Below, one piece after another: positions 1 to 41,741 of a stretch of DNA of 41,741 bases. The position numbers were made by a program, and so were the translations under genes. The notes under the pieces are model-generated. The model had not been told where the DNA came from. It ran no database searches and saw only the letters and a program-made list of their open reading frames with translations. Origin of the DNA: Oscillibacter sp. (GTDB lineage Bacteria; Bacillota; Clostridia; Oscillospirales; Oscillospiraceae); contig JAAVHC010000010.1 in assembly GCA_014799925.1 (NCBI GenBank), positions 3,744 to 45,484 on the forward strand, given 5' to 3'. Position 1 is the first letter of the stretch. Every line of letters begins with the position of its first letter.

Positions 1-303
1 ACGGCCATTACATCCCTGATGAAAGGACACGGCAGTCTCTCCCTTGGTAATGTAATTGGGGCGAATCTATTTAATCTTGTATTGGTCAGCGGCGTATCCG
101 TGACGCTTTCGCCGTTCCATGTCCCTCAGAGTTCTACGATTGCAGGAATGAACACATCACTGGTGATGGATATACCTGTCATGTTCTTCGTTATGCTTTT
201 ATTGACAGTTCCAGCGTTGGCGAAGAAGAAATTGTTCAGGGCGCAGGGGGTACTTCTATTGGCGGTTTATACTTGTTTTTGTGTAGTGCAATTTATATTG
301 TAG
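1..303 (+). CDS. K+-dependent Na+/Ca2+ exchanger-like antiporter, C-terminal part (5' end outside window)
   Basis: The frame is open from base 1 and ends at 303, so only about the last 100 residues of the protein are present. The segment KGHGSLSLGNVIGANLFN is the second alpha-repeat of the CaCA (YrbG-like) family, where G-N-V-G-x-N-x-F-N lines the ion path. It is followed by three hydrophobic segments, as expected for the last membrane helices. Family members exchange Ca2+ for Na+ across the cytoplasmic membrane. The start and N-terminal half cannot be judged. Family assignment is firm; ion specificity is inference. Confidence 0.8.
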   Translation, partial: TAITSLMKGHGSLSLGNVIGANLFNLVLVSGVSVTLSPFHVPQSSTIAGMNTSLVMDIPVMFFVMLLLTVPALAKKKLFRAQGVLLLAVYTCFCVVQFIL

Positions 304-586
304 GCGTTCGGTGATATAGGGATGGGCCGGGGAACTTTGGCGGTGGAAATTAAGATATCTTTGGCTGTCCACAATTTGCTCTATGGGGGCTGTGCCCGTA
401 GAGAGCTGTGATCGGGCGGCGGCACCATCTCCTGCTCCAAACCCGCTGAGGGCGTATTGTGTACAAAATATTTTTCCATATCATTTTTCCTTCCATTTGT
501 GTAAAATAGTAAGCGGGACCTGTGTTTTATTGCCGCCATCTGGCAGCCACAGGCCCCGCTCATTTCCCAATATTTAATTTCAATAT

Positions 587-657
587 TGCAACTTTTTCAG
601 CACAAATTCCCAGCGCCCGTTTTGAAATTGGCTGTTTTCAAAACGGGCGCTGACCAC
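587..657. repeat. Palindromic intergenic repeat, copy A
   Basis: A 17-bp perfect inverted repeat (arms 611-627 and 636-652, CAGCGCCCGTTTTGAAA and its complement) is preceded by TTGCAACTTTTT. The same unit recurs at 769-840 in the same orientation. It lies in the roughly 700-bp gap between the antiporter and the recombinase gene. I see no other supported gene in that gap (304-1001). Likely a REP- or MITE-like element. Confidence 0.7.
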
Positions 658-768
658 TTCACAGACGAAATTGCTATTTACCGGATCAGGCAGATTCTGG
701 ATGTTCCATCTGACTCTCTGATAAGCAAAAAGCACCCGTTCAACACTGGCGCTTCCAGATAGGCTGTT

Positions 769-840
769 TTGCAACTTTTTTTACTCAAAAGTCCAGCGCC
801 CTTTTTGAATCAGGCGATTTTCAAAACGGGCGCTGGGTAC
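769..840. repeat. Palindromic intergenic repeat, copy B
   Basis: Second copy of the unit at 587-657. Arms are 794-809 and 820-835 with one mismatch, and it is again preceded by TTGCAACTTTTT. The palindromic arms are better conserved between the copies than the loop and flanks, which suggests selection or copying of the hairpin itself. Confidence 0.7.
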
Positions 841-920
841 ATTGTAGATGAATGGCTTTTTTGCCGCGCGTTCAAGTCGTACCCCTATGAATAAAAGCCG
901 GGGATACATCAAAATTTTGA

Positions 921-949
921 GGCCCTTGGATTTTTGCAACCCAAGGGCC
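921..949 (-). terminator. Hairpin downstream of the serine recombinase gene
   Basis: A 9-bp perfect stem (921-929 with 941-949, GGCCCTTGG) has an 11-nt loop. On the minus strand it lies about 50 nt after the recombinase stop and is followed by an A/T-rich stretch rather than a clean T-run. It is a plausible but weak intrinsic terminator. Confidence 0.4.
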
Positions 950-1001
950 TCCGAGGCATTGAAAACTCTCGGTTTTTTAACCAAAAATCTTTTTTAACCT
1001 C

Positions 1002-2468
1002 TTATTCTGGTCCCCCGACCGATTTCAAATCCGAACTTTTAATCTCGTCAAAGCTGACCCTTTTCGAGCCTTCCTTGTAGTTGAAGGTAATCAAAATATA
1101 GTCGTCGAAAATCGTGACTGAGTTCACAAAGCTGTCAATCAGCCGTCGCCGTTCTTCCAACTTGGTGACATCCAAAGTACGGAACCGGCAAATCCAATAG
1201 GTCACATCCTCGCGGGAGAGCAGGGGATGTTTCATTTCCTCCTGGATGATTTGCAGTTCAATTTTCTGTTTGGCGGCCTCCAGTTCATCCAGCCGCTGTT
1301 TGGTGGAGACGTTGATGATACCGGCCTGGATTGCGTTGAGCATATTTGTGATACCTCGCTCTGCATCCTCTAGTTGTTTTCTCAGAGCAGGGAGGGTGCT
1401 ACTCTCTTTGCTTTGCAAGTCCATCACAGTATCTGTTATGTACTCCACAAAGGCGTCATCCATAATTTTTGCCATCACTGAATTAACAACAGCATTTTCC
1501 AGCAGCAGCTTTTTGACGCTTTTGTGTTTGGCGTTGCAGGTGTGATGTTTCTTTGTGTTTACACAGCGGTAATAATGATATTTTCGGTTGGTGGAACTGG
1601 TGCCGCTCTCGCCTACCATCATCGCCCCACAGGTGCCACAGAACAGTTTAGTTGTCAGCAGATAGTCATCCTCCGCCTTATGCCGGGCGGGGGCCTTTTT
1701 GTTTTTGGCCAGCTTGTCCTGCACCCGGTCAAAAAGGTCTTGGGGAACGATAGAAGGGATTCCGTTTGGAATGACGATTTCCCGGTATTTGTATTCTCCC
1801 AGGAACTTTCGATTGTGAAGGATCGCCGCCACAAAATTGAGGTCGATTGCCTTGCCCCGGACAGTCGTCACGCCGGTGTCGTTGAGGTAGTCCCGTATCT
1901 CCTTCATGGTTGCGCCATTGTCATAGCGGGTGAACATCTCCAGCACAACAGGCGCAGTACGGGGGTCGATCTGGTAGTGACGTTCGCTGTCAATGGTGTA
2001 GCCGAAGGTAGGCGTCCCGCCGTTGTATTTACACTTCAAGGCATTCTCCGTATGGCCTCGGATTACCTTCTCCGCAAGTTCAGCAGAATAGTATTCCGCC
2101 ATGCCCTCCAGCAGAGACTCCAGGATAATTCCCTCCGGCCCTTCTGAAATATTTTCCGTAGCGGAGAGAACCTTGACACCATACTTTTTGAGTTGCGCTT
2201 TGTACCGGGCGCTGTCGTAGCGGTTACGAGCAAAGCGATCCAATTTCCAAACGAGGACTACATCAAAGAGGCCCTTGGCGCTGTCCTTTATCATACGCTG
2301 GAAGTCTGGGCGGTTATCGGTTTTAGCAGATAAGGCTCGGTCAATATAGGTACGGACAATCGTGATCTCATTCTTTTGGCAGTAGGCCGTACATTCCCGG
2401 AGTTGACCCTCAATGCTTTCTTCCCTTTGATTATCGCTGGAGTACCGAGCATAAATGACTGCTTTCAT
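1002..2468 (-). CDS. Large serine recombinase (site-specific integrase of a mobile element)
   Basis: The 488-residue protein begins MKAVIYARYSSDNQ, the resolvase catalytic domain. The nucleophile is Ser10 in YxRxS, and residues to about 150 include the VWKLDRFARN helix. A recombinase domain (GGTPTFGY onward) follows, then a Cys-rich zinc ribbon starting LFCGTCGAMM, and a long C-terminal helical region. Such enzymes integrate and excise elements at att sites through double-strand breaks held by a phosphoserine link. The start chosen overlaps the upstream repressor stop as ATGA, so translation is coupled; longer in-frame starts fall inside the repressor gene. The XRE-recombinase pair is typical of integrative elements. 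No att duplication was recognised. Confidence 0.93.
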   Translation of the reverse strand: MKAVIYARYSSDNQREESIEGQLRECTAYCQKNEITIVRTYIDRALSAKTDNRPDFQRMIKDSAKGLFDVVLVWKLDRFARNRYDSARYKAQLKKYGVKVLSATENISEGPEGIILESLLEGMAEYYSAELAEKVIRGHTENALKCKYNGGTPTFGYTIDSERHYQIDPRTAPVVLEMFTRYDNGATMKEIRDYLNDTGVTTVRGKAIDLNFVAAILHNRKFLGEYKYREIVIPNGIPSIVPQDLFDRVQDKLAKNKKAPARHKAEDDYLLTTKLFCGTCGAMMVGESGTSSTNRKYHYYRCVNTKKHHTCNAKHKSVKKLLLENAVVNSVMAKIMDDAFVEYITDTVMDLQSKESSTLPALRKQLEDAERGITNMLNAIQAGIINVSTKQRLDELEAAKQKIELQIIQEEMKHPLLSREDVTYWICRFRTLDVTKLEERRRLIDSFVNSVTIFDDYILITFNYKEGSKRVSFDEIKSSDLKSVGGPE

Positions 2469-2833
2469 TTTTCTTTTTCGGCCTCCTCCAGCATTTTTGT
2501 CAACACCTCTTTTAGCCGTTCGCTCATGGGGGAAGCCGGATCGAAGCACATTTCTACAAACAATTTCAAATCAGGATTGACCTGTTCGATGCGGGGACGA
2601 TGCTCATAAAGTTTGCCCTGCGGCTCGTCGCAGCGGCCAAAGATGTAGTCCAGAGAAACATCGAAGTAATCCGCATAGACCACAAAATTTTCTGCGCTGG
2701 GACTGGACGTGTCACGCTCATAGCGGTCGATAGCGGACTGGCTGACGCCCAGCAGTTCTCCCATTTTTCGCTGAGATATCTTCACGCTCTGCCGCAGTTT
2801 CCTCAACCGGGAACCAATCGTTTCCTTTGCCAT
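2465..2833 (-). CDS. XRE-family helix-turn-helix repressor, coupled to the recombinase
   Basis: 122 residues. The N-terminal HTH_3 domain (about residues 5-62) contains ISQRKMGELLGVSQSAIDRY, a clear recognition-helix region, followed by a phage-repressor type ending of the domain (YFDVSLDYIFG). The rest is acidic and helical. The start at 2833 has AGGAAAGGGG upstream; the longer open frame has no ribosome-binding site. The stop overlaps the recombinase start by 4 nt. It probably represses its own operon and so controls recombinase level. The target operator is not identified. Confidence 0.88.
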   Translation of the reverse strand: MAKETIGSRLRKLRQSVKISQRKMGELLGVSQSAIDRYERDTSSPSAENFVVYADYFDVSLDYIFGRCDEPQGKLYEHRPRIEQVNPDLKLFVEMCFDPASPMSERLKEVLTKMLEEAEKEK

Positions 2834-2941
2834 ATGCTCACCCCTTTCCTGTCTATGACACCACATAACCGAAACATAGTCAACGCGAAAAAAGAGTTTT
2901 ATGAGAGTCATCTTCTCGCAATATCCAACTGGGCCAGGAAA

Positions 2942-2966
2942 GAAAAAAGCGTCCCGTCAAGGACGC
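2942..2966 (-). terminator. Intrinsic terminator downstream of the second XRE gene
   Basis: On the minus strand GCGTCC, a 6-nt loop and GGACGC are followed directly by six T (complement of 2942-2947). It would stop transcripts coming from the XRE gene that ends at 3131, before the recombinase operon begins. Confidence 0.6.
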
Positions 2967-2971
2967 GCAGC

Positions 2972-3085
2972 CGCACAATTTATTGTGCGTTCAACGGGGT
3001 TTGGGGCTGGCCCCAACAAGCGGCAAGCAGGCGTGTAGCCACACACGCCCTGCTTGCCAATTTGCAAAGTGGGTACCTCTTTGCA
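2972..3085. repeat. Cluster of four consecutive inverted repeats
   Basis: Four dyads follow one another: CGCACAAT/ATTGTGCG (2972-2989), TTGGGG/CCCCAA (3001-3016), GGCAAGCAGGCGTGT with its near-complement (3022-3057) and TGCAAAG/CTTTGCA (3063-3085). No gene covers them. Dense dyads near recombinase and regulator genes of an integrative element suggest a transfer origin or a structured RNA, but no relaxase gene is in the window. Confidence 0.55.
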
Positions 3086-3130
3086 CTGCTTGCCCGTTTT
3101 GTTTTGACTGTTATTCAGCAGGCAAACCAC

Positions 3131-3373
3131 TTATTTGATTTCTTGCTCCAAATTTTCAAACAGCGGATCATCAAAGAATTCCCGGACACTTATTTCCAGA
3201 CCATCGCAGATTTTTTGAATGGAAACGACACCAGGATTTTTACTTTTTGTGTTCAGCATACTATAAATCGTAGAAGGCGCGATGCCGCACTGATTTGCCA
3301 GCGCATTGACTGCCATGTTCCGCTCCAGGCATAATGCGTGGATACGGCGGGCAACAGCTGTCTTTGCGTTCAT
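3131..3373 (-). CDS. Small XRE-family HTH regulator (80 residues)
   Basis: Essentially one HTH domain: VARRIHALCLERNMAVNALA, then CGIAPSTIYSMLN as the recognition region, then NPGVVSIQKICDGLEISVREFF. This is the DNA-binding module of Cro/CI-like regulators with no effector domain. I chose ATG at 3373, preceded by GGAGGGTGG; an ATG 21 nt upstream would contain that ribosome-binding site. It is divergent from the SLOG gene, and the shared 130-bp region carries twin dyad repeats that are the obvious operator candidates. Autoregulation and control of the SLOG gene are inferred. Confidence 0.82.
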   Translation of the reverse strand: MNAKTAVARRIHALCLERNMAVNALANQCGIAPSTIYSMLNTKSKNPGVVSIQKICDGLEISVREFFDDPLFENLEQEIK

Positions 3374-3434
3374 AACGGCATCACCACCCTCCATTTCTCT
3401 CACGACTATTGTATCCAAATTTGCGATTTGTCGT

Positions 3435-3491
3435 GTAGGATATATCCCAAATCCAAAATCTGTGCTATAATGCTTGTGGGATATATCGCAA
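3435..3491. promoter_or_regulatory. Divergent promoter region with twin operator-like repeats
   Basis: A 16-bp direct repeat, GTAGGATATATCCCAA (3435-3450) and GTGGGATATATCGCAA (3476-3491), has near-palindromic cores of GGATATATCC. The copies are 41 bp apart, about four helical turns. TATAAT at 3466-3471 lies between them for the rightward SLOG gene. TACAAT on the minus strand (3408-3413) could serve the XRE gene. Binding at both copies would cover the rightward promoter. Confidence 0.6.
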
Positions 3492-3507
3492 GAACGGAGG
3501 AATAGAA

Positions 3508-4035
3508 ATGACAGCAAACACTTGTGCATTTACCGGGCATCGACCGAAAAGCTTTCCCTGGAAGTACAATGAAAATGCCCCTAACTGCGTTTTGCTGAAG
3601 GAAGTCCTGGCAGCGCAGATCGAGACGCTGGTGAACCGGGGCGTGACGGGTTTCCTGTCGGGCATGGCTCAGGGAACAGACCTCTGGTGCAGCCAGATCG
3701 TCCTTGACCTCAAAAAGAAAAATCCTGCGCTGAAACTCCATTGTATCCTGTCCTGCAAGGGACAGGAGAGCAAATGGACAGCATCGGCGCAGGAACATTA
3801 TCACTCAATTTTGGCGCAGGCCAATGAGGTTGTTTATGTGGGGCAGGAGTTCAGCCGGGACTGTATGCTGGAGCGTAACCGATGGTTGGTGAATCGGGCG
3901 TCTATCCTGCTGGCCGTCTATGACGGAACCTATCGGAGTGGGACAGGGATGACCGTTCGCTATGCCCAAAAGCTGGGACGTGAAATTATCATCATCGACC
4001 CGGTTTCCAGACAGGTGAGTTGCCAAAGTTTGTAA
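3508..4035 (+). CDS. SLOG-superfamily protein (YpsA/DUF1273-like)
   Basis: 175 residues. The opening TCAFTGHRPKSFPW, the central GFLSGMAQGTDLW and the late DGTYRSGTGMTVRYA with a hydrophobic strand REIIIID are hallmarks of the DUF1273/YpsA branch of the SLOG Rossmann-like superfamily, which is thought to bind nucleotide-derived ligands. GGAGG lies 9 nt before the ATG. The gene is divergent from a small XRE regulator, an arrangement often seen on integrative elements. The exact substrate is unknown. A role in stress or defence signalling is possible but not shown here. Confidence 0.82.
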   Translation: MTANTCAFTGHRPKSFPWKYNENAPNCVLLKEVLAAQIETLVNRGVTGFLSGMAQGTDLWCSQIVLDLKKKNPALKLHCILSCKGQESKWTASAQEHYHSILAQANEVVYVGQEFSRDCMLERNRWLVNRASILLAVYDGTYRSGTGMTVRYAQKLGREIIIIDPVSRQVSCQSL

Positions 4036-4396
4036 CGCTTTAGAGAGCCAGTTTTCGTAATTCCTATGAAATCATACCAGGAACTTCAAGTTATGTTCCG
4101 AACACCTTGATTTTACTGGGCCGAGAGCCGCCTAAAACGTTACAAGTGTCCGCAAATCAAAGCCGTTTTCGGCGTTCCGAGAGTAATCGTATTACCTGCT
4201 CAAAATTGTAGTTTCAACCTATTGGCGCACAGGCGGTTCAATCCCTCGATTTGTGGACATAGACCGTGATAAAATAGAAAAAGTAACCCCCGATTTTAAT
4301 GCTCCAAAGGAAATGATACAGCCCATTCAATTTCGGCGTTTGAACCCGTTACGGCACAGGGGCTGCGCCCATTTACTTTTTCTACCAGTGTTTACC
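4036..4396. other. Stretch without a supported gene
   Basis: No frame here has a ribosome-binding site together with a recognisable product. A short frame around 4253-4456 begins plausibly (MDIDRDKIEKVTPDF) but becomes low-quality sequence and has no Shine-Dalgarno, so it may be a gene remnant. Confidence 0.4.
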
Positions 4397-4425
4397 TTGA
4401 CAGCCCAGCGGAAATCCGCTACAAT
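4397..4425 (+). promoter_or_regulatory. Near-consensus sigma-A promoter for the small TTG-start gene
   Basis: TTGACA (4397-4402), a 17-bp spacer and TACAAT (4420-4425). Transcription would start near 4432 and give a leader of about 185 nt before the TTG start at 4616. The leader contains a small hairpin (AGAGCC/GGCTTT). Confidence 0.65.
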
Positions 4426-4615
4426 ATGTTTATCTCAAGTGTTGATGTTTGAATGAGAGAGCCGTTAAAGGCTTTCGTTGCTGCGATACACAATTTTCCA
4501 GCAGAAAGGGGAGCAGCCTATCCGAACAATCTCAGGTGGTTGATTTTACAACGTACACGAAAGGCAAGAAGGATGCGCCTTCATAATTCTGAACAAGAAA
4601 TATGGAGGACAGTTT

Positions 4616-4783
4616 TTGGCAAAGAAGAAACCCAACGACTACGGCACTGGCATCCCGCTCCATGAGGTGGAGGCTCTTGCCCGTGTTCTGCTCCCGGAGA
4701 TACAAAAATTCTTTGAGAGCGAGGAAGGGCAAAGAGAGTTCCAGGAGTGGAAAGAAAAACAACAAATCCAGACTGCAACATAA
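4616..4783 (+). CDS. Conserved-looking 55-residue charged protein, TTG start
   Basis: The frame begins TTG at 4616, seven bases after GGAGG (4604-4608), and ends TAA at 4783. The product begins MAKKKPNDYGTGIPLHEVEA and continues as an amphipathic helix (LARVLLPEIQKFFE) with a Glu/Lys/Gln-rich tail, soluble and acidic. A near-consensus promoter lies 190 bp upstream and a long hairpin directly downstream, so it is a complete transcription unit. I recall similar small proteins next to recombinases of Firmicutes integrative elements but cannot name a family. It may be a recombination directionality or accessory factor; function is unknown. Confidence 0.6.
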   Translation: MAKKKPNDYGTGIPLHEVEALARVLLPEIQKFFESEEGQREFQEWKEKQQIQTAT

Positions 4784-4788
4784 TCAGA

Positions 4789-4820
4789 CAGGTGGGGGGT
4801 CCGAAGAGACTCCCCACCTG
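4789..4820 (+). terminator. Strong hairpin just after the 55-residue gene
   Basis: CAGGTGGGG (4789-4797) pairs with CCCCACCTG (4812-4820), extended inward by GTC/GAC with one mismatch. It starts 6 nt after the stop codon. The following T-content is poor, so termination efficiency is uncertain. Confidence 0.5.
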
Positions 4821-5076
4821 TTATCTAGCGGTTGCGTAGATCAGGCCCCACTCAATACACCACAAACCACCACCGTGCTTTCTTTTATCCACTTTTCAAG
4901 GCTCTCTCGGTGCTGGGGACAGCAATTTCTGGGGCCGTTGCCATGCAGTATACAGTTTTGTAGCCATTGCGGTACAATGACTTGCAATGTTTGAGCCTTT
5001 TCTTTTAGAAAATAAGTGACACAATTCACTCCCAGTATGACGCAGGTCAGGTTGCGTATAAAATGGAAACTAGAAA
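4821..5076. other. Intergenic stretch between convergent genes
   Basis: I see no supported gene. A short dyad ACGCA/TGCGT near 5040-5057 lies just beyond the end of the restriction-modification gene but lacks a T-run. Confidence 0.35.
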
Positions 5077-8000
5077 TTATAAAAACTTTTGAATAATCTC
5101 ACTTTTTTGATGTCCTAATATAATTAGTTTCTGTTCGGCTGCTTTAATTTTTCTTTCTAAAACAAGCACCCGATCCATAGCATCATTTTGCAGTGAAATA
5201 TCTGGAACGGAGAATGTAATACCTTGAATACGATCCATTGAAGCCCGATAGCTACGGGAAAAATTCATTCTTTGTCCTTCTACTTCAAGCACATGAGCCA
5301 TATAACGGGGATTCACTTTGCCAGTCCGTACCCTCAACACGCCACAATGATCGGTAGGATAGAACGGTTTATCCTTCGGATAATAGCTTACCATCCAGTC
5401 ACCATCAATTCCCCACAACACAGAGTCTTGCGAAAAATCTTCAATTAATAACTTGTCCACATGACCGAAAGGTTCTTTAACATTGGCGCTGAAAACTGGA
5501 ATAGTACCATCAGGGATAAGTTCTGTATTAAGAATTCGCTTTCCAATAGATATGCTGAACTTTTCTGTGTCAGACAGACTCAGTCGGTGCTCCCCTTGAT
5601 CAGCACTTTCTAATGTTTCAAACAGGTCTTTTATTTCCTTCCTATATGCTTCGATACTCATCCGAGTGGCGTTATATTCATCGTCAATCGGTGTACACTC
5701 ATCAATAATTTGCTGCTGAACAGGGAGAGGAGGTACAGGAATCTCAAACTGTGCGAACTGTTGAGAGTTAATGTTTCTTCCTCTTCGATTAAACTCTGCC
5801 CATTCTTTATAAGGAGTTAATCTTAGAACGCTATCTACATATTTCGGCAAAACAGACTCTTTATGAAATCTGAATCGAATCAGATATCCGGCATAAATTG
5901 CCTTGCCCATTTTTTCTTCATAAAGAAAAGTTTTCCCGGCGGTTGCTCCTGTACGAGCGAACAAAAAATCTTTATCTTGCAAAATGTATTGCTCATCAAT
6001 AGTTTCGGAAGTCATCCACTCATCACCAAGATAACCATCCTCTGTAATATCTGTTATGCGAATATATCGGAAGTCTTCCTCTGGATTGCCGGCTATAGCG
6101 GGCTCATTTGCACCATACTTTGGTTCGTCCGACAAACTCCCAAGTGTGCACAACGGATATTTGCTCTGAAATGTAGGAATCCTCTTGGCATATAGTTTCA
6201 ATGCTTTATTAAATGAAGCACGAGCATAGTTCATCATATCATAAGTTTCGACTACTCCGGCATAGGCTGCATTTTCCTCTGTTATATTCAAAGGCTCGCC
6301 CGCAAATGAATGCCTAATTAAGCTAGCCAGTGTTCCTTCCTGTGCGCGATCACTGTCATTATATAATTTTCCGCCAGCTTTTAATATTTTGATTCCTTCA
6401 CGTCCTTTTGCGTTGCTCCATTTATAACCAAGAAAATCTTTTTGCTCATCATCCTTGACCGGAGACAGGATGACTAATGTCTGCTGTTGATATGTTATTG
6501 CAAAATAACATATTTTATCGTATTCAATGCTTTTGATACCATGATATAAATGATTGAGAATACTCTCCTCCTGCTCACTTTGCGTTTTTCGCAAAAACGT
6601 CTTAGATTTCAGCAGATTTTTCAAATCTGCTGAAGACAACAATGCCTCTACATACAATTTGAAATAGCCACTTGTGGATAATTCCTGTAGGGTATATTCT
6701 TCTCGAACAAATGAAAAATACTCATCTTCTGAAATATCAATTACCCTTAGATATGCTTCAAGTATATCCTTGTCCATCCAATCTGAGAGATCATCTCCAC
6801 TTAAAATGGCTTTTGCACTATCGGATATAAGACCCCACTTTTTGGGTGGTTCATTAAACTTTTCCAAAAACAGGATAACAGTTTCCTGCCCTGTTGCACT
6901 AAATGTTTTACTGCCTAATTGCACAACAGCTCGGATGTAAAAATTTTGCAATATTTGCTCCCGTGCTCCAATGTATGAAGATGGCGAATCTTTTGAAAGA
7001 AGAGGGAGTGGGAGTATTACTGCAGCAATGCCATTTGGTTTCAAAAGCTGTGCAATGCGCTCGACAAAGAGAACTTCAATCTCGCTGCCGTTATCACCAA
7101 TGCGATTCAGAAGCTCAAAATGATTGTTCTTTAACGATAGGTGCTGCTTAAAGGCTGCTACAGAATAGGGCGGATTTGCGACCAGAACATCAAAGCTATT
7201 GCTTTCAATTTGTTTGTCTGGTACGTTTTCTAGTCCGTCACCGAATATAATATTGCCCTCGCCGGCACCGTTCATAAAGAGAGAAATTTTAGAAACACGG
7301 GCAAGCCGATAGTCCTTTTCAATACCAAAGATATGGTCGCGCACCCAAGAGTTATCTCCGTCGTTTTCCGCAAACGCATTGATAGCCTCGACCGCTTCCG
7401 TTAGGAAGTGGCCCGCGCCGCAGGCATAATCTACGACCTTGGGATAAGTTGCTCCTTGTTCAGAATGAGTGAGTCTATAAACGGGGAGGCTATCCCAAAT
7501 AAAGCGCGTGATGGGCATGGGCGTGAAGAACTGGCCTTCGTTCTGCTTAAAGCCCTTGTTCAGTAATTGCTCGAACAAATCACCTAAGAACTGATGCTTA
7601 GACGGATATACGATACGGTATCTTTCAAAGAGCTGCACAACCTCTACTAAAATCTTACCATTCTGATAGAAAAGCTCCTCGTTGTGAACATCCTTAAAAG
7701 AAAAATCATTGTTCGAGTAGAACTTCAGAATACGGATTTTTTCTTTCAGGTCATCGATTGCTTTTTGCCGCTGCTGGCCTGTATAGGTAGCAAATAACCA
7801 TTCCGGATAGTCTGCAGGAACATAGAAAATCTTTTCCCGCATAAATTTCTCCATGCCTTCCTGATGAAGGCGCTGCAAGCGATCCTGTAAAGTCTCGTAT
7901 GTATCAGTACCTTGTTTATACTGGAATTCTACAATATCATTTTCGCCTTTTGTACTCTCATCCACCAGTTTGCAAATAAACAGAGCAACCAATCGGTTGA

Positions 8001-8796
8001 AAGCATTCTCCTTATCACTTACATTGTTATGGCGCAATATTTCTTCAAAGCGATTGACAATTTTATCCTCCGGAGAAAAGTCACGCAAATCCTTTTTGAA
8101 TAGCGGTTTGATGCCAATCTTATAAGCCGTACTATCATCAGAGAAAACAAGATCATCGTACTCTTGCAGAGAATACGTTTCTTTCCAGACAGCAAACTTT
8201 TCTTCGGCAGTGTGGGCAGCTGTATAAAGCTGGATGCTCTTATCCTTCTTGGCAAGAGCTACAATATTAGGATCATCTGTACAGTTGATTGTGGGCGCTT
8301 TATATATAAGTTCGCTGCTGGGTAAATCGGAGGTGTATAAAATCAGCCATTTGGCAGCATGTTCCTGCTGCCAGTATGAGAATAATTGTCCACCGTCCGA
8401 ACGAGTCTCCTTATATGCTTTATCATACTCCCGGCCATAGGTTTTGCATTCAATGATGAAAAGCATCGAACCATCCGGTGCAGAAACACATATATCTGCA
8501 CGACCACTTTTGGAATCATGGCCTAGATGCCACTCTTTTTCAAGCTCAATATGTTCTGGCCGATACCCCTTTTCAAGTAGGCGATTTACGCATTCAAAAA
8601 CAACAAAGTTTTCATTTTGGTCAAACCCATCATTGCGCTCTCTTCCTCTGATTGAATCTGGGTATATTAATTTCCGAGCAGAAAAGTCTACTTTGAGCGA
8701 ACACGAAAACTGAGGGAAAGATTTTTCATAAATTGTCCCATTTTTAGAAAAGCCCAATTTCTGCAACAGGTTTTTCAGATTTGCTGTTGTAATCAT
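5077..8796 (-). CDS. Single-chain restriction-modification enzyme: nuclease, N6-adenine methylase and two target-recognition domains
   Basis: 1239 residues. Residues about 60-160 form a type I HsdR-N-like PD-(D/E)xK nuclease domain with ADICVS (Asp101) and FIIECK (Glu116, Lys118). The central gamma-class N6-methylase has SAM motif DYACGAGHF (456-464) and catalytic NPPY (541-544). The C-terminal third has two HsdS-like target-recognition modules; the first ends EIPVPPLPVQQQI and the second ends in a coiled helix. This is the layout of type IIG/BcgI-like or fused type I enzymes, cutting and methylating DNA from one polypeptide. GGAG lies 9 nt before the ATG. It stands alone, beside the relics of a type III methylase, so this looks like a defence locus with turnover. 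No frameshift is seen. Confidence 0.88.
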   Translation of the reverse strand: MITTANLKNLLQKLGFSKNGTIYEKSFPQFSCSLKVDFSARKLIYPDSIRGRERNDGFDQNENFVVFECVNRLLEKGYRPEHIELEKEWHLGHDSKSGRADICVSAPDGSMLFIIECKTYGREYDKAYKETRSDGGQLFSYWQQEHAAKWLILYTSDLPSSELIYKAPTINCTDDPNIVALAKKDKSIQLYTAAHTAEEKFAVWKETYSLQEYDDLVFSDDSTAYKIGIKPLFKKDLRDFSPEDKIVNRFEEILRHNNVSDKENAFNRLVALFICKLVDESTKGENDIVEFQYKQGTDTYETLQDRLQRLHQEGMEKFMREKIFYVPADYPEWLFATYTGQQRQKAIDDLKEKIRILKFYSNNDFSFKDVHNEELFYQNGKILVEVVQLFERYRIVYPSKHQFLGDLFEQLLNKGFKQNEGQFFTPMPITRFIWDSLPVYRLTHSEQGATYPKVVDYACGAGHFLTEAVEAINAFAENDGDNSWVRDHIFGIEKDYRLARVSKISLFMNGAGEGNIIFGDGLENVPDKQIESNSFDVLVANPPYSVAAFKQHLSLKNNHFELLNRIGDNGSEIEVLFVERIAQLLKPNGIAAVILPLPLLSKDSPSSYIGAREQILQNFYIRAVVQLGSKTFSATGQETVILFLEKFNEPPKKWGLISDSAKAILSGDDLSDWMDKDILEAYLRVIDISEDEYFSFVREEYTLQELSTSGYFKLYVEALLSSADLKNLLKSKTFLRKTQSEQEESILNHLYHGIKSIEYDKICYFAITYQQQTLVILSPVKDDEQKDFLGYKWSNAKGREGIKILKAGGKLYNDSDRAQEGTLASLIRHSFAGEPLNITEENAAYAGVVETYDMMNYARASFNKALKLYAKRIPTFQSKYPLCTLGSLSDEPKYGANEPAIAGNPEEDFRYIRITDITEDGYLGDEWMTSETIDEQYILQDKDFLFARTGATAGKTFLYEEKMGKAIYAGYLIRFRFHKESVLPKYVDSVLRLTPYKEWAEFNRRGRNINSQQFAQFEIPVPPLPVQQQIIDECTPIDDEYNATRMSIEAYRKEIKDLFETLESADQGEHRLSLSDTEKFSISIGKRILNTELIPDGTIPVFSANVKEPFGHVDKLLIEDFSQDSVLWGIDGDWMVSYYPKDKPFYPTDHCGVLRVRTGKVNPRYMAHVLEVEGQRMNFSRSYRASMDRIQGITFSVPDISLQNDAMDRVLVLERKIKAAEQKLIILGHQKSEIIQKFL

Positions 8797-9048
8797 TCTT
8801 CATTCTCCGTTTCTTTATCCTTTTGCTGCAGTTAGAAAATTGCCTTTTGCGCCTCAATCTCCGTACACAACTCTTTCACTGTTGATAGGTACAACTCATA
8901 TTTGGATGTAAAGGGCCACTCTCTACCACGCATTATAGAATATCTAATATTGTGAATCTGTGTTGCGCTGAAATGTGCACGCTGTCCACCTCTGTGGTGT
9001 GGCCCCTTTTCATACCGCGCTCATTTGCAAAAGTGTCCAATAATGCGT

Positions 9049-9412
9049 CTATGAGAGCATTTGCTTGTTCACTATCGCTAATCGAAATAAAAATAACTCC
9101 ATCATCCTAACGATAGATTTGCTGCCAACCTCAGTCGAAGATAACACCATGTTCAGCCAGTTGGTATGATTCCCGCCCATCGTCTCCTGGTTATATCTAG
9201 CAGTTTGAACAGTAATTCTTTGTGCTGAGTCAGCGGGTTGGCACAATCATCCGTGATGTATTCGCCGCAAAGGGAGCGTAACTTGTCGATATCCAGCCGC
9301 CCCTCGACGAAACTTTCCAGGAACACGGCACGGAACTTGTCCTTGTTGACGGTGTCAAGTTTTAAAGTGAACCCATCCAGTTTAATTGTTATCTTAATTG
9401 GTTCTCCATAAC
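9049..9412 (-). pseudogene. Remnant of a type III restriction Mod (DNA methylase) gene
   Basis: Read on the minus strand in shifting frames, the segment gives KDKFRAVFLESFVEGRLDID (the N-terminal LFPEAF-EGKVDFD region of type III Mod proteins), then NHTNWLNMVLS, then DDGVIFISISDSEQANALID (compare Mod DDGVIFISIDDNEQANL). Frame changes and stops separate these pieces, and the catalytic core between them is missing, so it is a deleted, decayed gene. A further unrecognised open piece (MRGREWPFTSKYELYLSTVK) extends to about 8834. The 8797-9048 stretch holds no other gene. Confidence 0.6.
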
Positions 9413-9712
9413 TTCCTTAGCCACAAGTTTATCTGCCAAATAGTTTCCGATAAAAGAAAGCTCACGGTAAAGTTGCTCATCCGGAACAAGTTCATATGAT
9501 ATGGCTGCCGCAGGGGTCTTGGGCATAAGAGTAATTTGGACAACAGGTTCATGTCCTCTGGCGTCTTTGATTTTTTCTATGGCCTTGTCTCGATTGTTTT
9601 GGTTGAAATAACCATACTGATTGTAGATTAACAACAAATTATCTATTTCCATGATGTCTTTGGCAGTCTTTTCTTTCTCCAATTCCTTGAATAGCGGATT
9701 TATATTGTTCAT
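9389..9712 (-). CDS. Hypothetical 107-residue protein upstream of the Mod remnant
   Basis: Soluble, mostly helical and not recognised. It begins MNNINPLFKELEKEKTAKDI and contains a proline-rich turn PKTPAAAISYELVP. A near-consensus promoter lies 46 bp upstream (9758-9786). The ribosome-binding site (AAAGGG, about 12 nt away) is weak. Its stop overlaps the first recognisable bases of the type III Mod remnant, so it was probably the first gene of that restriction operon and survived its decay. It could be an accessory protein of the system; no function can be assigned. Confidence 0.55.
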   Translation of the reverse strand: MNNINPLFKELEKEKTAKDIMEIDNLLLIYNQYGYFNQNNRDKAIEKIKDARGHEPVVQITLMPKTPAAAISYELVPDEQLYRELSFIGNYLADKLVAKEVMENQLR

Positions 9713-9757
9713 AGTAAAAAGTGCCCTTTCGTTTTTATTAGCTGGAGTATTTATAAA

Positions 9758-9786
9758 ATTATACTACAGAACCGCTAAAATGGCAA
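9758..9786 (-). promoter_or_regulatory. Sigma-A promoter for the 107-residue gene
   Basis: On the minus strand TTGCCA (9781-9786), a 17-bp spacer and TATAAT (9758-9763). Confidence 0.6.
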
Positions 9787-9869
9787 TTCTTCGCAGGAAA
9801 TAATTAACGGGAGCATCTATGTTTTCGATGCCCCCGCTAACTTACAAAATATTCTCAATAGAAATGATG

Positions 9870-9910
9870 AATCCGAACCCGTCCCCCACTTGGAGGACAG
9901 CGTTCGGATT
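9870..9910 (-). terminator. Hairpin terminator after tRNA-Pro
   Basis: AATCCGAAC (9870-9878) pairs with GTTCGGATT (9902-9910), and the inner GTCCCCC/GAGGAC partly pairs. It begins 10 nt after the CCA end of the tRNA on the minus strand and is followed by a T-rich stretch. Confidence 0.5.
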
Positions 9911-9919
9911 ATCATGAGA

Positions 9920-9995
9920 TGGTCCGAGTGACGGGATTTGAACCCACGGCCTCTTGGTCCCGAACCAAGCGCGCTACCAGCTGCGCTACACCCGG
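9920..9995 (-). tRNA. tRNA-Pro, anticodon CGG, CCA encoded
   Basis: A 76-nt cloverleaf. Acceptor CCGGGTG pairs with CACTCGG (one G-T pair), discriminator A, and CCA is encoded at 9920-9922. The anticodon arm CTTGG-TTCGGGA-CCAAG gives anticodon CGG. The T-arm carries GTTCAAATC. A near-perfect promoter lies 39 bp upstream and a hairpin follows. The adjacent mobile DNA ends close to its 3' side, but no duplicated tRNA tail was found. Confidence 0.95.
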
Positions 9996-10033
9996 ATCAA
10001 TCTGCTGTCATGGAACCCATGGCAACAGATAAT

Positions 10034-10062
10034 ATTATAAAGGTTCTTCTTTGATCTGTCAA
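10034..10062 (-). promoter_or_regulatory. Consensus promoter of tRNA-Pro
   Basis: On the minus strand TTGACA (10057-10062), a 17-bp spacer and TATAAT (10034-10039), a perfect sigma-A consensus as expected for a stable RNA gene. Confidence 0.8.
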
Positions 10063-10105
10063 GTAGGATTTTCAAATCCTGCCCCAAATATTTCCCGCTT
10101 GCCGC

Positions 10106-12118
10106 TTATCCGATTCCCAGTTCCACCCAAAGCTGACTGTAGAGCTGCTGCGTTTCCTGCGGAAGATTCTCGTAGACCTCGCACCGCTCCAGCACATCTG
10201 CGGGGGCGGCCATGATCTCATAGGTTTCCTGGTCCAATTCCTCTTCGTACAGCGCCTCATAGTACGCCGGGTACTCTTCCAGCGCCACCCGGTTGGGCGA
10301 GGCATAGCCGATATAGTCCATGTTGGCCAGGTTCGCTTCCGTAGAAGCGATAAAATTGATCCACGTTTCCGCTTCCAGCTTATGGGGCGCGCCTTTCAGC
10401 ACGCACATGGCGTCCACAAACCAGTTGGACCCCTCTTCCGGAATGACGAAAGCCAGATCGACGCCGTCCGCCTGGTTGCCCACCATCGACAGGTAATCTC
10501 CGGCATAGTAGGTGGCAATTGCGGCGTTGCCGCCCTCCATCTTCTGAAAGACCTCGTCCATCACCTTCCCCTGGAACACGCCCCGCCGGTTGGCATCCTC
10601 AATCAGGGCAAAAGCTTCCCGTATCTCCGTCTCATCGGTGGTGTTGACCGAGCAGCCCAGATAGAGCAGCGCCGCGCCCAGCGCGTCACGGGAGTTGTTG
10701 ATCAGAAGCACGTTCCCCGCGTACCGGTCGTCGTACAGCGCGCTCCAGCTGGTGATCTCCTCCTCCACCATATTGGTGTTGTAGATAATCCCCAGAGTGC
10801 CCCAGGTATAGGGAACGGTATATCGGTTCTCCGGGTCATAGCTCAGATGCCTGAACCGCTCGTCTATCAAAGAGAAGTTGGGAATATTCCCGTAGTCCAG
10901 CTCCTCCAGCATATCCTCCTCAATCAGCCTGGCAATCATATAATCCGAAGGCACCACCACATCATAGTCCGCGCCTCCGCTTTTCAGCAGGGAATAAAGC
11001 GTCTCATTGCTCTCTACTGTCTGATAGTTCACCCGGATGCCGGTCTCCTCCTCAAACTGGGTAATGAGGTCCGTATCAATATATTCGCCCCAGCTGCACA
11101 CATTGACCACAGGGCGGGAGCTGGTGGCCCCCCTCAGAAACATCACCGCCGCCACAAAGAAGCAGGCCATCACCGCGCCCGCGCCCCACTTTACCCAGCG
11201 CCACCCGGGACCGGAGGTCCGGGCCGCCAGACGCTCGATCAGCGAGGGCTTCCGGGGCTCCCTGCTGGCCTCCCTGTGTTCCATCCGCGCCTCCCGGACG
11301 TTGACGATCACCAGCAGCAGCAGCACCGTCAGAAACAGCAGGGTAGACACCGCGTTGATCTCCGGCGTGATCCGGCGCTTCGTCATCCCGTAAATCGTCA
11401 TCGCCAGGGTCGATGTGGAGGACCCGGCGGTGAAGTAGGAAATGACAAAGTCATCCACGCTCATGGTGAAGGCAATCAGCGCACCGGAGACAATGCCCGG
11501 CTTGATCTCCGGCAGGATGACCCGCCAAAAGGCCTGCATCCACGTGCAGCCCAGGTCCTGGGCCGCATCCACCAGATTCTTGTCCATCTGCCGCAGCCGG
11601 GGCGCTACGTTCAGAATCACATAGGGGATATTGAACGCAATGTGGGCCAGCAGCAGCGTCCCGAAGCCCAGCGTCAGCCGGGTGGGCAGCTCCACCGCGC
11701 TCTGGATGCCATTGAACCACCTGGCGAAGCTCCCCCACCCCTGAAAAAAGGCCACAAAAAACAGGCAGAGGCTGACGCCGGTCACAATGTCCGCGTTCAT
11801 CATGGGGATGTCGTTGACCACCAGGAGGGCGTCCCGCTTCCGCCTGCTGAGGCTGTACAGCCCAATGGCGGCGAAGGTGCCCGCCGCGGTCGAGATCACC
11901 GTAGCCAGCAGGCTCACCAGCAGGGTCATATACAGGCTCTCCATGATCAGCCGGTTCTGGAACAGTTGGTTATACCAGTGAAGGGAGAACCCCCTCCATA
12001 CGGCGCTGCTGTCCCCGGCGTTGAAGGAGAATATAATCAGCAGGATAATGGGCAGATACAGGAAGAGGAACATCAACCCGATCAGGAGGCGGCTGCCGCC
12101 GCGATTTGCTTTTTTCAT
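10106..12118 (-). CDS. potCD: Spermidine/putrescine ABC transporter, permease PotC fused to binding protein PotD
   Basis: 670 residues. Residues 1 to about 290 are a PotC-type permease with about six membrane helices and the ATPase-contact EAA loop (DAAQDLGCTWMQAFWRVILP). After a charged cytoplasmic linker, a single helix near 310-335 (AVMACFFVAAVMFLRG) replaces the signal peptide and anchors a PotD-type solute-binding domain (NVCSWGEYIDTDLITQFEEE to the end) outside the cell. Potential polyamine-binding residues include the WGEY and SDYM segments. AGGAGGGA precedes the ATG. It is the last gene of potA-potB-potCD, separated from potB by 166 bp of hairpin repeats. PotCD fusions are known in Gram-positive bacteria. 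The substrate, spermidine or putrescine, is inferred. Confidence 0.92.
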   Translation of the reverse strand: MKKANRGGSRLLIGLMFLFLYLPIILLIIFSFNAGDSSAVWRGFSLHWYNQLFQNRLIMESLYMTLLVSLLATVISTAAGTFAAIGLYSLSRRKRDALLVVNDIPMMNADIVTGVSLCLFFVAFFQGWGSFARWFNGIQSAVELPTRLTLGFGTLLLAHIAFNIPYVILNVAPRLRQMDKNLVDAAQDLGCTWMQAFWRVILPEIKPGIVSGALIAFTMSVDDFVISYFTAGSSTSTLAMTIYGMTKRRITPEINAVSTLLFLTVLLLLVIVNVREARMEHREASREPRKPSLIERLAARTSGPGWRWVKWGAGAVMACFFVAAVMFLRGATSSRPVVNVCSWGEYIDTDLITQFEEETGIRVNYQTVESNETLYSLLKSGGADYDVVVPSDYMIARLIEEDMLEELDYGNIPNFSLIDERFRHLSYDPENRYTVPYTWGTLGIIYNTNMVEEEITSWSALYDDRYAGNVLLINNSRDALGAALLYLGCSVNTTDETEIREAFALIEDANRRGVFQGKVMDEVFQKMEGGNAAIATYYAGDYLSMVGNQADGVDLAFVIPEEGSNWFVDAMCVLKGAPHKLEAETWINFIASTEANLANMDYIGYASPNRVALEEYPAYYEALYEEELDQETYEIMAAPADVLERCEVYENLPQETQQLYSQLWVELGIG

Positions 12119-12155
12119 GCAAGCTCCCTCCTCTCGACACCGTGCGGAAATCCGA

Positions 12156-12265
12156 GACAAAGTAAGCATAAAAGAGCGAGGATAAAGTCCTTTTTGCTTA
12201 CTTTGTCTTTCCGTGGGCCGCCTGCGGCAGCCTTGACGGCTGCCAGTGCCCGCTGTGCGGGCACT
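12156..12265. repeat. Cluster of three hairpins inside the pot operon
   Basis: GACAAAGTAAGCA (12156-12168) pairs perfectly with 12195-12207. GGCAGCC (12226-12232) pairs with 12238-12244. AGTGCCCG (12245-12252) pairs with 12258-12265. They fill the potB-potCD gap and look like a composite REP/MITE-type insertion that could damp or stabilise the downstream message. Confidence 0.65.
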
Positions 12266-12284
12266 GCACGCAAGAAAAAGCAAG

Positions 12285-13139
12285 TCACAGCATCACCGCC
12301 TGTTCCTCACCCTCGCCGAAGTGATTCATCACCACCATGCACACCACCACGATCACCATCATCACCAGGGAGATGGCCGCGCCCAGATGGGGGTTGTAAG
12401 CCCCGCCCAGAAACTGCTGCTCAATGAGGTCGCCCAGCATCATCTGGGTGCCGCCGCCCAGCAGGCGGGAGATGGCGAAGGTGGACACCGACGGCACAAA
12501 CACCATCGTCACGCCGGAAAGCACGCCGGGGAGGCTCAGAGGCAGAATGACCTTCCGGAACACGCGGGCGGAGCCGGCCCCCAGATCACGGGCGGCCTCC
12601 AGCAGGCTGCGGTCCATTTTCTCAATCACCGAGTAGATGGGCAGGATCATAAAGGGCAGATAGTTATACACCATGCCCAGCACCACCGCCCCCTGGGTGT
12701 TGATCATGGGGAAATACTCAAAGCTGGTGCCAAACAGGCCGTTTATAAGGCGAAACAGCCCGATGGCGGAGAAGAACCGGTTCAACAGGCCGTTGTTTTC
12801 CAGAACGGACATCCAGGAGTAGGTCCGCAGCAGGAAGTTCATCCACATGGGCAGCATGATCAGCGCCATGGCAATCCGCTGAAACCGGGGACCTTCGCGG
12901 GAAATGAAGTAGGCCGCCGGATAGCCGATGAGCAGACAGATCAGGGTAGCCAGAATGGCCAGCCAGAAGGACCGGGTAAATACCGCCGCGTAGGTGCCCA
13001 TCCGGGCAAAGTTCTCAAAGGTGAACCCGCCCTCAGCGGTGGAGAAGGCGTAAATCACCACCATAATGATGGGGGCCACCACAAACAGGGCCATCCAGCC
13101 CACGTAGGGCACGGCGAAAAGGGAGCGCTTATTCTTCAT
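12285..13139 (-). CDS. potB: Spermidine/putrescine ABC transporter permease PotB
   Basis: 284 residues, six predicted membrane helices, beginning [20 protein letters not shown]. The EAA loop [20 protein letters not shown], which docks to the ATPase, is followed by the typical [11 protein letters not shown]. It forms the inner-membrane channel together with PotC. Its start lies inside the end of potA (11-nt overlap), so the two are translationally coupled; the long upstream extension of the frame overlaps potA and has no ribosome-binding site. The gene ends at 12285, just before the repeat-filled gap to potCD. Confidence 0.93.
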
Positions 13140-14304
13140 CGCCGTCCTCCCCCTCCTCCAAGAGGCTGACGTCTTCCAGCTCGTCGTACTCCTCGGAGTA
13201 GGAGGAATAGTCGCCGAACATGCCGGAATACTCACTCTTGCGCATGATATGGATATCGTCCGGGTTGAGGATGATGCCGATGGTTTCCCCCTCCGGGTGG
13301 TAATCCGTGGTCTGGATCAGCCACTTGAATCCCTTGAAATCCACAATGGTGTCGTAGTGGACGCCCTTGAAGGTCACGCTGGTCACCGTGCCGTTGAGCT
13401 GACCCTTGTCCGTCGGCACGATGTCCACGTCCTCGGGCCGGATGACCACGTCCACCGGCTCCATGGGGGCAAAGCCCTTGTCCAGGCACCTGAACTTCCG
13501 GTTGAAGAACTCCACCACGTAGTCCTCGTGCATGACGCCGTCCAGGATGTTGCTCTCGCCGATAAAGTCCGCCACAAAGGCGTTTTTCGGCTCGTTGTAG
13601 ATATCCTCCGGCGTACCGATCTGCTGAATGCGGCCCTGGTCCATGACCACGATGGTATCGCTCATGGCAAGGGCCTCCTCCTGGTCGTGGGTGACATAGA
13701 TGAAGGTAATCCCCAGCTGCTGCTGGATGCGCTTCAGCTCGCTCTGCATGTCCTTCCGCAGCCGAAGGTCCAGCGCCCCCAGGGGCTCGTCCAGCAGCAG
13801 CACCTTGGGCCGGTTGACCAGCGCCCTCGCGATGGCCACCCGCTGCTGCTGGCCGCCGGAGAGCTCGGTGATGCGGCGGTTCTCAAAGCCCTTCAGGCTC
13901 ACCACCTCCAGCATCTCCAGCACCCGCTGCCGGATCTCCTCCTCAGGAATTTTCACCTTTTTCTTCCGTCCGCCCTCCATCTCCGTCTTGGGGATCCTGA
14001 GGCCGAAGGCCACGTTCTCAAAGACATTGAGATGGGGAAACAGGGCGTACCGCTGGAAGACAGTGTTGACCTGCCGCAGATTCGGCGGAATATCGTTAAT
14101 CCTCACCCCGTCGAACAGCACTTCTCCCGAAGTGGGCGTTAAAAAGCCGCCAATGATGCGCAAGGTGGTCGTCTTGCCGCAGCCACTGGGTCCGAGCAGT
14201 GTGAGGAACTCACTGTCATTGATATAAAGATTGATGTGATCGAGAACCAGCTCGCCGTTAAACGCCATGCAGCAATCTGCAAGGCTGATCAACTTTTTGG
14301 ACAT
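13129..14304 (-). CDS. potA: Spermidine/putrescine ABC transporter ATP-binding protein PotA
   Basis: 391 residues. Walker [11 protein letters not shown]-loop [17 protein letters not shown], signature [15 protein letters not shown], Walker [13 protein letters not shown] and H-loop VTHDQEEA are all intact. The C-terminal part is a TOBE regulatory domain ([10 protein letters not shown]). An unusual acidic Asp/Glu/Ser-rich tail of about 40 residues ends the protein. GGGGGAGG lies 5 nt before the ATG at 14304, which decides the start against one eight codons upstream. First gene of the pot operon; it energises polyamine import. Confidence 0.95.
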
Positions 14305-14362
14305 TATCCTCCCCCATTCCTTTTTCACAGTGTGACACTCCGCGAGGAAACGCGAAGCACAG

Positions 14363-14410
14363 AAAAATTGCCTGCTTTCCTGAGTATCTTTCCCCCAGGA
14401 AAACAGGCAA
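14363..14410 (-). terminator. Intrinsic terminator after the two-component operon
   Basis: A 15-bp stem with one mismatch (14368-14382 with 14396-14410, TTGCCTG at the base) is followed on the minus strand by TTTTT (14363-14367). It closes the histidine-kinase transcript but also sits directly at the start point predicted from the potA promoter at 14415-14444. Confidence 0.7.
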
Positions 14411-14414
14411 ATTA

Positions 14415-14444
14415 ACTATAGCTGTTTTGTGTCGAAATGTCAAT
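14415..14444 (-). promoter_or_regulatory. Candidate potA promoter
   Basis: On the minus strand TTGACA (14439-14444), an 18-bp spacer and TATAGT (14415-14420). The start point would be near 14408, that is, inside the terminator hairpin described next to it. The potA leader would be about 100 nt. Confidence 0.5.
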
Positions 14445-14471
14445 AATTTTTCATAAAATGTTTCAATGTTT

Positions 14472-16355
14472 TTATGCCCGCAGGGTCAGCTCCGCCTTGA
14501 ACAGGTCCCCGTCCACGCTCAGGCTGAACCCGCCGCCCATCAGGTCCATGAGGCTCCTGGCGATGTTCAGGCCCAGGCCGCTGCCCTCGGTGTGCCGGGA
14601 GGCGTCCCCCCGGACGAAACGCTCCATCAGCTCGTCGGCGGACACGTTCAGCGGGTCCCTGGAGATGTTCTTCATGGAGAGGAGCACCTTTCCGTCCCTG
14701 GCGCTGAGGTCCACGTACACCCGCGTGCCCGCCATGGCGTACTTGCACACGTTGCTCAGCAGGTTGTCCAGCACCCGCCACAGCAGCCGCCCGTCCGCCA
14801 GGGCCATGACGTTCCCCTCGTAAGTATTCACGATGACGTCCAGCTTCCCGGCGGCCAGCTTCTCGTCATAGTCCCCGATGGCCTGATGAATGATCTCGTT
14901 GACCACGATGGGCTCCAGGTTTACGGCCATGTTGCCGGTGGACGCTTTGCTGGCCTCCACCAGATCCTCCGTCAGCTTTCTCAGCCGGTTGGCCTGCCGG
15001 TCCAATACCGCCACGTACTCCCCGGCCGCGGGCGACAGATCCTCCTTTTTCAGCAGGTCCACGTAGTTGACGATGCTGGTGAGAGGCGTCTTGATGTCGT
15101 GGGAGACGTTGGTGATGAGCTCGGTCTTCAGCCGCTCGCTCTTGAGCCGCTGCTCCACCGCCTTGTTCATGCCCACGCCGATGGCGTTCAGGTCCTCGGC
15201 GTGGTGCTTCACGTCAAAGTACATCTTCTCCGTGTCCAGCTGGGCCTCCAGATCCCCGGCGGCCAGGGCGGAGCCCATGTCCCGGACCCTCTGGAGCTGG
15301 ATGGTCAGCCACGCCGCGCCTGCCAGCAGCACCATGTCCAGCAGTACAGTTACCAGGAAGATCAGGAGGCTGCCGTCAAAAACGAAGAAGAGGAGCACCA
15401 TCACAGACTGGAACCCCAGGCACCCCAGCGCCGCCAGGATCACCCTCCAGGTCATGGGCAGGATGCTCACCAGCTCCGTCAGCGCCCGCCAGAACCGCTT
15501 CCACGTCCGGGCGGTCCAGCGGCACAGCCGCCAGCAGATGGTGTTGCGCCACCACTTGCCCTTTTTGAACCGCGTGACCAGGGTCAGCAGCGTGGCCAGC
15601 GCGATTGCCGTACAGCCCAGAGCGGACAGACAGCAAATGGCGATTTCCAGCGCCATGGGCATTCCGTCCATAGCGACCATGGCCGGGAGTATCGCCAGAC
15701 AGAACAGAAGGCAGGCCAGACACAGGTACAGATCCAGCGGCACCCGGTCCTGCCAGTTGAGGGAGATGCCCTCCCTTCCCGCCTTGTGTCCGGCGGCGCA
15801 GAAGAGGAACGTCAGCGCGGCCAGGGCGACGATATACAGAATCACCGTCAGCAGCATCGTCGCGCTGAAGGACAGGCTGTGGAGCGTATTGTAGATGCCA
15901 TACCGGATGGAAAAATTGCTTCCGTTGGGATATATATTGGTCAGATAGCCTACCACGGTGTAATATTCCGTGTCCCCGGTTTTCACCGTCTTCTCCAGAC
16001 GGCACATGTAGTTCTCCGGGACCTCCCCCCAGCCGCCCAGCGGCGTTCCGCCGGCCGATTCCCCTTCATAGACCAGCGCGGCGAAGCCTCCGGCCCGCTC
16101 CAGCTCAGTCTGGTAATAATAGGAGGAGTACGAGCCATTCACTGCCCTGACATAATAAACGGCGTCAATCATGGCGCGGTTGAGAGCCTCTTTGCCCATG
16201 GGGTCGTCCTGGAATTCATTGGCCACGCCGTAGCCGCTGGAGATAAGGGTCACCGCAAAGGTGCCCAGCACCGCCCCCGCTCCCGCCGTGAACACCAGCA
16301 GAAGCGCAACGCACTTCGCCAGCAGGCTCTGCCGCAGGTCTTTTTTCTTTTCCAC
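14472..16355 (-). CDS. Membrane sensor histidine kinase
   Basis: 627 residues, GTG start with AAGAAGGGA five bases upstream. An N-terminal helix (about 10-37), an extracytoplasmic loop, then about six more membrane segments (about 180-340) precede a HAMP-like stretch. The dimerisation box NVSHDIKTPLTSI contains phospho-acceptor His419. The ATPase domain has an N-box (LLSNVCKYA) and GSGLGLNIARSLMDLM near the end. It would autophosphorylate on a signal at the membrane and pass phosphate to the response regulator encoded 66 bp upstream. The signal is unknown; the kinase core resembles VanS-type kinases that respond to envelope stress or antibiotics. Confidence 0.92.
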   Translation of the reverse strand: MEKKKDLRQSLLAKCVALLLVFTAGAGAVLGTFAVTLISSGYGVANEFQDDPMGKEALNRAMIDAVYYVRAVNGSYSSYYYQTELERAGGFAALVYEGESAGGTPLGGWGEVPENYMCRLEKTVKTGDTEYYTVVGYLTNIYPNGSNFSIRYGIYNTLHSLSFSATMLLTVILYIVALAALTFLFCAAGHKAGREGISLNWQDRVPLDLYLCLACLLFCLAILPAMVAMDGMPMALEIAICCLSALGCTAIALATLLTLVTRFKKGKWWRNTICWRLCRWTARTWKRFWRALTELVSILPMTWRVILAALGCLGFQSVMVLLFFVFDGSLLIFLVTVLLDMVLLAGAAWLTIQLQRVRDMGSALAAGDLEAQLDTEKMYFDVKHHAEDLNAIGVGMNKAVEQRLKSERLKTELITNVSHDIKTPLTSIVNYVDLLKKEDLSPAAGEYVAVLDRQANRLRKLTEDLVEASKASTGNMAVNLEPIVVNEIIHQAIGDYDEKLAAGKLDVIVNTYEGNVMALADGRLLWRVLDNLLSNVCKYAMAGTRVYVDLSARDGKVLLSMKNISRDPLNVSADELMERFVRGDASRHTEGSGLGLNIARSLMDLMGGGFSLSVDGDLFKAELTLRA

Positions 16356-16421
16356 ATCGGTCCCTTCTTTCTTATCGGATCACATCTGTCCTCTGCCCAG
16401 GTCCGGCAGCGCCGCTTCGCG

Positions 16422-17114
16422 TCATTGCCCCGCTTCCATCTTATACCCCAATCCCCACACAACCTTCAGATACCTGGGATTGGAGGGGTCGATCTCCAGC
16501 TTCTCCCGCAGGTGCCGGATATGCACCGCCACGGCCCCCTCGGAGCCGAAGGCGGTCTCGTTCCAAACCTGTTCGTAGATCTGGGCGGAGGAATACACCC
16601 GGCCCGGATGCCGCATGAGCAGCAGAAGCACATTGTATTCAATGGGCGTGAGATTCACCGTCTCGCCGTCCACAGTCACCTGCTTCGTCTCATCATCCAG
16701 GGTAATGCCGCCAATCACCAGCTTGCTGGGCTTCTGCTCCATGCCGCCGAGGGTGGTGTAGCGCCGGAGCTGGCTGCGCACCCGGGCCAGCACCTCGATG
16801 GGATTGAAGGGCTTGGTGATGTAGTCGTCGGCGCCCACGTTCAGCCCCAGCACCTTGTCGGTATCCTCGCTCTTGGCGGTAAGCAGGATAATGGGAATGT
16901 TGTACTCCTCCCTCAGCTTGGCAGTGGCGGAGATGCCGTCCATTTCCGGCATCATGATGTCCATCAGGATCAGATGGATGTCGTTTTTCCTGACAATCTC
17001 CAGAGCCTCCCGTCCGGTATACGCCTCAAAGAGGGTGTAATCCTCTGAGCTGAGATATATTTTCAGCGCGGACACGATGTCCCGCTCGTCGTCACAGATC
17101 AGGATGTTTGCCAT
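16422..17114 (-). CDS. OmpR/PhoB-family response regulator (VanR-like)
   Basis: 230 residues. The receiver domain has acidic pocket DDE (residues 8-10), phospho-acceptor Asp52 in LMDIMMPEMDG, Thr in LLTAKS and Lys in ITKPF. The C-terminal winged helix (about 135-227) contains LTPIEYNVLLLLMRHPGRVY and the terminal RYLKVVWGLGYKME. It is the cognate regulator of the kinase encoded just downstream. The start is set by AGGTGGGGGG. Targets are not visible in the window; neighbouring genes (pot operon, aminotransferase) have no obvious shared operator. Confidence 0.95.
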   Translation of the reverse strand: MANILICDDERDIVSALKIYLSSEDYTLFEAYTGREALEIVRKNDIHLILMDIMMPEMDGISATAKLREEYNIPIILLTAKSEDTDKVLGLNVGADDYITKPFNPIEVLARVRSQLRRYTTLGGMEQKPSKLVIGGITLDDETKQVTVDGETVNLTPIEYNVLLLLMRHPGRVYSSAQIYEQVWNETAFGSEGAVAVHIRHLREKLEIDPSNPRYLKVVWGLGYKMEAGQ

Positions 17115-17237
17115 ATCGGTTTCCCCCCACCTTTCATCAACAGTTTAGCATACCCGCGGAAAAAAGGAAAGAACCGGGTTTTTAAATCCAGCTTAAGATT
17201 TGCCGCAGATTCCTATAAACACATACCCGCCGGCAGA

Positions 17238-17288
17238 TCCGGAACGGGGCCCCGGAGAGACGGCTGCTCTCCGGGACCCCGTTCCGGA
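17238..17288 (-). terminator. Long hairpin after the aminotransferase gene
   Basis: A 22-bp stem with a single mismatch (17238-17259 with 17267-17288) and a 7-nt loop lies 19 nt after the stop codon on the minus strand. No T-run follows, so it may act as a transcript-stabilising end or a weak bidirectional terminator. Confidence 0.5.
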
Positions 17289-17306
17289 CAATTTCCCTGC
17301 GCGGCG

Positions 17307-18473
17307 TTACGCCATTTTCTCCTTGATGTGGCTCAGCCGGTCCAGAGCTTCGTTGAGGGTCTCGTCCCCCTTGGCAAAGTGGAGCCGGACAATGTCCTGA
17401 ACGTCCTCCCTGAAGAAGGACGTGCCGGGCACGCCGGCCACGCCCACCTTCCGGGCCATCTCCTCACAGAACGCCACGTCGGTCTGTCCCTTCTTCAGAT
17501 AGGGTCCGACGTTGACCAGAACGAAGTACGCGCCCTGGGGGTCGGTGAAGGGGATGCCGATGTTTTTCAGGCCGTCGGTGAACAGCTTCTTCATATGGGC
17601 ATAATGAGCCCCAAATTCCTCGTAGTAGCTGTCCGGCATATCCAGGCCCACGATGGCGGCCTCCATCAGAGGCGATGGTACGCCCACGGCGTTGAAATCG
17701 TGGTACTGCTTGATGCGGTCCATGATGGGCTGGGGCGCGATGGCGTAGCCCAGCCGCCAGCCGGTGACGGAATAGGTCTTGGACAGGCTGGAACAGCTGA
17801 CGGTCCGCTCCCACATGCCGGGGAGGGAGTTCATATACGTGTGCCTGTTATCATCATAGATGATGTGCTCGTAAACCTCGTCCATGATGGCGTAGACATC
17901 GTACTTGATGCACAGGTCCGCGATAACCTTCAGCTCGTCATAGGTGAACACCTTGCCGCTGGGGTTGGAGGGGTTGCAGATCAGGATCGCCTTGGCCCCC
18001 TGCCTGAAGGCGTCCTCCAGCACGTTGGGGTCAAACCCGAACGCGGGGGGCACCAGGGGGACGTAGACGGGCTCGCAGTCCGCCATGATGGCCTGGGCGT
18101 GGTAATTCTCAAAATAGGGGGAGAACATGATGACCTTATCTCCAGGGTTGGTCAGGGCAAAGAGTGTGTCCACCATGGCCTCGGTGGAGCCGATGGTGAC
18201 CACGATCTCGGTATCGGGGTCCAGCGTCCGGCCCATGAAGCGGCCGCACTTCCGCGCCAGGGCCTGGCGGAAGTTGGGCGCGCCCATGGTGATGGGGTAC
18301 TGGTGGGGACCCTGGTAGCTCACCTCAGCCAGACGGTCCATCATGGCCTTGGGGGGATCGAAGTCGGGGAACCCCTGGGCCAGGTTGATGGCGTCCGCGG
18401 CGATGGCAATCCTCGTCATCCGGCGGATGACGGAATCGGTAAACAGCTTGTTCTTTCTGCTCATTTCCTGCAT
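17307..18473 (-). CDS. Class I/II PLP-dependent aminotransferase (aspartate aminotransferase family)
   Basis: 388 residues. Fold-type I signature: INLAQGFPDFDPP near the N-terminus, the ICNPSNPSGKVFT substrate loop, DEVYEHIIYD and the PLP lysine in SSLSKTYSVTGWRLGY. The C-terminal Arg that binds the alpha-carboxylate is in DIVRLHFAKG. It transfers amino groups between an amino acid and 2-oxoglutarate. It follows an ACT-domain gene by 54 bp, and that pair often sits with aromatic or branched 2-oxoacid metabolism genes, so an aromatic or aspartate-type substrate is possible. I placed the start at 18473 (AAGGA 8 nt upstream) rather than the ATG 45 bp earlier, which lacks a ribosome-binding site. 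Confidence 0.9.
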   Translation of the reverse strand: MQEMSRKNKLFTDSVIRRMTRIAIAADAINLAQGFPDFDPPKAMMDRLAEVSYQGPHQYPITMGAPNFRQALARKCGRFMGRTLDPDTEIVVTIGSTEAMVDTLFALTNPGDKVIMFSPYFENYHAQAIMADCEPVYVPLVPPAFGFDPNVLEDAFRQGAKAILICNPSNPSGKVFTYDELKVIADLCIKYDVYAIMDEVYEHIIYDDNRHTYMNSLPGMWERTVSCSSLSKTYSVTGWRLGYAIAPQPIMDRIKQYHDFNAVGVPSPLMEAAIVGLDMPDSYYEEFGAHYAHMKKLFTDGLKNIGIPFTDPQGAYFVLVNVGPYLKKGQTDVAFCEEMARKVGVAGVPGTSFFREDVQDIVRLHFAKGDETLNEALDRLSHIKEKMA

Positions 18474-18527
18474 GACTATTTCCTTCTTTCGCTTGCCACT
18501 TAGTATCGTTTTCGCCATTCCCGGCGG

Positions 18528-18926
18528 TTATTCCACAATTTCGTCCAGCACCGCTTCCAGCTTCGCGGCATCGTCCGCCCGGAAGATCATATATGACAGA
18601 CCGTTCTGCTGTCCCAGCATCGAATACATATAGGAGATGTCGATTTCCGCCGCCGCTATGGCGCGGAGGACGGTGTTCAGTCTGCCGGACTTATCGGGAA
18701 CAGGCGTCTGCACCACGGGGACCTTTTTAACAATGAACCCTTGCGCCTCCAGCAGCGCCGCCGCCCGCTGGGGCGCGGCCACAATCAGCCGCAGGATACC
18801 GTAATCCGTGGTCTCAGCGGTATTCAGCGCCTGTATGTCGATATGATTCTGAGCCAGGAGCTCCGTGACCTGGCTGATCTGTCCGGGGCGGTTTTCCAGA
18901 ATCACGGCCAGTTGTTGAATCATCAT
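18528..18926 (-). CDS. Tandem ACT-domain amino-acid-sensing protein
   Basis: 132 residues made of two ACT domains: MIQQLAVILENRPGQISQVT to about residue 65, and VVQTPVPDKSGRLNTVL to the end. ENRPGQ and DKSGRL are the ligand-loop positions of ACT repeats. Stand-alone tandem ACT proteins bind amino acids and are thought to modulate neighbouring enzymes. A promoter (19025-19053) and AGGAAAG precede it, so it starts the operon that ends with the aminotransferase. The ligand is unknown. Either of two adjacent ATGs (18926, 18923) could be used. Confidence 0.85.
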   Translation of the reverse strand: MMIQQLAVILENRPGQISQVTELLAQNHIDIQALNTAETTDYGILRLIVAAPQRAAALLEAQGFIVKKVPVVQTPVPDKSGRLNTVLRAIAAAEIDISYMYSMLGQQNGLSYMIFRADDAAKLEAVLDEIVE

Positions 18927-19024
18927 AGTCGTTCTTTCCTTTCCTGCCGATCAGTTTTTTCTCTTGCCGAATATAGGGACCGCCCGGCCCCGCTGTGAGA
19001 CAAGGGCCGCCATTCGCTCTTTTC

Positions 19025-19053
19025 ACTTTATCACGACAACTGAATAAAGTCAA
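19025..19053 (-). promoter_or_regulatory. Promoter of the ACT-aminotransferase operon
   Basis: On the minus strand TTGACT (19048-19053), a 17-bp spacer and TAAAGT (19025-19030), about 100 bp before the ATG. Confidence 0.5.
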
Positions 19054-19181
19054 TGAATTCGCGCGAAAAAGTGGAGCATTATGCAGCAGGAGCCGTTGAC
19101 GCGCTCCCGTGAACGCGGCGGAAAGCGAAAATCAGGGGAAGAACGAACCGGCAGCGCGCCGGGACACATGCGGGGCGTGCT

Positions 19182-20240
19182 TCACCGATTCTCCAAATAA
19201 GCGTTCAGCAGCCGGAGCGTGCTGCACACTCCTTTCCGGTGGCTTCGCTCATACCCGTGAGAGGCATAGACGCCCGGTCCGATCAGTCCATGCCGCAGAT
19301 CATGTCCGGCGGACAGCGTTGCCTCTACATCGGAGCCATAAAACGGGTATACGTCCACCGCGAAGTCCGCGCCGCTCCGTCGGGCGGCCTCAATCAGGGC
19401 GGAAACCACCTCGTAGTGGTAGGGGCCGCCGCTGTCCTTGGCGCATATGGAAACCTTTCGCTCGTCACAGCCCAACCCATCGCCGACGCAGCCCATATCC
19501 ACGCTGACGGCCTCGCTGACGCCGGCGGGGACCGAGGACGCTCCCCCGTGTCCGACCTCTTCAAACACGGTGATGTGCTCCCACACCCGGCGGCCAGGCC
19601 TGATTTCTCCCGACGCCACCTGGTCCGCCAATTCCAGCAGAATTGCCACCGACAGCTTATCGTCCAGGAAGCGGCTCTTGATAAAGCCGGAAGGCGTTAC
19701 CCGGGTCCGGGGATCAAAGCAGACGATATCGCCAGGCAGAATACCCAGCTTTTCCGTCTCCTCCCTGCTGGAAACCTCCTCGTCGATCACCACCTCCATG
19801 GCCCCGTATTCCCGCTTCGCGGTGCGATAGTCGCGGTTGACATGGACGGAGGCGTTCTTCATCTGGAACGTGCCGGTATATATCTTCCCGGAACGGGTCA
19901 TAATCCGCACGTTTTCCCCCTCCGCGTTGTTGGGCTCCATGCCCCCCAGCGGCGTCAGGTGCAGCCGCCCGGTCCCGGAAATCTCCGTTACCATGCCCCC
20001 CAGAGTATCCATATGCGCCTCCAGCAGCAGCGCGTCCTCCTCTTCGGCGTCCGGGTTCAGGCACACCAGCACGCCGCCCTTCCTCGTCATCTCCGGCGCC
20101 AGACCCATGGCCCGGCAGGAATCCATCACATGCTCCGCCGCCCGGCGGGTATAGCCGCTGGGACTGTCAATAGACAGCAGCTCTACCACCCGCCTGACAC
20201 AGTTGTCCGTCCGCTGTTCCATACGCTGATCCGTTATCAT
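19182..20240 (-). CDS. M42-family metallo-aminopeptidase (FrvX/YsdC type)
   Basis: 352 residues. All expected metal and catalytic positions are visible: His76/Asp78 in LLEAHMDTLGG, the bridging Asp in SRFLDDKLSV, the Glu-Glu pair in VFEEVGHGGAS, Asp in SVDMGCVGDG and the C-terminal His in YASHGYERSH. The inserted PDZ-like domain lies between about 90 and 190. M42 enzymes are large cytoplasmic aminopeptidase shells that trim peptides. The start at 20240 follows GGGAGGAC; the frame extends 47 codons upstream without a ribosome-binding site. It stands between two other minus-strand genes and is probably transcribed alone. Confidence 0.92.
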   Translation of the reverse strand: MITDQRMEQRTDNCVRRVVELLSIDSPSGYTRRAAEHVMDSCRAMGLAPEMTRKGGVLVCLNPDAEEEDALLLEAHMDTLGGMVTEISGTGRLHLTPLGGMEPNNAEGENVRIMTRSGKIYTGTFQMKNASVHVNRDYRTAKREYGAMEVVIDEEVSSREETEKLGILPGDIVCFDPRTRVTPSGFIKSRFLDDKLSVAILLELADQVASGEIRPGRRVWEHITVFEEVGHGGASSVPAGVSEAVSVDMGCVGDGLGCDERKVSICAKDSGGPYHYEVVSALIEAARRSGADFAVDVYPFYGSDVEATLSAGHDLRHGLIGPGVYASHGYERSHRKGVCSTLRLLNAYLENR

Positions 20241-20273
20241 GATGCCGTCCTCCCTGGATGTTTTAAAATAAAT

Positions 20274-20302
20274 CCTCCGGATGGGCTTGTCCCATCCGGA
20301 GG
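20274..20302 (-). terminator. Intrinsic terminator after the NlpC/P60 gene
   Basis: A perfect 12-bp stem (CCTCCGGATGGG, 20274-20285, with 20291-20302) is followed on the minus strand by a T-rich run ATTTATTTT. It separates the cell-wall hydrolase from the aminopeptidase gene. Confidence 0.75.
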
Positions 20303-20377
20303 GTATGGCAGTATAAAAAGGGCTCAATTCTAATAGCCGCTTGCAGCCGTTATCGTACGTCCTTTTCCGGATACCGC

Positions 20378-21481
20378 TCACGCGACCCGTCTGGCGCCTA
20401 TGTAGTAGCGGTTGTAGTAGCTCTCGCTGAGGCTGCTGATCCGCACGGCGTTGGAGCCGGAGGAGGCATGGATAAAGTCGTCGCCGCCCACATAGATGCC
20501 CACATGGGAGCAGGCCTTGCCGGCGCTGCGGGAGGGATCACAGAAGAAGACCAGGTCGCCGGGCTGGAGATCGGCGCGGGCTACGGTACTGCCCAGGGAG
20601 CTGTACCACTGAGAGGTGGCGGAGTGCTCAAGGCTGTAGCCATACTGGCTGAATATGTACATCGTAAAGCCGGAACAGTCAAACCCTCTCGAGGAGGCGC
20701 CGCCGTAGGAATAGCGAACACCCAGATACTGCTTGGCCGTGGCCACGATGTCAGCTCCCAGGCTGCTGCCGCCGCCGGTGTATACCTCAAGGAAGTCGGA
20801 GCGGATATATCCGCTCATGCCGTCAAAGGAGACGGCGTACCAATCGTCCTCCAGAGAGATCAGATCCACCAGCTCGCCGGCATACACCTTGGTGATGATG
20901 CCGCTGTCGGTGGAGGGGTAGCTGCGGACATTCACACAGTCGCCGGTAATGATGCCTCGGGGGTCCACCAGGGGAATGCCATTCACCGCGACGTAATCGG
21001 CCTTGACATAGCCCTCCAGGTCATCCATCTGGACCATGCACCAGTCCTCCGTAATGCTGAGGATGGTCATCTCGTCGCCCGCGTCCAGCGTGGTGAGAAT
21101 CAGGTCATCCGTGGAGGGGCCGCCGCGGAAATTGACCGTGTTGCCGGTGACCACGCCGATCTGGCCGGCCAGGGATTCCGCGGCGGGGATGGAGGCGGTG
21201 ACGCTGCCGCTGGAGGTGAAGGTGATATAAGAGGCGTAGACGTAGCCGGTATAGCCGCTGCAGCTGACCAGATACCAATCCCCCAGGTCCTCCAGGACCT
21301 CCACCTCAGCACCGTCGTTGAGGTAGGTAATGGTAGAGGCGGTAGTCGAAGGCTCGGAACGGAGGCGAAGGGCGTCGGCGTTTACCGTTCCCACATCCAG
21401 TTCGGCGGCAAAAGCGCTCACCGTCAGCAGCGCGGCCGTCAGCGCCGCCAGAACCATGACCTTCCCCAGTAACTTTCTCAT
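20378..21481 (-). CDS. Secreted cell-wall hydrolase: three SH3b domains and an NlpC/P60 peptidase
   Basis: 367 residues. A signal peptide (MRKLLGKVMVLAALTAALLT, cleavage near AFA-AE) is followed by three bacterial SH3 repeats (about 32-90, 110-170, 180-238), each with an R-x-x-P-S-T motif and an ending like GYVYASYI or GYIRSDFLEV. The NlpC/P60 domain (about 250-367) has nucleophile Cys269 in FDCSGF, His in CSHVGIYVGG and the third residue near FIHASSG. Such enzymes cut D-Glu-diamino-acid bonds in peptidoglycan stem peptides. GAGG nine bases before 21481 sets the start; an ATG three codons earlier lies inside that site. A terminator follows. Confidence 0.94.
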   Translation of the reverse strand: MRKLLGKVMVLAALTAALLTVSAFAAELDVGTVNADALRLRSEPSTTASTITYLNDGAEVEVLEDLGDWYLVSCSGYTGYVYASYITFTSSGSVTASIPAAESLAGQIGVVTGNTVNFRGGPSTDDLILTTLDAGDEMTILSITEDWCMVQMDDLEGYVKADYVAVNGIPLVDPRGIITGDCVNVRSYPSTDSGIITKVYAGELVDLISLEDDWYAVSFDGMSGYIRSDFLEVYTGGGSSLGADIVATAKQYLGVRYSYGGASSRGFDCSGFTMYIFSQYGYSLEHSATSQWYSSLGSTVARADLQPGDLVFFCDPSRSAGKACSHVGIYVGGDDFIHASSGSNAVRISSLSESYYNRYYIGARRVA

Positions 21482-21550
21482 AAGTATCATCCTCGTATTT
21501 TTTCGTCTTTTGTAATGGGCGCCGTATTGTAATCGCTCCGGGCCGCTCCG

Positions 21551-21841
21551 TTATTTCCCGGCCAGGGCACGCTCCAGCCAGATGGCGGAGATGTCCATGG
21601 CGGCGTAGAGACTGTCCTTCTCGCTGCGCTTTACCACGCGGTCCCGGCTTTTCAGGTCCGCCCCGGTGCGCTGCAGCTCCACAGAAACCTTGGTCGCGAT
21701 CTCCAGATCGTGTTCCTTCCTGGTTTCCTTCACCTGCATCAGGATAATGTGAGAATCGGCCATAGAGCCGTAATAAATCATTTTGCCGACCCGGCGGAGC
21801 GGATGATTGCGGTAAACCAGACCTTCCGTTTTCTCTGCCAT
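21551..21841 (-). CDS. Conserved-looking 96-residue protein of unknown function
   Basis: It begins MAEKTEGLVYRNHPLRRVGK and runs as a mixed alpha/beta soluble protein with hydrophobic strands IIYYGSM and HIILMQV and a Lys/Arg/Glu-rich C-terminal helix. AAGGGAGTG precedes the ATG, and a perfect-spacing promoter (TTGACA-17-TACAAT) lies 46 bp further up, so expression is well supported. No motif is recognised. It ends about 70 bp before the secreted hydrolase gene and could be co-transcribed with it. Confidence 0.75.
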   Translation of the reverse strand: MAEKTEGLVYRNHPLRRVGKMIYYGSMADSHIILMQVKETRKEHDLEIATKVSVELQRTGADLKSRDRVVKRSEKDSLYAAMDISAIWLERALAGK

Positions 21842-21886
21842 CCGGTCACTCCCTTTCTTAAATAGATTTGTCATCTTTGTAACCGG

Positions 21887-21915
21887 ATTGTAACATATCG
21901 TTTTCGATCTGTCAA
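21887..21915 (-). promoter_or_regulatory. Strong sigma-A promoter of the 96-residue gene
   Basis: On the minus strand TTGACA (21910-21915), a 17-bp spacer and TACAAT (21887-21892). Possible read-through into the SH3/NlpC gene. Confidence 0.75.
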
Positions 21916-22058
21916 CACTTCCTTTGCAATCCACGAGAGGAAATTTTTTCCGGACGCCTCTGATATTCGTCGAAATAGACAAAGGACGCCTTCCCTGCCC
22001 GGGGCGGCGTCCTCTATCCTGGAAAATCCGTATTCAGAAAAGCCGGTTTTTTATTGTA

Positions 22059-23357
22059 TCAGTACAGCTGATACAGTCTTGTGCCATGGGGCGGAACCAT
22101 GTCCGTCAGCGTTCCGCTCTCCGGATAGATGATATCGCCGGTCCACAGCTCTGCGGCCTTCGTCTTCGCGCTTCCGGCAAACTGGCCAACCTCCCGCAGA
22201 TCGCAGGAGACCGCCCGCTCCTCCTCCAGGAAGTTAAACAGCGCCAGAAAATGCTCCCCGGTCCGCTCATTGGCACAGCTCCAGACGGCGTATTCATCGT
22301 TTTTTTCATGCTGACGGCCTGTGTAATGGCAGTCGGCAAGCTTCAGCACGTCTTTTTTCGTCAGCAGCGACAGCGTCCAGCCGTCCAGCTTTGTCAGCTC
22401 CGCGCCAATCATCAGCGGAGAGCCGAACACGCACCACAGCGTCAGCATGGTCCGCTGCTCCTCCCTGGTCAGGTTCGTTTCCCGCTCCCGTCCAAAGCCC
22501 CTGCCCAGTTTCCCCACCGGCAGCATGTCGCAGTCGGGGAAAGCTCCGGCAGCCACATGGGCCTGCCACAGCTCGCAGCGGTCGAACATGTTCCGCAGCA
22601 GGTCCCAGTCGTCCCAGAAATCGTCCGTGATGCGCCACATGTTGGCATACCGCTGATAGTGCCACGCTTTCTCAATCAGCGCCGGACCGGGGGACAGGGA
22701 GAGGACGATCTCCCGTCCCGTCTTCTGAATGGCCCGCTGGAGCATTTCAACCTCGTGAGCGGCGGAGTAGGGATTTCCGGGGTAAAGATTGGTGTTGCAG
22801 ATATCGTCGCACTTGATGAAGTCCACCCCCCAGCCCGCGTACAGGGACAGGATGGAATCGTAATACGCCTGCGCTTCCGGCACGCCCTTCCGGATACCAT
22901 ACATGTCCGGGTTCCAGCCGCAGATGGAAGACGGGTCCGCGATCTCATCCGCCGTCCGGCCGGTCCCCTGCACCGGCAGATGGCGGTGAGCGGCGATACG
23001 CGGGATGCCCCGCATGATATGAATGCCGAACTTCAGCCCCAGGCTATGGACATAGGCGGCCAGCGGGCCAAACCCTTTTCCGCCCGCCGAGGACGGAAAC
23101 CGCTCCACATCCGGAAGAAGGCGGCCGTATTCATCCATTTCCACATCGCCGAAAGGGATATACTGATACCGCTCCCGCATGGATCCGGCGCGTTTGGCGT
23201 ACCACTGGATGTCCGCCACGATGTATTCCCAGCCGGCATCTTTCATGTGGGCCGCCATAAAATCCGCATTGGCCTTTACCTGAGACTCGTTGACCGTGGT
23301 ATCATAATAGTCGTAGCTGTTCCAGCCCATCGGGGGGCGGTCCATTTTGTATTTCAT
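22059..23357 (-). CDS. GH27-family alpha-galactosidase, cytoplasmic
   Basis: 432 residues. PPMGWNSYDYYD opens the family's TIM barrel. VDFIKCDDIC holds the nucleophile (Asp184 in K-x-D) and WRITDDFWDD the acid/base region near residue 245. FGSPLMIGAELTKLD matches the late GH27 motif, followed by a beta-sandwich C-terminal domain. It hydrolyses terminal alpha-galactosides such as melibiose or raffinose-type sugars. No signal peptide, so it acts on imported sugars. GAGAGG precedes the ATG, and a promoter is visible at 23436-23463. It stands alone, divergent from darA; no transporter is adjacent. Confidence 0.9.
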   Translation of the reverse strand: MKYKMDRPPMGWNSYDYYDTTVNESQVKANADFMAAHMKDAGWEYIVADIQWYAKRAGSMRERYQYIPFGDVEMDEYGRLLPDVERFPSSAGGKGFGPLAAYVHSLGLKFGIHIMRGIPRIAAHRHLPVQGTGRTADEIADPSSICGWNPDMYGIRKGVPEAQAYYDSILSLYAGWGVDFIKCDDICNTNLYPGNPYSAAHEVEMLQRAIQKTGREIVLSLSPGPALIEKAWHYQRYANMWRITDDFWDDWDLLRNMFDRCELWQAHVAAGAFPDCDMLPVGKLGRGFGRERETNLTREEQRTMLTLWCVFGSPLMIGAELTKLDGWTLSLLTKKDVLKLADCHYTGRQHEKNDEYAVWSCANERTGEHFLALFNFLEEERAVSCDLREVGQFAGSAKTKAAELWTGDIIYPESGTLTDMVPPHGTRLYQLY

Positions 23358-23435
23358 AAACGTTTTACCTCTCTTACTTCAGGGACGAGCGCCGCCATTA
23401 TCCGCGCCGCCCGGTCTCCCGTGCATGACCTTTGT

Positions 23436-23463
23436 ATTGTAACACATTCTTTCCATCCTGCAA
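23436..23463 (-). promoter_or_regulatory. Promoter of the alpha-galactosidase gene
   Basis: On the minus strand TTGCAG (23458-23463), a 16-bp spacer and TACAAT (23436-23441). Confidence 0.5.
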
Positions 23464-23529
23464 AGGAAAATTTTCCATACGGCGGCCGCACCGTTGTTCC
23501 GGCCGCTCCGGCCATCCGCCAGATTTTTC

Positions 23530-23557
23530 TTGCAAATGCGGCAGGTTCTGGTATAAT
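23530..23557 (+). promoter_or_regulatory. Promoter of darA
   Basis: TTGCAA (23530-23535), a 16-bp spacer and TATAAT (23552-23557) with an upstream TGG (extended -10 character). Confidence 0.65.
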
Positions 23558-23609
23558 ATAGTGGTATCCCATGATACGCGATCCCATTCTGAAAAGTGAG
23601 GTGAACCCC

Positions 23610-23966
23610 ATGGAGAAGGAGAAACGCAGGCAGAAGATGCTTCTGGCCGTGATTCAGGGAGACGACTACCCGGACACCGTGGACGATCTCAACCGCAGCG
23701 GCTTTTTTGCCACGGTGCTCAGTTCCACAGGAGGTTTTCTGAAAAAGCGGAGCGTGACGCTGATGATCGGCGTGGAGGCCCATCAGGTACAGACGGTGCT
23801 GGACATACTGAAACAGTGCGCGGGACGGCGGCAGCAGATGACGTATTCCAATCTGTCCATCTCCGCCGGAAGCCCCAACCCATCCGTTCCCATGATGCCG
23901 GTACAGGTCAATGCCGGCGGAGTAGTGGTATTTATTATGGACCTGGACGAAATCCAGAAATTTTAA
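23610..23966 (+). CDS. darA: Cyclic-di-AMP receptor, PII-like (DarA/PstA, DUF970)
   Basis: 118 residues with the PII-like ferredoxin fold. MLLAVIQGDDYPDTVDDLNR starts strand 1, and SGFFATVLSSTGGFLKKRSV is the signature T-loop region of the c-di-AMP-binding DarA/PstA family. GVEAHQVQTVLDIL and the terminal VVVFIMDLDEIQKF complete the fold. It is a trimeric cytoplasmic sensor of the osmotic second messenger c-di-AMP; the output partner is unknown. GTGAGGTG precedes the ATG at 23610; the earlier in-frame ATG has no ribosome-binding site. It has its own promoter and is followed by a strong terminator, so it is monocistronic. Confidence 0.92.
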   Translation: MEKEKRRQKMLLAVIQGDDYPDTVDDLNRSGFFATVLSSTGGFLKKRSVTLMIGVEAHQVQTVLDILKQCAGRRQQMTYSNLSISAGSPNPSVPMMPVQVNAGGVVVFIMDLDEIQKF

Positions 23967-23969
23967 GGG

Positions 23970-24005
23970 AGGCCCGCTTCCGTCCGCACGGACGGAAGCG
24001 GGCCT
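23970..24005 (+). terminator. Intrinsic terminator of darA
   Basis: A perfect 16-bp stem (23970-23985 with 23990-24005, AGGCCCGCTTCCGTCC) has a 4-nt loop and begins 3 nt after the stop. The tail is C/T-rich (CTGTTCCCCTTT). Confidence 0.75.
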
Positions 24006-24057
24006 CTGTTCCCCTTTGCCTCCCTCAAGCATAGACTGTCACAGAGGGGGGATGTGT

Positions 24058-24480
24058 ATGAAACCGACGATTGCCATTCTGGGCGGCGACATGCGGCAGG
24101 TTCATCTGGCCCGTCTGCTGCTGAAAGATGGATGGAACGTATGCACCTGGGGCCTGGAGCAGGGCGGCGCGCCGGGAGGCGTACCCCTGGACCGGGCGGT
24201 GGAGGGGGATGTGCTGCTGCTGCCGCTGCCGGTATGCCGGAAGGAACGGCTGAATCTGCCCCTGACGGACACAGAGCTGGAAACTGCGCGGCTGTGGCCC
24301 CGGCTGCGGTACAACCAACTGCTGCTGGGCGGCATGGTAGGCGGCCTGAGCCGGCAGCTGATGACGGACTACGGGCTGACGCTGCTGGACTACTATGACC
24401 GGGAGGAGGCCCAGGTGGCCAATGCCGTCCCCACGGCGCAAGCGGTGGGACACACCTGCAAAAGTCCTGCGGCACGGTGA
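24058..24480 (+). pseudogene. dpsA: Dipicolinate synthase subunit A, 3'-truncated
   Basis: About 125 residues match the N-terminal half of DpsA/SpoVFA: MKPTIAILGGDMRQVHLARL (first Rossmann motif), then YDREEAQVANAVPTAQ, which aligns with the RDDIAIYNSIPTVEG region of the Bacillus protein. There the real protein continues with the NAD-binding domain for another 160 or so residues. Here it breaks into AVGHTCKSPAAR and a stop. The truncation coincides with an inverted alanine racemase start (24460-24559), so a rearrangement has removed the rest. DpsA makes dipicolinate in the mother cell during sporulation; this copy should be inactive unless an intact one exists elsewhere. AGAGGGGGG precedes the start. 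Confidence 0.75.
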
Positions 24481-24559
24481 TTTCACGAATTACTGTGTTG
24501 ACTATACAGTCAAGCGCATCGAGGTCGATTTCCGCCCAGCAGCGTTTAATTAAATTCAT
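24460..24559 (-). pseudogene. Alanine racemase (fold III) N-terminal fragment
   Basis: GGAGG seven bases upstream starts MNLIKRCWAEIDLDALDCIV, the family opening W-A-E-I-D-L-D-A-L, then NTVIREIT. After about 30 codons the frame runs into the antisense of dpsA and never reaches the PLP-lysine motif. In gene order it would be the last member of the minus-strand ATP-grasp/CapA-Mur island, where a racemase would supply D-alanine. It is broken by the same junction that truncates dpsA. Confidence 0.6.
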
Positions 24560-24602
24560 ATATATCCTCCAAAATATGTATTTTTTAATAAGTCATTATA
24601 AT

Positions 24603-24652
24603 TTGTCCACACAGGGAACGACATGCGTTGTCTCCTGTGTGGACAAGTTTTT
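24603..24652. terminator. Hairpin with T-tail between dpsA/alr junction and ATP-grasp gene
   Basis: A perfect 13-bp stem (TTGTCCACACAGG, 24603-24615, with 24634-24646) is followed on the plus strand by GTTTTT. On the minus strand it lies about 50 nt after the ATP-grasp stop codon and could stop that transcript less efficiently. Confidence 0.6.
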
Positions 24653-24696
24653 CATATAGCCCTTTAGCTAATGAGTGCTAATTCAATTCCGTCTTA

Positions 24697-25875
24697 TCAA
24701 GTTTTTGCGGTGTATGTGTCCCACTCAAAGGCAGCTTCGATCTGCTTGCGCAATCCGGTTCTTGTTACTATCTGGTTCACACTGTAATCTCCCCGCACAT
24801 TGCCTTCTATCACCTGCCAGCCTCTGTCCTTCGACAACGCAACATCCCAGCCGATCATCCGGACGCCGGGAAATATAGGTGCGATTTCCAGCACCATCTT
24901 CTTCAGTTCATCCCACCGCGGTATCTGAAAGCCTTTGAAAACAAAGCCGGTATCCGGGTGAGCTGAAAACATATTACCCATCTCATCCGCCGCATCAGTA
25001 TAGATAATGCCGGTCTCAGCATCAACTGCTGCCAGCATGCCTCCCGGACCCACATTGTCTATGATGGCACCGTGCTGTCCCGCTTTGATAAAGGACATGA
25101 CAAGTGTTGGTTCTCCGTTAGTCTTGATATATGTATAAATACGCACGGAGTTGACCGATGAGGGATGGATAGCCCTTATGCTGTCCTCGCAAACAATAAG
25201 TTCTTCACATAATATCTTTGGTGAATCATCATATTTTTTGATCTGAGGGTACGACCCTGCATTTTCGAGAAGGTCCGAAAGGAGCTCTTCCGGTTTTTTA
25301 TCCTCACAGTTGATGATTTTTACGCCCTTTCCTGCAAAACTACCCACAGGTTTTACCAAAAATTGTGTGTGTTTGCGGCAAAAATCTATAAATTCATCCC
25401 TTTGCTCCATGCTCCATATACAGCACATATCCCGTTTGTAATAAGCTTCGAGCAGTTGATATGTAAGATACTTGTCATCCAGTTTATGAACGTCTTCCTT
25501 ATTTTTGATATGTGCCTTCCAGTAAATGCTGCAATTTTGCGAAGCCATAAATTCAAGACGTTCGGCAATACTCTTATCTGCCAACTCGTAGAGAAAATAT
25601 TCCCGATAAAGAAAGTTAAGAACAAATTTGGTATACACAAGATCAATGATCAGATCTTTCCACTCCGCAATATTGGCCTTGTCTAATCTCTTGAATTTTT
25701 TGATTGCCTTAATTGCGGACTGTACCGCTTGTCCCTGAGGAAAATTGTTCAGCAAATGATTTCCGTAAGCATCTCGAAACACCTCGGTCAGGCGATATTT
25801 ATCAAGAACCTTTCTCTGTTCTGCTCCCGGTTCATGGAGAAGTATCGTTGGATCATTCATAATACTGTAACTCAC
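24697..25875 (-). CDS. Sugar-transfer-associated ATP-grasp ligase (ATPgrasp_ST family)
   Basis: 392 residues. The N-terminal 170 residues are helical. The ATP-grasp core then shows FLVKPVGSFAGKGV (nucleotide Lys and Gly loop), ILCEELIV, HPSSVNSVRIYTYI, the Gly-rich GPGGMLAAVDAETG, AHPDTGFVFKGFQIP and the metal-binding end VIEGNVRGDY. These are hallmarks of the PF14397-type family found in polysaccharide loci and thought to join an amino acid or peptide carboxylate to an amine using ATP. GTG start with AGGAGG nine bases upstream, inside repeat copy 1 (25873-26145), which also carries its promoter. Last intact gene of the AT-rich island. The substrate is unknown. Confidence 0.82.
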   Translation of the reverse strand: MSYSIMNDPTILLHEPGAEQRKVLDKYRLTEVFRDAYGNHLLNNFPQGQAVQSAIKAIKKFKRLDKANIAEWKDLIIDLVYTKFVLNFLYREYFLYELADKSIAERLEFMASQNCSIYWKAHIKNKEDVHKLDDKYLTYQLLEAYYKRDMCCIWSMEQRDEFIDFCRKHTQFLVKPVGSFAGKGVKIINCEDKKPEELLSDLLENAGSYPQIKKYDDSPKILCEELIVCEDSIRAIHPSSVNSVRIYTYIKTNGEPTLVMSFIKAGQHGAIIDNVGPGGMLAAVDAETGIIYTDAADEMGNMFSAHPDTGFVFKGFQIPRWDELKKMVLEIAPIFPGVRMIGWDVALSKDRGWQVIEGNVRGDYSVNQIVTRTGLRKQIEAAFEWDTYTAKT

Positions 25876-26145
25876 AGGTTATAACCTCCTGACTATAAGC
25901 GAGCAAATCCAGAAAATTGCACAAAATTTCCTGTAGTTTACAGGATCTACGTTCATGGAAATGACTTATTGTACTACCGTTATGGACACTGCGCAAACAC
26001 GGATTTTATAATTTTCAGTTCGGCAATACTCATTATTTGCTTCCTAAAAGGAAGCAAATAATGGGGGTACCCCCATTATTCCCATTTCGCTAACCTACTC
26101 GCTCTTGCGTCCTATTTTGTGCATTCCTACCGTTTTGCTCATTGA
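25873..26145 (-). repeat. 273-bp duplicated leader/promoter cassette, copy 1
   Basis: About 97% identical to 28973-29246. In transcription order (minus strand) it holds a 15-codon frame (26142-26095, MSKTVGMHKIGRKSE) with AGGAG upstream, a 24-bp perfect palindrome (26057-26080), a 13-bp hairpin (26032-26062) sharing its AATAAT arm, a promoter (25968-25996), a small dyad CCTGTA/TACAGG (25930-25944) and AGGAGG followed by the GTG of the ATP-grasp gene. The palindrome AGGTTATAACCT overlaps the ribosome-binding site. Together with the terminator at 26188-26223 it fills the 374-bp gap. Confidence 0.85.
25968..25996 (-). promoter_or_regulatory. Promoter within repeat copy 1
   Basis: On the minus strand TTGCGC (25991-25996), a 17-bp spacer and TACAAT (25968-25973). 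In copy 2 the equivalent reads TTGCAC-17-TACAAC, so the two copies differ in both elements. The leader to the GTG would be about 85 nt. Confidence 0.5.
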
Positions 26146-26187
26146 TAGCTCCTATTATAAAAATTCTAAACCAATGACGCATAATGT

Positions 26188-26223
26188 AAAAAGCCTCAGA
26201 TTCCCTGCTGATAAATGCAGGCT
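26188..26223 (-). terminator. Terminator after the CapA/MurF-like fusion gene
   Basis: On the minus strand AGCCT (26219-26223) pairs with AGGCT (26192-26196) around an inner CCTGC/GCAGG alternative, followed by TTTTT. It starts about 27 nt after the stop codon. Confidence 0.5.
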
Positions 26224-26249
26224 ATATATCTGCATACTTACAATGCGAA

Positions 26250-28835
26250 TCAGTCTATTGCATAATACAGTCCGAACAGTTTTCGTATAGTGGAATTAAG
26301 ATACATTCTTCGTCCGCCCTTGATCAGCAGCGCATCGCCAGGCTGCAGCAAACTGCATAGTTTTATCTCCAATTCTCTCTTGGTAGAGAAATATGCCGCA
26401 TTGGTTTTGTTGAATCCCGCGCGAATAGCAGCGTTATATGTATGTTCAGCCTGCGCACCATAGCAAAACAGGTAGTCGATATTAGTCCCTGTAATCATTT
26501 CACCGATCTTTTGATGCTCTTCCTTGCTGTTTTCAACAATATGCATCTCTCCGATAACAGCCACTCTTTTTGCACCTTCATCAATCGGGATTGAGCAAAA
26601 GCTTTCAATACTGGAACGCATAGATACCGGCGTTGCACTTCTGCAGTCCAAAAACATTTTCAGACCTTCGTACTCAATAAAATGCTGCCTGATGCCATTG
26701 CTCTTATACTTGGCAATAGACTTGATCACCTGATGAGCGTCGATCCCCATATCAACGCCGACCGCAAATGCAGCTACAGCGCTGTATGCGTTTATTCTGA
26801 CAGGCGACGGAAATACTATATGTGCCTTCTTTCCTTCGTAAGAGACGTCAAAATCAATCTTCACGCCATCGGAAGTCAGATTTTCGATTCGGAAGTCAAG
26901 CTTCTGTGCATTCATCCCAAACGTTTTCACTCTGCATTTTTCGCCCACATTTTTCCGCACGGCTTCCATCAGCGCTTCATCGTCACCGTTGATATACAAG
27001 ATCCCGTCCGGTGACATACCCGCGGTTATATCCGTATACCCTTGTATAATAGCTTCATCGGAGCCGAAGTTCTCCCTGTGAGCAATACCCATGTTTGTAA
27101 TAATTGCATAATTCGGTAGGATTGCACGAGAGATCATTTCGGCGGATCTTGGATCGCCTTCGTGCACCTCCTGCAAATATGCCTCGTGATAACTGCGCAG
27201 GCGCTGCATCACCATCATACTTGTATAGCGTGTATTCCAGTTGCCGGGAGACGCCAACGTAATAAACTGATCGTTCAAAACCTTTTCCAGGGTCTCCTTG
27301 GTTGTTGTCTTGCCGGCGTTGCCTGTAACGGCGATCGTTTGCACAGTAAATCTTCTGCGAATGTATGAAAATACCTTACAGAATGCTTCGCATACATCTT
27401 CGACCACAATGCAGGGCAGCCCTGTTATCTCACGATCCGTGATAAGTGCATGAGCGCCATTTCGATACGCATTTTGCAAATCGGAGTCACTATTAAAATA
27501 AAAACTGAAAAACAGACAACCATCAACGGCACTGCTGGGACGACTGCAAAGTTTAGAAAACGGGCGATTTAAAATTTGCTCCGGTCGTTTTACGTTTAAA
27601 ATGCTGCACACTTCTTCAACAGTGATGGACGTTGCTTTGAGTGTCGGAACATCACCCATCACTTTTTGAATATAAGTCTCTGCTTCAGGTTGTGATTTGT
27701 ACCATACGCCATCACTCAATGCGATATCTGTGGGGACAACTGCATATTTGCTGGTACGGATCTGATTGAACACATAGCAAGGGATGAAATAATCATTCTT
27801 TACGACAACATTCACATTCGTTTTTTGCAGTATGATCTGCAAAACGCCGCAATGCTTACTTATTATTCTGCGCTCGTTGGTAACAAAGTTACCCATCGAA
27901 TAAACCACAGGTACACGTTGACCGTTATTTGTAATGATAACATCATAATGCTGCAATGCATGCGGGTGTGAACCAACTATATAATCTGCTCCTGCATTGG
28001 CGATCTCATTCGCACGCTTTTTCTGCAGTTCACTGACTTCATGTGTGTATTCTTTGCCCCAATGCATATATACCAATACAAATTCCGCGCCGTTGTTTTT
28101 GGCCGCCGCAATATCTGTAGTTACCTTTTCCGGTGTGTAGGCATTTAACAGCGTGTCTCGTCCTAATTGCGTAAAATTTGTCTCATTTTTATTAAAATAA
28201 GTAGCATAGGACAAAATTGCCAGTTTGATGCCATTCACCTTTACATACAGGATACGTTCATCTCCCTCAGGATGAAATGTGCCGGTATGCATGAATCTTT
28301 TCTCATCCATCGCATCCAATGTATCCAGCAGTCCGATCACTGCCGAATCACAGGAATGATTGTTGGCATTTACTAAAGCGTCAAATCCAGCATAACGGAT
28401 AGCATCCAAATAAATGGCAGGAGCATTACAATGATATCCGCCCCCCTCTAATTTATGTAATTGATCCGCATAGGGTGTCGCATCAGTAAGCGTGGTTTCC
28501 AGGTTCCCTACAACAAGGTCAGATTGTTTGAATAGATTGCGTACATACTTAAATTGTGGGTGAAAATAATAGTGATCCCCATATTTATAAGCTCGGTGCT
28601 GCATGGGTTCACACATAATATCACCTGTGCAGGAAAGCACTGCTTTACCATTTTCAGTGGCTGCGGGGTTATACCAGTAGCCATCATCTCCTTTTATGTA
28701 ACGCGGTTCATCTTCCTTTGCCGGCTGCGGCCACGGAAAAGCTTCAGGGAATTTAATCTCATATTTTGCATATTCACGATTATACTTTCCCCATAAGACA
28801 CCGGAATTGTTGGAATAGTTTAATTTATTATCCAT
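26250..28835 (-). CDS. CapA-type metallophosphatase domain fused to a MurF-like ligase
   Basis: 861 residues. Residues about 60-380 are a PGA_cap/CapA domain: VLSCTGDIMCEPMQH, VVGNLETTLTD, NANNHSCDSAV, YMHWGKEYTHEV, GSHPHALQHYDV and YSMGNF are the family's metal-site motifs. Residues about 400-861 are a Mur ligase resembling MurF: SSAVDGCLFFSF (N-terminal domain), P-loop VTGNAGKTTTKETL near 505, NYAIITNMGIAHRENF, and a C-terminal domain from VAVIGEMHIVE to LLIKGGRR. CapA and a Mur-like ligase (PgsB/CapB) are separate proteins in poly-gamma-glutamate synthesis; one chain here implies a coupled amide-ligation step. The start follows AAGAAGG. AT-rich codons unlike the core. Substrate unknown. 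Confidence 0.85.
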   Translation of the reverse strand: MDNKLNYSNNSGVLWGKYNREYAKYEIKFPEAFPWPQPAKEDEPRYIKGDDGYWYNPAATENGKAVLSCTGDIMCEPMQHRAYKYGDHYYFHPQFKYVRNLFKQSDLVVGNLETTLTDATPYADQLHKLEGGGYHCNAPAIYLDAIRYAGFDALVNANNHSCDSAVIGLLDTLDAMDEKRFMHTGTFHPEGDERILYVKVNGIKLAILSYATYFNKNETNFTQLGRDTLLNAYTPEKVTTDIAAAKNNGAEFVLVYMHWGKEYTHEVSELQKKRANEIANAGADYIVGSHPHALQHYDVIITNNGQRVPVVYSMGNFVTNERRIISKHCGVLQIILQKTNVNVVVKNDYFIPCYVFNQIRTSKYAVVPTDIALSDGVWYKSQPEAETYIQKVMGDVPTLKATSITVEEVCSILNVKRPEQILNRPFSKLCSRPSSAVDGCLFFSFYFNSDSDLQNAYRNGAHALITDREITGLPCIVVEDVCEAFCKVFSYIRRRFTVQTIAVTGNAGKTTTKETLEKVLNDQFITLASPGNWNTRYTSMMVMQRLRSYHEAYLQEVHEGDPRSAEMISRAILPNYAIITNMGIAHRENFGSDEAIIQGYTDITAGMSPDGILYINGDDEALMEAVRKNVGEKCRVKTFGMNAQKLDFRIENLTSDGVKIDFDVSYEGKKAHIVFPSPVRINAYSAVAAFAVGVDMGIDAHQVIKSIAKYKSNGIRQHFIEYEGLKMFLDCRSATPVSMRSSIESFCSIPIDEGAKRVAVIGEMHIVENSKEEHQKIGEMITGTNIDYLFCYGAQAEHTYNAAIRAGFNKTNAAYFSTKRELEIKLCSLLQPGDALLIKGGRRMYLNSTIRKLFGLYYAID

Positions 28836-28864
28836 AATCTGAAAACCTTCTTTTTGTGTTCCTT

Positions 28865-28975
28865 TCAAAAGTTTAATACCCGTACTCCCCTGTTTGCCAT
28901 ATCCGCCGCAGCCGTACATCCGCCGTTGCCGGCGCCTGAAGCCGCGGCCTTCATACAACGGCCTGCTGTATGCAC
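28865..28975 (-). CDS. Possible 36-residue leader or remnant ORF
   Basis: Repeat copy 2 ends in AGGAGG and a GTG exactly as in front of the ATP-grasp gene. Here that GTG opens only 36 codons (VHTAGRCMKAAASGAGNGGC onward) and stops 29 nt before the CapA/MurF-like ATG. The piece is GC-rich, unlike the AT-rich sequence on both sides. It is either the scar of a replaced gene or a leader peptide. No family is recognised. Confidence 0.3.
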   Translation of the reverse strand: MHTAGRCMKAAASGAGNGGCTAAADMANRGVRVLNF

Positions 28976-29246
28976 AGGTTATAACCTCCTGACTATAAAC
29001 GAGCAAATCCAGAAAATTGCACAAAATTTCCTGTAGTTTACACGATCTACGTTCATGGAAATGACTTGTTGTACTACCGTTATGGACACTGTGCAAACAC
29101 GGATTTTATAATTTTCAGTTCGGCAATGCTCATTATTTGCTTCCTTTTAGGAAGCAAATAATGGGGGTACCCCCATTATTCCCATTTAGCTAACCTACTC
29201 GCTCTTGCGTCCTAATTTTGTGCATTCCTACCGTTTTGCTCATTGA
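28973..29246 (-). repeat. 274-bp duplicated leader/promoter cassette, copy 2
   Basis: Same unit as 25873-26145 with about ten differences. The 5-nt hairpin loop is the reverse complement of that in copy 1 (TTTTA against TAAAA on the plus strand). Its upstream end encodes the last 18 residues and stop codon of the ATP-grasp/LRR protein (29190-29246). The shared copies form direct repeats 3.1 kb apart that bracket the CapA/MurF-like gene. Confidence 0.85.
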
Positions 29247-32200
29247 GATGTATTTATATCTTATCGCATTTTCTTTGCAATATTGCTCCGCAAAAGAGTC
29301 TTTTTCAACCAAAACCGTGACATTCGGACAATTGCCGAACGCCTCTTCACCTATAAACTCCACGGACGGCGGAACAAGAACCTTCGTCAGCTTGTGGCAG
29401 TCGTAAAAGGCTCTCCTGCCTATTGAGGCTATGCCCTCCGGCAGTCTTACAGCCTCCAACGATATACAATAATTGAACGCACTGTTTTCTATCGTTTTTA
29501 GTTTTTTCGGCATATTTATCTTTTTCAGCTTTTTACAGATATAAAAGGCTGAATCACCAATGCTCTCAACGGTATCCGGCAAAGTGACCGATTTCAGCTC
29601 ACTGCATCTGTTGAATGCGTTGCTGCATATATCCTTTACCTCTTTACCGTTTACCGTCTCAGGCATCAAAATAACCTCACAGGCTTTATCCATGACCCCG
29701 CAAAACGACATACGATTCCGATAAAACACAAACTTAACATTGATATTGCTGTTGACACGTGTCTTGAATGTTTCATCGGAATCAATGGTCAGATCATAAA
29801 CATCGCTTGAGGGTACCATATCAAGCAATGTCAGACCGTACAATTTCATCTTTCTCTTTTTGACTCTGTCAAAGAACTCGTTGATTTCATCGGTATATTC
29901 AGCTGCCTTATGGAGATCCTGGTGGATATTTATCTCCAACACCTTTATACCCTCGTTTGTAATCGCCACGTCAAAGCCAAGGTACTCGAGTTCTTTCAGA
30001 TAGCCTGCAATTTCCAGAACAGCTTTCCTCATTTCCTGCCAACATGGAACGATGCCTGCTATAGGAACATTTGTATCCGGATGTACGGGACAATCGTAAA
30101 AGACATGATCTTTCACCATCTGGGGATTGTACAGCTCGCCCGTTTCTTTATCAACAGAGACACATATCCCGCCGTAGCCCACATTATCAGTAAATCCTGT
30201 TTTCTCTGAACCGATACGCATATACGTCTGCATGATTTTAGGCTCATAGCCCGAAGAATTTATTACCATCACACGAATGGTATTTACGGATTTCGGATAA
30301 AATCTCCGCAGTTCATCGTGCATGAAAAGACATTCGGTAATAATATAAAAGGATTTCTGAGAATTGATCGTCGTTACAATTTCCTCTTTTGAACTGGTCT
30401 TGCCATTTATAAGATATGTACCGTTGTCGTATTCAAAGAGATAAAAGCCGTCGCCGTGCGTACCAGCAGACGGCTTGAACACAAGGTTTGACACATCCTC
30501 AAGCAGCCTAATAACATCGTCGGCGCTGTTGCCAAAACCCGCGGGCAGATCCGCCATTTTCGCAAGCTCAGTTTTACCGTTTCGATTATATACCGAATAA
30601 TAATACTTCGGAACATATTTTTTTATCGGCTCCATAATTAAACGGTAGGTTGTTTTATCGTTCACCCATTTCTGATAAAGATTGTTTATTCGGTTCAGCC
30701 AGTAATAATCATAATCGGAAAGAAAGAAGTCAACATTTTCTTCCGTCAGATTATACTGCCATAGCCTGAATGATAAAAAGCCGTGATCCCACGCCCATTG
30801 CTTCTGCTCTCTTGTGGCTCCCTTTGTGTGTTTCTTGTCGTTCTCCAAAGCGTCCATCCACAGCCTGTACATATAGTCACGCATACCTTTTCTGCTTTCG
30901 GTTTGCGCACGTTCGTGAAAAAGCTTGTTTGTCAAAGCAAGCTTGTAATCACGGTAAGTATCGGCCACCGAGTTTTTCTCCCGCATCGCCGCTTTTCCTT
31001 TAAGATACAATCCAAGCTCCTCGTTATACGGCATGGAGGGCAGAGGCGGTTCGTGATTGACGCTGAATATCTTAAACAGCCCTTCATTGGGGATAATTGA
31101 AATTAGAAAGAAGTTGATTTGCTTTACACATTCGCTTATCTCACATACCTTGCTTATAATTTTATCCCAATTATCTACAAAATACTTAATGTGTTCATAT
31201 ACAAAGCTGCCGTCGTCTAGGTTTACCAAAACCGATTTTTGGAAGGATGAGCCGATGATCTCTTTTTTGAATATACTTGCCACCGCCGACAACACTCTCG
31301 TACCCGCTTCTGTGTCGTTGGCAACCCATAATTGTACAGAATATTCATAATCCGGAATTTTCTTTATCTCGGGGATATTCTCGGCTTCGTCTATGCTTTC
31401 CTCAAATATATCTTTATTATTACTGCCGTCGGCTTCGGCCGCGTTCTCGCCGGCCTCGCTTTCCGCGTCCTCGGCAGTTTCGCTTATACCGAGATAATCT
31501 TCTTCATCGTCCGCTGCATCGGAAAAAGCATCAACATCATTTTCACGATCGCTTTCTCTTTCATCGGCTTTAAAATGGTCATCCCCGACAAGGCCTTTAT
31601 AGTCGAGCCTGCACCTGTCAAGCTTGTCCGTCACAACATAGTTTGCCGAAAGCGCATTTATATAATTTGCAAGTTTTTTATTATAGACTTCTTCGTCATC
31701 GGTAACTACCACCGGTCCTTCTTCTTTGTATATCTCAAATAATCCGTCGTCTGTAAGCATAAGCATATAATGAGAAGACTTGCTCTGCCAGTATGACGGC
31801 CGCAGCTCGAGCCGCTTCTTTTCCTTTAAAAGCTCCGTTATATCCTTAACGCCGCATTTTCTGTTTTCAGTGCCGAAGGTAAGTATTATTTTTTTGTTTT
31901 CACGCTGTATGATGCTGAAATATATATTCCTGCACACTTCGCCGTGAGCATTAAGGACATAATTAAGCGTAAGCATGTCGTCCACCCATTTTGTGAACGA
32001 GTTGTTGTGCGGCAATATGGAAAGCAGATCAAGATCTGAAATATAATATGTGTCATTATAATTCCGTATATCGTATTTCTCTATTGTTGAGCACAAAAAA
32101 CCCGCCTTGTGGATCTTTTCAATGTCGTCCCTGTAATATTTCTTCTCAAAACGCGCTGTATCCCTGATTTTGAGATCGTTCCACTCCTTCGCTGTTTTGC

Positions 32201-32267
32201 GCGGATATCCCGACAATGTTGTGGGCAATATTGCGCTTTCGTGTTTTATCCTTTTGTTCAAGTCCAT
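29190..32267 (-). CDS. Large ATP-grasp (ATPgrasp_ST) protein with C-terminal BspA-like leucine-rich repeats
   Basis: 1025 residues. An N-terminal helical part (to about 225) is followed by a very acidic low-complexity linker (about 230-310), then a helical region, then the ATP-grasp core (about 595-815): FKPSAGTHGDGFYLF, FYPKSVNTIRVMVI, YGGICVSVDKETGELY, CPVHPDTNVPIAG and VLEINIHQDLH. From about 865 to 1005 come LRR_5 repeats (CSELKSVTLPDTVESIGDSA, CKKLKKINMPKKLKTIENSA and so on), more usual on surface proteins. The last 18 residues are encoded by repeat copy 2, so the C-terminus has been replaced or extended. GAGGAG precedes the start. First gene of the AT-rich island. Likely an amide ligase with a recognition domain; no signal peptide is seen. 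Confidence 0.82.
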   Translation of the reverse strand: MDLNKRIKHESAILPTTLSGYPRKTAKEWNDLKIRDTARFEKKYYRDDIEKIHKAGFLCSTIEKYDIRNYNDTYYISDLDLLSILPHNNSFTKWVDDMLTLNYVLNAHGEVCRNIYFSIIQRENKKIILTFGTENRKCGVKDITELLKEKKRLELRPSYWQSKSSHYMLMLTDDGLFEIYKEEGPVVVTDDEEVYNKKLANYINALSANYVVTDKLDRCRLDYKGLVGDDHFKADERESDRENDVDAFSDAADDEEDYLGISETAEDAESEAGENAAEADGSNNKDIFEESIDEAENIPEIKKIPDYEYSVQLWVANDTEAGTRVLSAVASIFKKEIIGSSFQKSVLVNLDDGSFVYEHIKYFVDNWDKIISKVCEISECVKQINFFLISIIPNEGLFKIFSVNHEPPLPSMPYNEELGLYLKGKAAMREKNSVADTYRDYKLALTNKLFHERAQTESRKGMRDYMYRLWMDALENDKKHTKGATREQKQWAWDHGFLSFRLWQYNLTEENVDFFLSDYDYYWLNRINNLYQKWVNDKTTYRLIMEPIKKYVPKYYYSVYNRNGKTELAKMADLPAGFGNSADDVIRLLEDVSNLVFKPSAGTHGDGFYLFEYDNGTYLINGKTSSKEEIVTTINSQKSFYIITECLFMHDELRRFYPKSVNTIRVMVINSSGYEPKIMQTYMRIGSEKTGFTDNVGYGGICVSVDKETGELYNPQMVKDHVFYDCPVHPDTNVPIAGIVPCWQEMRKAVLEIAGYLKELEYLGFDVAITNEGIKVLEINIHQDLHKAAEYTDEINEFFDRVKKRKMKLYGLTLLDMVPSSDVYDLTIDSDETFKTRVNSNINVKFVFYRNRMSFCGVMDKACEVILMPETVNGKEVKDICSNAFNRCSELKSVTLPDTVESIGDSAFYICKKLKKINMPKKLKTIENSAFNYCISLEAVRLPEGIASIGRRAFYDCHKLTKVLVPPSVEFIGEEAFGNCPNVTVLVEKDSFAEQYCKENAIRYKYISMSKTVGMHKIRTQERVG

Positions 32268-32429
32268 AATGAAATTCTCCTCAAATTATTTATATCTATC
32301 ATATCTCAAACTTCACAGATGAAGAAAAAGGAAGAATTATAGAAAATAGATGGAAATAAAAGACGTACAGACCCGAAGTATGGTAAGAAGCCGCCTTTAT
32401 CGGCCGCCTCTCCTGCGAAAGACGCGCCA

Positions 32430-32632
32430 TAGAGGCCAACCGGGACTTCATCCCGGAGGAGCGCTGCTTGAAGGGCCGGTCCTGGAACTCCCGCAGCTCC
32501 GAGAAGTCGATAATCCGCAGGAAGAAAACCACCTCCTCCGCCATCAGCAGGTGGAACCAGGCGGCAGGAACGGCGGCCTCGATGGCAATCTTGCGGAAGC
32601 GGCTGATAAGCAGGCAGACCGGAATCTGTATC
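32430..32632 (-). pseudogene. Chimeric remnant of a second Wzm/Wzt exporter pair
   Basis: Read on the minus strand, the piece FRKIAIEAAVPAAWFHLLMA matches the permease end (FREIVIEAAIPAAWFHLLMA at 34098-34871). It then jumps without a gap to IIDFSELREFQDRPFKQ and SSGMKSRLA, matching the middle of the ATPase gene (33289-34080). A deletion has thus joined the two genes of a duplicated exporter near 32516. Neither function can survive. The rest of the 32268-32657 gap holds no gene. Confidence 0.75.
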
Positions 32633-32657
32633 CACAAGTGCGCAGGACATGTTTGAG

Positions 32658-33296
32658 TCAACCGCCGGTTGTCTCTGTACAGCACACAACCGCCCCCCCC
32701 CCGCGGACTTCCCGAATCAATTTAGTGTAGTCATCTGCATACAGGAACTTATTGTTCATCACTTCGGTTCTTGAAATAATTCTGGGCTTTGCCATTACAA
32801 CCACGCTGTTTGAGGGCACATCCTCAACAACAACGCAGTTTGCGCCAATCCTGACGTTATCTCCGACCGTGATACCGCCTATGATTTTTGCGCCCGCGCC
32901 TATAAACACATTATTTCCAATCACGGGAAATCCGCTTTTCTTGCTGTCAACAAAGGTATTTGAGCCGATAGTAACACCGTGCATGATTGTACACCCGGTT
33001 CCAATCCTGGCGTAAACGGAAATGTGTATTCCCGTTAAACCATGTGGAGTACAGAATCTGTGTATATTTGAATTTATAGGGACAGATGCACACATTTTTC
33101 TTTGAATATACCGACATTTCACAAGCGCACGTTTTCTTTCCAACGGATCCTTGCTTTCAAAACATATCGCCCTGTATTTCCAGAAATTATTGCCAAGAGT
33201 ATTTTCATGATTCTGCTTCAATATCTCGTCAAGCAATTCAAGGTCATTTATTGAATCAATATATTCACAGACCGAATCAAAAGTAATGTCATTCAT
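32658..33296 (-). CDS. Hexapeptide-repeat acyltransferase, serine acetyltransferase-like
   Basis: 212 residues. A helical N-terminal part is followed by a left-handed beta-helix with repeating hexads (ISVYARIGTGCTIMHGVTIG, VIGNNVFIGAGAKIIGGITV, VRIGANCVVVEDVP) and the catalytic His in MHGVTIG. CysE-like enzymes in polysaccharide loci often O- or N-acetylate sugars or activate serine. Its start overlaps the Wzt stop by 8 nt, so it is coupled to the exporter. The 3' end is odd: a run of ten G (32693-32702) precedes a final VVCCTETTGG that does not look native, so the true C-terminus was probably lost at the recombination point. Confidence 0.83.
   Translation of the reverse strand: MNDITFDSVCEYIDSINDLELLDEILKQNHENTLGNNFWKYRAICFESKDPLERKRALVKCRYIQRKMCASVPINSNIHRFCTPHGLTGIHISVYARIGTGCTIMHGVTIGSNTFVDSKKSGFPVIGNNVFIGAGAKIIGGITVGDNVRIGANCVVVEDVPSNSVVVMAKPRIISRTEVMNNKFLYADDYTKLIREVRGGGAVVCCTETTGG
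32693..32702 (-). repeat. Poly-G(10) tract inside the acetyltransferase 3' end
   Basis: Ten consecutive G on the coding strand at codons about 199-202. Gain of one G would run the frame into the Wzm/Wzt remnant; loss of one would give a different tail. Such tracts are prone to slipped-strand mispairing. Confidence 0.75.
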
Positions 33297-34080
33297 ACAA
33301 TAATCTCTCTTTTGCAATTTGGGACTTTGCCTCTGCCAAAGTAATCTGCCCATCCAGATACTGCCGATACATCCCGCACAGGATCTTTGCGTCCCCGAAG
33401 GCAATCTGTTCCCCTTTCTCCAGCCACAGCACTTTGTTACACAATTTACGAACTTGCTGCACGGAATGGCTCACGAAAATTGTTGTTGTCCCGCCCTGAA
33501 TAATTTCCTTCATCTTGGCCTCGCTCTTCTTCCGGAAAGCCCCATCCCCCACGGCCAGCACCTCGTCCAGGATAAGGATATCCGGCTGGACCAGCGACGA
33601 GATGGAAAAAGCCAGCCGGGACTTCATCCCGGAGGAAAGCTGCTTGAAGGGCCGGTCCTGAAACTCCCGCAGCTCCGCGAAGTCGATGATCTGGTCGTAG
33701 GTCTCGTCCATGAACCGGCGAGTATACCCAAGTATCGCCCCCCGGAGGTATGCGTTTTCCCGGACGGTCAGGTCCCCGTCAAAGCCGCTGGCCATCCCCA
33801 CCAGGGCGGCAATGGTTCCCTCCCGCTTCACACACCCCCTGGTGGGTTCCATGATGCCGGAGATTACCTTGAGCAGGGTGGACTTTCCCGCCCCGTTGGC
33901 GCCGATGATGCCCAGCATGTCCCCCTTTTCCAGCGAGAAGGTAATGTCCTTATCCGCCCAGAACTCCTGGACATGGTAGTTGTGCTTCAGCCGGCGCATC
34001 ACGTATTCCTTCAGCCCGATGTCCTTGAAGTCCCCGGTCATGTAGCGGATGGAAACGTTTTTAACCTCCAAAATGCTCAT
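33289..34080 (-). CDS. Polysaccharide/teichoic-acid exporter ATP-binding protein (Wzt/TagH-like)
   Basis: 263 residues. Walker A GANGAGKST, signature LSSGMKSRLAFSI, Walker B ILILDEVLAVGD and H-loop FVSHSVQQV are present. The long N-terminal strand with GLKEYVMRRLKHNY is typical of the Wzt/TagH/RfbE branch. It lacks the C-terminal carbohydrate-binding domain of O-antigen Wzt, so export is probably chain-cap independent as for teichoic acids. The start is ATG 34080 behind GGAGGGGGG; an in-frame GTG seven codons earlier overlaps the permease stop. Second gene of the exporter pair; it drives polymer flipping across the membrane. Confidence 0.93.
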   Translation of the reverse strand: MSILEVKNVSIRYMTGDFKDIGLKEYVMRRLKHNYHVQEFWADKDITFSLEKGDMLGIIGANGAGKSTLLKVISGIMEPTRGCVKREGTIAALVGMASGFDGDLTVRENAYLRGAILGYTRRFMDETYDQIIDFAELREFQDRPFKQLSSGMKSRLAFSISSLVQPDILILDEVLAVGDGAFRKKSEAKMKEIIQGGTTTIFVSHSVQQVRKLCNKVLWLEKGEQIAFGDAKILCGMYRQYLDGQITLAEAKSQIAKERLLYE

Positions 34081-34097
34081 GTCGTTCCCCCCCTCCG

Positions 34098-34871
34098 TCA
34101 CACATAATACAGAAACCTGGTGTTGTACTTCTTGTAAATCCAGCAGCCCAGGCCCAGGAAGAAAAGCACATCCGCCGCCATCAGCAGGTGGAACCAGGCA
34201 GCAGGGATGGCAGCCTCGATGACAATCTCACGGAAGTAGCGGATAAACAGGTAAACCGGATTCAGCAGGAAAAGATTCTGCACCATGGGGTCGTAGCGGT
34301 CGACGGTGTAGAAGATGGCGGACATATACATCAGCAGCCGGGTAAACACCGACCAAAGGTACTGGATATCCCGGAAAAAGACATAGAGTGCGGAAAGAAT
34401 CAGGCCAACGCCGATGTTGAAAAGTACCAGGCAGCAGATAGGGTAGAGCAGCAGGACGAATTTCCAGGTAAATGTGATCTGATCGATGACACAGAACACA
34501 AAAAAGACGCAGAGCGTCAGCCCGAAGTTGATCAGGGTCTGGACATTTTTGGAGAAAAGAAACAGATATTTGGGAATATTCACCTTGGTAAAGATGTAGG
34601 CGTTTCCCATCAGCGAGCGCATCCCCTGGCTGGTGGAATCGTTGAAATAGGAAAAGACCAGATTGCCGCAGAAGAGATAGATGGTATAGTGAGGCGTGTT
34701 CCGTCCAAAGAACACGGTAAAGACCATCGCCATCACCAGCAGGGTCAGCAGCGGGGAGAGAACGCTCCAGGCCATCCCAAGAATGGTTCGCTTGTACTTC
34801 TTCTTGAAATCCCGCTTGACCAGCTCCTCAAAAAGAAAGCGGTATTGTCTGCATAAATCCAAAATCTTCAT
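34098..34871 (-). CDS. Polysaccharide/teichoic-acid exporter permease (Wzm/TagG-like, ABC-2 family)
   Basis: 257 residues. The amphipathic start (ELVKRDFKKKYKRTILGMAW) is the family's interface helix, followed by six membrane helices (for example LLTLLVMAMVFTVFF and the late FLLNPVYLFIRYFREIVIE loop). It forms the channel with the Wzt-like ATPase encoded directly downstream, 17 bp away. GAGGG precedes the ATG. A decayed second copy of this gene is joined to a Wzt piece at 32430-32632, so the locus once held two exporters or had a tandem duplication. Confidence 0.92.
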   Translation of the reverse strand: MKILDLCRQYRFLFEELVKRDFKKKYKRTILGMAWSVLSPLLTLLVMAMVFTVFFGRNTPHYTIYLFCGNLVFSYFNDSTSQGMRSLMGNAYIFTKVNIPKYLFLFSKNVQTLINFGLTLCVFFVFCVIDQITFTWKFVLLLYPICCLVLFNIGVGLILSALYVFFRDIQYLWSVFTRLLMYMSAIFYTVDRYDPMVQNLFLLNPVYLFIRYFREIVIEAAIPAAWFHLLMAADVLFFLGLGCWIYKKYNTRFLYYV

Positions 34872-34895
34872 ATATACCCTCGTTTCTTCCGGTGT

Positions 34896-36113
34896 TCAGT
34901 CCCGGAAATAAATATCCCGGGTGTACACCTTTTCCCGGACTGCTCTCAGCTGCGGATGGTACCGGTTGGCGACAATCAGCTGGCTGACCTCCGCGAATCT
35001 GGCGAAATCACCGATGACCTCTCCGCCCCAAAACCGTCCCTCCTCCGCCGCGGGCTCGTAGATCACAAGCTCTACGCCCTTCTCCAGAAGCCTCTCCATG
35101 ACGCCCCGGATACTGGACTGGCGGAAGTTATCCGAGCCCTCCTTCATGGTCAGACGATAAATTCCAACTGTATACCGCTGGCCCGGCCGGTCGTCTCGCT
35201 GGAAGAAGCCGAGCCGCCGCAGGATGGAATCGGCGATGAAATCCTTGCGGGTCCGGTTAGCCGCCACCACGGCTCCGATGAGGTCGTTGGGCACATCCCG
35301 GTAGTTGGCCAGCAGCTGCCGGGTGTCCTTGGGCAGACAGTATCCGCCGTATCCAAAGGAGGGATTATTGTAGTAATTGCCGATGCGGGGATCATGGCCG
35401 ATCCCTTCAATGATCTGCCGCGGGTTCAATCCATGGGCCTCGGCATAGGAATCCAACTCGTTGAAGAAAGCGACACGCATGGCCAGATAGGTGTTGGCGA
35501 AGAGCTTCACCGCCTCCGCCTCATCCGAATCCATCACCAGCACCGGGATGTCCTTTTTGACAGCCCCTTCCGCCAGCAGCCGGGCAAAGAGCCGCGCCCG
35601 CTGCCCAGACCGTGCCCCCTTCCCCGGCGTGCCTACCACGATGCGGGAGGGCATCAGGCTGTCCTGGAGGGCTTTTCCCTCCCGCAGGAACTCGGGTGAA
35701 AACAGCAGGTTTTCGGTGTTCAGCTTTCGGCACAGCTCCCTGGTAAAGCCCAGCGGCACTGTGGATTTGATTACCACCGTGGCCTTTGGCCCAGCCTCCA
35801 GGACCTGCCGGGCCACCGTCTCCACCGAGGAGGTGTCGAAGCGGTCCCGGTCAGCGCAGTAATCGGTGGGAGTAGCGATGACGACAAAGTCCGCCTCCCG
35901 GTAGGTCGCGGTCCCATCCGTCACCGCGGTAAGGTCCAGCTTTTCCCCTGCCAGATACCGCTCCGCCTCCGGGTCGGCGATGGGGGAACGCCGGGCGTTC
36001 ACCATCTCCACTCTGGTTGGGTCGCAGTCAACGGCGACGACAGTGTTCCTTTGAGAAAGCAGGATGGCGTTGGCCAGCCCCACATAGCCGATCCCCACAA
36101 CGACGATCTTCAT
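34896..36113 (-). CDS. ugd: UDP-glucose 6-dehydrogenase
   Basis: 405 residues. The NAD-binding start MKIVVVGIGYVGLANAILLS is followed by the KSTVPLGFT and LFSPEFLREG motifs. Catalytic Cys259 is in GYGGYCLPKDT, and the C-terminal UDP-binding domain ends IVANRYHPQL. It oxidises UDP-glucose twice to UDP-glucuronate. Its start overlaps the TupA-like gene stop as ATGA. Directly next to an amide ligase and an opine synthase, it most likely supplies glucuronate residues whose carboxyl group is then amidated. Another nucleotide sugar (for example UDP-ManNAc) is possible but less likely from length and motifs. Confidence 0.9.
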   Translation of the reverse strand: MKIVVVGIGYVGLANAILLSQRNTVVAVDCDPTRVEMVNARRSPIADPEAERYLAGEKLDLTAVTDGTATYREADFVVIATPTDYCADRDRFDTSSVETVARQVLEAGPKATVVIKSTVPLGFTRELCRKLNTENLLFSPEFLREGKALQDSLMPSRIVVGTPGKGARSGQRARLFARLLAEGAVKKDIPVLVMDSDEAEAVKLFANTYLAMRVAFFNELDSYAEAHGLNPRQIIEGIGHDPRIGNYYNNPSFGYGGYCLPKDTRQLLANYRDVPNDLIGAVVAANRTRKDFIADSILRRLGFFQRDDRPGQRYTVGIYRLTMKEGSDNFRQSSIRGVMERLLEKGVELVIYEPAAEEGRFWGGEVIGDFARFAEVSQLIVANRYHPQLRAVREKVYTRDIYFRD

Positions 36114-37021
36114 CTCATGTCCTCCTCTGGCATCGGCGGAAGCTCCAGCAGGCTGCCGAACAGGAGATCCGTCTCCGGCAGTCTGCCGGTATCCAGACCG
36201 CCTGACGGTGTAAAGGTCAGCTCCCCGAAGATCAGCCTGCCCTCCGCCTCGTAGAAGTCCACCCGGACAAAGGGAAAAGGCGCGGACAGGGCGGCGGCAC
36301 AGGAGAGCATACCGTCAAGATGGGGCGGCCTTTGCAGCGTAAAGCCCAGCGGCGCCGCCAGGCCGTCCCGGGTGATGGGACAGAAGTTCCAGTCCCTGTC
36401 AAAGAAGTAGAAGCGGGGCCAGCCCTTCTCCCGGCCATCGCACACCAGGATATACCGGGGCTCTCCGTGGAAGCAGTAGACCTTGTAGTCCACCGGGATA
36501 TGTTCTCCATCCCCCAGATATTTTTCGCAGAGAATCCGTTTGGGGATGCCCCGGTACTGGAGCTCGGCATAGCAGCGCCAGAAATCCGTCCCCATCCACC
36601 GTTCCAGCTGCCGGACGCTCCGGGGGATATCCAGCCCCGACTTTTGGGGGCAGAGGATATTGTAGCCGCAGCCATGGTTGCATTTGAGCACAAAGCTCTC
36701 CGGCAGCTCCTCCCAGGGGATCTCCCGGGGTGAGGCCCACACGCCGCAGACCTCGTTGAGGACCTCACCCCAGCCGGCTGAGGAGACATACTCCCGGACC
36801 AGCCATTTGTCGGCGCAGCGGGTCACCAGGGGATCGTCCCGATAGGTGTTCAGCTTCAGCCACAGAATCTTTTCGTTCAGCGTTTTGGGCGCGTTCAGAT
36901 CCAGCGGGCGCTTGAATTTCCTGCGGTACAGCAGCCGGGTGGTAAGCCCGGGAGAGATGGGAGAAAGATTATAGTAGACCAGCGCCGCCAATTTGGTCTT
37001 GATGCTGCCAAAGCCCCTCAT
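36110..37021 (-). CDS. TupA-like ATP-grasp ligase (teichuronopeptide-type)
   Basis: 303 residues. LNAPKTLNEKILWLKLNTYR, FVLKCNHGCGYNILC, ILCEKYLGDG, VDYKVYCFHGEPRYILV and FVRVDFYEAEGRLIFGELTF in order match the PF14305 TupA-like ATP-grasp family, with the metal-binding Asp and Glu at the end. TupA of alkaliphilic Bacillus is needed for teichuronopeptide, a copolymer of polyglutamate and polyglucuronate. The family is taken to form amide bonds between amino acids and uronic acids. It is coupled to ugd (4-nt overlap) and starts 3 nt after the CEO-synthase stop. The ribosome-binding site is weak, so coupling matters. Confidence 0.85.
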   Translation of the reverse strand: MRGFGSIKTKLAALVYYNLSPISPGLTTRLLYRRKFKRPLDLNAPKTLNEKILWLKLNTYRDDPLVTRCADKWLVREYVSSAGWGEVLNEVCGVWASPREIPWEELPESFVLKCNHGCGYNILCPQKSGLDIPRSVRQLERWMGTDFWRCYAELQYRGIPKRILCEKYLGDGEHIPVDYKVYCFHGEPRYILVCDGREKGWPRFYFFDRDWNFCPITRDGLAAPLGFTLQRPPHLDGMLSCAAALSAPFPFVRVDFYEAEGRLIFGELTFTPSGGLDTGRLPETDLLFGSLLELPPMPEEDMR

Positions 37022-37023
37022 TG

Positions 37024-37998
37024 TTACTTGCAGAACACCCCTCTTGCGGATCGGAAATCAACGATATTCTGATCAATGATGTGACCTTTCCGAATGACCA
37101 CCGCAGCCTCCAAAGAAGGAGAATAGCGCCCCTCCGCCAGCATATCGATATAGGGGGCAAACGCGCGGCTGAGGTTGTCGGTAACTGTCACGGGGTACAT
37201 AGCGGGGGTGTTGTCCACCGCATAATGGATCACGTCGTCCACCACATAGACCGGGTCATCAATGGTAGTGGGATGGGAAGTCTCGATTTCCAGATAAGGG
37301 TCACAGCTGACGTCGATAATCAGGGTCCCCGGGCGCAGCCGCTTCAGGTCTTCGCGGTAAATGAGCCGGTCAGTCCGGTGGGTATCCCACATGACACAAT
37401 TGACCAGGACATCATAGTTTGCCATATTCGCGCGGAACTGCGCCTCATTTTTCCGTGCGTAGATATCTACCTCTGCGCCCAGCTCCGCCAAAATGCGGAA
37501 AGCCCCTTTGCCGGTCTGTCCATTGCCGATGATGGCCACCTTTGCGTCGTAGGGCATCCGGCCGCTGTAGCGGAAGCCGTGGAGCACGGCGGCCTCTCCG
37601 GCGATCTCCCTGTTGCGGTAGAAGATGTACCGCCCGTTTTCGTACATCTCCTCCCACGCGACGACGGTATGTCCCGCGTTCAGAACTGCGGAGGTAAAAT
37701 CGATGTTCTGCACCGAATGGGCCCAGCCGCAGAGGATCTTGGGCTTTTGCAGCAACTCCAGATAGTCCGCATCTCCCAGCTTAACATCAATAAGAATATC
37801 GCAGTCCAGTACTTCCGTCCGGGGGACGATATGTACGCCGTACCTGCTGTACTCCTCATCCGAATATCCAAGAGAAAGGCCGTACCCCTCCTCAAAACAC
37901 AGCTGCTCCGGGCAGTGGACGGAGGACAGGTCCTTGGGCAGGATGGCGCGGCGCTTTTCGTTATTTTTGTGGCTGACGAGAAATCCGATGGTATTCAT
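37024..37998 (-). CDS. N5-(carboxyethyl)ornithine synthase-like opine dehydrogenase
   Basis: 324 residues beginning MNTIGFLVSHKNNEKRRAIL, the alanine dehydrogenase/PNT N-terminal domain as in lactococcal CEO synthase (Ceo). The SLGYSDEEYSRYG segment, HSVQNIDFTSA, and the NAD fold KVAIIGNGQTGKGAFRILAE follow. CEO synthase condenses pyruvate with ornithine or lysine and reduces the imine with NADPH, giving carboxyethyl amino acids. AAGGAG nine bases before 37998 fixes the start. An in-frame upstream extension is the tail of an unrelated ATP-grasp gene. Placed before TupA-like and ugd genes, it probably makes the amino acid that decorates a uronic acid polymer. Confidence 0.82.
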   Translation of the reverse strand: MNTIGFLVSHKNNEKRRAILPKDLSSVHCPEQLCFEEGYGLSLGYSDEEYSRYGVHIVPRTEVLDCDILIDVKLGDADYLELLQKPKILCGWAHSVQNIDFTSAVLNAGHTVVAWEEMYENGRYIFYRNREIAGEAAVLHGFRYSGRMPYDAKVAIIGNGQTGKGAFRILAELGAEVDIYARKNEAQFRANMANYDVLVNCVMWDTHRTDRLIYREDLKRLRPGTLIIDVSCDPYLEIETSHPTTIDDPVYVVDDVIHYAVDNTPAMYPVTVTDNLSRAFAPYIDMLAEGRYSPSLEAAVVIRKGHIIDQNIVDFRSARGVFCK

Positions 37999-38082
37999 TT
38001 CTGTTTTCTCCTTTTGCTGATCGTAGTAGGGGTAGCGATGCAGGTCCTGATGGGAATTGACCTCAAGGATCACAAAACCCGG
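37999..38082 (-). pseudogene. C-terminal tail of a lost ATPgrasp_ST gene
   Basis: Minus-strand frame GFVILEVNSHQDLHRYPYYD, directly after a stop codon, matches the ATP-grasp end VLEINIHQDLHKAAEY of the protein at 29190-32267. It reads in frame into the CEO-synthase start. A third ATPgrasp_ST gene must once have stood, or been fused, here. The remaining gap to 38175 shows nothing else. Confidence 0.6.
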
Positions 38083-38175
38083 CTATATCTTTTTTAGCGT
38101 AACGAGTGCCAGTCATAGCAAAACCTCCATGCGTTCATTGCAAATTTAGCGGGCAGAATCTGGAATGGCGTTCAT

Positions 38176-39117
38176 TCAACAAAACAGTCTCCGATACCAC
38201 CGCGTTCCTTCAATCCTGCCATTCCATGGGCGCCGGTCCATGGAATCAAGAAATTGCCTGAGCATCATCTGTACCTCACCGGCATACTCCGTATCCGCGC
38301 TGCGTTCGGCCCAATGGGCGATATCCAGCAGCTCCGCGTCCAAAATGCGGCGGCGCTCCCGGTCCGGCAAATCCCCGCACAGGGCGCTGACAAGCCGGTA
38401 AGACTCAAGATGGCAGAAGAAGTTCCGGATTCGTCCCCCCACCAGAGAACTGCTGATATTGGTCCGGTAATGGATCAGAAGCTCCCGCGAAAAGACGATC
38501 CTCTCCGCTTTCAGAACAGTCTCCCAGAAGAAGGAACGGTCGTTGACACAAAGAAGATCGTTAAACTGAATATCCCTTTCCAGAAGAAACTGCCGCCTTA
38601 CGATACCGCCCCAGGGGGCTGCACACACCTTGGGGAAGAGCCAATAAAAAGCTGGGTACCGGACCACTCGATCAAACAAAAAGAAGGGGACCCTTTTTAA
38701 CCCGTTATGTACCGACAAAGATGTCTTGCCTGTCCGGTCATCCACATCCATAGCCCGGCAGCGGAGGACGTCCACTCTGCGGCGGCTGGCCGCCTCATAG
38801 ACCCGCCCCAGGCTGTCCGGGAAAAGCCAGTCATCCGCGTCCATGAACAGCAGATATTCCCCGCGGGCGGCTTCCAGCCCACGGTTGCGGCAGCAGCCCG
38901 CGTAAAGGTTCTCCGGATTACGCAGGACCCGCACACGGCTGTCCTTCCAGCTGTACTCGGTCAGGATACCGACGCTCCCGTCCGTTGAACAGTCGTCCAC
39001 ACAGATGACCTCGATCTCCCGAAGGTCCTGGCCCAGGACACTATCCAGGCACTGACGCAGATACCTTTCAGCCTGATACACCGGAATGACAACAGACACT
39101 TTGACGCTCATTTTCAT
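38176..39117 (-). CDS. GT2-family glycosyltransferase
   Basis: 313 residues, GT-A fold. KVSVVIPVYQAERYLRQCLD opens the nucleotide-sugar domain, VICVDDCSTDGS holds the first Asp pair and EYLLFMDADDWLFP the DxD metal site. The C-terminal half is helical with no clear membrane segment. It adds a sugar during repeat-unit assembly on the cytoplasmic side. Start and the upstream gene's stop overlap as TGATG, so both glycosyltransferases are translated together. Sugar specificity cannot be read. Confidence 0.88.
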   Translation of the reverse strand: MKMSVKVSVVIPVYQAERYLRQCLDSVLGQDLREIEVICVDDCSTDGSVGILTEYSWKDSRVRVLRNPENLYAGCCRNRGLEAARGEYLLFMDADDWLFPDSLGRVYEAASRRRVDVLRCRAMDVDDRTGKTSLSVHNGLKRVPFFLFDRVVRYPAFYWLFPKVCAAPWGGIVRRQFLLERDIQFNDLLCVNDRSFFWETVLKAERIVFSRELLIHYRTNISSSLVGGRIRNFFCHLESYRLVSALCGDLPDRERRRILDAELLDIAHWAERSADTEYAGEVQMMLRQFLDSMDRRPWNGRIEGTRWYRRLFC

Positions 39118-40169
39118 CAGCTGCCCCCATTCCCGCGGCAGAACGCGGTCCTTCCTTCCCGGACCTTCCGTTTTACACATTTCAAATAGTAAAGAACCTT
39201 TGAAAAGGCATCGATACCGGCCAGAGAGAGGAAAAATTTGATCAGCCGGATGCTTTTCTTTTCGGAACTGTCCAGGATCCAGTCCGCGCTCCGCAGGGCT
39301 CCGCGTGCCGCCGGCCGTTCCGCAGCAGGGACTTCCTCCAGCAGAGCGATGTTCAGGGTGTACTCCAGAATGATCTTATCGGAAAGGAGCCGGGCGCTCT
39401 CGGTCTGGTCTTTTTGCAGATAGCCTACCGACCGCTGAAGCATGTCCGACAGCTCCTGCACCCGGCTTTGGGTGTACCGGCGGGTCAGGGTATTGCCGTA
39501 GTTGACCCGGTAAAAATAGTAGGGGTTGTGGAAAAACACCGGCTTTTCCGCTTTGGTCAAGGCACGCACGACATACTCCAGGTCCTCGGCACAGCTGACC
39601 CCTTCAATAAAGCGCAGACCGTTCCGGAGCAGAAAGTCGCGCCGGAAGAGATACCGCCAGACATTCCATACACAGCCCTTTTTTCGCAGAAACTGCGGGA
39701 GATACTCCCTGCCCTGTATGGGCTCGGAAGCGTCATCGATCTGGCATATCCGGTCCAGAATATAACCGTTATCCGCGACGCGGCAAAAATCGGATATCCA
39801 GAGGTCCGCATCCGGATACTTTTCAAGATATGACAGGGTGTTTCTCAGGGCATCCGGGGAAATATGGTCGTCGCTGTCAAAAAAAGCGATATACCTGCCG
39901 ACAGCCTGTTCCAGTCCCCGATTTCTTGCGGAAGAGGGACCCTGATTCTCCTGTCGAAGCATTTTGACCGCAGGACAGCTCCGCTGGTATTGCCGGCACA
40001 ACTCGGTGCTCCCGTCGGTAGAGCCGTCATCCACCAGAATGATCTCGGTCTTTGCCGCCCCCACCGCCAGGATGCTGTCGATGCAGCCCGGCAGATATTT
40101 CCTTGAATTGTAGACGGGAATCACGATACTCAGCATCTGCGGCTCGGCCGCACAGTTTTCCGGGGTCAT
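39117..40169 (-). CDS. GT2-family glycosyltransferase
   Basis: 350 residues. MLSIVIPVYNSRKYLPGCID, IILVDDGSTDGSTELCRQY, the GPSSARNRGLEQA loop and YIAFFDSDDHISPD (DxD-type metal site) are typical GT2 motifs; a SCAEDLEYVVRAL segment supplies the probable acceptor-site ED. C-terminal amphipathic helices (IRLIKFFLSLAGID) may touch the membrane. The start (40169) overlaps the stop of the upstream recombinase-like gene as ATGA, so this enzyme depends on translation of that gene. Likely assembles the surface polymer; sugar unknown. Confidence 0.88.
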   Translation of the reverse strand: MTPENCAAEPQMLSIVIPVYNSRKYLPGCIDSILAVGAAKTEIILVDDGSTDGSTELCRQYQRSCPAVKMLRQENQGPSSARNRGLEQAVGRYIAFFDSDDHISPDALRNTLSYLEKYPDADLWISDFCRVADNGYILDRICQIDDASEPIQGREYLPQFLRKKGCVWNVWRYLFRRDFLLRNGLRFIEGVSCAEDLEYVVRALTKAEKPVFFHNPYYFYRVNYGNTLTRRYTQSRVQELSDMLQRSVGYLQKDQTESARLLSDKIILEYTLNIALLEEVPAAERPAARGALRSADWILDSSEKKSIRLIKFFLSLAGIDAFSKVLYYLKCVKRKVREGRTAFCRGNGGS

Positions 40170-41020
40170 CGCTCCCACCCCACCGACAGCTGCTCCTGCT
40201 CTAACTGCCACTCTATGGCCTGTTCCACCAGCAGGGCAATGTTGCTTTCCACCATGGCTCGGGTGGAAAGATACAGCTTCCGCAAACACTTTGGATTGCC
40301 CTTCTCCTTCGGCACCTTTGCTTCTTCACAGAGGTTCCGGATCACCGCGGACACATGAGTCCGGTGCATGGGCCGGCCGTCCCGGCTCTGAAAAATGGGG
40401 CCGGAACCGATGTCATTTTCCTGTGCGTAGTTCAAAAGCTCCTTCCGGAGGCATCCCGGAACCGTCACAATCTGCTTGTATTTGTTCTGATCGCAGACGA
40501 TCTTCCCCTCCTGAACAGCCTCCACCGTTACCTCCGGCAGTTCCTGAGCAAAAAGGCCCGTCGCCGCGAACAGCTTGATGAGAAGATAGACCTTTTCCTT
40601 GTCCAGGGCCTTCGCCGTCCGCAGCAGATGCAAATATTCCGCCCGGCTCAGCTCCGGCTGAGGAGGCTTTTCATCCTTAAGCTGCCCCGCAAGCTGGTAC
40701 TCCCGGTGGCCAATATAGTCCAAGTAGGAATTCGCAGCCGAGAGAAACGCATTCACCGAACCCGGCGTATAGCCATGCTGAAGCAGTGACTCCCGCCACT
40801 TCTGTAATGTGCCGTACCGGATGGTCTTATCTGCCGGCAGGTCATCGTAGAACCTCTGCAGCTTCCGACGGTAGAACTTCACCGTCCCATCCGAGCGGTT
40901 CATTTTCGCGTAGTCAGCAAGGAACCGCTGCATGTCCTCCTCGGTCATTACGACATCCTCTGTCAATCGCCGCTGCCGTGGCGGACGCTCCCCTCCTATA
41001 TGCTGTCTGGTCTGCGGCAT
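40166..41020 (-). CDS. Catalytically degenerate tyrosine-recombinase-like protein, first gene of the polymer operon
   Basis: 284 residues. The N-terminal core-binding domain (MTEEDMQRFLADYAKMNRSD to about 115) and an integrase-like C-terminal fold are recognisable and clearly paralogous to the recombinase at 41325-41741 (shared TVEAVQ, IxSGxIF, LCxxA). The first catalytic Arg is replaced (ATGLFAQEL instead of TGLR), the HxLRH box reads KCLRKL, and the LGH and nucleophile Tyr segment are absent. It probably binds DNA without cutting it. AAGGAGG precedes the ATG. Its stop overlaps the first glycosyltransferase (ATGA). A regulator of the operon or of the invertible region is the best guess. Confidence 0.8.
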   Translation of the reverse strand: MPQTRQHIGGERPPRQRRLTEDVVMTEEDMQRFLADYAKMNRSDGTVKFYRRKLQRFYDDLPADKTIRYGTLQKWRESLLQHGYTPGSVNAFLSAANSYLDYIGHREYQLAGQLKDEKPPQPELSRAEYLHLLRTAKALDKEKVYLLIKLFAATGLFAQELPEVTVEAVQEGKIVCDQNKYKQIVTVPGCLRKELLNYAQENDIGSGPIFQSRDGRPMHRTHVSAVIRNLCEEAKVPKEKGNPKCLRKLYLSTRAMVESNIALLVEQAIEWQLEQEQLSVGWER

Positions 41021-41047
41021 AGCTCCTCCTTTCCCGGTTCATCTCAA

Positions 41048-41060
41048 AATACATAAGTAG
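41048..41060 (+). repeat. Left 13-bp inverted repeat of a candidate invertible promoter
   Basis: AATACATAAGTAG at 41048-41060 is the exact complement of CTACTTATGTATT at 41297-41309. It lies between the operon promoter and the first gene's ribosome-binding site. Confidence 0.75.
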
Positions 41061-41118
41061 CATTAAAATTGAAGAAAAAGAAAATGCCTTTCGCCAAGAT
41101 TCCGCATAAACTTTTTAT

Positions 41119-41147
41119 ATCATACCATAAGCAGAGCGGAATTGCAA
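41119..41147 (-). promoter_or_regulatory. Promoter of the surface-polymer operon
   Basis: On the minus strand TTGCAA (41142-41147), a 17-bp spacer and TATGAT (41119-41124) with TGG upstream. It lies inside the inverted-repeat bracket and points toward the operon, so the present orientation would be ON. The leader to the ATG at 41020 is about 90 nt. Confidence 0.65.
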
Positions 41148-41188
41148 GTGAACGGCCCACATTTTGCGCATTTTTTTGCACAACAAAT

Positions 41189-41230
41189 AGCGGTCAGAGC
41201 GGGTTATTTTTCCGCATGACCGCTTTTTTT
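41189..41230 (+). terminator. Intrinsic terminator inside the candidate invertible segment
   Basis: AGCGGTCA (41189-41196) pairs with TGACCGCT (41217-41224), with an inner GCGG/CCGC stem, followed on the plus strand by seven T (41224-41230). In the present orientation it faces away from the operon; after inversion it would face the operon. On the minus strand it may weakly end the recombinase transcript. Confidence 0.7.
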
Positions 41231-41296
41231 GTCTGAGGCTCCTCAGCTACCGTTATCCCAGTCTCTTTTTGCGGAATATGGCATAAGTACTTTGTA

Positions 41297-41309
41297 CTAC
41301 TTATGTATT
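41297..41309 (-). repeat. Right 13-bp inverted repeat with recombinase core-like site
   Basis: CTACTTATGTATT complements 41048-41060. This side also forms CATAAGTA (41282-41289), an 8-bp spacer and TACTTATG (41298-41305), the arm-spacer-arm layout of tyrosine-recombinase core sites. Confidence 0.75.
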
Positions 41310-41324
41310 CTGTCTTATTTTTAG

Positions 41325-41741
41325 CTAAACAATCAACCCCAATTTTTCCAACTGCCGGGTATGCTCTATTCCGGTGGAAATGAGATATATGCGGGTGGTT
41401 TCAATACTGGAGTGCCCCAGCACATCCGCCAGTTTCGCCACATCCCGGCAGACACGGTAAAACGTCCGGGCAAACAGATGCCGCAGATTGTGGGGGAAAA
41501 CCTTCGAGGGCGCCACGCCCGCCTTTTTGCATAAAGCTTTCATCTCCGCCCAGATCTGACGGCGGGAGACGCCTTTTCCGCTTCTGGTGAGAAAAATCTC
41601 GCCGGAAGCGATTTTTTGTTTCCTGGCATACTTTTGAAGCTTCCGGCAGAGTTTTCCGGGCAGCAGAATGGTGCGGATCTTGCCTTTCAGCGCAACATCC
41701 ACATAACCCGTCTGAACGGCCTCCACCGTTATATATTTCAC
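41325..41741 (-). CDS. Tyrosine recombinase, C-terminal catalytic part (5' end outside window)
   Basis: The frame is open to the window edge, giving 138 residues of the catalytic domain. Catalytic box HNLRHLFARTFYR and LADVLGHSSIETTRIYL carry the His, Arg, His and nucleophilic Tyr of active XerC/D-like enzymes; the first Arg lies outside the window. It shares several stretches with the degenerate paralogue at 40166-41020. It ends 15 bp before a 13-bp repeat that is inverted 240 bp away around the operon promoter, so it is the natural candidate to flip that segment. Element integration is the alternative role. Confidence 0.9.
   Translation of the reverse strand: MKYITVEAVQTGYVDVALKGKIRTILLPGKLCRKLQKYARKQKIASGEIFLTRSGKGVSRRQIWAEMKALCKKAGVAPSKVFPHNLRHLFARTFYRVCRDVAKLADVLGHSSIETTRIYLISTGIEHTRQLEKLGLIV

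Follow-up and report, generated by a model that had tools for sequence, protein, structure and literature searches.

A probable recombinase-driven invertible promoter ahead of a surface-polymer operon that begins with a dead recombinase homolog

Results

A putative promoter switch ahead of a surface-polymer operon

The window, i.e., the whole 41,741-nucleotide stretch of DNA analyzed here (bases 3744-45484 of contig C19, in a genome of 2.97 Mb and 84 contigs), very probably contains a tyrosine recombinase-driven invertible promoter (inverton) that controls a surface-polymer operon. Promoter inversion by a tyrosine recombinase had been put forward in a preliminary description of this DNA and is the best-supported reading, with reversed segments beside forward flanks in three relatives and both orientations across the family. 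Site anatomy, the two orientations found among homologs and the linkage to a recombinase gene support it by comparison, and we infer that the window strain itself would switch, that the adjoining recombinase would be responsible and that inversion would affect transcription. On the minus strand, the 3' part of the recombinase gene is followed by a repeat, 236 bp, the inverted repeat, ORF1 and the glycan and exporter genes:

41325..41741, minus strand: tyrosine recombinase (Phage_integrase), C-terminal 138 residues including HxxR, GH and Tyr; gene cut by the contig end
41296..41313, minus strand: putative recombinase-proximal recombination site, ACAGAATACATAAGTAGT, in the register favored by relatives; contains 41297-41309
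41048-41060 and 41297-41309: perfect 13-bp inverted repeats flanking 236 bp
41061..41296, no strand: putative invertible segment, in the ON orientation in the assembly by comparison with relatives
41189..41230, plus strand: intrinsic terminator predicted from its fold, directed away from the operon; would face the operon once inverted
41119..41147, minus strand: predicted sigma-70-type promoter TTGCAA-17-TATGAT, aimed at the operon
41044..41061, plus strand: putative operon-proximal recombination site, TCAAAATACATAAGTAGC, in the register favored by relatives, inner arm weak; contains 41048-41060
40166..41020, minus strand: ORF1, catalytically dead tyrosine recombinase, first gene of the switched operon
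39117..40175, minus strand: family 2 glycosyltransferase
38176..39180, minus strand: family 2 glycosyltransferase
37024..38073, minus strand: alanine dehydrogenase/PNT-like protein
36110..37021, minus strand: TupA-like ATP-grasp
34896..36113, minus strand: UDP-glucose/GDP-mannose dehydrogenase
34098..34871, minus strand: ABC-2 exporter permease
33289..34101, minus strand: ABC transporter ATPase
32658..33404, minus strand: hexapeptide transferase
24697..32267, minus strand: more surface-polymer-type genes in the same direction as the operon, among them the following three
29190-32267, minus strand: sugar-transfer ATP-grasp (ATP-grasp_ST) domain, then BspA-type leucine-rich repeats
26250-29096, minus strand: PGA_cap (CapA) domain fused to Mur-ligase domains in one reading frame
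24697-25875, minus strand: ATP-grasp_ST

The genes of 24697..32267 may belong to the same transcript as the switched operon. Between the two gene groups, overlapping frames at 32299-32690 contain pieces like the ends of the adjoining upstream exporter permease and ATPase genes, and by eye their translations read as those of a decayed partial duplication. Elsewhere in the window, 5077-8796 encodes a restriction-modification-like single polypeptide with N6-methylase and type I specificity domains.

The perfect 13-bp inverted repeats of the preliminary description are present inside a 16-nt repeat with a complementarity of 94%, and an exact repeat of such length is reached by 1 of 2000 dinucleotide shuffles of 41010-41330. 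The promoter with a 17-bp spacer that had been described as facing the operon was likewise located, with its -35 element TTGCAA at 41142-41147 and, after 17 nt, its -10 element TATGAT at 41119-41124, preceded by TG. Taken alone, this match is at chance level (1 found, shuffle mean 0.9), which counts against the inverton reading; its prediction draws on the consensus, on the family-wide excess of promoter calls over shuffles and on the alignment with relatives. The terminator said to be aimed the opposite way corresponds to a fold of -21.6 kcal/mol (z -5.6) at 41189-41230, which was not listed by a simple terminator pattern scan for loops of 3-8 only.

The placement of the recombination sites is a matter of judgment. 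An arm-8bp-arm core had been proposed for the right site, and the string CATAAGTA-8-TACTTATG is indeed present at 41282-41305, but we rejected it as the core, its register failing to align with relatives; alignment with these favors a core that is probably shifted outward, with the outer arms ACAGA/TCAAA. For the window, an automatic arm score preferred yet another, inner register, at 15 of 20 compared with 14 (by hand count) for the outer register. The inner arms are weak in the inner and outer register alike, unlike those of most of the recombinase family, so the switching rate may be low, or the switch may be locked.

Upstream of the -35 element, at 41173-41188 on the minus strand, lies a stretch like ATTTGTYGYGCAAAAA that also occurs in L041, L042 and the switch in C7 (L009) of the same genome, and in looser form in L165 and L168. 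From these recurrences it is a candidate regulator site. As a binding motif of ORF1 it was rejected, six-mer counts failing to separate 18 segments linked to dead recombinases (including that of C7, which has no adjoining dead gene) from 44 other ones.

Recombinase paralogs and further switches in the same genome

The stop codon of the adjoining recombinase (41325-41327) lies 15 bp from the right repeat, as previously noted; the gene was, however, also called intact-looking, and this part did not stand, since the contig ends at the window end and the gene is truncated, a point against the inverton reading. Its 3' part retains the catalytic residues. The last 101 bp (41641-41741) recur at the ends of C17 (L007) and C65 (L008), which hold different 5' halves of two near-identical recombinase paralogs, and at least two such paralogs were probably collapsed in the assembly.

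A complete recombinase with its catalytic residues, 82% identical to that of the window over 137 residues, is encoded in C9 and followed by a switch with 20-nt repeats (19 matched) 268 bp apart. This is an OFF arrangement, the promoter aiming back at the recombinase and the terminators toward the next genes; the two genes adjoining the switch have no Pfam match and precede a same-strand SLH/CAP-domain protein. The switch in C7 (L009:8837-9106), with perfect 14-nt repeats 242 bp apart and no adjacent recombinase, is in the ON arrangement, its enclosed promoter facing a gene whose product has an ABC-2 exporter domain, and is presumably flipped in trans.

Homologous segments in opposite orientations

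Related genomes had been suggested as a place to look for inverted alleles, and comparison with them recovered three reversed segments. G138 (L040) and G050 (L041 and L042) carry a switch between the same two genes, in the same order as in the window. With L040, L041 and L042, respectively, the window segment aligns in reverse with scores of 58, 63 and 51 vs 21, 25 and 18 forward (shuffle maxima 28-33), and the flank on the ORF1 side aligns forward with scores of 49, 31 and 29 vs 8-10 in reverse (shuffle maxima 22-23); with 300 shuffles for each alignment, the reverse segment scores and the forward flank scores lie above all of them. In all three relatives the promoter is directed away and a T-tailed hairpin is directed toward ORF1. 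The segment of C7 aligns forward with that of the window (55 vs 18 in reverse) and in reverse with those of L041 (121 vs 31) and L042 (83 vs 37), the difference being small for L040 (41 vs 33).

A further case lies within a single genome. Lachnospiraceae C57_80_CC_BP has two operons about 21 kb apart (L186 and L187) that share a cassette, in which 119 bp, including the repeat arms, are exact reverse complements of each other. Past the repeats, the two copies remain identical for another 71 bp toward the gene and for about 22 bp in the opposite direction, after which their surroundings differ. The first genes, identical at 488 of the 489 nt compared, encode a shortened relative of ORF1 (CAT-only), and both operons encode glycosyltransferases and an ABC exporter. 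One copy is ON and the other OFF according to a weak promoter match, TTGCAA-17-TAGATT. The repeats of this element are different ones, with 24 of 28 positions matched and 91 bp between them, and no recombinase of the window's family was found within 6 kb upstream of either copy. Together, these sequence comparisons strongly support inversion, homologous segments occurring in both orientations between homologous flanks in relatives.

Distribution and anatomy of related switches

A search with the recombinase of G050 gave 86 matches at E<=1e-75, spread over 54 of the 250 genomes sampled from one Clostridia family (36 of 106 genera). The repeat survey covered 89 loci, including the window and C9, from which 13 with less than 350 bp downstream were left out. 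An inverted repeat begins at most 120 bp after the recombinase stop codon in 65 of the resulting 76 evaluable loci, as compared to 2.8% of shuffles; the 11 loci without a repeat at this threshold count against the inverton reading. Promoters were called (score >=8) in 57 of 67 segments vs 27% of shuffles, and strong ones (>=9.5) in 43 vs 6.6%, the 67 including L041 and L052, whose repeats are below threshold and whose limits were set by hand, and counting the near-duplicates L155/L156 twice. By promoter direction, 17 segments are ON, 38 OFF and 2 tied, and 10 have no call.

The two-way ON/OFF logic that had been proposed for the window, with promoter and terminator opposed, is mirrored across the family: the two point apart in 32 of the 40 segments with both calls (Fisher p 0.003), i.e., 25 OFF segments with the terminator toward the operon and 7 ON segments with the terminator away from it, the discordant ones numbering 5 and 3. 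These 8 segments, and the 10 of 67 without a promoter call, were counted against the inverton reading.

Site arms resembling ACRRA...TYYGT are found in 57 of the 65 loci at a score of >=15 of 20, a criterion whose words were picked after viewing the sites and by which the window qualifies in its inner register. Not part of this score, the outer spacer bases (A, T / A, T) are also common to 48 to 54 of these 57 loci. The four central bases vary from locus to locus (0.1-0.4 bits) yet agree at 98-100% when the two sites of one locus are compared. The agreement within loci is in part a product of the search, which detected repeats by their match, but the variation between loci is not. Strand exchange by a tyrosine recombinase requires such a pattern, and comparison supports the repeats as recombination sites of this family.

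Contigs end within 100 bp after the recombinase match at 10 of the 74 places counted (out of 86) and within 100 bp before it at none, the corresponding numbers being 13 vs 3 within 300 bp and 21 vs 6 within 2000 bp. By eye, seven of the ten nearest ends fall in a site or at its inner edge, two just past it and one inside the gene. Sequenced populations that contained both orientations would be expected to give such clustering; assemblies could also break at these points where a site exists in several copies. Behind switches without ORF1, a tally of 37 of 49 proteins gave mostly DUF4379 (10), PIR1-like_C (9), SLH (3) and response regulators (3), with fewer of others; epimerase and RmlD had one member each among the 25 of 34 families listed.

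A family of dead recombinases in switched operons

ORF1 shares 31-36% identity with the live recombinases encoded in the same genome. At the catalytic positions R-K-H-R-H-Y it reads F-N-K-R-E-S; with the first Arg, the Lys, both His positions and the Tyr replaced, it lacks the residue set of an active tyrosine recombinase. The same holds for its homologs: none of 43 dead sequences keeps the Tyr, the HxxR His or the H/W, the first arginine being kept in 5 and the second in 28, whereas 88 of 88 live homologs have both arginines and the HxxR His, and 85 the Tyr. The 43 were taken from 60 dead-type loci and include the nearly identical L178 and L179; left out were L162-L164, L185 and L194 (the same loci as L040-L042, L050 and L048), L184 (a second copy in an included genome) and the partial or shortened L186-L189 and L196-L202.

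In the phylogeny, a long branch unites the dead sequences in a single group, whose local support is low (0.47). Pairwise dN/dS is 0.06-0.21 in 10 of 11 pairs and 0.36 in one, and below 0.1 in 7, several dS values being near saturation; judged by these ratios, the dead recombinase family is under purifying selection. Its C-terminus has a conserved EQEQ motif in place of the tyrosine helix. Pfam and NCBIfam matches of ORF1 are to phage-integrase/recombinase families only, one of them below Pfam's cut-off, and on this ground we rejected an UpxY/NusG-like antiterminator. Structures similar to the AlphaFold2 model (pLDDT 85.5, pTM 0.57) include XerA, lambda integrase, XerD and, as a weak match, YopR/MrpR (8bj6; Foldseek E 7e-4, TM 0.34, 15% identity). 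Family matches and model together point to a tyrosine recombinase fold, in which the placement of domains is uncertain because of the pTM of 0.57.

Of 47 dead-type loci inspected, 39 had more than 1.6 kb upstream and were evaluable, and 30 of these have a same-strand live recombinase no more than 4.5 kb upstream; the 8 left out include the window and L041, both of which adjoin a recombinase. Homologs of ORF1 exist in named strains, not just in MAGs: Acetatifactor muris DSM 23669 has L192, L193 and L195, of which the direction of the promoter makes two ON-like and one OFF-like, and Oscillibacter sp. 1-3 also carries a homolog. Polysaccharide-type genes follow ORF1 in 7 of the 13 loci scanned, with one or two genes scanned per locus and more for the window. 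Other loci have sortase/LPXTG (L054), a LytTR regulator/kinase (L045) or HD/EAL (L056) genes in this position, and in L046 and L049 the genes behind ORF1 gave no hit. The gene mix differs from that behind switches without ORF1, in small numbers and at different scan depths.

Two side observations concern gene content at these loci. In L051, the gene behind ORF1 (79-1407) matches the Pfam model Cas9_a, an odd context. L048 and L050 (G216) have two or three dead-recombinase-like frames in tandem, some matching the catalytic-domain part only, and CAT-only forms like these also occur in L186-L188.

Alternative readings

Given the weak inner arms, the segment might now be fixed, having inverted in ancestors and become locked in the window strain as these arms decayed. 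Their poor fit to the family arms and the imperfect operon-proximal sites of L040 and L042 speak for this, but drift would be expected to erode the perfect 13-bp match that the two sites still show, the 3' part of the recombinase has kept its catalytic residues and relatives with similar sites have the segment in the opposite orientation, and we consider a locked segment unlikely. We regard it as quite unlikely that another enzyme uses the sites in trans and that the adjoining recombinase is incidental: C7 has a switch without an adjoining recombinase, L186 and L187 have none of the window's family within 6 kb upstream and recV of Clostridioides difficile is not close to cwpV (PMC2784873), yet 65 of 76 loci have repeats just behind the recombinase gene, with similar arms in 57 of them, and trans action by the paralogs of C17 and C65, which may occur, is compatible with inversion of the promoter by this recombinase family.

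Many tyrosine recombinases of this fold serve mobile elements, and recombinase and repeats could accordingly mark the end of an integrated element, i.e., att sites. We rejected this reading because the repeats are inverted, about 250 bp apart and enclose a promoter, and because homologous segments are found in both orientations, including the exact 119-bp inversion between L186 and L187; it is extremely improbable. As to ORF1, it could be a decaying recombinase copy without a role, in line with the loss of nearly all catalytic residues and the existence of shortened, CAT-only forms, but decay would fit poorly with 43 homologs that group together and share a conserved C-terminal EQEQ, with dN/dS of 0.06-0.36 (below 0.1 in 7 of 11 pairs) and with the presence, in 30 of 39 evaluable loci, of a live recombinase upstream, and we regard a decaying copy without a role as quite improbable.

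Discussion

According to the promoter-inversion model, the recombinase just upstream, or a near-identical paralog, would exchange strands at the two sites and flip about 250 bp. In the ON state, as assembled, the promoter would drive ORF1 and the glycan and ABC-exporter genes, the terminator being harmless in the other direction. In the OFF state, the promoter would point toward the recombinase, and the terminator, now before ORF1, would halt read-through from the recombinase gene. ORF1 would be produced in ON cells only.

ORF1 may be a DNA-binding regulator of the switch or of the operon, and its place as the first gene of the switched operon suggests feedback on one or the other. We tentatively propose, as an idea somewhat short of probable, that the ORF1 family represents dedicated regulators in phase-variable, often polysaccharide, operons of gut Clostridia, in which a protein present in ON cells only, by itself or in mixed complexes with the live enzyme, would bind to the promoter region or the sites of inversion and so bias or lock its own switch or hold sister switches OFF. 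If so, ORF1 would be an enzyme-derived feedback layer on phase variation, to which UpxY/UpxZ in Bacteroides are a parallel, and the dead recombinase would be a candidate for setting the ON/OFF ratio or keeping sister operons exclusive. Capsule phase variation is best known from Bacteroides; homologs of the live recombinase in 54 of 250 sampled genomes of one Clostridia family and repeats at 65 of 76 evaluable loci suggest that surface variation in poorly cultured gut Clostridia may equal that of Bacteroides in programming.

The switch itself belongs to a known kind, since invertible promoters with neighboring tyrosine recombinases have been described, including group 139/35 of Clostridia. There, 32 of the 33 invertons of group 139 are in Clostridia and almost all have a tyrosine recombinase nearby, orientation shifts of this group, with the tyrosine-recombinase invertase group 35, were seen in reads, and an example from Clostridium sp. 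D5 has 26-nt repeats 205 bp apart (PMC11892184). The window shares with these the Clostridia host and the neighboring tyrosine recombinase, and its switch is perhaps near group 139, to which it is likened by description and not by repeat motif or invertase. In contrast to the window, group 139 comes with no mention of a dead recombinase in the switched operon in the sections consulted (PMC11892184).

Bacteroides capsule promoters and the window have in common a short invertible promoter ahead of a surface-polymer operon, and the first-gene position of ORF1 is comparable to that of UpxY in Bacteroides. The two differ in that Mpi is a serine recombinase whereas the window has a tyrosine recombinase, and in that UpxY is an antiterminator whereas ORF1 is a dead recombinase. 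B. intestinalis is described as having a short invertible promoter ahead of capsule operons (PMC8375218), and UpxY genes as enriched among the regulatable genes adjoining Bacteroidota invertons (PMC11892184).

The cwpV/RecV system of C. difficile involves a XerC/XerD-family recombinase and imperfect 21-bp repeats 195 bp apart, with an intrinsic terminator proposed in OFF; its promoter lies outside the segment and recV is not nearby (PMC2784873). The window, in contrast, has an adjacent recombinase, and the promoter found and the terminator are both inside the segment, on opposite strands, which differs from the cwpV type. The fim switch of E. coli, as told in the same paper, has its promoter between inverted repeats and FimB and FimE encoded in the same locus (PMC2784873), i.e., two active recombinases, whereas the window has one putatively active recombinase and one dead homolog.

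Invertible promoters are thus known, and what appears new, within the accessible parts of the open-licence papers searched, in which we found none on a dead recombinase in an invertible operon, is the dead recombinase as a conserved partner. MrpR (YopR) of phage SPβ has a tyrosine-recombinase fold whose recombinase function has been lost, and acts as a sequence-specific repressor; its authors suggest that recombinases may have been recruited in this way more widely (PMC10516654). A sequence relationship between ORF1 and MrpR was rejected, no match being found at E<=0.01, and the two differ in that MrpR, a phage repressor, retains the Tyr and Lys that are missing from ORF1, which lies in an invertible operon. 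By analogy, MrpR would offer a precedent for ORF1 as a dead recombinase acting as a repressor.
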